In this document: one piece after another, positions 1 to 64,000 of the stretch
Position numbering within the stretch: the stretch's first letter is position 1
How the letters are laid out: every line of letters starts with the position of its first letter
Source: Apostichopus japonicus
Taxonomy: Eukaryota; Echinodermata; Holothuroidea; Aspidochirotida; Stichopodidae
Direction of reading: 5' to 3'
Length of the DNA stretch: 64,000 nucleotides
Assembly (NCBI RefSeq): GCF_037975245.1
Contig: NC_092572.1
Location: 3,259,501-3,323,500, forward strand
Notes under the pieces: generated by a model
The model's database searches: none
Told to the model about the DNA's origin: nothing
What the model saw: only the letters and a program-made list of their open reading frames with translations
Translations under genes and position numbers: made by a program

Positions 1-1
1 G

Positions 2-7
<6 letters not shown>

Positions 8-68
<61 letters not shown>

Positions 69-144
69 CGGGTTCGAATCCCGGTGAAGGTTGGAAGTTT
101 TTTCACTGTTCTGAATTTTTCAATTCACAACGATTTCAATTGCC

Positions 145-235
<91 letters not shown>

Positions 236-237
236 AT

Positions 238-314
<77 letters not shown>

Positions 315-330
315 TATGTATATATAAATA
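8..330. repeat. (TA)n microsatellites with tRNA T-arm-like insert
   Basis: Two long TA tracts (about 8-65 and 148-320, the second interrupted by GATA steps) flank a unique segment. That segment contains GGTTCGAATCC at 71-81, a perfect pol III B-box/T-arm motif inside CCCGGGTTCGAATCCCGG. A purine-rich GAGA tract follows at about 330-380. Only the 3' half of a tRNA-like sequence is present, so it is not a tRNA gene. The long Tyr-Ile open frames across the tract on both strands are artefacts of the repeat. Confidence 0.9.
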
Positions 331-385
331 GAGAGAGAGGCGGAGAGAGGAGGAGGTGGATGGAGAGGGGGTGGAGAGAGATGGC

Positions 386-1339
386 GTATATAAATAACCA
401 TGTTTATTTTATTTTTTTAAACCGAAAATATAAAGCATAACATTTTTAACATGTTTTCTCTACCTTTGACCTTGTTCCCATATAAAAGATACACACACCG
501 TCATGATGCATATATACAATTTCACAAATACGAAAGGAATATGGTTTGGTTTTCTGGGTTTTGACACCCAACGTAAATGGCTTGATCAGTTTCTACTGTC
601 AATTAGCAGTGTAAACTGAAGTGTGATGTAATGCTGCAGTACATGTTTGACCTGCAACCAAATGATGGAAAAATTACTTACAGACGAATTGATTACAATG
701 GTTGTTTCAACTAGAGTTTCTTTTTAAAGGAACTCTAGTTTCAACTAATGACTGGTTAGGAGTCTAAGCAACTGTCTCCGTGCTTAACTATGGAAACTAT
801 GGAAAAAATGGATACAGTTTGTGACCCACCAAAACGGGAATCCAAAAGAAATTATGTCATCGACAGAGAGTGACACAACCGGGCGTCTATATGTGCTAAA
901 TATAAAAGATATCCACCCAAGCCTAATCGATGGTTACGCCTCTCCTTACTACGCCACTTACACACCCCAGAGACCCGACAAAAACAATTCAAGTTTTGAC
1001 GGATAACGGGCTAACGTTGAAGTCAGAACGTTTTGGATATGTAACAGCTAAATCAGTTGTCTGATTACGGCGGAAGTTAAAGTTGAAAGAGCGGGCTTAA
1101 AAAACAATGTCACCCAAAATATTAATGGCTTGGAATTACCCATTAATTTCAGATTTTCTTTTCATTTATATATTAAGCAAAATGGACGTGCATGTTTTTC
1201 AAACTATCAAGAGCTGCAGTTTTGGTTTCGTTTCCTTTTCATAAGTCCCTATTATCTTGCTTTCAGTTTGGTATTTTACCTTACAGCGTACAACAGAACT
1301 ACACTTTAACCTACTTTACTGTTTGTGGCTAAGGTTGCA
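386..1339. other. No gene recognised
   Basis: AT-rich single-copy-looking sequence upstream of the Ig-like fragment. The only structure I see is a short imperfect inverted repeat at about 709-742 (AACTAGAGTTTC against GGAACTCTAGTT). No convincing exon is visible. Confidence 0.4.
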
Positions 1340-2115
1340 ATGGCTGCCCTGCAACCACCAAAACTGCTGTTGTTCACCATGTTTGCATTCATAACGGTGA
1401 ATCTGATAACTCCTTGTTGTGGTAAGCAATTTAAACACTAGCATACTTACATTTCAGTTTTGAAATTGTAATAAACCAAGGTTCTTGCTTAAAACGTTTA
1501 TTTGTTTTTAAATTCAGTGGCTTTGTTAAAAACAACCTCTTTAAAATGGAACTTTAAAATGGAAGTTGAGTTCTATACTAAGACGTTTAATAGCAGTACG
1601 ACATTCCTGTCTGCAGCAACTCTAGATAACGACCTGTGCGGTTCCGTAGTCTGGTAGCGAATGAATCTTACCTTACTGCAGCAAGAAGTGAAGATACAAG
1701 CTTTAAATAGTCAGGTCGTTTGAATAAGGAATGGTGGTGCGGAAGGTCGGTGGGTATAAATTCGTTGTGTACAACGATCGCTGGTTTATTGCATCATTTA
1801 ACGAATATTTCTAATGTTCTTTCGTTGCAGCGATTTCTGAGGTATATGTTGCTGAAGGCGGTGTCATTCATCTTAACTTTAGTTTCAGCTATAATGGCTT
1901 TGGACGTCTAGAATTACGACACAATAACAACGCTGTTTTTGTCAGACGGTCTGACATTACAGAGAGTAATTCCAGAACACCTCTTTTATTGTTTGATATA
2001 TCCTACGAAATAACGAGCTTTACAATCACAGACTTCGTATCTTCGGACAATGGCCGATATATCTGTTTGTTAAATGGACAAAAACAAGATCCTGTGTACG
2101 ATCTATCAGTAATAT
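1340..2115 (+). CDS. Ig-domain protein fragment (signal peptide + Ig exons)
   Basis: Two exons join in frame. Exon 1 (1340-1421) starts with ATG and encodes about 27 residues with a hydrophobic core ([16 protein letters not shown]), a typical signal peptide, ending in phase 1 at GTAAGC. Exon 2 (1831-2115, acceptor TTCGTTGCAG, donor GTAAGT) is a symmetric phase 1-1 exon of 95 codons. It ends in the Ig F-strand signature SSDNGRYIC, so it looks like an Ig V/I-type domain. The usual B-strand Cys is absent (HLNFSF where L.C is expected) and the core Trp is replaced (LELRHNN). No further exon, transmembrane segment or tail can be tied to it before transposon sequence begins. It may be a secreted or partial Ig gene, or a decaying copy of the receptor type at 34 kb, which has the same signal-exon/Ig-exon phase plan. 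Confidence 0.65.
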
Positions 2116-2160
2116 GTAAGTAGCAATCCTATCATTTTAAAACCCTATATTCACAATAGT

Positions 2161-2162
<2 letters not shown>

Positions 2163-2255
<93 letters not shown>

Positions 2256-2345
2256 ATATATATATATATATATATATCTATATATATCTATATATATATA
2301 TATATATCTATATCTATATCTATATATAGGCACCGGTTCGAATCC
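2163..2345. repeat. (TA)n microsatellite ending in tRNA T-arm-like motif
   Basis: A TA tract with TATC interruptions runs from about 2163 to 2328. It is followed immediately by GGTTCGAATCC at 2335-2345 and then GGTGGAGACTGGAAGTTT, clearly related to the sequence after the first TA tract (GGTGAAGGTTGGAAGTTT at 83-100). The two loci are therefore copies of one TA-associated interspersed element. Confidence 0.85.
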
Positions 2346-2399
2346 CGGTGGAGACTGGAAGTTTGAATTATCAATTTATCTACTTATTTTTATGGCCAG

Positions 2400-3580
2400 T
2401 TTTTATTTTTTTAAGTTTCTAAATCAAATATTTGCCAGATGTGGCACATATGAGCACCTTGATAGAGATAAACAGTCACTAAACTAATTAAACCATAGAA
2501 GTAATTTTTAATTCACACGGGAAGGGATGTACCCCTGCTAAGGGTCACCACCCCAACCCCGCCCGCGCCTTAATGAATTTCACACGAAACCTCAAAACCA
2601 TTAGCAAAACCTTGCGTTTAGAGCTACTTATAGAAATCATGTTATAGCGCCAATATGCTTCAGAAAGCAGCATTTAGTGTTTAAGTTTTCATTTGTTTCT
2701 GTTAGGCGCAGAATTTGTTTGGACCCAATATTGTAAAATTGCCAAACCCCACAACCATAAATCGGAGTGCATCCAAACTTGGGATACAGTGGTGGGTGAG
2801 TAGCTGGTACATGTAGGCCTCAATGTTGAATGGCTGTCTATATATGCCCCATAAACGTCTGGGCGCATTGGTAGGCCGGTGGGCCCAGAATTTTATTTCC
2901 ACCCCAGATACATTTTGGTACACATTCGTTTGGTCCAAATTGTTGAGCCCACATTTTGGGGTTATATATTTTGGAGTCAGTTTGTTTGGGCGGAATAGTT
3001 TGGGGATCATTCAGGCGCCAAGTATATTACACTATGTCACTAAATATGCTTTATTAACATGATAACTTATTCCTGATACCTTCCTTAATACGTTGCTATA
3101 ATAGTCAATAGATAGTCATTTGGTGTGCACAAGTTCATGCATATTACCATGTAAAGTTTACCACACTATGAATATGTTTAGACATCGGAAACACTTATCT
3201 TGTTCGTTTTCTTTTTCTATGTAAGGGGTGACAGTCATCCCAGTGTACAATATGAAGATCGCATGATTCTCGTTCCATATTGTCCCATGACATCACAAAT
3301 ACGTACCAAATCTGACGTTTAATGAAAATTTACTTTTTCCTTTGGCATCGGAACCAACTCAATGGCCCACAAGTTTGAACAAACGGCCCAAGGATTTGCA
3401 CTAGGTGAGTTAAAGGACCCTTAATGCCCTAGGTGTAAGTATCCTACCGGTCTATGACATGTACATTCTTCAATTCATATTAGTGAGATTTAGGTTTTCT
3501 TGGCTCTGCTCTCGAACATTTTTTTTTCTCTGGCCTCGGATTGCAAACGAATCTAGAAAGCAATGGACCAGATGTGTAAT
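2400..3580. other. No gene recognised
   Basis: Non-coding. Open frames on both strands at 2702-3062 overlap and show no domain. The stretch has recurring TTTGG(A/T)CC-type words that make it look repeat-derived. I see no splice-supported exon. Confidence 0.4.
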
Positions 3581-3581
3581 A

Positions 3582-3628
3582 TGTGGTTGCGAAGTGGTTG
3601 CAAAGTGGTTGCAAAGTGGTTGCAAAAA
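3582..3628. repeat. Short tandem repeat, 11-12 bp unit
   Basis: Four consecutive copies of GTGGTTGC(A/G)AA occur in a row. Confidence 0.85.
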
Positions 3629-3956
3629 TTATAAGATTAAAAAAAAACACTGTTGAACCTTTGATAGTTCTTGCGTATCTATCTACATGGTATTATAACA
3701 ATGTTGTGACCATCTTTGTAGTAAGATCAAATACGAATGATGCTACATAGTTGGAGTTATTAAAGTTACATTACCCCAATGATCGAAATCTTTATTCAAT
3801 TAAGGTCATCAGTTTTGGCCCCAAAATATCTGAATCTTATAAATTGCTTAAACAATGAACGAAAGTATACCATATTTTTTTGAGAGAATCTGATCTTCGA
3901 AGTTATTTCCAAACAATTTGAGCCACGTTCATTTAGATGCTCCGACTGTAGAGGAC

Positions 3957-4330
3957 TGTTAATGTTATGTTCAAGTGGTAAAGACTTGGGATATAAGCAT
4001 TTTTAGGTTCGAGCCCTGGCCAGATCATTACGTAGTGTCCTTGGGCAAGTCATTTTATCTCCATTGCCTCTCTTCACCCAGGTGTATAAATGGAGACATG
4101 CGAGGTAACTTGTAAATAAAGTTGTTTGCGCCGGTTTGGGGCTGCATCCTATGGGAAGGCCTCGGGCTACAAGTAGATGTGGTGCACTGTGGTGCCCAAG
4201 AGAGATTTATTGAATGGTGCACTCTTTGGTGTGTAGGTGTGACAAGTTACCAATGACCAGGGTTAAGTTGTAAAGTCGTGTGAGAGGGCCTTGAACAAGA
4301 CCGTCAAGCTTCAACTTTAAACTTCAACTT
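3957..4330 (+). mobile_element. tRNA-derived SINE
   Basis: The 5' part looks like a tRNA. An A-box-like segment (TCAAGTGGTAAAGACTTGGG, 3971-3990) is followed by a B box GGTTCGAGCCC at 4006-4016. The body (CTCTTCACCCAGGTGTATAAA, then GCGAGGTAACTTGT) recurs in related form at about 37.44-37.66 kb, so this is a dispersed family. It ends near a duplicated CTTCAACTTTAA tail. I infer pol III transcription from the boxes only. Confidence 0.7.
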
Positions 4331-4383
4331 TAATGTACCTGAAGTTTGAAGGGAATCAGCTCACCCGTTCAGGATGCGCTTTT

Positions 4384-4456
4384 GACACAAAACTCGACAC
4401 ACACACGAACGCACACATACACGCGCCCACCCCGACACACACATACACACACACGA
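4384..4456. repeat. (CA)n-rich microsatellite
   Basis: An imperfect ACACAC tract interrupted by ACG and ACCCCG steps. Confidence 0.8.
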
Positions 4457-4459
4457 TTT

Positions 4460-5561
4460 GAGCTCTCAGTCAGTCATGAACATCTACCCTGCGGTACCCT
4501 ACCATGAGTAGCCCCCGAGAGCAGCTAATCGGGAAATTATCCATTACCACGAAAAAAGTTGCCATAGCAACTGACATAGCTGTATCATCGGAAATCATGA
4601 AACGAATAAATAAACCTAACTGTTAAAAACGTTCGGTAGCTCTAAACCAAAATTTCAGGTCTAAGGTGAATCATGTTTACAAATATGTAACGTCATGTTT
4701 TTAGTTAGCCTCCGTCACCCAGTTGTTTGTAGAAAATCACTTCGTTCTTAGTCATAGTTTGGATTACGGTATGTTTTCTATTACGAATTCTTTAAAGTTA
4801 TGTTCTTACTTTATCAATTTATTTTTTTACAAACAGGAGATGGTGTCTTCGTTTATCGCGCTGGGTATTGCAGATAATGCCAGGTGATATGTTTTCTACA
4901 TACATTTAGGGTATCTTCTCGATTTTATAGCTGATTATTAGGACAAATTTGATTTTTTTTCTTACATATTGAGCTTATCTATATTCTTATTGTTCAGGAT
5001 TTACAAGATTGGGTATACATTGCTACGACTCAGTTATCCGATCGACAGCGCTGGAAACGACGTGGAACTAAATCGCATTTCGGGGCCTCTGGTGAAATCA
5101 GCATCTTCAGCGCATCGAAACTAGCTGCGCACATCAGAAAATAGGGTGCGCAATTCCATCTCTGTGCGTTTTTGGTACCTTCTTGCACTAAACCTGTCGT
5201 AGAATATGCCAAAAATACCGGTTAATATTATGAGCTCCTGTGTTTGTTAATTTATTGAAAGTGCTTGCGATGTGCACAATGCAAACAGCGTTTCCCATAT
5301 ACGTTTAATTTCAACCGGGAGCTATTAGTCAACTAAGCATACAAAAAACCATCGAACACTGTAATATTATTCCAAAATCAAACCCAATATCTGAAATAAA
5401 GATGAACTGAATTTGTGACAGTGTGAAATGTGTTGAAAAGAATAACAGATTTAGGTGCCCTGAAGACTCCATGTTTGATCTAAAAGTACAGGACAATTGA
5501 AACAATTGATGGTTCATACAAACTATTTTACAGAACAAACAAGTAAGTTAAAGTAATGTAC
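4460..5561. other. Mostly non-coding; two weak exon-like pieces
   Basis: No recognised gene. Two short stretches (about 4847-4882 and 4998-5128) have acceptor-like and donor-like borders and can be read in one frame, but they match no family I know. Immediately before 5562 the sequence is the unique flank of an LTR. Confidence 0.3.
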
Positions 5562-6253
5562 TGTAGCGAACGAGTGTAAATATTTAGAGCCGAAATAAAA
5601 CTATGATTTGTCTAGGTGATGTTCAAATTTTTTTTTTTTTCGTTTCTGTGCTGATGTCCTGTTTAAGCCGACCTTCTTCTTGTATTTGTTTTTGTAGAAG
5701 TGTTGTTTTGATGGGCGAGCGCGGCTACTTAGCCGGGTTTCCTTTGCTGCTTCTCGCCTACCTGTCTATCTGGGTCATGACCCGCGCTACCGTGATTTCC
5801 TGGAAATCTCTTGTTGCACGAACTGGCGCGCTCAAAGTAGAAGCAGAAACTCGTGCTTGGTTGGAGACGGTACGTGCGTTTGTGTCAAGAGTAGCATGCT
5901 CCCTAGTAAAGAAGAAGAAAGCAGAAGGTCTCAGTGTTGCACGGTAAGGGGTAACCATTTTGTTTTACTAAGTTGAGAATCAGGGAGCTCCGAATCCGAG
6001 GAGTACGGATACGCCAGGGGTTTCGGAGTATTGTTAGATTTGGAAATTTTGGGACCGGGATTTTGGTACCAAGAGCGAGTTCAGGATGTCGAGGAATCTT
6101 AGAGGCAGGCCTACGTAGGGGTAACGGGTGGCAGTTCGACTTGTCGTGTGACAAGGATGTTATCTGCTTAGCGAAGGCTGTGTAAAAGTGTTGTTGACAG
6201 GTCAATCGTGTGCTCTTAATTCCCGTGTGCTAGGGTGAGATAAAGAACGTCTA
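5562..6253 (+). mobile_element. LTR of Ty3/gypsy-like element (5' or solo copy)
   Basis: Begins TGTAGCGAACG and is collinear with a second copy at 12217-12895 over its whole length. A shortened inverted copy ends at 9171. Shared landmarks are the pyrimidine-rich tract, GGCGAGCGCGGC, CGCGCTACCGTGATT, and the distal CCTACGTAGGGGTAACGG and GGTCAATC blocks. Unlike the other two copies, this one is preceded by unrelated DNA, not by the GGACGCATTTTAGT internal end, so it is a 5' or solo LTR. Leader sequence follows it. Confidence 0.75.
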
Positions 6254-7840
6254 AGTGTACCGCCAGTGACGCATGAAGCTTCACCGGTTACGCAGGGAGT
6301 CGGTTACGCAGCTGAGATGAGAACCAGGAATTTGGAGGGTCAAGCGTAACCATTTCGAGCTACCAACCCGTTCAGCGATGTTCACAGCCTAGGGATTTCT
6401 TTTTCCATTGACGGTAGAGAATACAGAAGTCACCCCACGGACTGAAATACCGGAAGGGCAAGTCAATATACCGATTATTCCACAGGCGAAGAGATGCCGC
6501 TTCGAGACGAATGGAGAGGAGACGGAGGAGACGGAGAGGAGACGGAGAGGAGACGGAGGAGACGGAGGAGAGGAGACGGAGAGGAGACGAATGGAGAGGA
6601 GACGGAGACGGAGAGGAGACGGTGACGAATGGAGAGGAGACGGAGACGGAGAGGAGAGGAGACGAATGGAGAGGAGACGGAGAGGAGAGGAGACGGAGAC
6701 GGAGAGGAGACGGAGAGGAGACGGAGAGGAGACGGAGAGGAGACGAATGGAGAGGAGACGGAGAGGAGACGGAGAGGAGAGGAGAGGAGACGGAGAGGAG
6801 ACGGAGAGGAGAGGAGAGGAGACGGAGAGGAGAGGAGACGAATGGAGAGGAGAGGAGAGGAGACGGAGGAGAGGAGACGGAGAGGAGAGGAGACGAATGG
6901 AGAGGAGACGGAGACGGAGAGGAGACGGAGAGGAGACGGAGAGGAGACGGAGAGGAGACGGAGGAGAGGAGAGGAGAGGAGAGGAGAGGAGACGGAGAGG
7001 AGACGAATGGAGAGGAGACGGAGACGGAGAGGAGACGAATGGAGAGGAGACGGAGAGGAGACGGAGAGGAGACGAATGGAGAGGAGACGGAGAGGAGAGG
7101 AGACGGAGAGGAGACGGAGAGGAGACGGACGGAGAGGAGACGGGGAGAGGAGACGGAGACGGAGAGGAGACGGAGACGGAGAGGAGAGGAGAGGAGACGA
7201 GGAGAGGAGACGGAGAGGAGACGGAGAGGAGACGGAGAGGAGACGGAGAGGAGACGGAGACGAATGGAGAGGAGACGGAGAGGAGAGGAGAGGAGACGCG
7301 AAGGAATCACACTACCGAATGGACGATGAACGATCGAGACGATATAATCCGGATAACAGAGCAATCGTTACACTTTTAGCGGAACGTCGCGGATTAGGCC
7401 CGATGTGTTTGATAAAAGCACCCCATGGGAGGACTACCGAGCACAATTTGAACTTGTAGGAGAGTAAATCACTGGGGCGAAGACATCAAGGCAAAGTACC
7501 TGGCAGCAAGCCTTCGGGGCGAAGCACAATCCGTCCTAGCAGATGTAACTGCTAGTCGCAGGAGAAGTTACCATGCTCCAGTGGATGTCCTATCCTAACG
7601 TTTTGATCCAAGACGTCAAACCAAGCTGAAAGGTTTACAACTAAGGAATCGTACCAGAGCTAAGGGAAAGACGATACCCCAGTTGGCTCGTAATATCAAA
7701 CGGCTGACATGCTCAGACTTACTTTTGGTTACCTGCCATCTGCAGGACCTCCTGGCCCGTGTTCACTTCATCGATGCGTTGGACGAGCCGAGACGAAGTT
7801 AGGGGTACGGACCATCAAATAGCTTCGATGGGGCATCCAC
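6254..7840 (+). pseudogene. Gypsy-like leader and gag, disrupted, with internal minisatellite
   Basis: A leader (6254-6400) is followed by a gag-like reading frame without a clear ATG (first codons near 6408, TTG). The N-terminal region is swamped by a purine minisatellite (6511-7300). After it, a capsid-like region at about 7415-7830 reads in one frame through a few stops, with words such as WEDYRAQFELVGE, KYLAASLRGEAQS and RVHFIDALDEP, typical of metazoan Ty3/gypsy Gag. Stops and the repeat expansion make it non-functional. The sequence turns into an inverted copy of itself near 7840. Confidence 0.7.
6511..7300. repeat. GAGGAGACG/GAGACG minisatellite
   Basis: About 790 bp of almost pure G/A sequence made of 6-9 bp units (GAGGAG, ACGGAG) with periodic GACGAATGG steps. 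It stays open in three + strand frames and in a long - strand frame (Ser/Pro/Leu-rich) because it has almost no stop-forming words. These frames are repeat artefacts, not separate genes. A sister gag copy at 7.84-8.1 kb lacks the expansion. Confidence 0.9.
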
Positions 7841-8130
7841 TAGAGCATGGTAACTTCTCCTGCGACTAGCAGTTAATCTGCTAGGACGGATTGTGCTTTT
7901 CTCTATTTTTCACGAAGCGGAATCCCTCCGCCTGCGGAATAATGGGCTACTGTGTTGCCCTTCCGCTATTTGAGTCCGTGGGGTGACTTCTGTATTCTCT
8001 AACGTCAAGGGGAAAGGGATACCCTAGGCTGTGAACATAGCTGAACGGGTTGGTAGCTAAAAATGGTTACGTTTGACCCTCCAAATTCCTGGATCTCATC
8101 TCGGCTTGAATTGTAAGGACGTTGGTTGGA
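7838..8130 (-). mobile_element. Inverted gypsy leader/gag fragment
   Basis: The reverse complement matches the leader and gag start of the + strand copy (TTAGAGAATACAGAAGTCAC, CTAGGGTATCC, and GAAGTTACCATGCTC near 7850). It lacks the minisatellite and most of the capsid region, so the gag start is joined directly to the sequence around 7520-7590. It is a deletion derivative in opposite orientation, forming an interrupted palindrome with 6.31-7.59 kb. Confidence 0.65.
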
Positions 8131-8555
8131 GGAACCAGATCAAATCCAACACTGGATCGATGGTCAGCATATTCGTATATCAGCAGCCACTTTGACTCTT
8201 GAGTCATATCTTCATAATTTGAGTGACCCCACGGGTCGTATATTTCCTCTCGACTGCTTTGAGAGTCCATTACTTAAAAGATACTACACTGCCACCAAAT
8301 GTAACGTCTCTTTGAGTCCGTCAGGATCTTCTAACTAATTGACTCAACTCATATAATGCAAGTCTTAATAAGGACAGAATCTCAGAAAAGATAAGAAAAC
8401 AGAATCGTTAACTTTCTCTGTCATACCTTGCTTGAGGCGTTTATTTTCAATGATAAATTCGAGGCGAACACTGACTGATATAATAATATGCAAAAATCAG
8501 ATAATATGCAAATCATTAAATGCAGATAAAGCTGCTTAGAATTGATGGGGTTCTT
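8131..8555. other. Unassigned sequence between gypsy fragments
   Basis: No domain recognised. The position suggests part of the - strand element (LTR distal part or variant leader), but it does not align by eye to the other LTR copies. Confidence 0.3.
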
Positions 8556-8559
8556 GCGT

Positions 8560-8790
8560 ACCGGTGTAAACTCTTCGTGCGTCAATGGCGTAACACTCGG
8601 TGCGTAACCGGCGTAAAATATTCGTGCGTCACTGGCGTAACCTGTGCGCAACCGACGAAGCATCGTGCGTCGATGGCGTACCACTTCATGCAATAACGGC
8701 GAAACCTCGTGCATCACTGGCGTTACACTCGGTGCGTAACCGGCGTAAACTATTCTTGCGTCACTGTCGTTACACTTGGTGCAACACTCT
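8560..8790. repeat. About 45-bp minisatellite inside LTR-like sequence
   Basis: About five imperfect copies of a unit reading CGTGCGTCACTGGCGTAACA followed by CTCGGTGCGTAACCGGCGTA. Single related words occur in the leader at 6262-6315 (CAGTGACGC, CGGTTACGC), so the array probably amplified from element sequence. Confidence 0.8.
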
Positions 8791-9171
8791 GCTTTCTTCT
8801 TCTTTACTTGGGTGTAGGCTACAATTCAAACACAAGTATTGACGCATCGTCGTCTCAATTAGGAGTCCCGAAACAAGCACCTGTTTCTCTTTTACTTTGA
8901 AGTGCACCAGTTTTGCAAGTAAATATTTCCAGGAAATCACGGTAGCGCGGGGTCTTGACCCAGGCAAACGGAAAGGCGGGAAGCCCTTTGCAGGAAGCCG
9001 AAAAGGGAACCTAGGCTAGGTTGCCGAGCTCGCCAATCAAAACAACACTACTACTACAAAAAAGTCTGGTTAATTAGTGTATCAGCACATAAACGATAAC
9101 AAATCTGAATATCAGTAAGTCAAAATCAGGGCTTTTATTACGGCACTACATGTGTACTTTCTTTCGCTACA
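8790..9171 (-). mobile_element. LTR of gypsy-like element, inverted, 3'-truncated
   Basis: On the - strand it starts at 9171 with TGTAGCGAAAG and matches the first about 380 bp of the LTR at 12217, then breaks into the minisatellite at 8.56-8.79 kb. Just upstream on the - strand is GGACGCATTTTAGTAAAGG, the same internal terminus that precedes the LTR at 12217. It is thus a 3' LTR of the - strand element at 9.17-10.55 kb. Confidence 0.75.
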
Positions 9172-10545
9172 CTACACCTTTACTAAAATGCGTCCGGCAT
9201 TTTGGTTATCTATCGTCGTTTTTTTTTTTTTTTTTAAACCTTAAAACAAAATCTTTCTTCTTTTCTTGGTTTTAGGTTTGGGGCTGCTGTCTAAATATAC
9301 ACCATATATACTTTTCCATTACTCTCCCACCTGGGAATTTCAGCACCCTGGTTGTCCTTCAAAACATCGTCCCGTCATCGTTAATTCAGTAACCATAACT
9401 TCTTTCATCCTTATGAAAGAGCAGGTCGTTGACCTCCTTCTCTGCTCTCTTGATTTCCTCAACGACCGAGGTTTCCTTCCTGTCTTCAGGCTCTATGTAT
9501 GGAGTCGAAGTGGTAGGTACACCAATGGAGAGGGACATCATCTTCGACCTGGCTACAAGGTTCGTCTACTGCGGCTTCTCTCTTTGGAATTCGGTAATAA
9601 GGTCTCTCTCTTCCTGCGATCAGGGAGGACCTGACTTGGAGTGTCTGACTTGGAGCTTGTATGGGCGGTGAACCCGGTTTATATGTCGACGGAGGTCCCT
9701 TTCCTGTCAGTGACATAAGACCAGTCTTAAAACTGCCATCTCCTTCTCTGGTGTTTGTCTTTCGCATGCCTGCTAAGGGTTTCTGTTGCCACGAACTGCA
9801 ACCCACATTCTCGACATCGAAATTCCGTGGAAAAATCGATTAGGCCCTCTTAGATCTGATGCCTCCTCTGTCTGCTTTTCTGCTTTTCTTTTTTTGGAGC
9901 CATAACCCGCAATCTGAAAGAACAAACAGAAAGAAAGCTCTGCGTGAAAGGGAACCGTAACTTTTCATTGCCCCCCTTCCCTCACCTAACCGCGTCGAAC
10001 CGATCGTGTCCGTGTTTTTTTTTTTGGTCGGTCCTTTGTGTAAGTACGGTAGCGGCAATTGGCCCTTTATTACGCCTGGGCTGGGTCTTATTGCCACACA
10101 TGTCCCTTTCTGGACTGACATTGACCCCGATAACCACTCCAGAAATATCTTTCACGAATTCAAGAAACGGTCTTCCTGGGCATAAAATGCCCTAATACGT
10201 GGTGTGAATGAGCAAATTCCCACACAAGTTTCTGCAATAAATCGGGAACCGGACACTGACTCTTGGATGTTGTCCCGTCTTCAGACTCGAACTGTCGGTG
10301 TTGTAGTCTTTCTGATAAGTACATACTGTCCCAATGAAGCCAGTAGTTCTGGAGTATGCGACTGCCGCTGAACACTTCAAGGACGCTCCCCTCCCTCCTT
10401 CCACCTCAACATCTTGCACACTTCCACGTCGTTGCCTTGCAACTTCCGGAGACTGTCTACTGACAATCCCCAAGGTCAAGTTGGGGCTAAATCTTGTTTC
10501 GATACGTCCTTGTCTTCGAAAGTCCTGAGTTGTTGTCTTTAGCAA
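9172..10545 (-). pseudogene. Gypsy-like pol 3' region, inverted fragment
   Basis: Reverse complement of the region at 11.57-12.21 kb over several blocks (GATTGCGGGTTATGGCT, AACACGGACACGA, CCAGGCGTAATAAAGGGCCAA), plus about 400 bp that the + copy has lost. The upstream part (about 10160-10375) reads as the HH half of an integrase zinc-binding domain (LVWEFAHSHHVLGHFMPRKT). The integrase core is deleted. Together with the LTR at 8.79-9.17 kb it is a defective - strand element. Confidence 0.65.
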
Positions 10546-10554
10546 CGTTTACTA

Positions 10555-12216
10555 CATTGCACGAATGAGTGGTTTTCGTAGAGATTTGGAACGTTGGATT
10601 GAAGAGTGCGACCTTTGTCGGTCCAGAAAGGGGCCGAAGCTCAGAATGAAATGCAAGTTAAGGGCTACAATACTGGCAAACCTTTACAACGAATTGCAAT
10701 CGACATCATAGGGCTCCTGCCTATTACGGAAGTTGGCAACAAATACAATCTCGTTATTAAAGATTACTGCGAAATGGACAGAGGCTGTGGCAATGAAGAA
10801 CCAGGAAGCCAGTACCGTTGACAGAATATTAGTAAAAGACTTCGTTTACCGATTAGAGATCCTTGGAGAAACTCACTCCGATCAGGTCATACAATTCGAA
10901 ACATCTCTCTTCCAAGACGTATGCTGACTTTATGGTGTCGCGAAGACTAGGACAACTCCTTATCACCCGCAGTCTGATGGAATGGTCGAACGATTTAATA
11001 GGACACTTGAATCAATGCTGGCAGTTGTATTGGCCCCGGATCAACGTGCATGGATCGATGGCTGCTCTAGTTGAATATGGTCTACAACTGCGTCCGCCGT
11101 GCACGAGACCCCTGGGTTCTGGCCGGCTGAGATTATGTTAAACAGACAGACGAGAACACCACTCTATTGTATTCGGTCCCCCCTCCCCCCGAAGCCGAGG
11201 GTGATACTGAGTATCCAAAATTCGTCGACGGTTGAAGGCAATCTTTACAGAAGATTATGCAGGATGCTCGTACTCACATGGAAACCAACGCTGAGTAGCA
11301 TGAAGATTTCGCAGATCGAAGAGCAGGTCTGCAAAGATTCAGGGAAGGAGACCTTGTATAGGCGTACCAGCCTGCTATTGGCAAGGTAAGATCATGGAAG
11401 GACCCTGCTCATATAGTAAATAGGATCAACGACATCCTGTATAGATTGAAGTTTGGTCCGAGACAGAAACTGATAATTTTTCACTTATGCACTTATTCAC
11501 GTATGCGAAAATACGAAAGAACTAACATACCCCGGTGGACAACTGCTGCAAAGAACATCCTTCCTCAGGATGGAATTGATGAAGAGGGCGTTGCAGAATA
11601 GCAATCAGAGGATAATACTTCCAAAAACAGTATCAGCAAGGTGGCGGCCACGAACAAATGTAGTGTGTCTCGGGATCGGCCTGCAGGTAATCTTTCCAAC
11701 GACATGTGTGACGATAAGACCCAACCTAGGCGTAATAAAGGGCCAACCGGCCCTACCGTACATTGCACCAAAGACATACCCAAATGAACACGGACACGAC
11801 CGGACCAAAACGGCTAGGGGGGGGGGGGTTGTGGGGGGCAATGAACAGTAACGGATCATTTTCACGCATAGCTTCCTCTTTGTTCTTTCAGATTGCGGGT
11901 TATGGCTCAAATAAAGAAGAGCATAACAGCAGACAGAGGGGGCATCAGACCTAAAAGGGCCTCATTGATGTTGTCCACTAAATGTTGGTGTCGAGAATGT
12001 GGGTTACAGTTCGTGGCGATATAAACCTTTAGCAGGAATGCGAAAGGCAAACACCAGAGAAGGGGATGGCAGTGTGAAGACTGGTATTATGTCACTGACA
12101 GGAAAGGGGACCTCCATCGACATATAACCGGGTTTACCGCTCCAGCACAAGCTCCAAGTCAGACACTTCAAGTCAGAGTTAACAAAAATGCGGGACGCAT
12201 TTTAGTCAGGGTGTAG
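10555..12216 (+). pseudogene. Gypsy-like integrase and pol 3' region, + strand fragment
   Basis: Starts abruptly in the CC half of the integrase zinc-binding domain (EECDLCRSRKGPK at about 10.6 kb), then shows the integrase core across several frameshifts: PLQRIAIDIIG (first acidic residue) near 10680, ETHSDQ (second Asp) near 10880, and DGMVERFNRTLES-like residues (catalytic Glu) near 10975. Frame changes and stops are scattered throughout, so it is inactive. The 11.57-12.21 kb segment is the post-integrase region shared in inverted form with 9.2-10.15 kb. A G homopolymer lies at about 11818-11828. Confidence 0.75.
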
Positions 12217-12895
12217 TGTAGCGAACGAAAGTACATATGTAGCGCCGTAATGAAACCCTGATTTTTACTTACTGATGTTCAGATATTTTTTTTCTTTTCT
12301 GTGCTCATGTCCTGTTTAACCCGACTTTTTTTGTAGTAGTGTTTTTTTTTTATTGGCGAGCGCGGCAACCTAGCCCGGGTGCCCTTTGCGGCTTCCCGCC
12401 TTTCTGTTTACCTGGGTCACGACCCCGCGCTACCGTGATTCTCCACTCCACTTTCACAACTGGTGCGCTTGAAAGTAGAAAAGAAACAGGTGCTTGTTTG
12501 GGAACTCCTAATTGAGACGACGATGCGACAACACTTGTGTGTGAATTGTAGCCTACACCCAAGTAAAGAAGAAGAAAGCAGAGTGTTGCAGGGTAAAGGG
12601 TATCAATATTTTGTACTAAGTTGAGAGTCAAGGAGCTCTGAACTTTAGTAGTACGGATACGCTAGGGTTTGGGAGTACTGTTGGATTTGGCAATTTTGGG
12701 ATCAAGATTTTTACCAAAGGGCGAGTGCAAGGGTCGGGGAATCTTAGAGGCCTACGTAGGGGTAACGGGAGAGAGTTCGACTTATCGTGTGACAAAGAGG
12801 TTATCTGCTAGGCGAAGGCAGTGTAAAAGTTATGTTGACAGGTCAATCATACGCTCTTCATTCCCGTGTGATAGAGTGAGATAACGGAAGTCTTA
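12217..12895 (+). mobile_element. 3' LTR of gypsy-like element
   Basis: Starts TGTAGCGAACGAAAG immediately after the internal terminus GGACGCATTTTAGTCAGGGTG. Collinear with 5562-6253 throughout, including the distal ACTAAGTTGAGA, CCTACGTAGGGGTAACGG and GTCAATCATACGCTCTTCAT blocks. The right border is approximate because the similarity ends near GTCTTAAG. Confidence 0.75.
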
Positions 12896-13012
12896 AGCTA
12901 GGATTCCATAAGCACGGATACGGAATGCGGTTGCGGCATACGGTTGCGGGCTGCGGATGCGTACGTTTGCGATTAAAACAATACGGATACGAATCTGACA
13001 CTGATGCGGTTA
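12893..13012 (+). repeat. Candidate left terminus of the Harbinger element
   Basis: Begins TTAAGCTAGGATTCC and is rich in CACGGATACGGA/TGCGG words (GGCTGCGGATGCGTACG). The reverse complement of 22220-22342 begins TTAAGGTATTATTTC and contains GGATTCGGATACGGAAGCGG and CACGGATGCGGATGCG. The resemblance in order and wording suggests an imperfect terminal inverted repeat pair with TTA-type flanks, but it is divergent. Confidence 0.35.
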
Positions 13013-13855
13013 AGATAAGATAAGTAAGTAAGACAGGTAAACATTTATTGATCCCAAGGGGAAATTCAGGCACTCGGTCATAAAACAATGAAAATGTTAC
13101 AAAAATAGATGTGTATATTGTACAATAAGACAATAAGAATAATAAGAAAAAGTCAATATAAGAAAGTCAACGTAATAAAACCTCATTGAAAAGCTTAATT
13201 GCACGGGGTATGAAAGAATCTCTGTATCTATTGGTTTTGAGACACGGAAGTCTCAACCTGCCACTGCCTCTGGACATCTGACTATTATGAAGTAGCTCAT
13301 AGAGGGGGTGGGTATGGTCCTTCCATACCGCGTCCAGTTTGGACGCGAGAAGGCTGTGGTAGACCGAGCCAATGGAAGGCAAGGGTTCCCCGACTACTCT
13401 CTCCGCTTTCTTAATGATGCTGTTAATACGATCTATTTCATGTTTGTTTACATTCCCACCCCAGCAAATTAAGCAATAACGCCAAACCCCGATAATGGTA
13501 CAATTATAAAACATTTCAAGGATTTCATGACGAACATCAAAATTCGACATCTTACGGAGGCAGTACAATCTAGAATTCAACTTTTCAACCAATATATCAA
13601 TATGATCTCCCCATGCCAAGTGATCATTCAGCACTACCCCAAGGTACTTATATGACGTAACACGATCAACTACACTTCCTTTTACAACAACAGGGGGTGG
13701 AGGATTAGTATTGCGACGAAAATCAATAATCATTTATTTGGTCTTAGCAACATTTAATTGGAGGAAGTTAAGATCACAGTAGTTCACAAAAGACTGAATT
13801 TGACGTAAGTAAGCTTCATCACTATTACCATTGACTAAGAGTATCGATAGATATA
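13013..13855 (-). pseudogene. Non-LTR retrotransposon 3' part (RT C terminus), CR1/L2/Rex-like
   Basis: On the - strand, 13733-13167 encodes about 188 residues of the region after the reverse transcriptase catalytic domain (MIIDFRRN, SYKYLGVVLNDHLAWGDHI, then a C-terminal RYRDSFIPRAIKLFN block). An in-frame stop separates it from upstream RT residues (FVNYCDLNFLQLNVAKTK). The 3' UTR has the GGGATCAATAAATG word and ends in a (TTATC/TTACT)n tail at 13013-13035, as usual for CR1/L2-type elements. The copy is 5'-truncated. Confidence 0.8.
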
Positions 13856-16016
13856 AGATATAAGAATCTTTATTGGCCATAAAAGGAATTGGAGTTCACT
13901 CCATCTCAGTATAACATACATAAAACATACATAAATACATCAAAACATAAGATTTATAATATATACATTTCTTAAGACAATAAAAATCCATGTACTGGCA
14001 TATAGTAAAAAAAAAAAACCCTATTTCCTACAAAACTCATTGGCAAGACTAAGAATGGCCCTTGGCAAGAACGAACATCTGTATCTTTCTGTCCGGCATC
14101 TGATGGCAATTGGCCTGCCAGTTCGACTGCTATACTCAACCTGATTTCCTAGAGGATGTTCCGACGACGTAATTGACATAGTATTTCTTTAGTTACCCTG
14201 ACAAGCAGCTCATCTACTGATCTGAGATCATCAGACCGGCAAACTCGCCTCGCTTTTCTAACAAGTGTATTCATCTTAGCCATGTCTCTAGCAGTCGTAT
14301 TGCCACCCATGCAGCCAAGCAGAATGTAATAATGGTCTCATTGGCCGCATTGTAGAACAAAGAAATGAGAGAGGCGTCTAGTCTGAATAAATTGAGCTTC
14401 CGTAGAAAGAACATACGTTGATTAGTTTTGGCCAGAACAGTATTTACATGTTCACCCCACTCCAATTTATCAGTAATGGAAACTCCCAGATACTTATAAG
14501 AATGGACTTGTTCTACTGGCTCGTTCCTAATTTCAATTCTCTCTAGTTGGTGCCCACTACGCCGGAAATCAACAACAAGCTCCTTTGTTTTAGACACATT
14601 CAGTTGTAATCTGTTTTCGTCACACCAATTCGTAAAGGTGGATATTTCATGCCTATACCCGGTTTCGTGACCATTCTTCTCAATAAGACCTAAAATGCAT
14701 GTGTCGTCAGCAAATTTAACAATATGCGTGTTGGGTTGTGTGCTGCGACAGTCAGAGGTATAGAGGGTGAAAAGAACGGTTGATAAAACACAACGTTGTG
14801 GGGCACCAGTATTCATCACAATATCGCTAGAAACTCCGCCATTCACAACTACTCTCTGTGTCCTATTTGTCAGGAAGTCCAACACCCACTTTGTCAGATT
14901 ATAGTTGATTCCATAACTACACATTTTATCAACTAAGATGTGTGGAAGGATGGTGTTGAATGCAGATGAAAAATCTACAAATAGGACTCTAGCAAAATTA
15001 CCAGGACTGTCCAAGTGCCTATACATGGAGTCAACAAAAAACAAGATTGCATCTTCCACAGAGCGCTTTTCCCTGTACGCAAACTGCAGGAGATCCTCAT
15101 GATCAAGAATTTGGGGGCGCAATCGTGAAAGTACGAGACGTTCCAAGATTTTCATGTGGATCGAGGTGAGTGCCACTGGTCTTAAGTCATTTAAAACACT
15201 AAAGGCAGATTTTTTAGGGATTGGCATCAAGTGGGAAGTTTTCCAGGAGACTGGGACATGATGAGTGAGTAGAGACATGTTAAAAATATGATGATAAATG
15301 TAAGAGAGCTGTTCATGACACATTTTGAGGACTTTACCATTAATACCATCTGGTCCAGAGGCCTTGCCAGGTTTGACCCGCCTCAATTCCCGGGAGACTT
15401 CACCACGGGTAAACTCTATTCTTTCAGATTGACAAAAACCATCTAGTCTAAGAGAGGCACGCCGAAGCTCTGCTGAAAATTCATGGTTATCAAACCTAGC
15501 ATAAAACTTGTTCAAAACATCAGGCATGTTGTCAGAGGTTATATTGTCTGAGTGTATATTGTAGAGTGATATCATTGGTGTTATGGTTTTCCCACCCAGT
15601 CACGCTTTTCATGCCTTTCCATACCATGCTAGTGTCATTTGATTTGAAATGACTTTCTATTTTGTCCTTGTATCTATCCTTGGCCTTCCGTATTTCACCA
15701 TCTAATTTCCGGTTCACCGTTCTCAGTTTATCTCGATCACCTTCTCTGAAGCAAGTTTTCTTCTCGTTGATAACAGCTTTCAGTTCTGACGTTACCCATG
15801 GTTTGTTGTTTGGATAGAGTGTCACCCATTTCTTTTCAACTACGATGCCTTTACAAAAGTTTATATATTCACCAACAGTGTCTGTGAGTTCATCGATATC
15901 TTTACAGTTGTTCATAAACAAGTCCCAATCAGTCTCTTCGAAGCAGTCCTGCAGGCGTTCCTGAGCCGCCTGGTTCCAGACTTCAATTGTTTTGTTGATC
16001 GGCTTACTCTGTCGGA
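13856..16016 (-). pseudogene. Non-LTR retrotransposon with full RT domain, CR1/L2/Rex-like
   Basis: A - strand element whose 3' tail (TATCTTATATCTATC) abuts the previous one. From 5' to 3' it has an EN-RT linker (from about 16015, KPINKTIEVWNQAAQERL, then the frame 15921-15535), and an RT domain in the frame 15575-14271 with KASGPDGI, LNDLRPVALTS, VDFSSAFNTI, the catalytic FADDT and SYKYLGVSITDKLEWG. A frameshift near 14.29 kb precedes the terminal RYRCSFLPRAI block. The conserved GAPQG motif reads GAPQR. The endonuclease domain is missing (5' truncation). Confidence 0.85.
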
Positions 16017-16775
16017 TCCAATCATGGCAGTATCGTCAGCAAACTTGATGAGTGAGCACCCTTGTTCTAATGACCTGGCATCGTACGTGTAAAGTGTGAA
16101 TAGCAACGGTGCTAGAACTGTTCCCTGGGGTGCCCCTGTATTTGAAAAAATAACATCGGAGAGACACCAATGGCTGAGTTTCACCAACTGAGTTCTGGTA
16201 GTTAAATAGTTTGAAATCTAGTGAAAAAAAAAGCCACCGGGAACGTCCATATTCTTAAGTTTACTGACTAAAGTATGTGGTTAGATAGTGTCGAATGCAG
16301 ACGAAAAGTCAAAAAATGTCACACGGGCAAACTGTCCTCGGCAAGAATGTTCTAAATGAGAGTATAGTTTTTGAAGGATCAAAAAAATGGCATCTTCACA
16401 ACTACGATCTGATTGGTATGCAAACTGGAAAGGATCTAAAAATGGGGTTACGAATGGTCTAAAGCGTTCTAAAAATATACGTTCACAAACTTTCATTGGC
16501 ACAGCAGTGAGGACAACAGGACGTAAGTCATTCAAACATAATATTGCACTGGTTTTAGGTACTGGTATGATACATGATTGCTTCCATAAGTTAAGTATAA
16601 CACGGGTCGTGAAAGATTGATTGAAAATATGCGTTAAAATGTTCGAAAGTTGTATTGCACATTGTTTTAAGACCCGCGGGGAGAGCTTGTCTGGTCCGGC
16701 AGCCTTCAATGAGTGAAGTCTTGACAAATGACGACGAACCTCCCTTTCGGTTGTAAATAAGGGATCGTGTTTAAG
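16017..16775 (-). pseudogene. Older non-LTR RT fragment
   Basis: The - strand frame 16727-16281 has KAAGPDKLSPRVLKQC, LNDLRPVVLTAVPMK and FFDFSSAFDTI. After stops, 16187-16000 continues with NTGAPQGTVLAPLLFTLY and KFADDTAMIG. It is related to, but distinct from, the adjacent RT copy. It lacks its 3' end where the 13.86-16.02 kb element begins, and its 5' end. Confidence 0.8.
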
Positions 16776-16789
16776 GGATCAGAATATAT

Positions 16790-19700
16790 ATTAGCAAAAT
16801 GGCACCAAACACGTCTAGAATGCGTTTACAACGACTGTATGCACATGAAGAACACCTGACATTGATGATTTCGATGTATCTGACGATGAAGGTTGGTGTT
16901 TGAAACAGTTTGGCCATCATTGGAAGAATTTATGGGTTTTATCTGTAATAAAAAGTCTGATAATAGCCTAGGCTTATGTTATATACGTTGAAACTGTCGG
17001 TAGGTTACATCGTCTGTGGTTGTTATCTAGAAAATCTTCCCATGTAAAATCACAGGTTAAACGATCTTCATTAGATACTTAAATCCTGCAGACGTGTGAA
17101 TGCCCGGCGCAGTTCATACACTAGTCGTATTTACAAAATGCCCAGAATCCTAGCTATGACCTTTTCATAGGGAGGTCCCTTGACTTAGTGATTTGTTGGC
17201 TCGTGTCCGATTCCGTTGCTAAAAGCTATTTTACCATCACTCTTAAATGCTTTTCTTTATTTCTCTGTTCACACTAATTAGAGGGTTTATTTAATTTATT
17301 AAACCAAATCAACCCTAGCTAGCTGCCTCTCGTTAAAAAAATTACTAAGCACCAAAAAGAGAATACTAGACTACTAAATGAATGTATACTATGACTGAAT
17401 CCTGGTTTTTATATGAAGAAACGGCACGAAAAAACAGAAAATACCGATGATGGGTTCATCAACTGTTCCGTAACCGACGTAGATATGGGGCCTATCATAC
17501 TTTGGTTAATGAGCTCAGGTTTGACAACCAAAGATCAATTTGAACAAGTCCTGTCAACAGTTGAAGAAGCTTTAGTAAAACATTGCAGAAGCAGGGAAGT
17601 TATCTGCCCTCGACAAAGACTTGCAATATGTATAAGGTATGTACACAAAGATAAGACTATTTTAACAAAAATATGAAACAAAACAATAGGATTCGTCGTT
17701 CTTTAACGCATGTTTCAAGATATGAACTTTGAACTTACTAAAAAACTCCAACATATTGAGTGTTATTACGGAGAAAGCAAATCGCCTGTATAAACAACGT
17801 TACCATTAGAGCACACTATTAACTTCACCAGGAGGCTAGATTTTTCCATTGACTTAGTGTGGTGTTAGACTACCATGTGGTCGAATGTAGCAACTATAAC
17901 GAAAGTATTCGGTGAATATTTTAGTGCCAGCTAACTGCGACACAATGTGAGCGAATAAACAGATGGTTAGGCTAGATTTTCCCATTGACCATTAGTGTGG
18001 TGTTAAAATACCACGTGGTTGAAGATAGCAGCAATAACAAAAGTATTCAGTGAATATTTTAGTGCCAGCTTACTGCGACACAATTTGAGCGAATAAACAG
18101 ATGGTTAGGCTAGATTTCCCATCGACCGTTAGTGTGGTGTTAAAATACCATGTGGTTGAAGATAGCAACTATAACGAAAGTATTCGGTGAATATTTTAGT
18201 GCCAGCTAACTGCGACACAATGTGAGCGAATAAACAGATGGTTAGGCTAGATTTTCCCATTGACCATTAGTGTGGTGTTAAAATACCACGTGGTTGAAGA
18301 TAGCAGCAATAACAAAAGTATTCAGTGAATATTTTAGTGCCAGCTTACTGCGACACAATTTGAGCGAATAAACAGATGGTTAGGCTAGATTTCCCATCGA
18401 CCGTTAGTGTGGTGTTAAAATACCATGTGGTTGAAGATAGCAGCAATAACGAAATTATTCAGTGAATATTTTCATTGCCAGCTAACTGCGACACAATTTG
18501 AGCGAATAAGCAGATGGTTTGGCTATATTTTCCTTTCTGAAGATATTATATTTACAAAGATTTCCTAATTTGACTCCCCCGTAACCCCTAATGACCTTTG
18601 ACTTCCACCAGAAACAATAGGCTTAGTGTAATAAATGTGGTACTTGAACGTAACACATTTGAAATTCAATTGGTTTCATGCATCCTATAATTCATATGTT
18701 AAAGCTGTAGAAATGGTCGCTGTAAGTTGCGATAGCAATGGCATAATGGGGACTTGAATCAGATCCGGATTTTCTGCATTAAAAAAAAAATGAAAAATCT
18801 GCATTTATAAGCTGGATCTGAATTGGGGACGCAACCTTTCTATTCTCTCTGCACAACTCTGAAAAAACAACTCATCACCATTTTTGCTAGTTGCTCCTTC
18901 ATATCCTTCTCCATATCCTCCCAATGTCGCGTATGTTTTTGTATGAGGTCTTTCAGCGCATTTTCTAACCCTCTTTCCTTTTTTGTCTCTCTTTGCTCCT
19001 CCTGTTAGTTTTAAATTTAACGGGTGTTTCATCAGCATCTCATGTGCTTGTGGGTGGTTTTGAGTCCAAGTGATTTTCAAGAGTCTTCTGGTGATGGTGA
19101 CGGGGCAGGCGACACTAATTCACTTGTACTGTGAAAAGAGCCAATAAAAAACAAAGCAATCATTCCTTCTCGCTTCAATATTCCAGACTTTGTTTCAATC
19201 TCGATACTCCTTAAAAAAAAATTGGGTTTGACAACTCTCCTCATAATTTACCGTTTTCTTTACATTCCAGGCCATTGGGGAATCTTTTCGTTACATTGTA
19301 TTTGACTATCGTGTAGGATACACCACAGTTGGTAATATTGTTGGTGAAGTTTGTAATATTATATGGAATCGGTTGTCAGTCGTTTTCATGCCAGTTCCAA
19401 ACACCAGTAGCAAATGCAAATTGATTGCAGCTAATTTTCTTGACGAAGTGGCACTTCCCACATTGCTTGGGGGCAATAGATGACAAACATATTGTTATGA
19501 AGGCGCCACCTAATTCCGGATCACTTTATTTCAATTATAAGAACACATTCTCTACAGTCCTCATGGCATTAGTTGATGCGAACTTACAATTCATTTGCAT
19601 TGAAATTTGTTCATATGGCAGAAATAGTGATAGTGGTGTCTTTGCCAATTCAAACCTGGGAAAAACTATTGCAGCCAATAATTTACAGCTACCAGATGAT

Positions 19701-20132
19701 TCAACCCTACCAGAAGCAGAACACCTTGGAAAAGTGCCTAATGTGTTTGTCGATGATGAGGCGTTTCCACTGCGAAAAAAAAAATATCCTTCGTCCTACC
19801 CTGGGAGGGGTTGTCCGCACGATCAGCAAACTTTTAATCTAGTTTATCACATGAAAATTGCCGTTCGAGCAGAATGGGTGAACGACATTGTCAAGGCAAC
19901 ATGTTTCTTTTCACAATCTTATTCAAAGAGATACAACCCCAACCCAAATTACTAACTGAACCAAGGATCTGAAAGAATGGCAGTAGAAGGCCTAAGAGAC
20001 ATTCCTCGGATTGGAAACAGAGCTGAGGTAGAGGCCATCCAATGCAGGGAAATATTTAAGGAGTATTTCTGCAATGTAGCTCCAGTTGAATGGCAAGAAT
20101 CCCATGTGACTCGAGGTATTTTCATGGCATGA
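16790..20132 (+). pseudogene. Harbinger (PIF-type) DDE transposase, disrupted
   Basis: The main exon is 19271-20132 (acceptor TTTACATTCCAG). It shows GESFRYIVFDYRVG, a +1 frameshift near 19430, then WHFPHCLGAIDDKHI (first catalytic Asp), APPNSGSLYFNYK, YGRNSDSGVFANSNLG (second Asp), VDDEAFPL (catalytic Glu) and PGRGCPHDQQTFN, as in HARBI1-like nucleases. The usual segment after FN is shortened. An in-frame TAA at 19953 is followed by residual C-terminal coding (LRDIPRIGNRAEVEA) to TGA at 20130. A likely upstream exon at 17413-17636 ends RQRLAICIR at a GTATGT donor; the simplest junction does not keep frame. A short ATG-starting piece at 16800 (MAPNTSRMRLQRLY, with an acidic DIDDFDVSDDE in another frame) may be the first exon. 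The intron holds a 138-bp tandem array and the last exon of the opposite-strand MADF-BESS gene. Confidence 0.8.
17828..18540. repeat. 138-bp tandem repeat with 276-bp higher-order pattern
   Basis: Copies start near 17827, 17965, 18103, 18241, 18379 and 18517 (GTTAGGCTAGATTT), an exact 138-bp spacing. The copies at 17965 and 18241 share one variant (CCATTGACCATTAGTG) and those at 18103 and 18379 another (CCCATCGACCGTTAGTG), so a dimer was itself duplicated. Several copies contain the palindrome ACCACGTGGT. Confidence 0.9.
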
Positions 20133-22072
20133 AGTGTCAAACTGAAAACATGCCCCAGCAGAATATGCTTACTTTCCAATTGAAGTCGAACCACCATACA
20201 CTTCACCATCAAGAGATATCTCACCTCCAGATGGAACGTTGCTCTCAGTACTGTAGTATAATGAGATTAAAATGTTGCAAATGGCTCCATTTGTACAAGT
20301 TTGTTTCAATAACAGAGGGTGGCTGTTCTGGTTACCACAAACTGAGACCTGTAAATATATGATCATATTCCCCCATTGAATTAGACTGCAGTAATTACTG
20401 ATATTTTAAAGCCAAATTTATTTTTTCTTTCAGCAAGCACAAAATTTAATTTTGTCAGCATTTCAAATAGATCATTGCAAATTAATATTTAGCTAGAATA
20501 TGGACTATTGATGAGGATTGTTTAATTATCTCAGAAAGTTTACTGATTTTAAATGAATACTTATTTTCTTCAATAAAGTGGTCAAGAAAAGACATCAACT
20601 TGAAATATTTCCATTTCTGTGCCCTTTCGGCAATCTGTCCACTTTTCTTTGTTTTAACTTCTCTGCGTTTCTTTATGTAAGTGTCCCATGTGTTTCGCTA
20701 CCTTTTCTTTCACTCCGATGCTGAAATGATATACCCTAAATAAGCTCATAAGAAGTTCTATCAAAGTTTCTCTAGTGTATCATTATGCTAATTGATAAAG
20801 ATGAAAAGAAATGAACAAGGACTGTAATTTTCCATATTTGCTTTTTCAATCCCTAAAATACGTAAGTTAACACTACACAAATATCTGATAACTATAAAGC
20901 GACTGTACTTGAACACACTGGCCAGTCCTTACAACATTTGCCCTTACTATATATACAGCATGTCCCTATTTTCGTGTGTCGCCTAATTTCATGCAGCCCG
21001 ATGTTTGTCCTGTTTGCACCTAGGGAGGAAGGTCTATACTATAACTACATTACCCTGCAGTGTTTGTCTTGAGAAAGTAATGACTCCTAATGTAACGATG
21101 TTTTCTTTTTTATGCCACTAAGCATGTGGGACCTGGGCCTAAGCTATTTCTAAGGTCGGCTAAACCAGCACAGAAAATAAAGATCATCAGCAATTATTTT
21201 AAATTATTGTGGTTTTTTGGAGAAAGCAAAGTATCATGCATGAAATTAGGCACCATATGTGTTTTTAACAGTAATGTGAACTGCACTGATTAAATAATTA
21301 GCCCTTTCGGAAGAAAGAAATCGTTATTTTGTTCAATATTTTGGAAAAAAGGACTCCAAACATAGATATAGGACTATTTTGTTATTGCTGCAGTTTTTGT
21401 ATAAACTTTGCCATTTCCATTATTACAGAAATTACTTAATTCGATTTCTGAGTTCGTTATTATTTTGGCCTATATTTAGTCCTCCCCATGCAACATAGAC
21501 CAGGACTAGGCGCCTACGTCTAACTAGCTAAAGGTGAGTTTATAATCTCGTTCATAATAAGCATAATCAAAGTTTCTCAATCGGTGATGCTTGGCCTAGT
21601 AATTCTACAACTACAAGTAAGCCTAGCCTAGAGTAGTAGTAGAGGCAGTACACACCATGTCTTACTGTCGATCTATAAAACCATCCTTTCTAACAAAAAT
21701 GGTTTTATGCTTGCCATCATACACAATACGGTGATAACGACAAAGCTTGGCCAATAATGATATTGAATAGGCCCTAAACCGAAGTTATGACTATGACTTA
21801 TGAGTGTGAGCAACATGAAGTAGGCCTAGGCTTCCTGCGTTAGACCTAACCTTGGCATTAATACAATGGATTCCGTATGGTAGGCCTCAAACCTACTCAC
21901 CGTCAATTTCTCCTCTGTTCAACACGTTGGCAATGCTCTGCCAAACGTTAAAACATAGCTGGGCATTCCTATGCTCAGGAAGTCTAGCATCGTAAAGACA
22001 CGGGTGCTTCCTTACCAGCTCGATGAGTGTTTCATTCTCTAATTTACCTAAATCGTGTTTTCTTCTCGGCAT
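18805..22072 (-). pseudogene. Harbinger accessory MADF-BESS gene, disrupted
   Basis: Three - strand exons join in consistent phase. Exon 1, 22072-21901: ATG, then ETLIELVRKHPCLYDARLPE and NVWQSIANVL, the first half of a MADF (Myb/SANT-like) DNA-binding domain; donor GTGAGT, phase 1. Exon 2, 20720-20561 (acceptor ATCATTTCAG): WDTYIKKRREVKTKKSGQ and KWKYFKLMSFLDHF, the second MADF half, but with in-frame TGA and TAG near its start, the second where a conserved Trp is expected. Exon 3, 19128-18805 (acceptor CTTTTCACAG): SELVSPAPSPSPEDS, a coiled-coil frame (KDLIQKHTRHWEDMEKD) and a BESS-like end (DELFFQSCAERIERLRP) spread over frameshifts. Known Harbinger elements carry a DNA-binding partner gene next to the transposase. 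This copy is dead. Confidence 0.75.
20133..21890. other. Harbinger internal non-coding sequence
   Basis: Apart from MADF exon 2 (20561-20720) I see no coding potential. The stretch has several copies of the palindrome-like TAGGCCTA, common in marine invertebrate genomes. Confidence 0.4.
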
Positions 22073-22219
22073 TTTCCTTTATTTGGCAAGTCACAAGTGT
22101 TTGTGGTGTCGAAATAGTATTGCGTGTTTACATGATGACGTCATATCAACTGTTCATCGTATGCGGCTATCATCCGAATCGCCGAACCAATCGCCACGGT
22201 AAGCGATTGAAGTTATTGC

Positions 22220-22342
22220 ATATATATATTTGCATTCGAAAACGCATCCGCATCCGTGCAGATGGAATGACATCCGTTGAAATTCAATGAGAGCGTTTTA
22301 TGCCGCTTCCGTATCCGAATCCGTCTGATGAAATAATACCTT
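22220..22342 (-). repeat. Candidate right terminus of the Harbinger element
   Basis: Contains GCATCCGCATCCG and CCGTATCCGAATCCG and ends GAAATAATACC followed by TTAAGG. It lies about 150 bp upstream of the MADF start codon, as expected for the end of a Harbinger element. See the matching candidate at 12893. Confidence 0.4.
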
Positions 22343-22780
22343 AAGGCTTTGAAAGTCACCCATAATTTTATACCATTAAATCTAATTAGAGTAGTAGTGA
22401 TCTGCATTATTGCAACTAAAAAGTCACTGCTTAATAAACAGCATTTTAAATAGAAATAATAGGGGGCCAAAAATCTCAAGTTATCAGCTGATATATGTAT
22501 GTCATAAATTTATCTTCCTTGGTTGAACGTTTGTGGACTAAAAGAGCACTGAATGTACTCATTTCAGTTATCTTTACTTTCTACTTGAGAAACTGTCTGG
22601 GTCAATAGCCTAATTTGACTTACAATCTCCTTTTAAGAAATTGTTCACTTGTTACACTAAGGAATTGCTTTATATCTTTCCTCGGGACTTGTGGCTTTGA
22701 TTGTTTGCATCTGTTTGCAACTATATGATTTCCTTTATTTTTACTTATTAGATACCTAAATTGTCCCACTGTACTTCAGA

Positions 22781-22969
22781 ATGGCAGAAGACGTTTCCAA
22801 GTGTCATGTCTGTGGAGATGTGTATCCATCAGCAGCAGTGTTATATTGTCATTATCGATGCCATCATCTCCACCCTCCACCAGTTTACCAAGGTACTGTA
22901 CCGTATTGTAGAAATTGCAAGCTTGTCGTGGTCCCTTTGTATCCATTAAATGAGGAAGTGACGGTTTAG
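22781..22969 (+). CDS. Possible single C2H2 zinc-finger exon
   Basis: A 62-codon open frame with ATG reads CHVCGDVYPSAAVLYCHYRC, which fits a C-x2-C-x12-H-x4-H finger. An acceptor-like TGTACTTCAG precedes it. No neighbouring exon is identifiable and a tandem repeat starts right after it, so it could be a chance frame or an orphan exon. Confidence 0.25.
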   Translation: MAEDVSKCHVCGDVYPSAAVLYCHYRCHHLHPPPVYQGTVPYCRNCKLVVVPLYPLNEEVTV

Positions 22970-23875
22970 CGGTCATTTGAAACGGTCAAACACTCTTTGG
23001 ACCGGTAAGACGCATTTTTGTTTCTCTTCTACATTGTCCTTATGGTTCATATTACCCATCTATTTGGTGGTCCAAGGCGTGCTGGATTGATTATGGGCCC
23101 AAAGGTTTCTTTTCGTGGTCCCGTTACCTTATTCGAGAATATGATGGGGTAGTGTCATTTAAATTGGTCAATCACCTATGGACCGGGCAAGACGCATCAT
23201 GGTACTCTTCTACGTTGTCCTTAGAATTCATGTTAACCATCGGTTTGGTGATCCAATGCATGCTGGATGGATTATGGCCAAAAGCTTTATCGTTGTCCCT
23301 TTGTATTCATTTAAAAAGTGACGGTGTATTGATCATTTAAATTAGTCAAGCACTCTTTGGAACGTGCAAAGTGCATTGCGATACTCTTCAACATTGCCAT
23401 TAGGGTTGATATGACCCATTGGTTAGCAGGTCCAATGCGTGCAGGTTTGATTAGGGCCTAAACGTTTGTTTTTCGTGGTCTCGTTACATTTATTTAAGAA
23501 GTGATGAAGTAGTGGTCATTTGAATTGGTCAAGCACTCTTTGGACCGGGCAAGACGCATTATGGTACTCTTCTACATTGTTCTTAGAGTTAATATGGCCC
23601 ATTGGTTAGGTGGTCCCAATCGTTCTGGATTTGATTACGGCCCACAGTTTTTACGTTATCCCGTTACATCGACCAATTTGAGAAATGATGGTGTAGTAGT
23701 CATTTTGATTGGTGAAGCACTCTTTTGACCGGGCAAGACGCATTGTGGTTCTACTCTATATTGTCTTTATAGTTCATATGACACATTGGTTAGGTGGTCC
23801 AATGCGTGCTGGTCTTGATTAGGGCCCAAAGTTTTCTTTTCGTGGTCCCCAGGAGAAAATTCCCATAAAGTCCCG
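22970..23875. repeat. 181-bp tandem repeat, five copies
   Basis: Units carry GGTCA(TTT)..., CACTCTTTGGACCGGGCAAG, TCTTCTACATTGTCCTTA and GGTGGTCCAATGCGTGCTGG in order. The GACCGG landmark recurs near 22998, 23179, 23360, 23541 and 23722. Copies are diverged, with point changes in most words. Confidence 0.9.
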
Positions 23876-24070
23876 TTGAGTCCCATTCAACGGGATCCCG
23901 TTGAGTCCCATTGAATGCTACTCAACGGGGTTCCAACATTTTGTTATGGAAACTTTCAACGTGACCGCGTTGAAAATCCTATTCTCCCGTTGAACGGGAT
24001 CCCTTTGGATGAGGTCCCATTGCAATGGATCCATTCGTATGAGCTTATGTTGAATGGAATCTCGTTAGAT
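23872..24070. repeat. Cluster of small palindromes based on CCCGTTGA/TCAACGGG
   Basis: CCCGTTGA (23872-23879) pairs with TCAACGGG (23887-23894) over a 7-base loop. A second pair is 23897-23904 with 23922-23929, and TTTCAACG (23954-23961) pairs with CGTTGAAA (23968-23975). The near-palindrome CCCGTTGAACGGG follows at 23986-23998. Diverged GTTGAATGGAAT-type words continue to about 24115. Confidence 0.85.
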
Positions 24071-24149
24071 TAGGTCTCGTTTCATGGGATACTGCTGGAA
24101 GAAGATTTGTTGAATCGGATCCTATTGCATACAGTCCTTCATTTATGTC

Positions 24150-25440
24150 AAACTAGTTTGAGACTTCTTTTATTGAATGAAGTCATGTCTCAACATAACA
24201 TATCATGGCATATGTTTCATATGCACCTGGGCATGCGGTTGAGATGAAAAGAGAGGAATATATAGAATTAGGCTGAAAACTAAAACGTATTAATATTCAA
24301 CGGCTAATGTATTTAAATAATTTAAAATAAAAAACTACACAACTGGAGGGACTTGAGTAAAATACTACAAAGTTTTAAAATGGATGGAATCATTTAATAG
24401 ACAATATAAATAGCACACATGTAAAACCAATAACATATGCAAAAGAAAATATGTTAGCTGAGAAAAATGACAATTTTGGTATTAGGAGCAATATTTTGTA
24501 TCCACCCCACCCCCTCCACACCAATTATTGGAGTCCTAAATCGCCAAAGAAAATCAGTAATATTTCAAACTTGTAGTTGCTGTGAATGAAATTAACCGTT
24601 CCATATTTGTAGAAATACCAGAAACTTTGTAAACTAAATGAAAATTGCAGCTCTATGAGAAAGAAAGAAAACGGCAGTGAGAAGTACAAGGTAAAAATAA
24701 GAGTTGGAAAAGGATTGAAGGTTTTCACTGGTCCCACTATTTTTTGAAAAAAAAGGGGTCAAATGGTACAAAACGACCGATTTTTATAATGTAAACAAAT
24801 CTTTGAAGAAAAAAACAAACAAACAAAACATCCGTGTGTCCCCCTCGGAAAAAGGTTGTTTATTAATGCAGGATGTCTTATGTGCAAAATGAAGCTATGG
24901 ATAGCTCTCTAGTGTATTCCTATTTCGAGTAATGATTATCTAAAAAACATGATTTTTCAGTGTCCATATATGAAACATTCGGAATTTGGAAAAAAGTCAT
25001 GTCAATAACATTGTCAGTTTTTAAAGAGCTCAAACAAACTTATTAACCTTAAAATTCAAACCCAGTTAGTTAATTAAGCCTTATATATTGGATATGGTAA
25101 CACTGTGATGGTGGGGGAGTATACGAGGATCTCTAAAGGACCCCTATTTAACCATCACTGCACCGGGGAGCATTATGACCCTATACGCCACGGATTTTGA
25201 ACCGTTTGAGATATAAACTAGATTCTTTCATACTTTTCCCCACGTCTTGCGCACATTATGACACCACTTTTGTCCATATAGGACCCCTGTAGGGTGAGTT
25301 ATGTACCAATTTATAATGACGTCACAGAAATGTTTCCAATTACATTGACTTGTGTACAAAAACGTCAGTTTATATAGGATACAAAAAATACAAAAACTTG
25401 GGACAAATTTAAAAGTCTGTTTGTTTTGAAGTACATAACA
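24150..25440. other. No gene recognised
   Basis: AT-rich non-coding sequence without clear exons, repeats or element ends. Confidence 0.4.
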
Positions 25441-25451
25441 ATTATGATTTA

Positions 25452-25670
25452 TTAATCTTTTGAATCGCTATCATCACTGTCGCCTATAAAGTCTTCACAA
25501 TCATTATCTAGAAACAGTTCTTGCATATCGTCAGGCATTATAACCTTCTCGGGCCATATCAGCTTTAGTGATTCTGTCCATCCATTGTCAACAATGTTTC
25601 CAGCTTCATAACTACTCACGATCGCTGAGCGCCATTTTCTAGCAATGAATTTTGATCTAAGAATGAGTAG
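25452..25670 (-). CDS. Unidentified C-terminal exon
   Basis: A 73-codon - strand frame ends at a TAA (25454-25452) and is bordered upstream by an acceptor-like pyrimidine tract and CACTTAAG. It reads like real protein: KFIARKWRSAIVSSYEAGN, WTESLKLIWPEKVIMPDDMQ and an acidic tail ending DSDDSDSKD. I do not recognise the family. It could be the last exon of a host gene or of a transposon protein; no partner exon was found nearby. Confidence 0.35.
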   Translation of the reverse strand, partial: LLILRSKFIARKWRSAIVSSYEAGNIVDNGWTESLKLIWPEKVIMPDDMQELFLDNDCEDFIGDSDDSDSKD

Positions 25671-25679
25671 CTTAAGTGC

Positions 25680-27195
25680 AAATTGAAATAATTAAATAGG
25701 ATGGGAAAGCATAGGCCAGATCTAAGTACGTGAGTAAATCACAGAAATTGTACGGTAGGCCTACTGCTACTTAAGTCAAGGATTTGGCGATTCATTTTTA
25801 TGTAGCGTTAGGCTTAGTCTGTAGCAGTCTAACGTATAAGGTCGTGAATTCAAGGGTAATTCTGCGGATACTCAATGCTAAAATGCTAATAAAAGGACCA
25901 TGCCTCATTAGATTTAGAGAGGGAAGTTTATAATTGTGTGTTGGGTGTTTAGTTTGTGTGTAGAATCTCTCAAAGCAGTTGTACTGAATGTATTGCTTCT
26001 GTTGCACTGAATGTTGTTTTGGGTTGTGTACACTGTTGCTCGTGTTTGAATATTGTGGGAAATAAAACTAATTTCTACAGTTTCAGAGTAATATTTTCAT
26101 TTGGCATGTTTGAGAGGAGGAACGAATTCCCTTTCCAGAGAATTTGATGGCCTATAAAAAGCCATTGTTGTCACTCGAGACTGCCCGCTGCACCTCACAC
26201 CCAATACTGCTCTCTGATTAAGATAGTATATTTCTGAAGAGATATCGTCGCTGTATTGCCGAGTGATTGGTTGAGATCTGATGGATGAAGCCCCGCCGTT
26301 GACTTATGGCAAATACACACACTACTGGTCCAAGTTATTGGCAGAATGAACCTTCGCTTTTCATACTGTTAGTAACATATGCTTTATGGGAACACATTGA
26401 TGGACCCGATTGGCGTTTTAACCCATACAGACACTGCCGTTATAAAGGTTCTGGCTTGATTCAGTATTAGCAAAATAGGAAGGAACATCGTAATCGCATA
26501 AAGCTTCCCTAACCAGGCTATGTCATGAATTATTGTAGTGACCATAAGTTGTGGCAAATATAGCATGGACTAAGAATGAAATGAAATTTTTATCTGAACT
26601 CAAATGGTGTGTCGTTTCATTCGTTCATATGTAACTATATCACTTTGACGCACATGGAGACAAATGAAATGTTTTATATTCCTAACACCACTTATTATAG
26701 GCTATGTCATAATAAACCATGACATAAGTGCAGCGACATCATAAACACACAGAGACAAATGAAGGGTGTCAGTTTCTTTCCGTTAGCACTATCACCATAC
26801 ATATAATTACCAATAATCATTCACAAATACAACATATATCAACATGATAATACGACTTTACAATGCAACGACAGAATGTATACACACAGAGACAAATAGC
26901 AATTACCAATAACGCTTCACAAATACGACATTTAAAGTCTCTAACCTATGCCTTACTCTCATCCGATGGTAAACTCGATGCCAAACTATTATCCAATGGT
27001 ATAGTGAAAATTCAAACACACCGGCCGGATCCGAGATAGACTTGATCCAGTGATACTAGCCAACTCACTTTAAATCATAATTTGGATTAGAACTTTGTTG
27101 GCCGAACTTAGGCCCACAAACTAGGCTACAGTGTAAGTTACTAGGCCTAAGTAGCCTAGCCCTAAGTTAGGTCCCCTATTTGCCCTAGCTTATTG
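25680..27195. other. No gene recognised
   Basis: Non-coding; only short unsupported frames. Confidence 0.4.
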
Positions 27196-27202
27196 TAAGT
27201 TG

Positions 27203-28480
27203 GTGTGTTTCTAGATCTTTCAAAAGCAATCGACACTGCCAACTATAACATCTTACTACAAAACTTATGAAATCCGTGGGGTTGCATATGAATAGTTTGA
27301 AAGTTTTTTTTTTCAAGAGAGAACAGGTTGTACGCATTAATGATCAAACTTCTATTACCAGTAAAGTAAGCTGCGGCGTCCCACAGGGTTATGTACTTCG
27401 ACCACTACTTGTTATTATCTACATAAATGACTTGTGTAACTGTTCTCATATCCTTAACTTTACACTCTTTGCAGACGATACAAGTATTCTTTTTAAGCAC
27501 AGTGATATAATTGTTCTGCTCGTGTCAACTTTGAACTATATTCTGTATCTAACTGGTTTAAAGCAAATAAGCTGTCTTTAAATGTAAGCAAAACAATTGT
27601 TATTATATTTTGCCCTGTTCAGCGAAAGGTTGATAAAGTTAACGTGTTTATTGATAATGGTGATATTTCTCTTGTTGGAAAGTTAAATTTTTAGGTATTC
27701 ATCTTTGACTCATATCTTACATGGAAGTACAATATTAACAGTCTATGCTCCCATATCTCAAAGATTATTGGAATACTTAAATTCGATATTTTGTACCATC
27801 GCATAAACTTAAAACACTGTACGATTCCCTACTTAATTCAAAGCTTTCTTACTGCAACATAGTTTGGGGAAACACCTATCCATCTTACATTAATCGCCTG
27901 TTTACTCTCCAGAAGAAAGCCATTAGACTGATTACAAATTCTAGTTACCGTGCACAGAGTAAAATCATATTTTCTAACTGAAAAATCTTAAATATCTCGA
28001 CACTAACAAACTCCAAGTCGCTCTATTGATGTATAAATATGTTAATGGCCTGTTGCCTTCTAACTTTGATGATTACTATCTTTTTAATTGTGACGTTCAT
28101 AACTACAATACACGCTTTTGACAAAACTTCCCTACAAATTTGATCACTTCCGAGAGGACTCGTTGACTTTTTATCAATTTTCGAGTTACAATCTGGAATA
28201 AATTGGACATTAAAATAAAACATCCAAAAGTATCCATTGCTTCAAACAAAAAATGAAATACATTTTACTTAACGATGATTATCATTAAACAGTGATAGTT
28301 TAAATTTTCTTTCTTTCTTTGTTCTTTTCTTCTTCCTCTTACTTACCCATTGTATTCTTGTGTTTATTGTTTTGTTGAGGGGGACTGATCTTAAAAGCTC
28401 TGTTTCTTCAGTCCTCCTCTACTTTCTTGTATATTCACTATTTACCATTGTATTTATATTACGTGGAAATAAATCAAACT
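27203..28480 (+). pseudogene. Non-LTR retrotransposon RT fragment, Jockey/CR1-group-like
   Basis: A + strand RT with frameshifts: VFLDLSKAIDTANYNILLQ, REQVVRINDQTS, VSCGVPQGYVLRPLL (normally PQGSVLGPLL), LFADDTSILF (catalytic Asp pair), then KSKLSYCNIVWGNTY-like and LQKKAIRLITNS blocks to about 28250. The 3' UTR ends near GGAAATAAATCAAACTCAAA. It is 5'-truncated in the RT domain and belongs to a different lineage from the - strand elements at 13-16 kb. Confidence 0.8.
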
Positions 28481-28489
28481 CAAAGTTGA

Positions 28490-29350
28490 GCCTAGGCGAT
28501 CGTAAACCTAGGCATGTTGGCTTACTTGAACTTAGTTTACGTTAGTAATAGGGCAATTCCACAGTACCATGGTGATGCTTGGAAGGAATTTTAAATTTCA
28601 AGTGCAAGTAATAGAGACAGTGCAAAGGTTTGGAGTAAAATTTCATATTACATTAACAGTTTATCCCTTAATATTTTAACATTCATGCAGAATGAAAAAT
28701 ATTTTCAAAGTCTTTGAAATGTATGAAATATTAATATTAATAAAAAGAGTTACAATAGTGCTGATATTCGACTAATTCTTTTGTAATCGATTGATCGCAT
28801 AGTTCTTCTCGCGATTACTTGGTTACAGTCATGACGTTATCACTGTTATTTTAAATTGCAGAAATACAGTCAAAACAAATCTTTCTCCATGGTGCACTGT
28901 CTTTATTTTTCTTTCGTGTCTTAACGTGTGGTGTCTAAATCGTGTTAAAGCATCTACCAAACAAAACTGTGAACAACTTTCAATCTACAATCTGTCTAAA
29001 AATCCTTTAAAGTTTAGGCTACTACAACTACTATCCCAAATGAAAGCATGTGTAAAAGTAAGTGGGCCTGATGTTTCGATCCTAGCGGTATCTTCTTCAA
29101 AAGCTGAACGACACGTAACATATAAACTACATGGGACAAATACAAATACAGAATACAGGCAGGTTAATGAGAAGGGTGAACACAAAAGAGATTGATGTTA
29201 GATGATTAGTAGACAAAGGATGAAGAGAGGAAAGAAACCACCAGGGGGGGGGGGGAGGGAGGAAGGAGAAAAACAGTATAGGGGCAAAGAGAAGATTTAG
29301 GGAAGAGGGTAAAAATAAACTACAGAAGGATAAAGACAGGGAGGTGTAGA
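28490..29350. other. No gene recognised
   Basis: AT-rich sequence, then a purine-rich stretch with a G homopolymer at about 29245-29255. The small open frame at 28926-29195 has no supporting features. Confidence 0.4.
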
Positions 29351-29360
29351 GAAAACAAAG

Positions 29361-29666
29361 TTGGAAATGAGCCAGGAGAAGAGAGGTGACAGAGGAAAAA
29401 CAAGGGGAGATAAAGGGAGTGGGGAAATTAAGACAGACGGTTCAGAATCGGATAATATTCTACAATTTGAAGAGAGAAGGGATGAGGATTTCGAATTTCT
29501 ACTTAAGGGAGACACACAACCATATATATTTAAGCCAGAAATAGATGAATCTGCGACGATGACAACAATGCAGGTCGAAGCAGCAGTCAATGACGTAATG
29601 CCAGCCAATCGCTTGGAGAATCTAGACTGCTATGAAACAAACATATTGTTCATGTATGTGAAATAA
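29361..29666 (+). CDS. Fragment resembling invertebrate P2X7 C-terminal-type domain
   Basis: An open frame of 101 codons. Its second half (TQPYIFKPEID, then PANRLENLD) resembles the start of the Cys-rich P2X7 C-terminal/ballast-like domain found in many invertebrate orphan proteins, where RLGNxDWC normally follows. Here the frame goes to CYETN and a stop, so the Cys-rich part is missing. The N-terminal half is a low-complexity Lys/Glu/Gly stretch from purine-rich DNA. Probably a decayed exon; the family assignment is from memory of the motif only. Confidence 0.3.
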   Translation: MEMSQEKRGDRGKTRGDKGSGEIKTDGSESDNILQFEERRDEDFEFLLKGDTQPYIFKPEIDESATMTTMQVEAAVNDVMPANRLENLDCYETNILFMYVK

Positions 29667-29669
29667 AGG

Positions 29670-30340
29670 TTCTTTCCACAAAGAAAATTTCATTTGATCG
29701 CCACGCAACTACAGTGTTATTTGTAAGCTGCTGTTAGTAGAATGCGACTCTTTCGGACCAGTTACTGCTACTTCCTCCCTCCATATCATGGCTTTTGCGC
29801 GTAGGCTTTTATTCTTTATATGTCTTATACAGTGTAGTATACTCGTTGAATAATGAAAACATTTTGCAATTTGCTTGGCATGGTCCGTTCATTGCGTGTA
29901 GAACAAACATTTTCAGGTCGAATGATTCACAATGGCTATAGACGGCAATAACGCTCACTCATTCAAAATGCTCAACGAACTGTAGCTTTAGTTTGGGTGT
30001 ATTCGACTACACTAGTTTGTTCCTCGTTCGTAGACCGTGCTGATAATACCCGATAAAAATTAATCTGCATAATTCAGCAGTTTTCTGTTTCATTTTGCCT
30101 CTTGATTCCGCTTTGTTCCTCCTACCAACAGTCGAACGTGCGCTCCTCCTTTTAGTGGATCCCTACTTTTGTCACCAGTCACCAGCTTAGTGCACCATCT
30201 ATACCAATACATCCAAACGATACCAGGCAGACAGATAAGTCTCGCCACAAACTGTAACTGTTGGTGAGTATCCACCAAACCAAAATAGTAGCTTGCTTAT
30301 TTTTATATCTTTGAGTTGGTTGACAAATGTTTGCCGTGGA
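29670..30340. other. No gene recognised
   Basis: Non-coding single-copy-looking sequence. Confidence 0.4.
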
Positions 30341-30344
30341 CACG

Positions 30345-31262
30345 TTAGTTAGAAACTTTATTGTTCATTTCAGAAAATAAGAAACGGAAAATGATTTACC
30401 GTCGTCTGTAAACCTAAAACAGTATTGAATACAAACAAAACCATACACTATACGAGCTATTAGTGAACAACTACGATTAAAACTAAATAAGCAGAACCAG
30501 AACAGTTACAGAAGCAGCACAGAGAGCTGAAAGTGACTGAACACACACCGTGGCCAGATCGCTTTGCACGCGAGTTTAACAAGTGTATTGCCTTAGGTAA
30601 GAAATAACTACGGAACCTCGACGTGTTAGTATGGCGCAGCAATCGTATCCCAGATCTGTTGAACATGAGGATATGAAAAGGGTGTGCATGATCTTCTGTT
30701 ATATTATTTAGTTTCTTCATCAGACTGTTTTTAAATATGGATGAGAGTGACGGAAGGCTTGTACCATTGCAGCGTAACTTCCGAACACGTTTCAGCTCTG
30801 CTCTGTACTTCTTCGGCATACTGCCAAAGAAACATATAATACTAGACGTTAGAACACTTAGGATGACTGACTGGTAGAATAGTTTCATGATCGTATAATT
30901 AACTCTGCGTTGTTCTCATTTTCTAAGGAAATAAAGTCGTTGGCAGGCTTTACCCTTAACAGCTTTTGTGTGAACATTCCAATTAAATTTATTATCAGTA
31001 TACGGTCACAGGTACTTGTAGCTTTCTTCCCTCTCAACTACTTTGCCATCGATTATGACATGATCATGAACATTATTGCCTTTCCTAAAATCAAACACTA
31101 TTTCCTTAGTTTTATTTATATTTAACTTCAGACTGTTACTTTTACACCAACCAACAAACTTCTGTACTTCACTAACAAAGGCAGAGCTGTCATTATTATA
31201 AAGAAGACCAGTCAGCACGGTATCATCAACATATTTGATTTTATTGCATTGGTAAATGTACG
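30345..31262 (-). pseudogene. Non-LTR retrotransposon RT C-terminal fragment, CR1/L2/Rex-like
   Basis: The - strand frame upstream of 31006 starts in the catalytic motif (KYVDDTVLTGL near 31230), then NSLKLNINKTKEIVFDFRK and EESYKYL. After frame breaks, 30888-30460 gives the terminal block (RFRSYFLPKAIHLLNSR). The 3' end near 30345 has an AATAAAG-type word. It is related to the elements at 13-16 kb but a separate insertion. Confidence 0.75.
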
Positions 31263-31264
31263 CT

Positions 31265-34065
31265 AGTCTTACAGCGGTAAAATATGGTTAAATTGGTTTT
31301 AAACATGGTAAACTTGACACAGTAGCCCTATAGAATAAAAGTTTTATACATACATAGTTTACTTTAAGAAACTACATACCATAATATGTAAAACTGTTTA
31401 ACCTTTTTATTGCTTTCATGCTTGTTTTGACTGCATTATATTGACCAAATCTGTTGCATATAAAATAGAATGCCATCATAATCATTTGATATCATGACAT
31501 ATGAGTTGCTTGTCGAAAGTTTCAACTAGGCCAATTATGATAAAATCCACAAATTGGTGAAATTTAAGGTAATTTGTGGTATACTGATTATAATTAAGAC
31601 AAGTAGGGAAAACTGTTGTGCAGTTGGGATACAAATCTGGTAAATTTAGGGTAAAAGTGTGTTTCAATCAGGGTAAAACCATGGCACAATCAGGGTAAAA
31701 CTAATCGGGACAGCTTTAGGGTAAATCTGTGGTTCAAACAATCAAAGCCTCACATATGAGGTCCTGTCTATCATATCAGATCAAATATCATGCTATAATT
31801 AATATGTGATATCATACTGCAATAGCGCAATTACGTATTACAACGTTAACCGCGTTTGAATGAAAGCAGGAAGATATAAAGTTTACAAATTTATTCTTAA
31901 ACCAATAAACTTGTACATTTTATAACTCAGTCTCGGAAAATCCCATATTAAAATACAAATATCTGTTCAGGAAAGGTTTTATGAACTGACATATCAATTA
32001 TAATAACCTCCTTTTGCCTGTTACGCAGATCGCGACCGCCTCGTACTTCTTTACGTCATCCCTAATTACACACATCCCATCAGTAAATTATAAGCAGCTT
32101 AATTTCCCTGATGTCCATTAATTCAGTCAAACTATCCTTTTCGACTTTTTTTGATACTTTGTTATTTTCATCATCCTGGATTTGATATCCTAAAAATGAA
32201 GAAAAACATAATGTACCTGTAACTGAAAAAAAAGAAGTTGTTTTACCGCACAATAATTTTTTCGGCGGAAAGTACTGTGTGCGGAGAATAACTGAAACCG
32301 AGTTCATTACCGAATAAGTAGCATGTGTACTACAGCTACCTATTCGCGAATGTCGAACGAGGAAAGCAGAATAAGTAACTAACTTCACACCGATATGTGG
32401 AATTCCCCGATATTACGACATCAATACCAGACGTCTGATTTGGTTTACCTGTAACGAACTCAATAATAAAGTCATACTTGTTTCAGTAGAACAAAACCAA
32501 AGGTTATTAACGGTAAGTCCCATTTATCACCAGTCGGGGCCTTACTTTAGAATCCTTACCTGATGAATGAGAAAGCTTACTTCGAGTCGGCATAATAACA
32601 AATGTAAAATCCGGCTGAACGCGTGTGCTCGCATCGGCTTGGTTTCTGTCAATAGCGGCCTCCCAAATCAATATATATAATAACAGTCAGTGAATAGGTG
32701 CGTCTCGTGAATGATTCGCTGGTATGAATTAAAGGGGTAGAGTTCCAAATGATTTAAATGAGTTCCAAAGGAATTAAAGGGTTCCTAATGGAGGCTTCTG
32801 AACAAACGGACTGTGAATGGTTCGCTGGAATGAAATTTTGGCCTTCCAAACTCCATGAAATTGAGGTACAAACAAAATTGTGGTCAGCCTGGGGTCAGAA
32901 CCATCAGAAAGTGGTTCGCACAAGAAATCTAATATTTTCCCAAAATATCTGTTTATTTTCGATTACCTTTTCTAGCGGAATTTCATCATCAAAACATCTT
33001 TGAAGGCTCTCTAGTGGGTAACACTTTACAAGCAATTAAAGCACCCTTGCCATACCTACTATGTTATTCCCCCCCCCCCCCCCCCAATGGATGTCACCGA
33101 AAGGCTTCCCTAGCTAAGCTTTCCGTTACAAAAATTGTCTCAAAAGAAAGATAAAACAAAACACTTTTAGATAGCATTGAAACAATATTGTATCGAAAAA
33201 TTCACTGTGTGCAACCTACCTCATTTGTTTACACCGTTGGTGGCTTTTCTTGCAAGCAATTCATGCATGTATATATGTTTTATATCGTCTCTAAGACACA
33301 GCGGAAGTCCAACAAAGATTCTATGATAGTAGTGCAGCTGTCTCAGTTAAATAGCCAATCACAGAGGTGGTTGTTTTCTATCACCTAAGACTCGCGTAAT
33401 GCGCGAGGCAAAACCAGTCAAATTATTGGCTCAAAAGAAAACCATTTCCATTACTTTGATGCATGTATATCATAATATAGAGTTTTAACACGTAAAGAGC
33501 TACTAAAGAAAGCAGCAGAGACACTCAACCGAGAGTCTCTAAATAGTGTCTGGCACTAAAGCCAACATAAACATATTTTCTGTAAGTCCTTTGAAATGTA
33601 ATTGTACTTAAATCATTAATAAATGTATTTGACGAAACGATCATAATAAATCTAACTTTATGAGTGGATCATTCCATATCAATTCACCACATTTTGGATT
33701 ATGTTTTAATTCGACATCTTTTAAAATTCCTAAATATATTGTATGCTTGTAACACCAAGGAGTCAGCATACTCTGAAAATTTCAGTTGTATTGGTTATTG
33801 ATTCCAAATTTTAACCAACGTTAGAGCCGTGAGAGTTTGATACTTTCTTATAAAGTTCTTACACCTTACGTAATTCCGATATATAAACAAGATCTAATTG
33901 TTGTGGTCTGCATAAATATATCACAACATGTTTGCTTTTTGTATGTAATTTGGTACTCCCAAGTGCCTGTCCTGCTGCGAAGGTTTTGTAGCCAGGTTTC
34001 ACAAGATAATCTTGTAAATAGTTTATACTGTATGATATTTACGTTACATTTCAGATTAACAGAAA
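31265..34065. other. Intergenic sequence upstream of the receptor gene
   Basis: No exon recognised. A loose repeat of the word AATCAGGGTAAAAC occurs around 31640-31735, a C homopolymer at about 33068-33085, and a small imperfect hairpin at 33519-33541 (AGAGACACTC/GAGAGTCTCT). The region just before 34066 should contain the receptor promoter, but I cannot point to a defined core element. Confidence 0.4.
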
Positions 34066-34114
34066 ATGTGGGATCATACCAGAATGGCATGGGCAATATA
34101 CTGGATTATTATAG
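34066..34114 (+). CDS. Receptor exon 1: signal peptide
   Basis: ATG TGG GAT begins MWDHTRMAWAIYWIII, followed by donor GTGAGT in phase 1. Joined to exon 2 it continues GSFVQAQ, giving a hydrophobic core with a plausible signal peptidase site after QAQ. I chose this start because the upstream codons of the Ig exon itself (an ATG at 34757) lie before its acceptor. Confidence 0.65.
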
Positions 34115-34246
34115 GTGAGTGAAGTACTCTGTAATGTATTGTGAACAGTATAGTTTACTTATAACTGCTAGACATTCGATATTGTTGTCTTTTATCCATG
34201 AGGTACCGGTAGTTACCATTATGTGTATTTTACTTGAAAAATAAGA

Positions 34247-35410
34247 CCGTTTTAGTTTTGACAGCAGTGTTTGATTTTGTATGACTGTTGGATCATTCTA
34301 CTGTCGCAGTCATATTGTATAAGGTTTTGATAGTTTTGTAGCTTTCATTGTTGCCTTGTTAGTGAAAAAAAATCGTTGTGCAATCTCTGTATGAGTGATA
34401 AATATAATCATATATTTGTTGGTATTAGTAGTTCACTTTTGAGCTACATCTGTTCATGGATGTTTCATGTTGACCTGTTGCTGTTCTGAAGTGCTACAAA
34501 GAGAGAAATGGTCAAACTCTGGTGATCTAAGATTTTTGATGTAAACAATTTACAAAACTGTGTACTTTTCCTGTAATGTGCACACATTACTATTACAGTT
34601 TGTTTAGTCGTACGAAGCAAGCTATTTGTGGCTTCAGACTGTAAGCATAAAAAGACAAAGCCATTATATAGAAGTTCATAAAAACAAGTATTTAAATTGA
34701 GATACAAACTATGTTGCATGTTAAATTATCTTATCAACATAATAATAAGGTAGGTAGTGTTGTTTTATGTTGTTTTCCTTCTCCATCATGCAGGGTCATT
34801 TGTGCAGGCACAGGAGTTCAGTACTACAGTTGTTAAGGAAGGGGAAGATGCAACAATAGAATGTGGGTTACAGACTAAAGTGGCCGAAGGTTACCTGAAA
34901 TGGGAAACCATGACTAATGGTAGCTCTGTAGACTTAGCATATGATCTCAGAGGCGGACATACTGACTGCGATGACAGAATCATCAATTGTACTCTACACG
35001 CCAATGGTAGTATACAACTGGAGTCTGTTAGCAAAGAAGATGGTGCCAGATATTACCGTTGCCTTAGAGGAGATGAAAATGGGTACAACTATTATTCTGA
35101 TCACAGGCTCTTAGTTTTGTCAAAAGGTTTGTAGTCACTGGTTGTTAAAATTGTATGCATTCCACGATATATACTAACAAACAGATGCCTAAATCTAGGA
35201 CAGTTTTAGGCTTCACAGCAGTGTTCGATTTCGAGTGACTGAATCATTCTTGCACACTGTGGCAGTCGTCTTTGACTAGGTTGTAATAGTTGTTATGTAG
35301 CTCTCATTATTGCCTTGTTACTAAACAACATTGTTGTGCAATCTCTGTGTCACTGTGTGTGTGATCAATATAATCAGATATTTGCTGAGTAGCTCACTTT
35401 TTAACTATAG
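34247..35410 (+). repeat. Duplicated intron segments flanking the Ig exon
   Basis: About 200 bp before the exon (34247-34445) and after it (35200-35402) are homologous in direct orientation. Both contain GACAGCAGTGTTTGATTT-like, TGTAGCT(T/C)TCATT(A/G)TTGCCTTGTTA and TTGTTGTGCAATCTCTGT words in the same order. Confidence 0.8.
34794..35126 (+). CDS. Receptor exon 2: Ig V-like domain
   Basis: Acceptor CATCATGCAG, donor GTTTGT, symmetric phase 1-1, 111 codons. It has the Ig hallmarks: B-strand Cys (DATIECGLQ), core Trp (YLKWETM), and the F-strand signature SKEDGARYYRCLRG. A second Cys pair (TDCDDRIINC) lies in the C'-D region. There are several N-glycosylation sequons (NGS, NCT, NGS). This predicts an extracellular ligand- or partner-binding domain. 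The ligand is unknown. Confidence 0.85.
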
Positions 35411-35779
35411 ATTTGTGTATATGCATTTTATGATAAATACTCACAAACAGATGCTTAATATCTGGATAGCCCAAATCTTGTTTTATAGTTTTGATAGGTT
35501 CTTGTTAATCTCATGATGAGGTATTTTCCTTCGTTTGTTACAATTTTACAAAAGAATTTGGGATGAATCTCGTTCTCCATACAAGGATTTTGTAATGAGC
35601 AACAAAGCTGTGTTTTGGTTATTTGCCTTATGTAGGCAAGTTACCTATGCAGTTAAGTTAGCGTTTGTGTGTGTGTGTGATGCCATAGCTTTTAAAATTG
35701 ATATCTCAAGATCCTCTGCAGTTCTCATATGTGGCATGTAGCTTTCCCATAATTAGTAAAAGAACCCTATTGTTTTGGG

Positions 35780-36480
35780 TGGAGGTCAAAGACCATTTGG
35801 GGTCAGCAGAAGGCAAATGGAAAAATCTGATAAATGCTGTATCTGTAGAGCCTGAACATCAAAGGAGCTCATATGTGTGCACATGTGGTAGAATAGCCTT
35901 CAGTAGTGTGAAGTTTAGCACAATTTTGTGTATTTCAGAGTTCATTTAAGGTTATCATGGGTCAAAAGTTGAAATCCCTGTAAACACAAATACACGATAT
36001 CTCCAGATAGGAAAGATTACTGGCTCTCACATTTTGCTCTCTGTAAAGGTTTATAAACGCAAACCTTGTAAACATGATATACCAAGATTGGTTACATCAC
36101 ATAGCTCATATTAGGTATGTATCTTTCTTATAGTGAGTACAATTAACCCTATTTTTGGGGTGGAGGTCAAAAGTCATTTGGGTTCAGCAAAGATTCAAAT
36201 GGTCAAACTATCAAAGTACTTTATCTTGAGAACTATACCTATAAAGAGATCATGAATCCATGGTAGATGACCCAAATGATACAGTAAGTAAAATTGTTGG
36301 AACAATTTGGTATAGGTGAAAGTTCATGTAGGGTTTGCAGTTCTAAGTCAAACCCAACAAAATTTGTAAAGGTCAGGTCTCAATGGAGATGTGAAACTTA
36401 TGCTGATTTGCCATTCCCATATGTAGCAGAACCTCCTTGCTGTTTTAGGTGGAGGTCAAAGGTCAGCTTAGGTACATGCA
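35780..36480. repeat. Diverged AGGTCA-rich repeat units in intron
   Basis: Three related segments carry GGTGGAGGTCAAAG(A/G)(C/T)CA followed by TTTGGG(G/T)TCAGCA-like sequence, near 35778, 36159 and 36448. A further relative occurs at 41615. The third holds AGGTCAAAGGTCA (36453-36465), a perfect spacer-1 direct repeat. Confidence 0.7.
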
Positions 36481-37439
36481 GTATGAACTTCAGCCAGGGT
36501 TAGTGTGCAATCTAATCCTGTGCTGCATGTGTATTTGTTTTTTAAAGGCAAGTAACTGTTTGGAGGAGTTTCCCTCTGGTTTTGTAATGGAGTTCCTTCC
36601 ATCACTGAAACAGAGAACAATGTGTGAAAACACAAGAGGCACAATATTTCAAGAAAAAACCTTCAGATATTAGATTTCTAAAACATGAGCTACTGTATAG
36701 TACTATAATTGCACTATAGAAACTGCAATGCATTTTTGAGGACAATAGTGTGAATGTGTTTTTGTGGGTGACCGCAGTTTATAATAATACTGCTCATTCA
36801 GTGGATGTGTTACTGAAGTGATATGTACAATACATTCAAGTTAATTTGCAATATAATTTCTACATTCTGCCTGTAATTGCTGTTTTGACAAATTCGATCT
36901 TGTTGGAGAATTGTCCAAGTGAGTAAATGAGGCCAAGGCCATTTCATTTGCAAACAGAAGTAAGCCAAACTCTTTGAAAAGTTACTTTTTTAAAGGAATA
37001 AAGTTTCTGACAAGCATCCCAATAGTTATCAAGATAATAAAGTTAAGACCAACAATATTTAATATTGAGTTGGTTATGATCTGGTTCACACACAGACAAT
37101 ATAGACTGGGTTTTTTATGGTTATCAAGTATGTTCCAAGATAGATTTATAGTGTAAAGTCACTTTGCAGAAGTCAATGTAGTTACAATATTGCTAATGTT
37201 CTATAAGTAGAATTCAATGGTCCTTTTATGTCAGAGAAACAGAGAATACTCTGTGGAAACCTTGTAATCTCTTGATATCTTTTAAAGGGATCCCAACTTA
37301 GATATTAGATACCTAAAAGATGCATCTGGTGACACATCAAAGTTCAAACCCTCAATACATTATTGCATTGCTGGTTTTCTCTTATTAATGGAAGTGAACT
37401 GTATATGATTTAGCTGAGCGTCATGTTAAAACTAGAGTA

Positions 37440-37665
37440 TCTCAGACAAAGCTTTCCTTACTTGCCTCTTTCCACCCATGAGTTAAATGGGTACCTGTGA
37501 GGTAACTTGTCATTGGGCGCAGTATATAACTGCAGCTAACTTGAGGGATTGTATCTGGGACAGGTTATCATTGACCAGGAGTATATAACGTCTGTAAAGC
37601 GCGTTGAGACCTATCGCTGGTATCAAGTGCTATATTAAAAATCAAATATTATTATTATTATTAAA
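37440..37665 (+). mobile_element. SINE-like element with (TTA)n tail
   Basis: Shares TTGCCTCTTTCCACCCA, AAATGG and GAGGTAACTTGT with the SINE at 3957-4330. It continues with GTAAAGCGCGTTGAGACCT and GTGCTATATTAAAAATC, and ends in ATTATTATTATTA. The tRNA-like head is missing or degraded. Confidence 0.6.
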
Positions 37666-37779
37666 GCTTTGTGCCTTTAATATGCCGCATGCAGGTGTTA
37701 CTTATAGTAAGCATATCTGTGCATATGTACATGGTGGACACATCATGATATACTTTGGTTTTCTTTCCTTGCTCTTTAG

Positions 37780-38010
37780 AATCTCCATCAATTTCACAAT
37801 CACCTACCTCAGCGATAGCTTTTAATGTAGGTAGGAAGGGCATCGTTCATAGCTATGGAGAACAGGTCTGTGAAGATGATGTGGATGGGAACCTCCCATT
37901 AGTCTGCTATCCACCGTCTGATATAATTGTAGACAGAAAATATGAGACTATTCAGTGTAATTGCACCGACTCAGATGGGCTTGTGGACAGCGTGACATTT
38001 TCTGTAACAA
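37780..38010 (+). CDS. Receptor exon 3: HYR-like Cys-rich repeat 1
   Basis: Acceptor TTGCTCTTTAG, donor GTTAGT, phase 1-1, 77 codons. Core residues are VCEDDVDGNLPLVCYPPSD, IIVDRKYETIQCNCTDSDG and DSVTFSVTS. The spacing D-x-x-P-x-x-C-x-P-P at the start and C-x-C-T-D-S-D-G ... F-x-V-T at the end resembles a shortened HYR (hyalin repeat) domain, an Ig-like fold abundant in echinoderm proteins. The middle strands are missing. There are four cysteines and an NCT glycosylation sequon. The HYR assignment is tentative. Confidence 0.7.
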
Positions 38011-38545
38011 GTTAGTACTTTTTTGGTAGTGTTTTCAATGTAGAAACTGATATGCTAAATCCTTATTAAAGATGCAATATTTTAGACTTGTAGTACAATA
38101 GCTTGAGCATGATTACAAGTCGAATATCCCTTGAAGTATAACAACAGTAATGTTTTTTCTTACTGGATATCAGTCTTTTTTTTTCTTGTTGGAATATTGT
38201 CAAAGTGAGCAAATGAGTCCAATGTCATTTCAGTTCCAAACAAAAGTAATCGAAATCTTTAAGAAGTTAATTTTCCAAGGGAATAGGGTGACAATTTCTG
38301 ACAAACTTTCCTAGTTAGTAAGATGGCAAGCTATGACACACAGCAGTATCTAACATTGTCTTTTATATATCATGAGTATGAGTGCAAGGCTCGAAGTCTA
38401 ATTAGGAGTTTGGAGGTAATCTTTGACTTGTATTTAAACTTAATTTCCAAAGGTGGCAAATATGAGTACATCAGGTGACTATCTATATATGAATATATAT
38501 TTTAGTGAAGTATAACAATACTTTCTTTCTTTCTTGTTGCTTTAG

Positions 38546-38791
38546 AGAAAACGTCTTCTCCCCCATTATTTGAAACACCTCGCAGAGAGTCAGTAAGTTC
38601 CTATAATATGGGTAAGAAGGGTGTGCTACATTGCTACAATGCACCGGTCTGTGAAGATGATGTGGATGGGAACATCCCAGTAGATTGCTATCCACCATCT
38701 GGTGTAATTGTAGACAGAGAATATGAGACTATTCAGTGTAATTGTACTGACTCAGATGGGCTGATGAACAGTGTGACATTTCCTGTAACAA
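38546..38791 (+). CDS. Receptor exon 4: HYR-like Cys-rich repeat 2
   Basis: Acceptor GTTGCTTTAG, donor GTTAGT, phase 1-1, 82 codons. It opens with a Ser/Pro linker (KTSSPP) then KKGVLHCYNAPVCEDDVDG, CYPPSGVIVDREYETIQ and CNCTDSDGLMNSVTFPVTS. It carries one extra Cys (HCYN) relative to the other copies. It is very similar to exon 5, so the pair is a recent duplication. Confidence 0.75.
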
Positions 38792-38929
38792 GTTAGTACT
38801 TTTACCTTGTGTTTTCAATGTAGAAACTGATATGCTATTGATACAAATCTTTATAAAGATGTAATGTTTATAGACTTGAAATATAATAGATTGAGTATGA
38901 GTACAAGTATATACTTACCAAAATCCCAG

Positions 38930-39200
38930 ATCTGGCTTTATATCTGGTTTAATCTGGCCATATCAAGCCTTTATGTGGCCATTTAAAACCAGATATATAT
39001 TTATATAAAGACTATTCAGATATGCAGATCAAGTTTTATCTGGTCAATTATGAAGCCATATCAAACTGGATATGTAGTCAATCCAGATACACAGATTGAG
39101 TTTTATCTGGCCATATATATCCAAATATTACTGGATAGGTAGTCAATCCAGATATGCAGATTAAGTTTTATCTGGCCATATAAAACCAGATATTGATAAA
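38930..39200. repeat. About 65-bp CCAGATAT/ATCTGG repeat cluster
   Basis: Units such as GTAGTCAATCCAGATATGCA followed by GATTAAGTTTTATCTGGCCATAT are repeated. CCAGATA and TATCTGG words make each unit partly self-complementary. A second cluster of the same unit lies at about 40130-40320, in the same intron just before exon 5. Confidence 0.8.
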
Positions 39201-39274
39201 CATGTAAGACTGGGTACTCTTACATTTTTTGTATTTTCCAAGAGGTTAACATTGCCCTATATTGTGGTTCTGCA

Positions 39275-39275
39275 C

Positions 39276-39326
<51 letters not shown>

Positions 39327-39330
39327 TGTC
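39275..39330. repeat. (TA)n microsatellite
   Basis: A TATATA tract interrupted by TATG, followed at about 39367 by a G homopolymer. Confidence 0.9.
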
Positions 39331-40129
39331 AACGATAAAACACTGTACTGTGCACACCAAGTTAGTGGTGGTGGGGGGGGGGGGTAACTCTGACTGAGCT
39401 ACTTGTTCTATCTGGGTTTTAGTTGGAAAAAGGATGACTTAGAGAGTAAGTGGAACGGTCTGCTTGTGGACAAAGGAGATATGTGTATTGTTGTATGTAC
39501 TCTGGGAGCGACATAGGAATGGGAATGTTCATATGGTAGGAGTAGAGAGCAGAAAGGAGCCTAGTATAAATTATTAATATATTAAGAAAAGGTGACAGAG
39601 ATTCATAAAATAACCCTATTGATGTCAGGACATTGGCAGAGGTTCTGGAGTGAACTGAACAGTTAGAAGTAAGGATGACAGTTTTGGAACGGGTTGAAAC
39701 AAGTAATATTTTTTTGGACTGAACCTAGATACTGGAACATATATATCACCCTTCTTGGATTTATTTATTAAAGCAAATATTATTGCAAATAAAGGAATAG
39801 TACAACGCAATAGTATCAACATCTACAGGACCACAAAAGAATAAAAAACTTAACCTTCAAGTATTATTTTAAGCGTACCAGTACTGCGGGATGCCAACAT
39901 TTGAATGTTCATGTATTATACATCAGTTAGCACATTCCCCTCGTTTACTATATTACAATGCAGTTGTGTGTTTTTTTATATGATATTAGGCATGTGTCTT
40001 GCTCTCTGTATGGGTCTCCGTACCAGAACAGAGATGACTGATCAAGTTAGAAAGTTACTCTCAACGCTAGCCTTTGCAGTTTTGGCTACTTATATCCTAT
40101 TTGATCGACATAACCTGCTTACATACAGT

Positions 40130-40320
40130 TATTCTAGATGTACAGATAAAGTTTTATCTGGCAATATTAAGCCAGATATAACTGGATATGTAGTCAATCC
40201 AGATATGCAAATATGTGGCCCAGATATAGTCCATAAAATGTAACCAGGTAAAATTTAATTTGGGCCATATCAAACTTCATCTTATATCAAGTTACATCTG
40301 CCCAATGTGAAGTAAGAGGA
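40130..40320. repeat. Second CCAGATAT/ATCTGG repeat cluster
   Basis: Contains TAGTCAATCCAGATATGCAA and GATAAAGTTTTATCTGGCAA, matching the cluster at 38930-39200. Confidence 0.75.
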
Positions 40321-40409
40321 TATCGGGAAATTTTCAATATATAAACATACATTTTTAGTGAAGTATATATGAAGTATAACAATACTTTCTTGCTTTCTTG
40401 TTGCTTTAG

Positions 40410-40655
40410 GGCAAATGTCTTCTCCTCCATCAATTAAAACACATCACAGAGAGTCAGTAAATTCCTATAACATGGGTAAGAAGGGTGTGCTACATGGCTA
40501 CAATGCACCGGTCTGTGAAGATGATGTGGATGGGAAGCTCCCAGTAGTTTGCTATCCACCGTCTGGTATAATTGTAGACAGAGAATATGAGACTATTCAG
40601 TGTAATTGTACAGACTCCGATGAACTGATGGACAGCGTCACAATTCCTGTAACAA
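40410..40655 (+). CDS. Receptor exon 5: HYR-like Cys-rich repeat 3
   Basis: Acceptor GTTGCTTTAG, donor GTAAGT, phase 1-1, 82 codons. It opens RQMSSPPSIK and then repeats the exon 4 pattern (APVCEDDVDGKLPVVCYPPS, EYETIQCNCTDSDE, MDSVTIPVTS). Being symmetric, exons 3-5 could each be skipped or added without a frameshift, which would vary the stalk or binding region. Confidence 0.75.
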
Positions 40656-41267
40656 GTAAGTAATTTATAAACAGTGTTTATAATTTAGAGAGCCCGGTTT
40701 GTTGAATACTCTGGACTATTTGATCAGAAGTCCTCTTTGCTTTCAATTCCTGTTTCATACTTTCTCCCAAGTATTCTTTTCAAATTGCATGCATTACACA
40801 CGTCTTAACATTCTTATTTAGTTTGTTACACTTGCAGATATTGGTATCTTATAACATTAACCCTTACAAAATGTTTTACTGTAAGCCTGTCTGTGTGAGT
40901 GATCTTTATATACAAATTTCACTACTTTAACCGTAGACTTTACTGAATCCTGACATGAGTGTTCCATTCCATTAATGTATCTACAATGTGAGGTAAACCT
41001 GCTATAGAAGTACTTACTGTGGAATAGGTTTCTTAACTAATGAAGTATTACATTACATGTTGTTGCTCATTATTAGTGTGCAAAGGTTTTGTGGGAGAAA
41101 CCAGCCACATTGAATAAGTAACCAGTTTTTTGTCACCTAAAATGAATACTAAATGAACATATTAAAAGTTAGCTTATCTCCCTTCTTACTGTTTTGATGT
41201 CTGAAACCAACAGCTACACTATTTATCTTCTTTTGAGAAAAATGAGGTACTTTTTTCATATCCACAG

Positions 41268-41408
41268 GCGTAACTGATTGGTTGCAACCTTGTTGGAGGA
41301 AGGCTGCCATTATTCTTTCGGTTATTTCACTACTAATAATTTTGGTATTAGTATTGATTTGCTGTTGCCTGTACAAGAATCACAAAAAGTTGAAAGCATA
41401 CCGTGCAG
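41268..41408 (+). CDS. Receptor exon 6: transmembrane segment
   Basis: Acceptor TATCCACAG, donor GTAAGT, phase 1-1, 47 codons. A juxtamembrane VTDWLQPCWRK is followed by a strong hydrophobic run (AAIILSVISLLIILVLVLIC) and then CCLYKNHKKLKAYR. The Cys pair and basic residues on the inner side give type I topology and possible palmitoylation (inference). Confidence 0.85.
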
Positions 41409-42064
41409 GTAAGTGATCGATTAATTGACACTAATTAATATTAGTTTAAGTAGGTTTGAACGTTTTAAATGTAAGTTATGGCATACTTGCAACATGCTCT
41501 CAAACTCTGACAACCTTGTAAACACGATATCTCAAGAATTAAATGTTGGATGTATCTCATATTTAATGTTTGGGTGCTCTGTGTCACGTAGATGAACCCT
41601 AATGATATTGTTTGAAGTCAAAGGTCATTTCAGGTCTCTAGAGGTCAGTCTGCAAGCCTTGTTAAAATTATATCTAAAGAAGAAAAGTTGCGCTATAAAA
41701 CTCTAGGCTATAGTATTATTGATGTTGTGTTCCAAAGCAAAAACAATTTGCTCGGGATATTAATATCTGTTACCAAATTATATTGGCTACTAACTACCAA
41801 GATGTTAACAAGGATTACTGACAAATATGGATAGAGCCAAAGTAGAAAGAGAAGTTAGATGAAAGGGAGGGTTGATGATGATCAGATTAAAGTCTGAATG
41901 AAGTCTGAATGAAGTCTGCAGAATGAATATCTGTGTGCACTCCTTTCTTCAATATTCAGTATTTGAATATCTGTCTATGAAATGGCTGTGCGACACTTCA
42001 TTACATCGTTTATTGCAACCAAAGAGCACTTTTTTTATTACATAAGCATAACATAAGCCCACTG

Positions 42065-42640
42065 AAGACTGAAGACTAGTTTCTTACATCAAATCCAGAA
42101 TGGGTTGTATTCAAATATCTCTAATTTTGTCAAATCATGAACAGCCTAAGTATTAACCTCCGTCACCTTAGAGATATACATATTGGTTTTCTCTGTGTGT
42201 TTGGTAGCATTTAAAACTAGTTCGTACAACCAAACTTGCTGTTTGGACATCCAAAGTGTAAGGCCTGAATGAATGATGGAAAACCAGAAATAATACTGAA
42301 AACTTTGCCCTTTACCTGCAGTAAATTGCTATTACCAATGAAATCCAAGTTCATGTTATGTTACAAGCTTAGTTCAAACAACAATAGCAATAAGCTGGTT
42401 ATCCTCTCCAGTACTCTGTACAAAATCTAGTACTTCATGATTTGGAGTAATATAACAAGACTGCAGTACCGCATGAATTTAAGTAATATCTTAGTTTTAT
42501 CTTAGAATTGTTGGCTAAATTAGATACCAGTAATGTAGGGAAGTCAGTGTAGAGGATTTGTGCTTATTTGTAGTAAAAAATAATTTAAGGGGTTTTACCA
42601 GTTTAAGGAGAAGGTAACATGTAATGTAACACCTGGTTTG
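42065..42640 (+). repeat. Intron segment duplicated at 45430-46040
   Basis: Direct-orientation homology with 45430-46040: GTACAACCAAACTTGCTGTT, GTGTAAGGCCTG, TTACATCAAAT(C/T)CAGAATG and TTGCTATTACC(A/T)ATGAAATCCA occur in the same order. It marks the left part of an ancient module duplication. Confidence 0.8.
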
Positions 42641-43182
42641 CCAGAAAAATTGATACTCGGAAGATCTAAACTAATAACTGCTGTAGATTGCATGACTTAC
42701 CAAATACTATAGGTATTACAGACTGTCTAGTGTAAAGTAACGATACGTCTAAAGAAGGCAGAAGTAACAAGTCCTACATACACTTGAATAGCCATTAAAT
42801 GTAAAAATCCTTTACTCCTTTACTCCTTTGTCAAAATCTGTTTATAACCAAGAAGATGCTAAAAAGGAGTACAAGCATCCACAAATATAATCAAGGTGAA
42901 TTGTTTCTTAAAATTTAACAGTTTATCAAGCTTTCTGTTGAGAAAGAACATCATGTACACTGTGAATAATGATAATGCTAAGCTCACACAGCTATTTGTT
43001 TATATTGTTATTGTATGCATCTGCGTTGTTTGGGTCAGTGATAATGGCTGAAGTTGATTTTTTTTTAAAGCAGACACTGAGAATGTACTTCTAACTACAG
43101 CAATTGGTAGATAATGCTTGCTATACTCATTTAAGATAAGAATATGCTACAGTTGGTTGAACATTTCTATTTATTCCAACAG

Positions 43183-43688
43183 TAAATAACAGTAAAATAG
43201 AATTGACTGATAGAGCGGAAGAATTGATTCCTCTTACAGAACAACTGGAACAGAAGGAGAAACAGGTATGTATTAAAGCTTTAGGGTTGAGGGTGTTTCC
43301 GGATTTTCCTTCTTTTGGTACAAGAAAATTGTCGTAATGCTGTAAGATTAAAGTGGTTTCTAAAGTGCCCTACCATATCTGATTGCTTGTTGTTGTTTTT
43401 AGGAGGAGGCTGATCATTTAGAGAGCATCTTGCAAGATACAAAATAACAGTACAATGTGAGCTGTGTTGGGCTTCATCTCTACAGACACATTCTTGTGAT
43501 GTTTTTTATCAATTTATATGAAAAGTATTGTTTAACACAAACTTGAAGCAGTGTTAATGAACTGTGTTGTTAATTATAAATGTCATAAAACAATTGATGG
43601 CTTCAATGAATATTTTGTTTGATGATTCTTTTTCTTCACCCACAGGAGACAGAAATGAAGAATAAACTAGAAAAGCAAAATGAGAAAA
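43183..43688 (+). CDS. Tail module 0 (exons A0, B0, C0)
   Basis: A0 43183-43265 (83 nt, phase 1 to 0) follows the transmembrane exon in frame: NNSKIELTDRAEELIPL, then TEQLEQKEKQ. B0 43403-43447 reads EEADHLESILQDTK and a TAA, an alternative C terminus; a conserved donor-like GTGAGC at 43457 would make it a 54-nt stop-containing cassette instead. C0 43646-43688 (43 nt, phase 0 to 1) reads ETEMKNKLEKQNEK. A0+C0 is 126 nt, charged and Leu-spaced, predicted coiled coil. This copy is the most diverged from the later ones and is probably closest to the ancestral arrangement. Confidence 0.7.
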
Positions 43689-43694
43689 GTAAGA

Positions 43695-43890
43695 TTGTAT
43701 GCATAAATTAGGGCATATAACCCCATTGTTGTGCTAGTGTAATCAGCTATGTTACTTGCTATCTCATACATTGGTTATGTTATTATCAGACTAATATTAG
43801 CAATGTAGCATACCTTTGTACTACCATGAGTTGTTTATAGACTGTTTGTTCACATCACTGTTTGTTGAAAGTTCAGACTCATAGTCCGAA
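43695..43890 (+). repeat. Single-copy ancestor of the 88-bp intron repeat
   Basis: One unit (GGGCATATAACCCCATTGTT, then CTAGTGTAATCAGCTATGTT and TACTTGCTATCTCATACATT) is followed by TTATCAGACTAATATTAGCA and TTCACATCACTGTTTGTTGA. The same right flank appears after the last array, at about 62400-62500. Confidence 0.75.
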
Positions 43891-45425
43891 ACAACCACAA
43901 AACATGTCTGACAGCGTAAAACCCTTCTTAGGTGGTCCGACGGACGACAAGCTTATTTGCCGTAAGGGTTCAACACTTCCAACAAAGCTTGGAAAGTTTG
44001 GAAAGCGACCACTCTTGCTTTCTACCTCGCTATCTAGCTAGCTGGAGTACAACGTGTATACTGTGCATGTGGGCATCCTGCATTCTCGCTTATGTTGCTG
44101 CAATGTACGTGCTGTATACCCTGAGCTTACCCTCTGTCTCTTGGAAATTAGTGATCAGAAACGATTACGGAAATCGTTTTTCACTACCAGAGAATTTCCG
44201 CAACCCAACATGATTAATAATGAACAGTGTCATGCACCACATAAAATGTCTATAACTCTACACTACAGTTCTGTCCACGATTTTCGCAAAGTCAATCTCT
44301 GTAAGACCAGTCACTAAGAGAAAGACTTAACCCTCAGGCCGACATACTAGGCCTACGTAGCCTAATGTTACAGCTACAAGGCTTACTCGTTTTATAATAG
44401 TATTTCTTACGCACGGCTCTTGTGTAAGGCACGTCATTTTAAAAATCCAAGTGTTGGAAAATCGCAGGACGTATGTAACTAATATAATAATCCATTGGCA
44501 TATCTTAAGTAACGTTAGTGCACATGATGTGCAATGTACCAAAGTCAGACAACTCCAGTAGTATTTTTAAGTTGGTGCTTTCACAATCAAGAAATCCTTT
44601 GGACAACCAAATATGAAGGCAAGGTCCATAGTTACACGACATACTGTGCTAAGTCATAACACATGTGAACAATTCCATCAAGAAAGTTCTTAAACAAACA
44701 GTTGAATTTTCTAGTACAATGACTTTAACATTTGATCGGATGAAAATAGATGTGAACCAGGACATGAAATATTACTTTCTGAGAATGATGTTTACTGTTC
44801 CTTGAAAACTTGCATTGCTTAAATACAGTTTGCTGTTGCATTCCCCAAGCAGAAATGGCATGCCTAGGCTTGGCAGTGATATTATGTAAGTGTAACATAA
44901 AGTGGCATGGCATTGGCTAGTCAACAGACTTTCGTGTAAAAGTGTCGTCAGTTAGTTCAATTCCTTGGATCGGAGCTCTCTGGACATTTGAAAGTAGCCT
45001 CCTTTGTTTATTTGAACTTTCCAATAACTTCAGAAACTATAACTTATGTTAGTCCTATTTTCGTTTTAATGGCTGCATAATGCCATAATATTAATGACAT
45101 TAATGCCAACTTTGCTTAATGAGGTTATCGATGTTGCTCGCACGCTACTGGTAGTATATCTTAGCCTGAAAACCAGCTTTCTGGCAAATTATGGTCCTCA
45201 TTTGGTAAAGGCTTAAAGCTAGGGATAGTCATACTATATTTAATTTGATTGGTTCACAGAAGGTTCGTGATTTGGCTTTAATTAGCTTAGGCAGCTAGCC
45301 TGGTTTGGGTTTACGCTTGCCAAGATACTTCTTTTTTAACTAATCTCCCAATGAGTCTACCATGAATTATCCATAGGTTAGATGTTTAAAGCCAGTAGAA
45401 CATGAAAATAACACTGATTTGATGT
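43890..45425. other. Intron sequence, no exon recognised
   Basis: Slightly less AT-rich than its surroundings at 43.9-44.35 kb, with overlapping short frames on both strands that lack any domain. It may include an old insertion. Nothing else is recognised. Confidence 0.35.
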
Positions 45426-45429
45426 ACAT

Positions 45430-46040
45430 ATTTTTCTGAAGACCAGTTTTTTACATCAAATTCAGAATGCATTGTAACCATATATTCCTAAATAGGTCAA
45501 ATCATTAATAGCCTAGGTATCACCCTCCGTCACTTTGGAGATACAGTAAAAATATTGGTTTTTAATCTGTGTTTTTGCTAGAATTATTGTACAACCAAAC
45601 TTGCTGTTAGACAAAAGTGTAAGGCCTGGTTGACCGTTGACCGATGGACAACCAGAAAAAAAATCCTTAAAACTTTGACCTGCAGCTTATTGCTATTACC
45701 TATGAAATCCAGGTAAATATTATTTTATAAGCTATAGTTCAAACTACAATACCAATGAGTTGGTTATCCTCTCTGAAGTGCCCTGTACAAAGTCCGGTGC
45801 TTCAACAGTAGTAGTATTATAACAATACTGCAGTAGCGCATGAATTCAACTGATATCTTAGGTTATATTTAATTGGTCATAAACTTGATAAAAGGCCAAA
45901 TGCCTAATAGAATTGTTGGCTCAATTAGTTACCAGTAATGAAAGGAAGTCAGTATATATAGATGGTTTGTGCCTTTTTGTAGTTAAATCGGTTTTAACAG
46001 TTTAAGGAGAAGGTAACATAAACCTGGCACTTGTCACATG
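45430..46040 (+). repeat. Intron segment duplicated from 42065-42640
   Basis: The partner of the duplicated block described at 42065. It indicates that the small module after it (46.7-47.5 kb) arose in the same event or in a related one. Confidence 0.8.
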
Positions 46041-46684
46041 AACTACTTCAAAGCTATATTACAGAGAAGTCTGACCAGTGCTGAAAAATCTATCATTGGC
46101 TAACAGAAAGTGTGTTAAATTGTGTGTGGCTATATCGGGATGCATTAAGGGACCTAACTGAAGTTAAGCTACACTGTTAGCTTAATTTTCATGTGATTGT
46201 AAGTTTGGTTTGGTTCAGTTATCAATTGAGTAGAGTTTCAGTTCTAGCAATTCTATCAAACATAACTGCCGTGTCAGAAACAATTATTCACTTTAGGTAA
46301 AAACGTTCAACTACTTACCAACTTTAATTAGCTCAATAATCCAGTGACTTGGGTTTTTGAAGAGAAAAAATTACTACCCTCATTAGTTTCCAAGATTCTT
46401 GACCCAACCATGCACCTAATGTTGTTTCTGACATGCACATATCTGATTTGTGTCTGTGTCCTAATACTGTGGAGTAAACGTTCTTTGATCGAGCTACATA
46501 TACACACACATGCTAAACCTTACACCTAAGGATGCTCATTATTCTTATTTCATTAGATGAAAGCAATGTAATTATGCTTTAAACTTAATCGGCCACTTGA
46601 ATAAGTAGTAAGTAGGTTGGTGTAGCGTTATTTAATACCATTTGGAATTTGCCTTCGGTAATCATGTTTTCTTTAAACACACAG

Positions 46685-47479
46685 CTGCAAAACCGGAAGA
46701 AATGACATCCATTCAAAGTAGCACAAAAGACCAGCAGATTTCTGATTTGGTTAGTATTTAAGAAAAGCAGTGATCAGAGCTAGATACATGCTCTCACTTT
46801 CCTCACTGTGGAAAATAAATTACATTAAAAACAACATGTACCGCCTATTTTCCTTCCGACAACCAAGGGAGACTTCAGATAAACTTTTTGCAGTCTGTTC
46901 AATGGGCTTTGGTTCAAGGATAATGGTAACATTAGTGATTTGTTAATGTATGTGTCTCTCATGAAGGGAATCAGTATTTCCTTTGAGGTATGCAGAATAG
47001 TGCTCCATGTTAAGCACTAGAAGTACTTTGTTTGTGGACGTTGATGGGCATTGAAGTGAGTAAAGGATGTAAACAGACCTGCAAACACAGTATCTAAAGA
47101 AAGACAAGTTGTACAGGACTCAAAGTGGGTATGTGGATGCATCCCAGTGGAATTAATGTCATTGCTTGTGGATAAAGATCATTTTAGATCTAAAGTTTCA
47201 AACCTTGTTAACTGTTTTATCTACCATATTTTTCTACAATAGGTGGCATAAGTAGAACTACTCTCGTAGGGATACGGCACTTCATGCCACTGATTTGGTA
47301 ATTGCATAATTTATTCCGGGTGGTTTGTCATGCTATGTTTAACATAGCATAGAAATAGCTTCTTAACTAAAATGCTATTATAGTTATTTTGATTTTAAGC
47401 AATCTATGATTTTAATATTAAAATTCTCTTCTTTTCCTCCATGTTAAGGAGGATAAAATTGCAACACCGGATGCAACAT
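46685..47479 (+). CDS. Tail module variant (short exons A' and C')
   Basis: A' 46685-46749 (65 nt, acceptor AAACACACAG, donor GTTAGT, phase 1 to 0) reads AKPEEMTSIQSSTKDQQISD and Leu. C' 47449-47479 (31 nt, acceptor CCATGTTAAG, donor GTAAGT, phase 0 to 1) reads EDKIATPDAT. It has the same A/C phase pattern as the other modules but contributes 96 nt (32 residues) of polar, less coiled-coil-like sequence. No B exon is visible between the two. It keeps the frame into module 1. Confidence 0.6.
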
Positions 47480-48129
47480 GTAAGTCATTTGTTTATGAAT
47501 TTGAGATGACAGGGTAATTGACAAGTTCATCAATTTGGCCTGAACGAAACTGTAAAATGACTATCAAACATAACATGTCATTTTAACACCTGGATCACCA
47601 AAAACATTGAACTGCTATAGATGTGACTTACCTAATACTTGAGGCATTGCAGACTGTATCTAGTGTAAAGTAACAATTCTGCTAAAGTAGGCAGAAGAAA
47701 CAAGTACTACATATGGTTGAATAAACAAAAAAAAGTGAAAGTCCATAACTGGACTTTGAATTTCTGTTTATAACAAAGAAGATGCTAATAAATGGGGTAG
47801 TAGCATCCACAAATATAATCAAGGTGATTTTTTTCTTAAAAGTAAACAATATATCAAGTTTTCTGTTAAGAAAGAGCATCCTGTACAATGTGAATAATGA
47901 GATGGCTAGCTCAACACATGAATGTATTCTAAGCTGTTTGGTGATATTATTATTGATAAGTGTCTGCATTGTTTGGTTAAGTGATCATGGCTGAATTTAT
48001 TTTATTTTAAAGCAGTCACTAAGAATGTACTTTAAACTCCAGCAATTGGTAGATAATGCTTGCTATACATATTTAAGGTAAAGAAAAATATGTTACAGTT
48101 GGTTGTACATCTATATTTCTTTTCAACAG

Positions 48130-48730
48130 GTTCTAAAAGATCGACACAAAACGAGTCACAAGAATCGCTTCTGAAACCACTACAGGAGATGTTGGAGATG
48201 CAGGAGATGCTGGTAGGTATTAAAGCTTTAAAAATTAAATTCCAAAAACTTGAATTTGCCAGTGAATTGTGACCATGGGTTGGTGAAATTTTCGGTAGAA
48301 TTATTTTTTGAGGATTTTGCATTATTTCAGTACAAATAAAGTGTCCTAATAATGCAATATTATAGTGGTTTCCATCAATATTTAAAACATGAGTGCCCTA
48401 CCATATCTGCTTGCTTGCTGTTGTTTTAAGGAGGAGGCTTGAGGAGTATGATCATTTAGAGAGCATCTTGCAAGATACAAAATAACAGTACAATGTAAGC
48501 TATGTTGGGCTTCACCTCTACAAACGCAGCCTTGTGATGACCTTTTTTTTTAAATTATTATAAAAAGTATTGTTTAACATATACTAGAAGCAGTTTTAAT
48601 GAACTATGTTATTAATTATGAAAGTCACAATACAAATGCAGGCTTCAATTAATCTTTTGTTTGATGATTCTTTATCTTCACCCTTAGAAGAAAAAAATGA
48701 AGAATGAACTAGAAGAGCAACTCGAGAATT
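48130..48730 (+). CDS. Tail module 1 (exons A1, B1, C1)
   Basis: A1 48130-48212: SKRSTQNESQESLLKPL, then QEMLEMQEML, donor GTAGGT. B1 48431-48494: GAG GAG GCT TGA, so it stops after EEA; its donor GTAAGC at 48495 is intact. C1 48688-48730: KKKMKNELEEQLEN. A+C is 126 nt. The A1 frame stays open 19 codons into the intron (VGIKALKIKFQKLEFASEL, then stop), as in later copies. Confidence 0.65.
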
Positions 48731-48744
48731 GTAAGATTTTATGA

Positions 48745-49430
48745 GTATCTTAGAACACATAGACCCATTGTTGTACTAGTTTTAAAAGCTATGTTACTTG
48801 CTTTCTATATGGTAATCAGATTTTATGAGTAACTTGGAACATATAGACCCATTGTTGTTCTAGTGTAATCAGCTATGTTACTTGCTATCTCATACATGGT
48901 GATCAGATTTTATGAGTAACTTAAGACATATATACCCATTGTTCTACAAGTGTTATCAGCTATGTTACTTGCTATCTCATACATTGGTGATCAGATTTTA
49001 TGAGTTATTTAGGACATAAAGACCCATTGTTGTACTAGTGTAATCAGCAATGTTACTTGCTATATCATACAATGGTAAACATATTTTATAAGTCATTTAG
49101 GACATATAGACCATTGTTGTTCTAGTGTAGTCAGCTATGTTACTTGCTATCTCATACATTGGTGATCAGATTTTATGAGTAACTTAAGACATATATACCC
49201 ATTGTTCTACAAGTGTTATCAGCTATGTTACTTGCTATCTCATACATTGGTGATCAGATTTTATGAGTTATTTAGGACAAATAGACCCATTTTTGTACTA
49301 GTGTTATCAGCAATGTTACTTGCTATCTCATACAATGGTAAACATATTTTATAAGTCATTTAGGATACATAGACCATTGTTGTACTAGTGTAATCAGCTA
49401 TGTTACTTGCTATCTAATACATTGTATTGT
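48745..49430 (+). repeat. 88-bp intron minisatellite, block 1
   Basis: About seven to eight units of the form CAGATTTTATGAGTAACTTA, GACCCATTGTT, CTAGTGTAATCAGCTATGTT and ACTTGCTATCTCATACATTG. Confidence 0.9.
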
Positions 49431-49923
49431 AAAGTAACAAGACTTCTAAGGTAGGCAGAAGTAGAAAGTCCTACATATAGTTGAATAACCAATAAAATGT
49501 GAAAGTCTATTACTGGACTGTGAATTTCTGTTTATAACCAAGGAGATGCTAATAAATGGGGTAGTAGCATCCACAAATATAATCAAGGTGAACTGTTTCT
49601 TAAAAGTAAACAATTTATCAAGTTTTCTGTTAAGAAAGAGCATCATGTACAGTGTGAATAATGAGACGGCTAAGCTCAACACATGAATGTATTCTAAGCT
49701 GTTTGGTGATATTGTTATTGATAAGTGTCTGCATTGTTTGGATAAGTTATCATGGCTGAATTTATTTTCATCTAACTCACCATATACCGAGGAGGATACC
49801 TTAAAGCAGTCACTAAGAATGTACTTTAAACTCCAGCAGTTGGTAGATAATGCTTGCTATACATATTTAAGGTAATTAATAATATGCTACAGTTGGTTGT
49901 ACATCCATATTTCTTTTCAACAG

Positions 49924-50524
49924 TTTCTAAAACATCTACACAAAACGAGTCACCTGAATTACTTGTGAAACAACTACAAAAGATGTTGGAGATGCGGGAG
50001 ATGCTGGTAGGTATTAAAGCTTTAAAAATTAAATTCCAAAAACTTGAATTTGCCAGTGAATTGTGACCATGGGTTGGTAAAATTTTCGGTAGAATTATCT
50101 TTTGAGGATTTTGCCTTATTTCAGTACAAATAAAGTGTCCTAATGCTGTTTTATATTAAAGTGGGTTCCATCAATATTTAAAACATGAGTGCCCTACCAT
50201 ATCTGCTTGCTTGCTATTGTTTTTAGGAGGAGGCTTGAGAAGTATGATCATTTAGAGAGCATCTTGCAAGATACAAAATAACAGTACATTGTAAGCTATG
50301 TTGGGCTTCACCTCTACAAATGCAGCCTTGTGATGATTTTTTTTTAATTCTTATGAAAAGTATTGTTTTACATATATTAGAAGCAGTGTTAATAAACTGT
50401 GTTATTTATTATTAAAGTCACAATACAATTGTAGGCTTCAATTAATCTTTTGTTTTGATGATTCTTTATCTTCACCCTTAGGGGAAAAAAATGAAGAATG
50501 AACTAGAAGAGCAACACGAGAATT
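49924..50524 (+). CDS. Tail module 2 (exons A2, B2, C2)
   Basis: A2 49924-50006: SKTSTQNESPELLVKQL, then QKMLEMREML. B2 starts 50227 with GAG GAG GCT TGA. C2 50482-50524: GKKMKNELEEQHEN, donor GTGAGA. Junction codons with modules 1 and 3 are TTT (Phe). Near-identical sister copies are modules 4 and 6 (P-type: PELLVKQLQKM). Confidence 0.65.
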
Positions 50525-50529
50525 GTGAG

Positions 50530-51300
50530 ATTTTATGAGTATCTTAGGACACATAGACCCATTGTTGTACTAGTTTTAAAAGCTATGTTACTTGCTATCT
50601 ATATGGTAATCAGATTTTATGAGTAACTTGGAACATTTAGACCCATTGTTGTTCTAGTGTAATCTGCTATATTACTTGATATCTCATACATTGGTGATCA
50701 GATTTTATGAGTATTTTAGGTCATATAGACCCATTGTTCTACAAGTGTAATCAGCTATGTTACTTGATATCTCATACATTGCTGATACGATTTTATGAGT
50801 AATTTAGGACATATAGACCCATTGGTGTACTATATAATCAGCAATGTTACTTGCTATTTCAAACATTGGTGACCTGATTTCATAAGTAACTTAAGACATA
50901 TATACCTATTGTTCTACAAGTGTTATCACCTATGTTACTTGCTATCTCGTGCATTGGTGATCAGATTTTATGAGTTATTTAGGACAAATAGACCCATTGT
51001 TGTACTAGTGTTATCAGCAATGTTACTTGCTATCTCATACAATGGTAAACATATTTTATAAGTCATTTAGGACACATAGACCATTGTTGTTCTAGTGTAG
51101 TCAGCTATATTACTTGATATCTCATACATTGGTGATACGATTTTATGTGTAATTTAGGACATATAGACCCGGGGTGTACTATATAATCAACAATGTTACT
51201 TGCTATCTCATACATTGGTGATCTGATTTCATAAGTATCTTAGGACATAGAGACCCATTCTTGTACTAGTGTAATCAGCTATGTTACTTGCTATCTAATA
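50530..51300 (+). repeat. 88-bp intron minisatellite, block 2
   Basis: About nine units. Several variants (GTGTACTATATAATCAGCAA, CTGATTTCATAAGTA) recur in the same order in blocks 4 and 6. Confidence 0.9.
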
Positions 51301-51803
51301 CATTGTAGTGTAAAGTAACAAGCCTTCTAGGGTTGACAGAAGTAGAAAGTCCTACATATAGTTGAATAACCAATAAAATGTGAAAGTATATTACTGGACT
51401 GTGAATTTCTGTTTATAACCAAGAAGATGCTAATAAATGGGGTAGTAGCATCCACAAATATAATCAAGGTGAACTGTTTCTCAAAAGTAAACAATATATC
51501 AAGTTTTCCGTTAAGGAAGAGCATCCTGTACAGTGTGAATAATGAGACGGCTAAGCTCAAGACATGAATGTATTTATGCTGTTTGGTGATATTGTTATTG
51601 ATAAGTGTCTGCATTGTTTGGTAAAGTGATCATGGCTGAATTTATTTTCATCTAACTCACCATATACCGAGGAGGAAACCTTAAAGCAGTCACTAAGAAT
51701 GTACTATAAACTCCAGCAATTGGTAGATAATGCTTGCTATACATATTTAAGGTAAAGAATAATATGCTACAGTTGGTTGTACATCCATATTTCTTTTCAA
51801 CAG

Positions 51804-52383
51804 TTTCTAAAACATCTACACAAAACGAGTCACAAGAATCGCTTCTGAAACAACTACAGGAGTTGTTGGAGATGCAGGAGATGCTGGTAGGTATTAAAGC
51901 TTTAACAATTAAATTCCAAAAACTTGAATTTGCCAGTGAATTGTAACCATGGGTTGGTAAAATTTTCGGTAGAATTATCTTTTGAGGATTTTGCCTTATT
52001 TCAGTTCAGATAAAGCGTCCTAATTCTGTTAAATTAAAGTGGTTTCCATCAATATTTAATACATGAGTGCCCTACCATATCTGCTTGCTTGCTATTGTTT
52101 TTAGGAGGAGGCTTGAGTATGATCTTTAAGAGAGCATCTTACAAGATAACAGTACAATGTAAGCTATGTTGGGCTTTACCTCTACAAACGCAGACTTTTT
52201 TTTTAATTATTATGAAAAGTATTGTGTAACATATACTAGAAGCAGTGTTTATAGACCCTTGTTGTTAATTATAAATGTCACAATACAATTGCAGGCTTCA
52301 ATGAATCTTTTGTTTGATGATTCTTTATCTTCACCCTTAGAAGAAAAAAATGAAGAATGAACTAGAAGAGCAACACGAGAATT
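51804..52383 (+). CDS. Tail module 3 (exons A3, B3, C3)
   Basis: A3 51804-51886: SKTSTQNESQESLLKQL, then QELLEMQEML. B3 starts 52105 with GAG GAG GCT TGA. C3 52341-52383: KKKMKNELEEQHEN. This is the Q-type module (QESLLKQLQEL), whose sisters are modules 5 and 7. The readthrough frame after A3 has TIKFQKLEFASEL before a TAA. Confidence 0.65.
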
Positions 52384-52389
52384 GTAAGA

Positions 52390-53990
52390 TTTTATGAGTA
52401 ACTTAGGAGACAGACCCATTGTTGTACTAGTTTTATCAGCCATGTTACTTGCTATATATGTGGTAATCAGATTTTATGAGTAACTTGGAACATCTAGACC
52501 CATTGTTTTACTAGTGTAATCAGCTATGTAACTTGCTATCTCATACATTGGTGATCAGATTTTATGAGTAACTTAGGGCATATAGACCCATTGTTGTACT
52601 AGTGTAATCAGCCATGTTACTTGCTATATATGTGGTAATCAGATTTTATGAGTAACTTGGAACATCTAGACCCATTGTTGTACTAGTGTAATCAGCTATA
52701 TTACTTGCTGTCTCATACATTGGCGATCAGATTTTATGAGTAACTTAGGGCATATAGACCCATTGTTGTACTAGTGTAATCAGCTATGTTTCTTGCTATC
52801 TCATACATTGGTAATTATATTTTATGGGTAACTTAGGGCATATAGACCCATTGTTGTACTAGTGTAAACAGCTATGTTACTTGCTATCTCATACATTGGT
52901 GATCAGATTTTATGAGTAACTTAAGACATATAGACCCATTGTTGTTCTAGTGTAATCAGCTATGTTACTTGATATCTCATACATTGGTGATCAGATTTTA
53001 TGAGTAACTTAAGACATATGGACCCATTGTTGTACTAGTGTTATCAGCTATGTTACTTGCTATCTCATTGGTAATCATATTTCGTAATTTAGGACATGTA
53101 GACCCATTGTTCACTTAGTGTCATCAGCTATGTTACTGTTATCTCATACATTGGTAATCAGATTGTATAAGTAACTATCGCATACATTGGTGATCAGATT
53201 TAATGAGTATCTTAGGACATGTAGAATAATTCTTGTACTAGTGTAATCAGCTATGTTATTTGCTATATAATACATTGGTAATACGATGTTATGAGCAACT
53301 TAGCACATATAGCTCCATTATTGTACCAGTCTTATCAGCTATGTTACTTGCTATCTCATACATTGGTAATCAGATTTTATGAGTTATTTAAGACATATAG
53401 ATCAATAGTTTTACTAGTGTAATCAGCTATGTTACTTGCTATGCAAGACATTGGTAGATATATGTTATCAGTAACTTAGGACATAAAGACCCATTATTGT
53501 ACTAGTGTCATCAGCTATGTTACTTGCTATCTCATACAATGGTTATCAGATTTTATGAGTAACTTAGGACATATAGACCTATTGTTCTACAAGTGTTATC
53601 AGCTATGTTACTTGCTATCTCATACATTGGTGATCAGATTTTATGAGTAACTTAAGACATATATACCCATTGTTGTACTAGTGTTATCAGCAATGTTACT
53701 TGCTATCTCATACAATGGTAAACATATTTTATATGTCATTTAGGATACATAGACCATTGTTGTACTAGTGTAATCAGCAATGTTACTTGATATCTCATAC
53801 ATTGGTGATACGATTTTATGAGTAATTTAGGACATATATACCCATTGGTGTACTATATAATCAGCAATGTTACTTGCTATCACATACACTGGTGATCAGA
53901 TTTCATAAGTATCTTAGGACATAGAGACCCATTCTTGTACTAGTGTAATCAGCTATGTTACTTGCTATCTAATACATTGTATTGTAAAGT
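52390..53990 (+). repeat. 88-bp intron minisatellite, block 3 (long)
   Basis: About 18 units. The variant order, including a shortened TATCTCATTGGTAATCATAT unit and the GCACATATAGCTCCATTATT unit, matches the long block after module 7. Confidence 0.9.
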
Positions 53991-54478
53991 AACAAGACTT
54001 CTAAGGTAGGCAGAAGTAGAAAGTCCTACATATAGTTGAATAACCAATAAAATGTGAAAGTCTATTACTGGACTGTGAATTTCTGTTTATAACCAAGGAG
54101 ATGCTAATAAATGGGGTAGTAGCATCCACAAATATAATCAAGGTGAACTGTTTCTTAAAAGTAAACAATTTATCAAGTTTTCTGTTAAGAAAGAGCATCA
54201 TGTACAGTGTGAATAATGAGACGGCTAAGCTCAACACATGAATGTATTCTAAGCTGTTTGGTGATATTGTTATTGATAAGTGTCTGCATTGTTTGGATAA
54301 GTTATCATGGCTGAATTTATTTTCATCTAACTCACCATATACCGAGGAGGATACCTTAAAGCAGTCACTAAGAATGTACTTTAAACTCCAGCAGTTGGTA
54401 GATAATGCTTGCTATACATATTTAAGGTAAAGAATAATATGCTACAGTTGGTTGTACATCCATATTTCTTTTCAACAG

Positions 54479-55079
54479 GTTCTAAAACATCTACACAAAA
54501 CGAGTCACCTGAATTACTTGTGAAACAACTACAAAAGATGTTGGAGATGCGGGAGATGCTGGTAGGTATTAAAGCTTTAAAAATTAAATTCCAAAAACTT
54601 GAATTTGCCAGTGAATTGTGACCATGGGTTGGTAAAATTTTCGGTAGAATTATCTTTTGAGGATTTTGCCTTATTTCAGTACAAATAAAGTGTCCTAATG
54701 CTGTTTTATATTAAAGTGGGTTCCATCAATATTTAAAACATGAGTGCCCTACCATATCTGCTTGCTTGCTATTGTTTTTAGGAGGAGGCATGAGAAGTAT
54801 GATCATTTAGAGAGCATCTTGCAAGATACAAAATAACAGTACATTGTAAGCTATGTTGGGCTTCACCTCTACAAATGCAGCCTTGTGATGATTTTTTTTT
54901 AATTCTTATGAAAAGTATTGTTTTACATATATTAGAAGCAGTGTTAATAAACTGTGTTATTAATTATTAAAGTCACAATACAATTGTAGGCTTCAATTAA
55001 TCTTTTGTTTTGATGATTCTTTATCTTCACCCTTAGGAAAAAAAAATGAAGAATGAACTAGAAGAGCAACACGAGAATT
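54479..55079 (+). CDS. Tail module 4 (exons A4, B4, C4)
   Basis: A4 54479-54561 (P-type, same peptide as A2). B4 starts 54782: GAG GAG GCA TGA. C4 55037-55079: EKKMKNELEEQHEN. The junction codon from module 3 is TGT (Cys). Nearly identical to module 6, 3,612 bp downstream. Confidence 0.65.
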
Positions 55080-55084
55080 GTAAG

Positions 55085-55860
55085 ATTTTATGAGTATCTT
55101 AGGACACATAGACCCATTGTTGTACTAGCTCTAAAAGCTATGTTACTTGCTATCTATATGGTAATCAGATTTTATGAGTAACTTGGAACATTTAGACCCA
55201 TTGTTGTTCTAGTGTAATCTGCTATATTACTTGATATCTCATACATTGGTGATCAGATTTTATGAGTAATTTAGGTCATATAGACCCATTGTTCTACAAG
55301 TGTAATCAGCTATGTTACTTGATATCTCATACATTGCTGATACGATTTTATGAGTAATTTAGGACATATAGACCCATTGGTGTACTATATAATCAGCAAT
55401 GTTACTTGCTATTTCATACATTGGTGACCTGATTTCATAAGTAACTTAAGACATATATACCCATTGTTCTACAAGTGTTATCACCTATGTTACTTGCTAT
55501 CTCGTGCATTGGTGATCAGATTTTATGAGTTATTTAGGACAAATAGACCCATTGTTGTACTAGTGTTATCAGCAATGTTACTTGCTATCTCATACAATGG
55601 TAAACATATTTTATAAGTCATTTAGGACACATAGACCATTGTTGTTCTAGTGTAGTCAGCTATATTACTTGATATCTCATACATTGGTGATACGATTTTA
55701 TGTGTAATTTAGGACATATAGACCAGGGGTGTACTATATAATCAACAATGTTACTTGCTATCTCATACATTGGTGATCTGATTTCATAAGTATCTTAGGA
55801 CATAGAGACCCATTCTTGTACTAGTGTAATCAGCTATGTTACTTGCTATCTAATACATTG
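55085..55860 (+). repeat. 88-bp intron minisatellite, block 4
   Basis: About nine units, nearly identical to block 6 at 58.7-59.47 kb and close to block 2. Confidence 0.9.
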
Positions 55861-56359
55861 TAGTGTAAAGTAACAAGCCTTCTAGGGTTGACAGAAGTAG
55901 AAAGTCCTACATATAGTTGAATAACCAATAAAATGTGAAAGTATATTACTGGACTGTGAATTTCTGTTTATAACCAAGAAGATGCTAATAAATGGGGTAG
56001 TAGCATCCACAAATATAATCAAGGTGAACTGTTTCTCAAAAGTAAACAATATATCAAGTTTTCCGTTAAGGAAGAGCATCCTGTACAGTGTGAATAATGA
56101 GACGGCTAAGCTCAAGACATGAATGTATTCTAAGCTGTTTGGTGATATTGTTATTGATAAGTGTCTGCATTGTTTGGTAAAGTGATCATGGCTGAATTTA
56201 TTTTCATCTAACTCACCATATACCGAGGAAGAAACCTTAAAGCAGTCACTAAGAATGTACTATAAACTCCAGCAATTGGTAGATAATGCTTGCTATACAT
56301 ATTTAAGGTAAAGAATAATATGCTACAGTTGGTTGTACATCCATATTTCTTTTCAACAG

Positions 56360-56938
56360 TTTCTAAAACATCTACACAAAACGAGTCACAAGAATCGCTT
56401 CTGAAACAACTACAGGAGTTGTTGGAGATGCGGGAGATGCTGGTAGGTATTAAAGCTTTAAAAATTAAATTCCAAAAATTTGAATTTGCCAGTGAATTGT
56501 AACCATGGGTTGGTAAAATTTTCGGTAGAATTATCTTTTGAGGATTTTGCCTTATTTCAGTTCAGATAAAGCGTCCTAATTCTGTTAAATTAAAGTGGTT
56601 TCCATCAATATTTAATACATGAGTGCCCTACCATATCTGCTTGCTTGCTATTGTTTTTAGGAGGAGGCTTGAGTATGATCTTTAAGAGAGCATCTTACAA
56701 AATAACAGTACAATGTAAGCTATGTTGGGCTTTACCTCTACAAACGCAGACTTTTTTTTTAATTATTATGAAAAGTATTGTGTAACATATACTAGAAGCA
56801 GTGTTTATAGACTTTGTTGTTAATTATAAATGTCACAATACAATTGCAGGCTTCAATGAATCTTTTGTTTGATGATTCTTTATCTTCACCCTTAGAAGAA
56901 AAAAATGAAGAATGAACTAGAAGAGCAACACGAGAATT
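56360..56938 (+). CDS. Tail module 5 (exons A5, B5, C5)
   Basis: A5 56360-56442: SKTSTQNESQESLLKQL, then QELLEMREML (Q-type). B5 starts 56661: GAG GAG GCT TGA. C5 56896-56938: KKKMKNELEEQHEN. Nearly identical to module 7 at +3,612 bp. Confidence 0.65.
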
Positions 56939-56944
56939 GTAAGA

Positions 56945-57600
56945 TTTTATGAGTAACTTAGGAGACAGACCCATTGTTGTACTAGTTTTATCAGCCATTT
57001 TACTTGCTATATATGTGGTAATCAGATTTTATGAGTAACTTGGAACATCTAGACCCATTGTTTTACTAGTGTAATCAGCTATGTAACTTAGGACATATAG
57101 ACCTATTGTTCTACAAGTGTTATCAGCTATGTTACTTGCTATCTCATACATTGGTGATCAGATTTTATGAGTAACTTAAGACATATATACCCATTGTTCT
57201 ACAAGTGTTATCAGCTATGTTACTTGCTATCTCATACATTGGTGATCAGATTTTATGAGTTATTTAGGACAAATAGACCCATTTTTGTACTAGTGTTATC
57301 AGCAATGTTACTTGCTATCTCATACAATGGTAAACATATTTTATATGTCATTTAGGATACATAGACCATTGTTGTACTAGTGTAATCAGCAATGTTACTT
57401 GATATCTCATACATTGGTGATACGATTTTATGAGTAATTTAGGACATATATACCCATTGGTGTACTATATAATCAGCAATGTTACTTGCTATCACATACA
57501 CTGGTGATCAGATTTCATAAGTATCTTAGGACATAGAGACCCATTCTTGTACTAGTGTAATCAGCTATGTTACTTGCTATCTAATACATTGTATTGTAAA
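56945..57600 (+). repeat. 88-bp intron minisatellite, block 5 (short)
   Basis: About seven units. At about 57085 the sequence jumps from the module 3/7-type start of a block into the end of the long-block order seen at 53.57-53.99 kb, which looks like an internal deletion or unequal-crossover joint. Confidence 0.9.
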
Positions 57601-58090
57601 GTAACAAGACTTCTAAGGTAGGCAGAAGTAGAAAGTCCTACATATAGTTGAATAACCAATAAAATGTGAAAGTCTATTACTGGACTGTGAATTTCTGTTT
57701 ATAACCAAGGAGATGCTAATAAATGGGGTAGTAGCATCCACAAATATAATCAAGGTGAACTGTTTCTTAAAAGTAAACAATTTATCAAGTTTTCTGTTAA
57801 GAAAGAGCATCATGTACAGTGTGAATAATGAGACGGCTAAGCTCAACACATGAATGTATTCTAAGCTGTTTGGTGATATTGTTATTGATAAGTGTCTGCA
57901 TTGTTTGGATAAGTTATCATGGCTGAATTTATTTTCATCTAACTCACCATATACCGAGGAGGATACCTTAAAGCAGTCACTAAGAATGTACTTTAAACTC
58001 CAGCAGTTGGTAGATAATGCTTGCTATACATATTTAAGGTAAAGAATAATATGCTACAGTTGGTTGTACATCCATATTTCTTTTCAACAG

Positions 58091-58691
58091 GTTCTAAAAC
58101 ATCTACACAAAACGAGTCACCTGAATTACTTGTGAAACAACTACAAAAGATGTTGGAGATGCGGGAGATGCTGGTAGGTATTAAAGCTTTAAAAATTAAA
58201 TTCCAAAAACTTGAATTTGCCAGTGAATTGTGACCATGGGTTGGTAAAATTTTCGGTAGAATTATCTTTTGAGGATTTTGCCTTATTTCAGTACAAATAA
58301 AGTGTCCTAATGCTGTTTTATATTAAAGTGGGTTCCATCAATATTTAAAACATGAGTGCCCTACCATATCTGCTTGCTTGCTATTGTTTTTAGGAGGAGG
58401 CATGAGAAGTATGATCATTTAGAGAGCATCTTGCAAGATACAAAATAACAGTACATTGTAAGCTATGTTGGGCTTCACCTCTACAAATGCAGCCTTGTGA
58501 TGATTTTTTTTTAATTCTTATGAAAAGTATTGTTTTACATATATTAGAAGCAGTGTTAATAAACTGTGTTATTAATTATTAAAGTCACAATACAATTGTA
58601 GGCTTCAATTAATCTTTTGTTTTGATGATTCTTTATCTTCACCCTTAGGAAAAAAAAATGAAGAATGAACTAGAAGAGCAACACGAGAATT
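58091..58691 (+). CDS. Tail module 6 (exons A6, B6, C6)
   Basis: A6 58091-58173 (P-type). B6 starts 58394: GAG GAG GCA TGA. C6 58649-58691: EKKMKNELEEQHEN. The junction codon from module 5 is TGT (Cys). I saw no coding difference from module 4. Confidence 0.65.
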
Positions 58692-58696
58692 GTAAG

Positions 58697-59470
58697 ATTT
58701 TATGAGTATCTTAGGACACATAGACCCATTGTTGTACTAGCTCTAAAAGCTATGTTACTTGCTATCTATATGGTAATCAGATTTTATGAGTAACTTGGAA
58801 CATTTAGACCCATTGTTGTTCTAGTGTAATCTGCTATATTACTTGATATCTCATACATTGGTGATCAGATTTTATGAGTAATTTAGGTCATATAGACCCA
58901 TTGTTCTACAAGTGTAATCAGCTATGTTACTTGATATCTCATACATTGCTGATACGATTTTATGAGTAATTTAGGACATATAGACCCATTGGTGTACTAT
59001 ATAATCAGCAATGTTACTTGCTATTTCATACATTGGTGACCTGATTTCATAAGTAACTTAAGACATATATACCCATTGTTCTACAAGTGTTATCACCTAT
59101 GTTACTTGCTATCTCGTGCATTGGTGATCAGATTTTATGAGTTATTTAGGACAAATAGACCCATTGTTGTACTAGTGTTATCAGCAATGTTACTTGCTAT
59201 CTCATACAATGGTAAACATATTTTATAAGTCATTTAGGACACATAGACCATTGTTGTTCTAGTGTAGTCAGCTATATTACTTGATATCTCATACATTGGT
59301 GATACGATTTTATGTGTAATTTAGGACATATAGACCAGGGGTGTACTATATAATCAACAATGTTACTTGCTATCTCATACATTGGTGATCTGATTTCATA
59401 AGTATCTTAGGACATAGAGACCCATTCTTGTACTAGTGTAATCAGCTATGTTACTTGCTATCTAATACAT
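58697..59470 (+). repeat. 88-bp intron minisatellite, block 6
   Basis: Same variant order as block 4, offset by 3,612 bp. Confidence 0.9.
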
Positions 59471-59971
59471 TGTAGTGTAAAGTAACAAGCCTTCTAGGGT
59501 TGACAGAAGTAGAAAGTCCTACATATAGTTGAATAACCAATAAAATGTGAAAGTATATTACTGGACTGTGAATTTCTGTTTATAACCAAGAAGATGCTAA
59601 TAAATGGGGTAGTAGCATCCACAAATATAATCAAGGTGAACTGTTTCTCAAAAGTAAACAATATATCAAGTTTTCCGTTAAGGAAGAGCATCCTGTACAG
59701 TGTGAATAATGAGACGGCTAAGCTCAAGACATGAATGTATTCTAAGCTGTTTGGTGATATTGTTATTGATAAGTGTCTGCATTGTTTGGTAAAGTGATCA
59801 TGGCTGAATTTATTTTCATCTAACTCACCATATACCGAGGAAGAAACCTTAAAGCAGTCACTAAGAATGTACTATAAACTCCAGCAATTGGTAGATAATG
59901 CTTGCTATACATATTTAAGGTAAAGAATAATATGCTACAGTTGGTTGTACATCCATATTTCTTTTCAACAG

Positions 59972-60550
59972 TTTCTAAAACATCTACACAAAACGAGTCA
60001 CAAGAATCGCTTCTGAAACAACTACAGGAGTTGTTGGAGATGCGGGAGATGCTGGTAGGTATTAAAGCTTTAAAAATTAAATTCCAAAAATTTGAATTTG
60101 CCAGTGAATTGTAACCATGGGTTGGTAAAATTTTCGGTAGAATTATCTTTTGAGGATTTTGCCTTATTTCAGTTCAGATAAAGCGTCCTAATTCTGTTAA
60201 ATTAAAGTGGTTTCCATCAATATTTAATACATGAGTGCCCTACCATATCTGCTTGCTTGCTATTGTTTTTAGGAGGAGGCTTGAGTATGATCTTTAAGAG
60301 AGCATCTTACAAAATAACAGTACAATGTAAGCTATGTTGGGCTTTACCTCTACAAACGCAGACTTTTTTTTTAATTATTATGAAAAGTATTGTGTAACAT
60401 ATACTAGAAGCAGTGTTTATAGACTTTGTTGTTAATTATAAATGTCACAATACAATTGCAGGCTTCAATGAATCTTTTGTTTGATGATTCTTTATCTTCA
60501 CCCTTAGAAGAAAAAAATGAAGAATGAACTAGAAGAGCAACACGAGAATT
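59972..60550 (+). CDS. Tail module 7 (exons A7, B7, C7)
   Basis: A7 59972-60054 (Q-type, same peptide as A5). B7 starts 60273: GAG GAG GCT TGA. C7 60508-60550: KKKMKNELEEQHEN. Confidence 0.65.
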
Positions 60551-60555
60551 GTAAG

Positions 60556-62400
60556 ATTTTATGAGTAACTTAGGAGACAGACCCATTGTTGTACTAGTTT
60601 TATCAGCCATTTTACTTGCTATATATGTGGTAATCAGATTTTATGAGTAACTTGGAACATCTAGACCCATTGTTTTACTAGTGTAATCAGCTATGTAACT
60701 TGCTATCTCATACATTGGTGATCAGATTTTATGAGTAACTTAGGGCATATAGACCCATTGTTGTACTAGTGTAATCAGCCATGTTACTTGCTATATATGT
60801 GGTAATCAGATTTTATGAGTAACTTGGAACATCTAGACCCATTGTTGTACTAGTGTAATCAGCTATATTACTTGCTGTCTCATACATTGGCGATCAGATT
60901 TTATGAGTAACTTAGGGCATATAGACCCATTGTTGTACTAGTGTAATCAGCTATGTTTCTTGCTATCTCATACATTGGTAATTATATTTTATGGGTAACT
61001 TAGGGCATATAGACCCATTGTTGTACTAGTGTAAACAGCTATGTTACTTGCTATCTCATACATTGGTGATCAGATTTTATGAGTAACTTAAGACATATAG
61101 ACCCATTGTTGTTCTAGTGTAATCAGCTATGTTACTTGCTATCTCATACATTGGTGATCAGATTTTATGAGTAACTTAAGACATATGGACCCATTGTTGT
61201 ACTAGTGTTATCAGCTATGTTACTTGCTATCTCATTGGTAATCATATTTCGTAATTTAGGACATGTAGACCCATTGTTCACTTAGTGTCATCAGCTTTGT
61301 TACTGTTATCTCATACATTGGTAATCAGATTGTATAAGTAACTATCGCATACATTGGTGATCAGATTTAATGAGTATCTTAGGACATGTAGAATAATTCT
61401 TGTACTAGTGTAATCAGCTATGTTATTTGCTATATAATACATTGGTAATACGATGTTATGAGCAACTTAGCACATATAGCTCCATTATTGTACCAGTCTT
61501 ATCAGCTATGTTACTTGCTATCTCATACATTGGTAATCAGATTTTATGAGTTATTTAAGACATATAGATCAATAGTTTTACTAGTGTAATCAGCTATGTT
61601 ACTTTCTATGCAAGACATTGGTAGATATATGTTATCAGTAACTTAGGACATAAAGACCCATTATTGTACTAGTGTCATCAGCTATGTTACTTGCTATCTC
61701 ATACAATGGTTATCAGATTTTATGAGTAACTTAGGACATATATACCTATTGTTCTACAAGTGTTATCAGCTATGTTACTTGCTATCTCATATATTGGTTA
61801 TCAGATTTTATGAGTAATTTTGAACATATAGACCCATTGTTGTACTAGTATAATCAGCTATGTTACTGCTATCTCATACATCGGTAATCATATTTATGAG
61901 TAACTTAAGACATATAGACCCGTTGTTGTACTAGTGTAATCAGCTATATTACTTGCTATATCATTGGTAATCTTATTTCGTGAGTTATTTAGGACATATA
62001 GACCCATTGTTCTCTTAGTGTCATCTGCTATTTTACTGCTATCTCATTCATTGGTAATCATATTTATGCGTAACTTAGGACATATGATCCATTGTTGTAC
62101 TAGTGTAATCAGCTATGTTACTTGCTATCTCATTGGTAATCATATTTCGTGAGTAACTTAGGACATATAGACCCATTGTTCGCTTAGTGTCATCAGCTGT
62201 GTTACTTGCTATCTCATACATTGGTAAACATATTTTATAAGTAATTTAGGACATATAGACCATTGTTGTACTAGTATAATCATCTATGTAATTTGCTATC
62301 TCATACATAGGTAATCGGTCCATGAGTAACTTAGGAAATATATACCGATTTTTGTACTGGTGTAATCAGCTATGTTACTTGCTTTCTCATACATTGGTAA
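60556..62400 (+). repeat. 88-bp intron minisatellite, block 7 (longest)
   Basis: About 20 units (for example starts at 61068 and 61156, exactly 88 bp apart). The first about 1.2 kb matches block 3; the rest is more diverged. It ends in the same right flank as the single unit after module 0. Confidence 0.9.
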
Positions 62401-62778
62401 TCTTTATTATCAGGCTATTATAAGCAATTAAGAATAGCTATTGTACTATCGTGAGTTGTTATAATGTGTGTTCACATCACTGCTTGTTGAAAGTTCAATC
62501 TAATACTTCCAAGTTAACATTACTGGTATGTCAATGTTTTCAGTGTTTCAAACCTACCAATTTTACTAAAACTTCAATCTGGGTAATCTAGGGGTGGTCT
62601 TCTCCATAAGCATTCTCTATCATACCTATGTCCGTTAAAGTCTTTCAGAATTTCTTACTATTACTGGGATGTCATAGAATCCAACTCCAGCAATTTGTAG
62701 ATATTTCTAGCTGCTCATTTAAGATGAAAAAGCAATATGTTATAGTTGGCTGTACATCAATTTTTTTTCTTTCAACAG

Positions 62779-63957
62779 TGTCTAAAATATCGGAACAAAG
62801 CGAGATACACGTAACGCTTCTGAACCAACTACATGAGATGATGGAGACGCGGGAGATGCTGGTAAGTATTAAAGTTTCAACAAATAAATTTCACAAACTT
62901 GAAGTTGCCAGAGAAATGTGAACATGGGTTGGTGACATTTTGGGTATCATTATCTTTCAGGATTTTGCCGTCTTTCAGTACAAATAAATTGTCCTAATGC
63001 TGTAATATTAAATGGTTTCCATCAATATTTAGAACATGAGCGCCCTACCATATCTGCTTGCTTGTTTTTTTGTTTTTTTTAAGAGGTGGCTTGAGGAGTA
63101 TGAGCATTAAGAGAGCATCTTGCAAAATTCAAATTAAAGGATTGGTTTAGGTGTCTGACATGTCGATCTTGTATGAAAGAGATTAAAAAGACAAACAGAA
63201 CAGTAAAGAAACTACCACGATAGCATGCTCTGTTAAGGAGATATCACACTTTGGAGATTTCAAAATTTCTTTGCAAATGACTGGTGTAGAAAAAGTAACT
63301 GTGAGGGTGTGATGTCACATTCTCACTTCCTTAACATGTGTCAACATATTTCATTAAACAATAATTGCATTTTTTTTGTCAAAAATCTAAAACAAATATA
63401 ACCAAGCATTCTTCAGATGTTAAATCTCTAATACATCCCTTGACACATATGAGATCTCCTTACGTATCTTTTGGTTGTAAGTCATAAAATCTTCCAACGT
63501 ATTTTAATAAAATAACAAAGACTTTTAAGTAATGTGAGAATATGACGTCACAGCTAGTCTGATTTCAGCATTTTATACACAATCAGATAGAACTTAAAAC
63601 TTGAATATCTCCTGAACGGAAAAAATATTTGAATAATTTCTTCACTATTGGTTTTTTTTTTTTAATTGTCTTCTTTCATATAAGATAAACATTTGTGACA
63701 CCTGAACTAGTCCTTTAATAGTACAATGTGAGCTGTGTTGGGCTTCACCTCTACAGACACAGCCTTGTGATGACTTTTTTAAAGTTGATATGAAAAGTAT
63801 TGATTAACACACACTAGAAGCAGTGTTAATGAATTGTGTTGTTAATTATAAATGTCACAATATAATTGATAGCTTCAATGAATCTTTTGTTTGATGATTC
63901 TTTATCTTCACCATTAGAAGACAAAACAGAAGAAGCTAGAAGAGAACCTCGAGAAAA
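62779..63957 (+). CDS. Tail module 8 (exons A8, degenerate B8, C8)
   Basis: A8 62779-62861: SKISEQSEIHVTLLNQL, then HEMMETREML, donor GTAAGT. The B8 position (about 63084) has a weakened acceptor (TTTTAAGAG) and is split by a 577-bp transposon insertion. C8 63918-63957 (40 nt, one codon shorter): KTKQKKLEENLEK, donor GTAAGA. A+C is 123 nt (41 residues), still in frame. More diverged than modules 1-7, like module 0. The phase-1 donor shows that the gene continues past the window. Confidence 0.65.
63138..63714. mobile_element. Non-autonomous DNA transposon (MITE) with TTAA target duplication
   Basis: Flanked by TTAA at 63134-63137 and 63715-63718. Termini are inverted: left AGGATTGGTTTAGGTGTC, right complement AGGACTAGTTCAGGTGTC. 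The 577-bp interior has no coding capacity. Removing it restores the B-exon sequence seen in other modules (CAAATTAA joined to TAGTACAATGTGAGC). The TTAA duplication with AGG-type ends suggests a Kolobok-like family; piggyBac-type is the alternative. Confidence 0.85.
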
Positions 63958-64000
63958 GTAAGACTTTATAAGTACCTTAGGACATATAGAATCTTTGTTC

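Follow-up and report, generated by a model that had tools for sequence, protein, structure and literature searches.

Can a receptor of the immunoglobulin type lengthen its cytoplasmic tail in fixed steps, by copying a pair of exons, with no harm to its reading frame or to the register of a coiled coil? The question is raised by a 64,000 nucleotide stretch of the echinoderm Apostichopus japonicus (contig NC_092572.1, positions 3,259,501 to 3,323,500; hereafter the window), in which a V-set receptor gene carries a tail array and extends beyond the 3' edge. We consider it probable that this is a germline receptor gene with a helical tail of copied exon pairs, which forms a coil in its sister genes. 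The predicted receptor would have a V-set domain and three D domains outside the cell, a single membrane helix, and inside an alpha-helical tail made from the repeated pairs.

Ectodomain, membrane segment and tail exons

The exons preceding the tail are as follows.

34794..35126, + strand: V-set Ig domain exon (Pfam V-set and PDB V-domain matches; frame checked)
37780..38010, + strand: domain D copy 1, extracellular and cysteine-containing (phase 1-1 exon, AG/GT)
38546..38791, + strand: domain D copy 2, same D type, frame checked
40410..40655, + strand: domain D copy 3, same D type, frame checked
41268..41408, + strand: membrane-spanning exon (TM) and start of the cytoplasmic tail, a hydrophobic stretch then KNHKKLK, by eye

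Membership in the immunoglobulin V-set receptors is supported by the V-set exon, whose 3' border was placed by eye at a G/GTTTGT donor. Its score against Pfam V-set (E 7.3e-5, 23.4 bits) falls slightly below the curated cut-off of 26, and it has 95 matches in the PDB, the strongest at E 1.2e-6, of which the best 60 are all V domains of antibodies and TCRs. Nine close copies of the V-set were found, every one of them in the 2.63-3.30 Mb interval of this chromosome. Domain D matched no Pfam family at E 0.1, and its structure as predicted from three input sequences has five strands, with a mean pLDDT of 64.8 and a pTM of 0.46. The TM exon is in frame with both neighbours through phase 1 joints to the third D copy and to the tail, which points to one membrane-spanning segment that continues the frame of the ectodomain, its hydrophobicity being judged by eye. 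For the signal-peptide exon of the window gene there are candidates only, none firmly located.

The tail is encoded by modules, each consisting of two exons, A and C, with a stop-containing cassette, B, between them. Nine A/C pairs and one short pair lie in the window.

43183..43265, + strand: module 0 A exon (T0 type), 83 nt, phase 1-0
43403..43456, + strand: module 0 B cassette, 54 nt, AG acceptor and GTGAGC donor, reading EEADHLESILQDTK and then an in-frame stop
43646..43688, + strand: module 0 C exon, 43 nt, phase 0-1
46685..46749, + strand: short variant pair, first exon (S), 65 nt
47449..47479, + strand: short variant pair, second exon (s), 31 nt
48130..48730, + strand: module 1 (T3 type), A 48130-48212, B stop cassette from 48431, C 48688-48730, 83+43 nt
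49924..50524, + strand: module 2, A 49924-50006, C 50482-50524, 83+43 nt
51804..52383, + strand: module 3, A 51804-51886, C 52341-52383, 83+43 nt
54479..55079, + strand: module 4, A 54479-54561, C 55037-55079, 83+43 nt, starting a 2,611-bp repeated block
56360..56938, + strand: module 5, A 56360-56442, C 56896-56938, 83+43 nt
58091..58691, + strand: module 6, A 58091-58173, C 58649-58691, 83+43 nt
59972..60550, + strand: module 7, A 59972-60054, C 60508-60550, 83+43 nt
62779..63957, + strand: module 8, A 62779-62861, C 63918-63957, 83+40 nt, C one codon shorter

A script check bore out the module anatomy that had been read from the sequence alone, with eight of the nine pairs in the window measuring exactly 83+43 nt (phases 1-0 and 0-1), that is 42 codons. 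Directly beyond the window end lies a tenth pair (module 9, 83+38 nt), followed by an 82-nt exon, E1. The 2,611-bp block that starts with module 4 recurs at 100% identity from 58091, the 1,881-bp unit of module 6 being identical to that of module 4; a duplication made in assembly could account for the repeated block. The introns between modules are filled by satellite-like 88-bp repeats.

Reading frame, copy number and heptad register

Five sister genes lie on the same chromosome and differ in the number of A/C pairs, with one each in gD, gE and gA, two in gC and five in gB against ten in the window gene; gA and gC each have one extra, unpaired A exon. The short pair is also present in sisters, its S exon measuring 56, 59, 50 and 65 nt in gA, gB, gC and gE with phase kept in all, and its s exon again 31 nt in gA, gB and gC. 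That the 83 and 43 nt lengths are a chance reading is ruled out by pairs of the same lengths and phases in gA, gB and gC, together with in-frame variants in gD and gE, and that the array is part of another gene is ruled out by the phase 1 joints from TM through module 0 to E1, which read open.

As a full A+C pair begins and ends in phase 1, unequal crossing-over would add or remove 42 residues without harm to the frame. Between the membrane exon and E1 the predicted joined tail has an open frame of 523 residues. Of the nine exon lengths that deviate, seven do so by a multiple of 3, as against five of the 27 intron gaps, and the other two cancel: the changes of -5 (C of the tenth pair) and -1 (E1) total -6 and so restore the frame. 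With these two changes at the 3' end, the final C is the sole one from which the window gene reads on in frame into E1, a point against the proposed reading. The claim that the array is frame-locked thus holds for pairs bounded by phase 1, which can be copied without frame change; their number differs between genes and the tail is open.

With dN/dS pooled within each module type (A exons of 83 nt and C exons of 43 nt), values were 1.1-1.3 for A, 1.11 for A in the window array, and 0.35-0.66 for C. Given values of about 1, residue-level constraint on A is not demonstrated. The sequence-only reading had named a dN/dS near 1 together with frame-breaking changes as what would speak against it; the former applies to A, and the located tail exons hold no uncompensated frame break. 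The dN/dS of A in the window array would also suit an array in decay, in which the first modules alone are used and the rest are a passively amplified tandem repeat under relaxed constraint, as would the B sites lost in module 8, the odd lengths of the 3' C exons and E1, and the 88-bp repeats between modules. We think this unlikely, since ten consecutive pairs are open and in frame, the odd lengths cancel, gaps fall in introns and not in exons, and all 51 located splice-border pairs are kept. In the nine-module alignment there are 27 distinct gaps in 846 intron columns and none in 126 exon columns (Poisson P = 0.018); with 11 modules there are 35 gaps (Poisson P = 0.0067). Neutral simulation left the full set of nine modules stop-free in 5.6% of 2000 runs. 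AG..GT borders occur at all 51 exons located in five genes, a figure which, as the search pattern demanded AG..GT, means that no homologous position lost its borders.

The 42 residues of a module are six heptads, as had been proposed, by arithmetic. The further claim, that the modules are locked in heptad register, is clear in gA, gB and gC only, where hydrophobic residues fall at a/d positions in 38 of 39 cases in the gB repeats, 18 of 18 in the gA tail and 23 of 25 in the gC tail; the predicted tail of these three sisters is an almost perfect coiled coil. In modules 1-9 of the window gene the register is weak, with 46 of 104 hydrophobics at a/d (35.2 +- 2.2 in shuffles). Modules 1-7 each open with about 12 polar residues (SKTSTQNES..), with a proline in that stretch in three of the seven, and it is doubtful that the window modules form one continuous coil. 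We relied on the register counts because shuffled tails also scored high in a check with a COILS-type matrix, which makes that score weak evidence. In Pfam the joined gB tail matched 13 assorted families, two of them above their curated thresholds (39.5 bits against 28.8 for PF16515, HIP1 clathrin-binding, and 27.3 against 25 for PF04201, TPD52), matches that we read as shared coiled-coil composition and not as homology; a 158-residue piece of the window tail matched no Pfam family.

We propose different tails for the two kinds of gene. In gA, gB and gC, with six true heptads per unit, the tail probably forms a single long coiled coil, which would join receptor chains and act as a rod or scaffold, its length set gene by gene. 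The window gene has amplified another A exon, T3, and its tail more likely consists of short Leu/Met-rich helices in series, with polar linkers between them.

The stop cassette and the divergence of exons and introns

With the B cassette, a tail could be terminated by splicing after a given module. In 18 of 19 modules B reaches a stop 3-14 codons beyond A, and its acceptor is present in 16 and its donor in 18 of the 19. Modules compared with one another share 94-97% identity in the first half of B, against 82-93% in introns. In gA and gC no C exon was found after the last A, and the B acceptor position there reads, by eye, EEANQMHCALPC and DEANQTHCALLC, each ending in a stop. These features would fit B as a regulated stop exon through which one gene yields several tail lengths. 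We nevertheless hold this possibility only tentatively, as the reading frame of B is not conserved and its second half, with only 85% identity between T0 and T3, does not surpass introns. One cassette has a mutated acceptor, another is partly deleted and that of module 8 has lost both acceptor and donor; moreover, the exons downstream would make transcripts stopped in B targets for decay.

Membrane and A exons diverge more than their own introns, whereas the V-set and most D exons are conserved. Between the window gene and the sisters that align, dN/dS is 0.60 for the V-set, 0.33-0.48 for D, 2.70 for TM and 1.21 for the module 0 A exon; these counts skip gapped columns and stop codons, the V-set and S were compared with three of four sisters, and the comparisons of D1 with gC and gD probably pair different D copies. 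The T0-versus-T3 values (0.58 for A, where dS is saturated, and 2.57 for C) carry no weight in the argument. Exon and intron profiles draw on nine T0 modules and, from the nine T3 modules, on modules 1 and 2.

The rapid divergence seen in A and TM may be only apparent, with introns homogenised by gene conversion and exon differences that are older and kept by selection. Synonymous divergence exceeds intron divergence in A and C (dS/K 1.90 and 3.04), and among ten pairs of membrane exons, drawn from the five of seven genes in which the exon was located (all but gA and gF) and with gapped columns and stop codons again skipped, dN/dS is below 1 in five although every pair has a dN/K of 1.3-5.0. 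The window gene's own membrane exon, in contrast, has a dS/K of 0.85 yet a dN/K of 2.29, and selection would still be required to hold the exons apart. We come close to an even judgement on this account, inclining slightly against it, and gene conversion of introns may explain part of the inside-out pattern. It is also conceivable that a shared, near-constant ectodomain combined with private TM and coil units, more divergent than introns, allows self-pairing only, with B splicing setting the number of 42-residue quanta, a self-sorting length code that we regard as quite improbable.

Comparison with chicken BG and other genes

The sequence-only reading took the arrangement as unfamiliar among described receptors, a view that chicken BG genes overturn, being a direct precedent with 21-nt exons. 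These butyrophilin-related genes of the MHC-B encode a V-like Ig domain, one membrane helix and a cytoplasmic heptad coiled coil, the tail being divided among many small exons with the first codon split 1+2 and numbering 13-37 across genes and alleles; unequal crossing-over has been suggested, truncation occurs via intron read-through stops, and for the T-cell BG genes there is reported selection on the tail but none on the V domain (PMC5938342, PMC4046983, PMC5043582). For BG1, selection was reported to be absent from V, membrane and tail alike (PMC5043582).

The present genes share with BG the V-type Ig domain, the one membrane helix and a coiled coil of variable exon number with phase 1 joints. 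The long heptad coil of this kind is predicted in gA, gB and gC, across genes of 1-10 pairs, and is weaker in the window gene (46/104). They differ in that BG units are mostly single 21-nt exons of one heptad (7 residues), whereas here the unit is an 83+43 nt, 42-residue exon pair enclosing a stop cassette, and in that BG, from a bird, has a single V domain without any D domain while the echinoderm gene has three. Further marks of BG are a V domain of the B7/butyrophilin type and a disulfide-linked dimer formed by way of a CDR1 cysteine. Mammalian butyrophilins are alike in Ig ectodomain, membrane helix and a few cytoplasmic heptads (PMC4046983), but these are followed by a B30.2 domain, without a long array. 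ASSET (accelerated segment switch in exons) in snake venom genes likewise changes short exon segments radically to unrelated sequence (PMC2711939); it affects secreted venom proteins, whereas here a cytoplasmic exon lies amid introns of 82-85% identity. Titles and abstract openings among the matches listed gave no echinoderm or tandem-exon case of this receptor family, which leaves its absence unproven. New in the present genes are the 42-residue two-exon unit, the stop cassette and the inside-out divergence pattern.

If transcripts confirm the predicted gene, an echinoderm would share the design of chicken BG, in which exon copying lengthens an inner coil and the inner end of the receptor is the more variable. 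Should the echinoderm and BG genes prove unrelated by descent, this would be convergence, and it would suggest that selection in such receptors acts on tail length and tail pairing rather than on ligand choice, which is a question for BG as well. Ranging from 1 to 10 units, the genes of the cluster offer a ready length series on which to test this.

Organisation of the receptor gene and its cluster

The window lies at C12:3259501-3323500 in a genome of 671 Mb and 35 contigs. The mitochondrial contig of this genome follows the echinoderm code: in an alignment with part of bovine COX1, AAA falls on Asn at 7 of 7 positions, TGA on Trp at 9 of 9 and AGA on Ser at 3 of 4. The mitochondrial ORFs are consistent with the gene order COX1-ND4L-COX2-ATP8-ATP6-COX3-ND3-ND4-ND5-(ND6)-CYTB..ND1-ND2, which matches that of echinoderms. 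The window holds the following exons ahead of the tail array, with all joints of V-set, D, membrane exon and array in phase 1.

Exons of the window gene preceding the array
34794-35126: V-set exon, single
between V-set and membrane exons: domain D, extracellular, three copies, no family assigned
41268-41408: membrane exon, array comes next

The V-set exon scores 23.4 bits in Pfam, slightly under the cut-off of 26, and its PDB matches are V domains of antibodies and T-cell receptors, the best at E 1.2e-6 (among the matches listed, 60 of 95 at E <=0.01). Elsewhere in the window, an ORF at 1815-2123 (+) is Ig-like by eye (..GRYICLL..) and may be an exon from an adjacent receptor gene; a Pfam search with it gave no match. 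The window also carries a GGAGA-type tandem repeat of ~790 bp with several frames open (6513-7298), a reverse transcriptase ORF (14271-15599 (-); Pfam RVT_1, E 1.2e-24) and a transposon-like ORF of the DDE superfamily endonuclease type (19425-19955 (+); PF13359, E 7.7e-12).

A V-set search of the genome gave 15 matches, every one on C12: nine at 79-100% identity (2.63-3.30 Mb), five at 39-46% (2.39-2.62 Mb) and one fragment. The sister genes are listed below, each tail pair consisting of an A and a C exon.

Sister genes on C12
gA, 2.64 Mb: one A/C pair, followed by an unpaired A at the end
gB, 2.74 Mb: five pairs, followed by E1, an exon after the array
gC, 2.82 Mb: two pairs, again followed by an unpaired A
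gE, 3.13 Mb: a single pair with an A of 74 nt and a C of 43 nt
gF, 3.20 Mb: D and membrane exons present; the 10 kb examined gave no match to a tail exon
gD, 3.24 Mb: a single pair, followed by E1

The D-exon search returned at least 79 matches. Nine D exons run in a row at C12:3012456-3019684, spaced 0.8-0.95 kb apart and seven of them equal in score, a pattern indicating that the D exon is also undergoing amplification, in a different receptor gene belonging to the cluster.

Reading frame and coiled-coil register of the tail

Eight of the nine A/C pairs inside the window measure 83+43 nt and one 83+40, the short variant pair is 65+31 nt, and beyond the window end lie one further pair (83+38) and an 82-nt E1, reaching position 66020 in window numbering. 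The final C and E1 depart from the usual lengths by -5 and -1 nt, summing to -6. A further candidate exon comes next.

near 66669 (window numbering): E2, candidate last exon, after E1

Its versions in gB, gD and the window gene stop at different places in an alignment read by eye. Across the genes seven of the nine deviant tail exon lengths (A-type 82 (E1), 74, 65, 62; C 40, 38; S, from the short pair, 59, 56, 50) differ from the usual length by a multiple of 3. When nine modules were aligned, 27 distinct gap intervals lay in the introns (five with a length divisible by 3) and none in the exons (Poisson P 0.018), while in a neutral simulation on the intron tree a mean of 3.1 of nine modules gained a stop and 5.6% of 2000 runs left zero modules with one. 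Each test is modest alone, and both agree on selection for frame. Within module type, A exons had a pooled dN/dS of 1.1-1.3 and C exons one of 0.35-0.66, in both cases from pairs that are not independent. The exons joined from membrane exon through E1 give an open frame of 523 residues; this frame and the gap-free exons support the frame lock proposed by the sequence-only reading, and we regard the array as probably a real coding array.

The same reading had the modules locked in heptad register, which holds in the sisters and is weak in the window gene. A single a/d register takes in 48 of 52 hydrophobics over the whole gB tail (shuffles 19.0 +- 1.7; 38/39 in its repeats of module type T0), 18/18 in gA and 23/25 in gC, as against just 46/104 in window modules 1-9 (shuffles 35.2 +- 2.2), where hydrophobics prefer a and g, with d next. 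Modules 1-7, of type T3, each open with a run of polar residues: SKTSTQNES or SKRSTQNES, followed by PE or QE. Because of these counts and polar starts, the continuous six-heptad rod would be the form of the sister genes, and the expanded form in the window looks like helices and linkers.

Divergence of the tail exons and the B cassette

Between T0 and T3 modules the flanking introns are 82-85% identical and the A exon 41% (ungapped). In 12-nt windows, comparing T3 modules 1 and 2 (two of nine) with nine T0 modules, identity is 0.96 right before A, 0.26-0.48 over most of the exon, 0.68 in the final exon window and 0.86 beyond it, with 0.52-0.92 elsewhere in the introns. Gapped alignment restores some likeness (scores of four pairs equalled by 1, 5, 7 and 9 of 300 shuffles), and so the two A types may share an origin and have changed rapidly. 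When T0 modules are compared across genes, identity is 82.5% in A versus 88-93% in introns. Between genes, V-set exons (DNA identity 0.90-0.97) exceed their flanks (0.81-0.91), and membrane exons (0.76-0.83) are equal to or lower than theirs (0.76-0.93).

Substitution in the window gene versus those sisters that align (dN/dS; nonsynonymous/intron change)
V-set: 0.60; 0.45
D: 0.33-0.48; 0.40-1.08
Membrane (TM): 2.70; 2.29
A of module 0: 1.21; 2.30
C of module 0: 0.43; 1.32
S: 0.59; 1.23

Over ten membrane-exon pairs among five genes dN/dS was 0.55-3.30 and dN/K above 1 in all ten; the g0-gC value (window gene against gC) was 0.79 or 1.52 depending on alignment. Since dN/dS fell below 1 in five of the ten, and synonymous divergence of A and C likewise exceeds intron divergence, gene conversion homogenising the introns may explain part of the excess of exon over intron divergence.

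A block, B, lies between A and C in 18 of 19 modules, and translation continued from A into it soon meets a stop (EEA* in 14 modules, EEADHLESILQDTK* in two, EVA* in one and GEA* in one). An AG acceptor is present in 16/19 and a donor (GTGAGC, GTAAGC or GTGAGT) in 18/19. Identity in the first half of B is 97% when T0 modules come from different genes and 94% when T0 is set against T3; in the second half the values are 95% and 85%. The reading frame of B itself shifts. No C exon matched downstream of the last A of gA and gC (20 and 30 kb examined), and there the same acceptor position leads into short ends that are alike in both by eye. B fits a putative terminating or poison exon. Past the A donor of T3 exons (48213 and equivalents) 19 further codons, VGIKALKIKFQKLEFASEL*, are open in several modules, so a retained intron would add a short end.

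Array turnover and comparison with chicken BG genes

The block at 54479-57089 is repeated from 58091 at 100% identity over 2,611 bp, reflecting either very recent copy change or assembly duplication; the blocks at 49924 and 54479 are 99.2% identical. An 88-bp tandem repeat fills the inter-module introns, recurring at the positions below, and may promote unequal crossing-over.

48734-49424
50528-51305
52387-53979
55083-55860
57083-57591
58695-59472
60554-62402

Window 41819-42583 and 45436-45988 each match overlapping portions of gA 3059-3837, which suggests an insertion of module 0 upstream of the short pair along with a duplicated intron piece. The intron after module 0 holds a dispersed repeat (43881-44500) that matches other contigs in 31 longer stretches, 73-82% identical.

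Novelty among described receptors, also claimed from sequence, is not supported. Chicken BG genes, as described in three papers (PMC5938342, PMC4046983, PMC5043582), share the working principle. Their V domain and membrane helix are followed by a tail encoded in 13 to 37 exons, mostly of 21 nt and coding for heptads; exon number varies by gene and allele, and read-through stops shorten the tail. Selection is reported there for the tail, not the V domain, of T-cell BG genes (PMC5938342), and for BG1 the corresponding text reports none in any part (PMC5043582). The unit differs, being a mostly 21-nt exon in BG and an 83+43-nt pair here. By analogy the window family would work like BG with a different unit, and we do not call it a BG gene.
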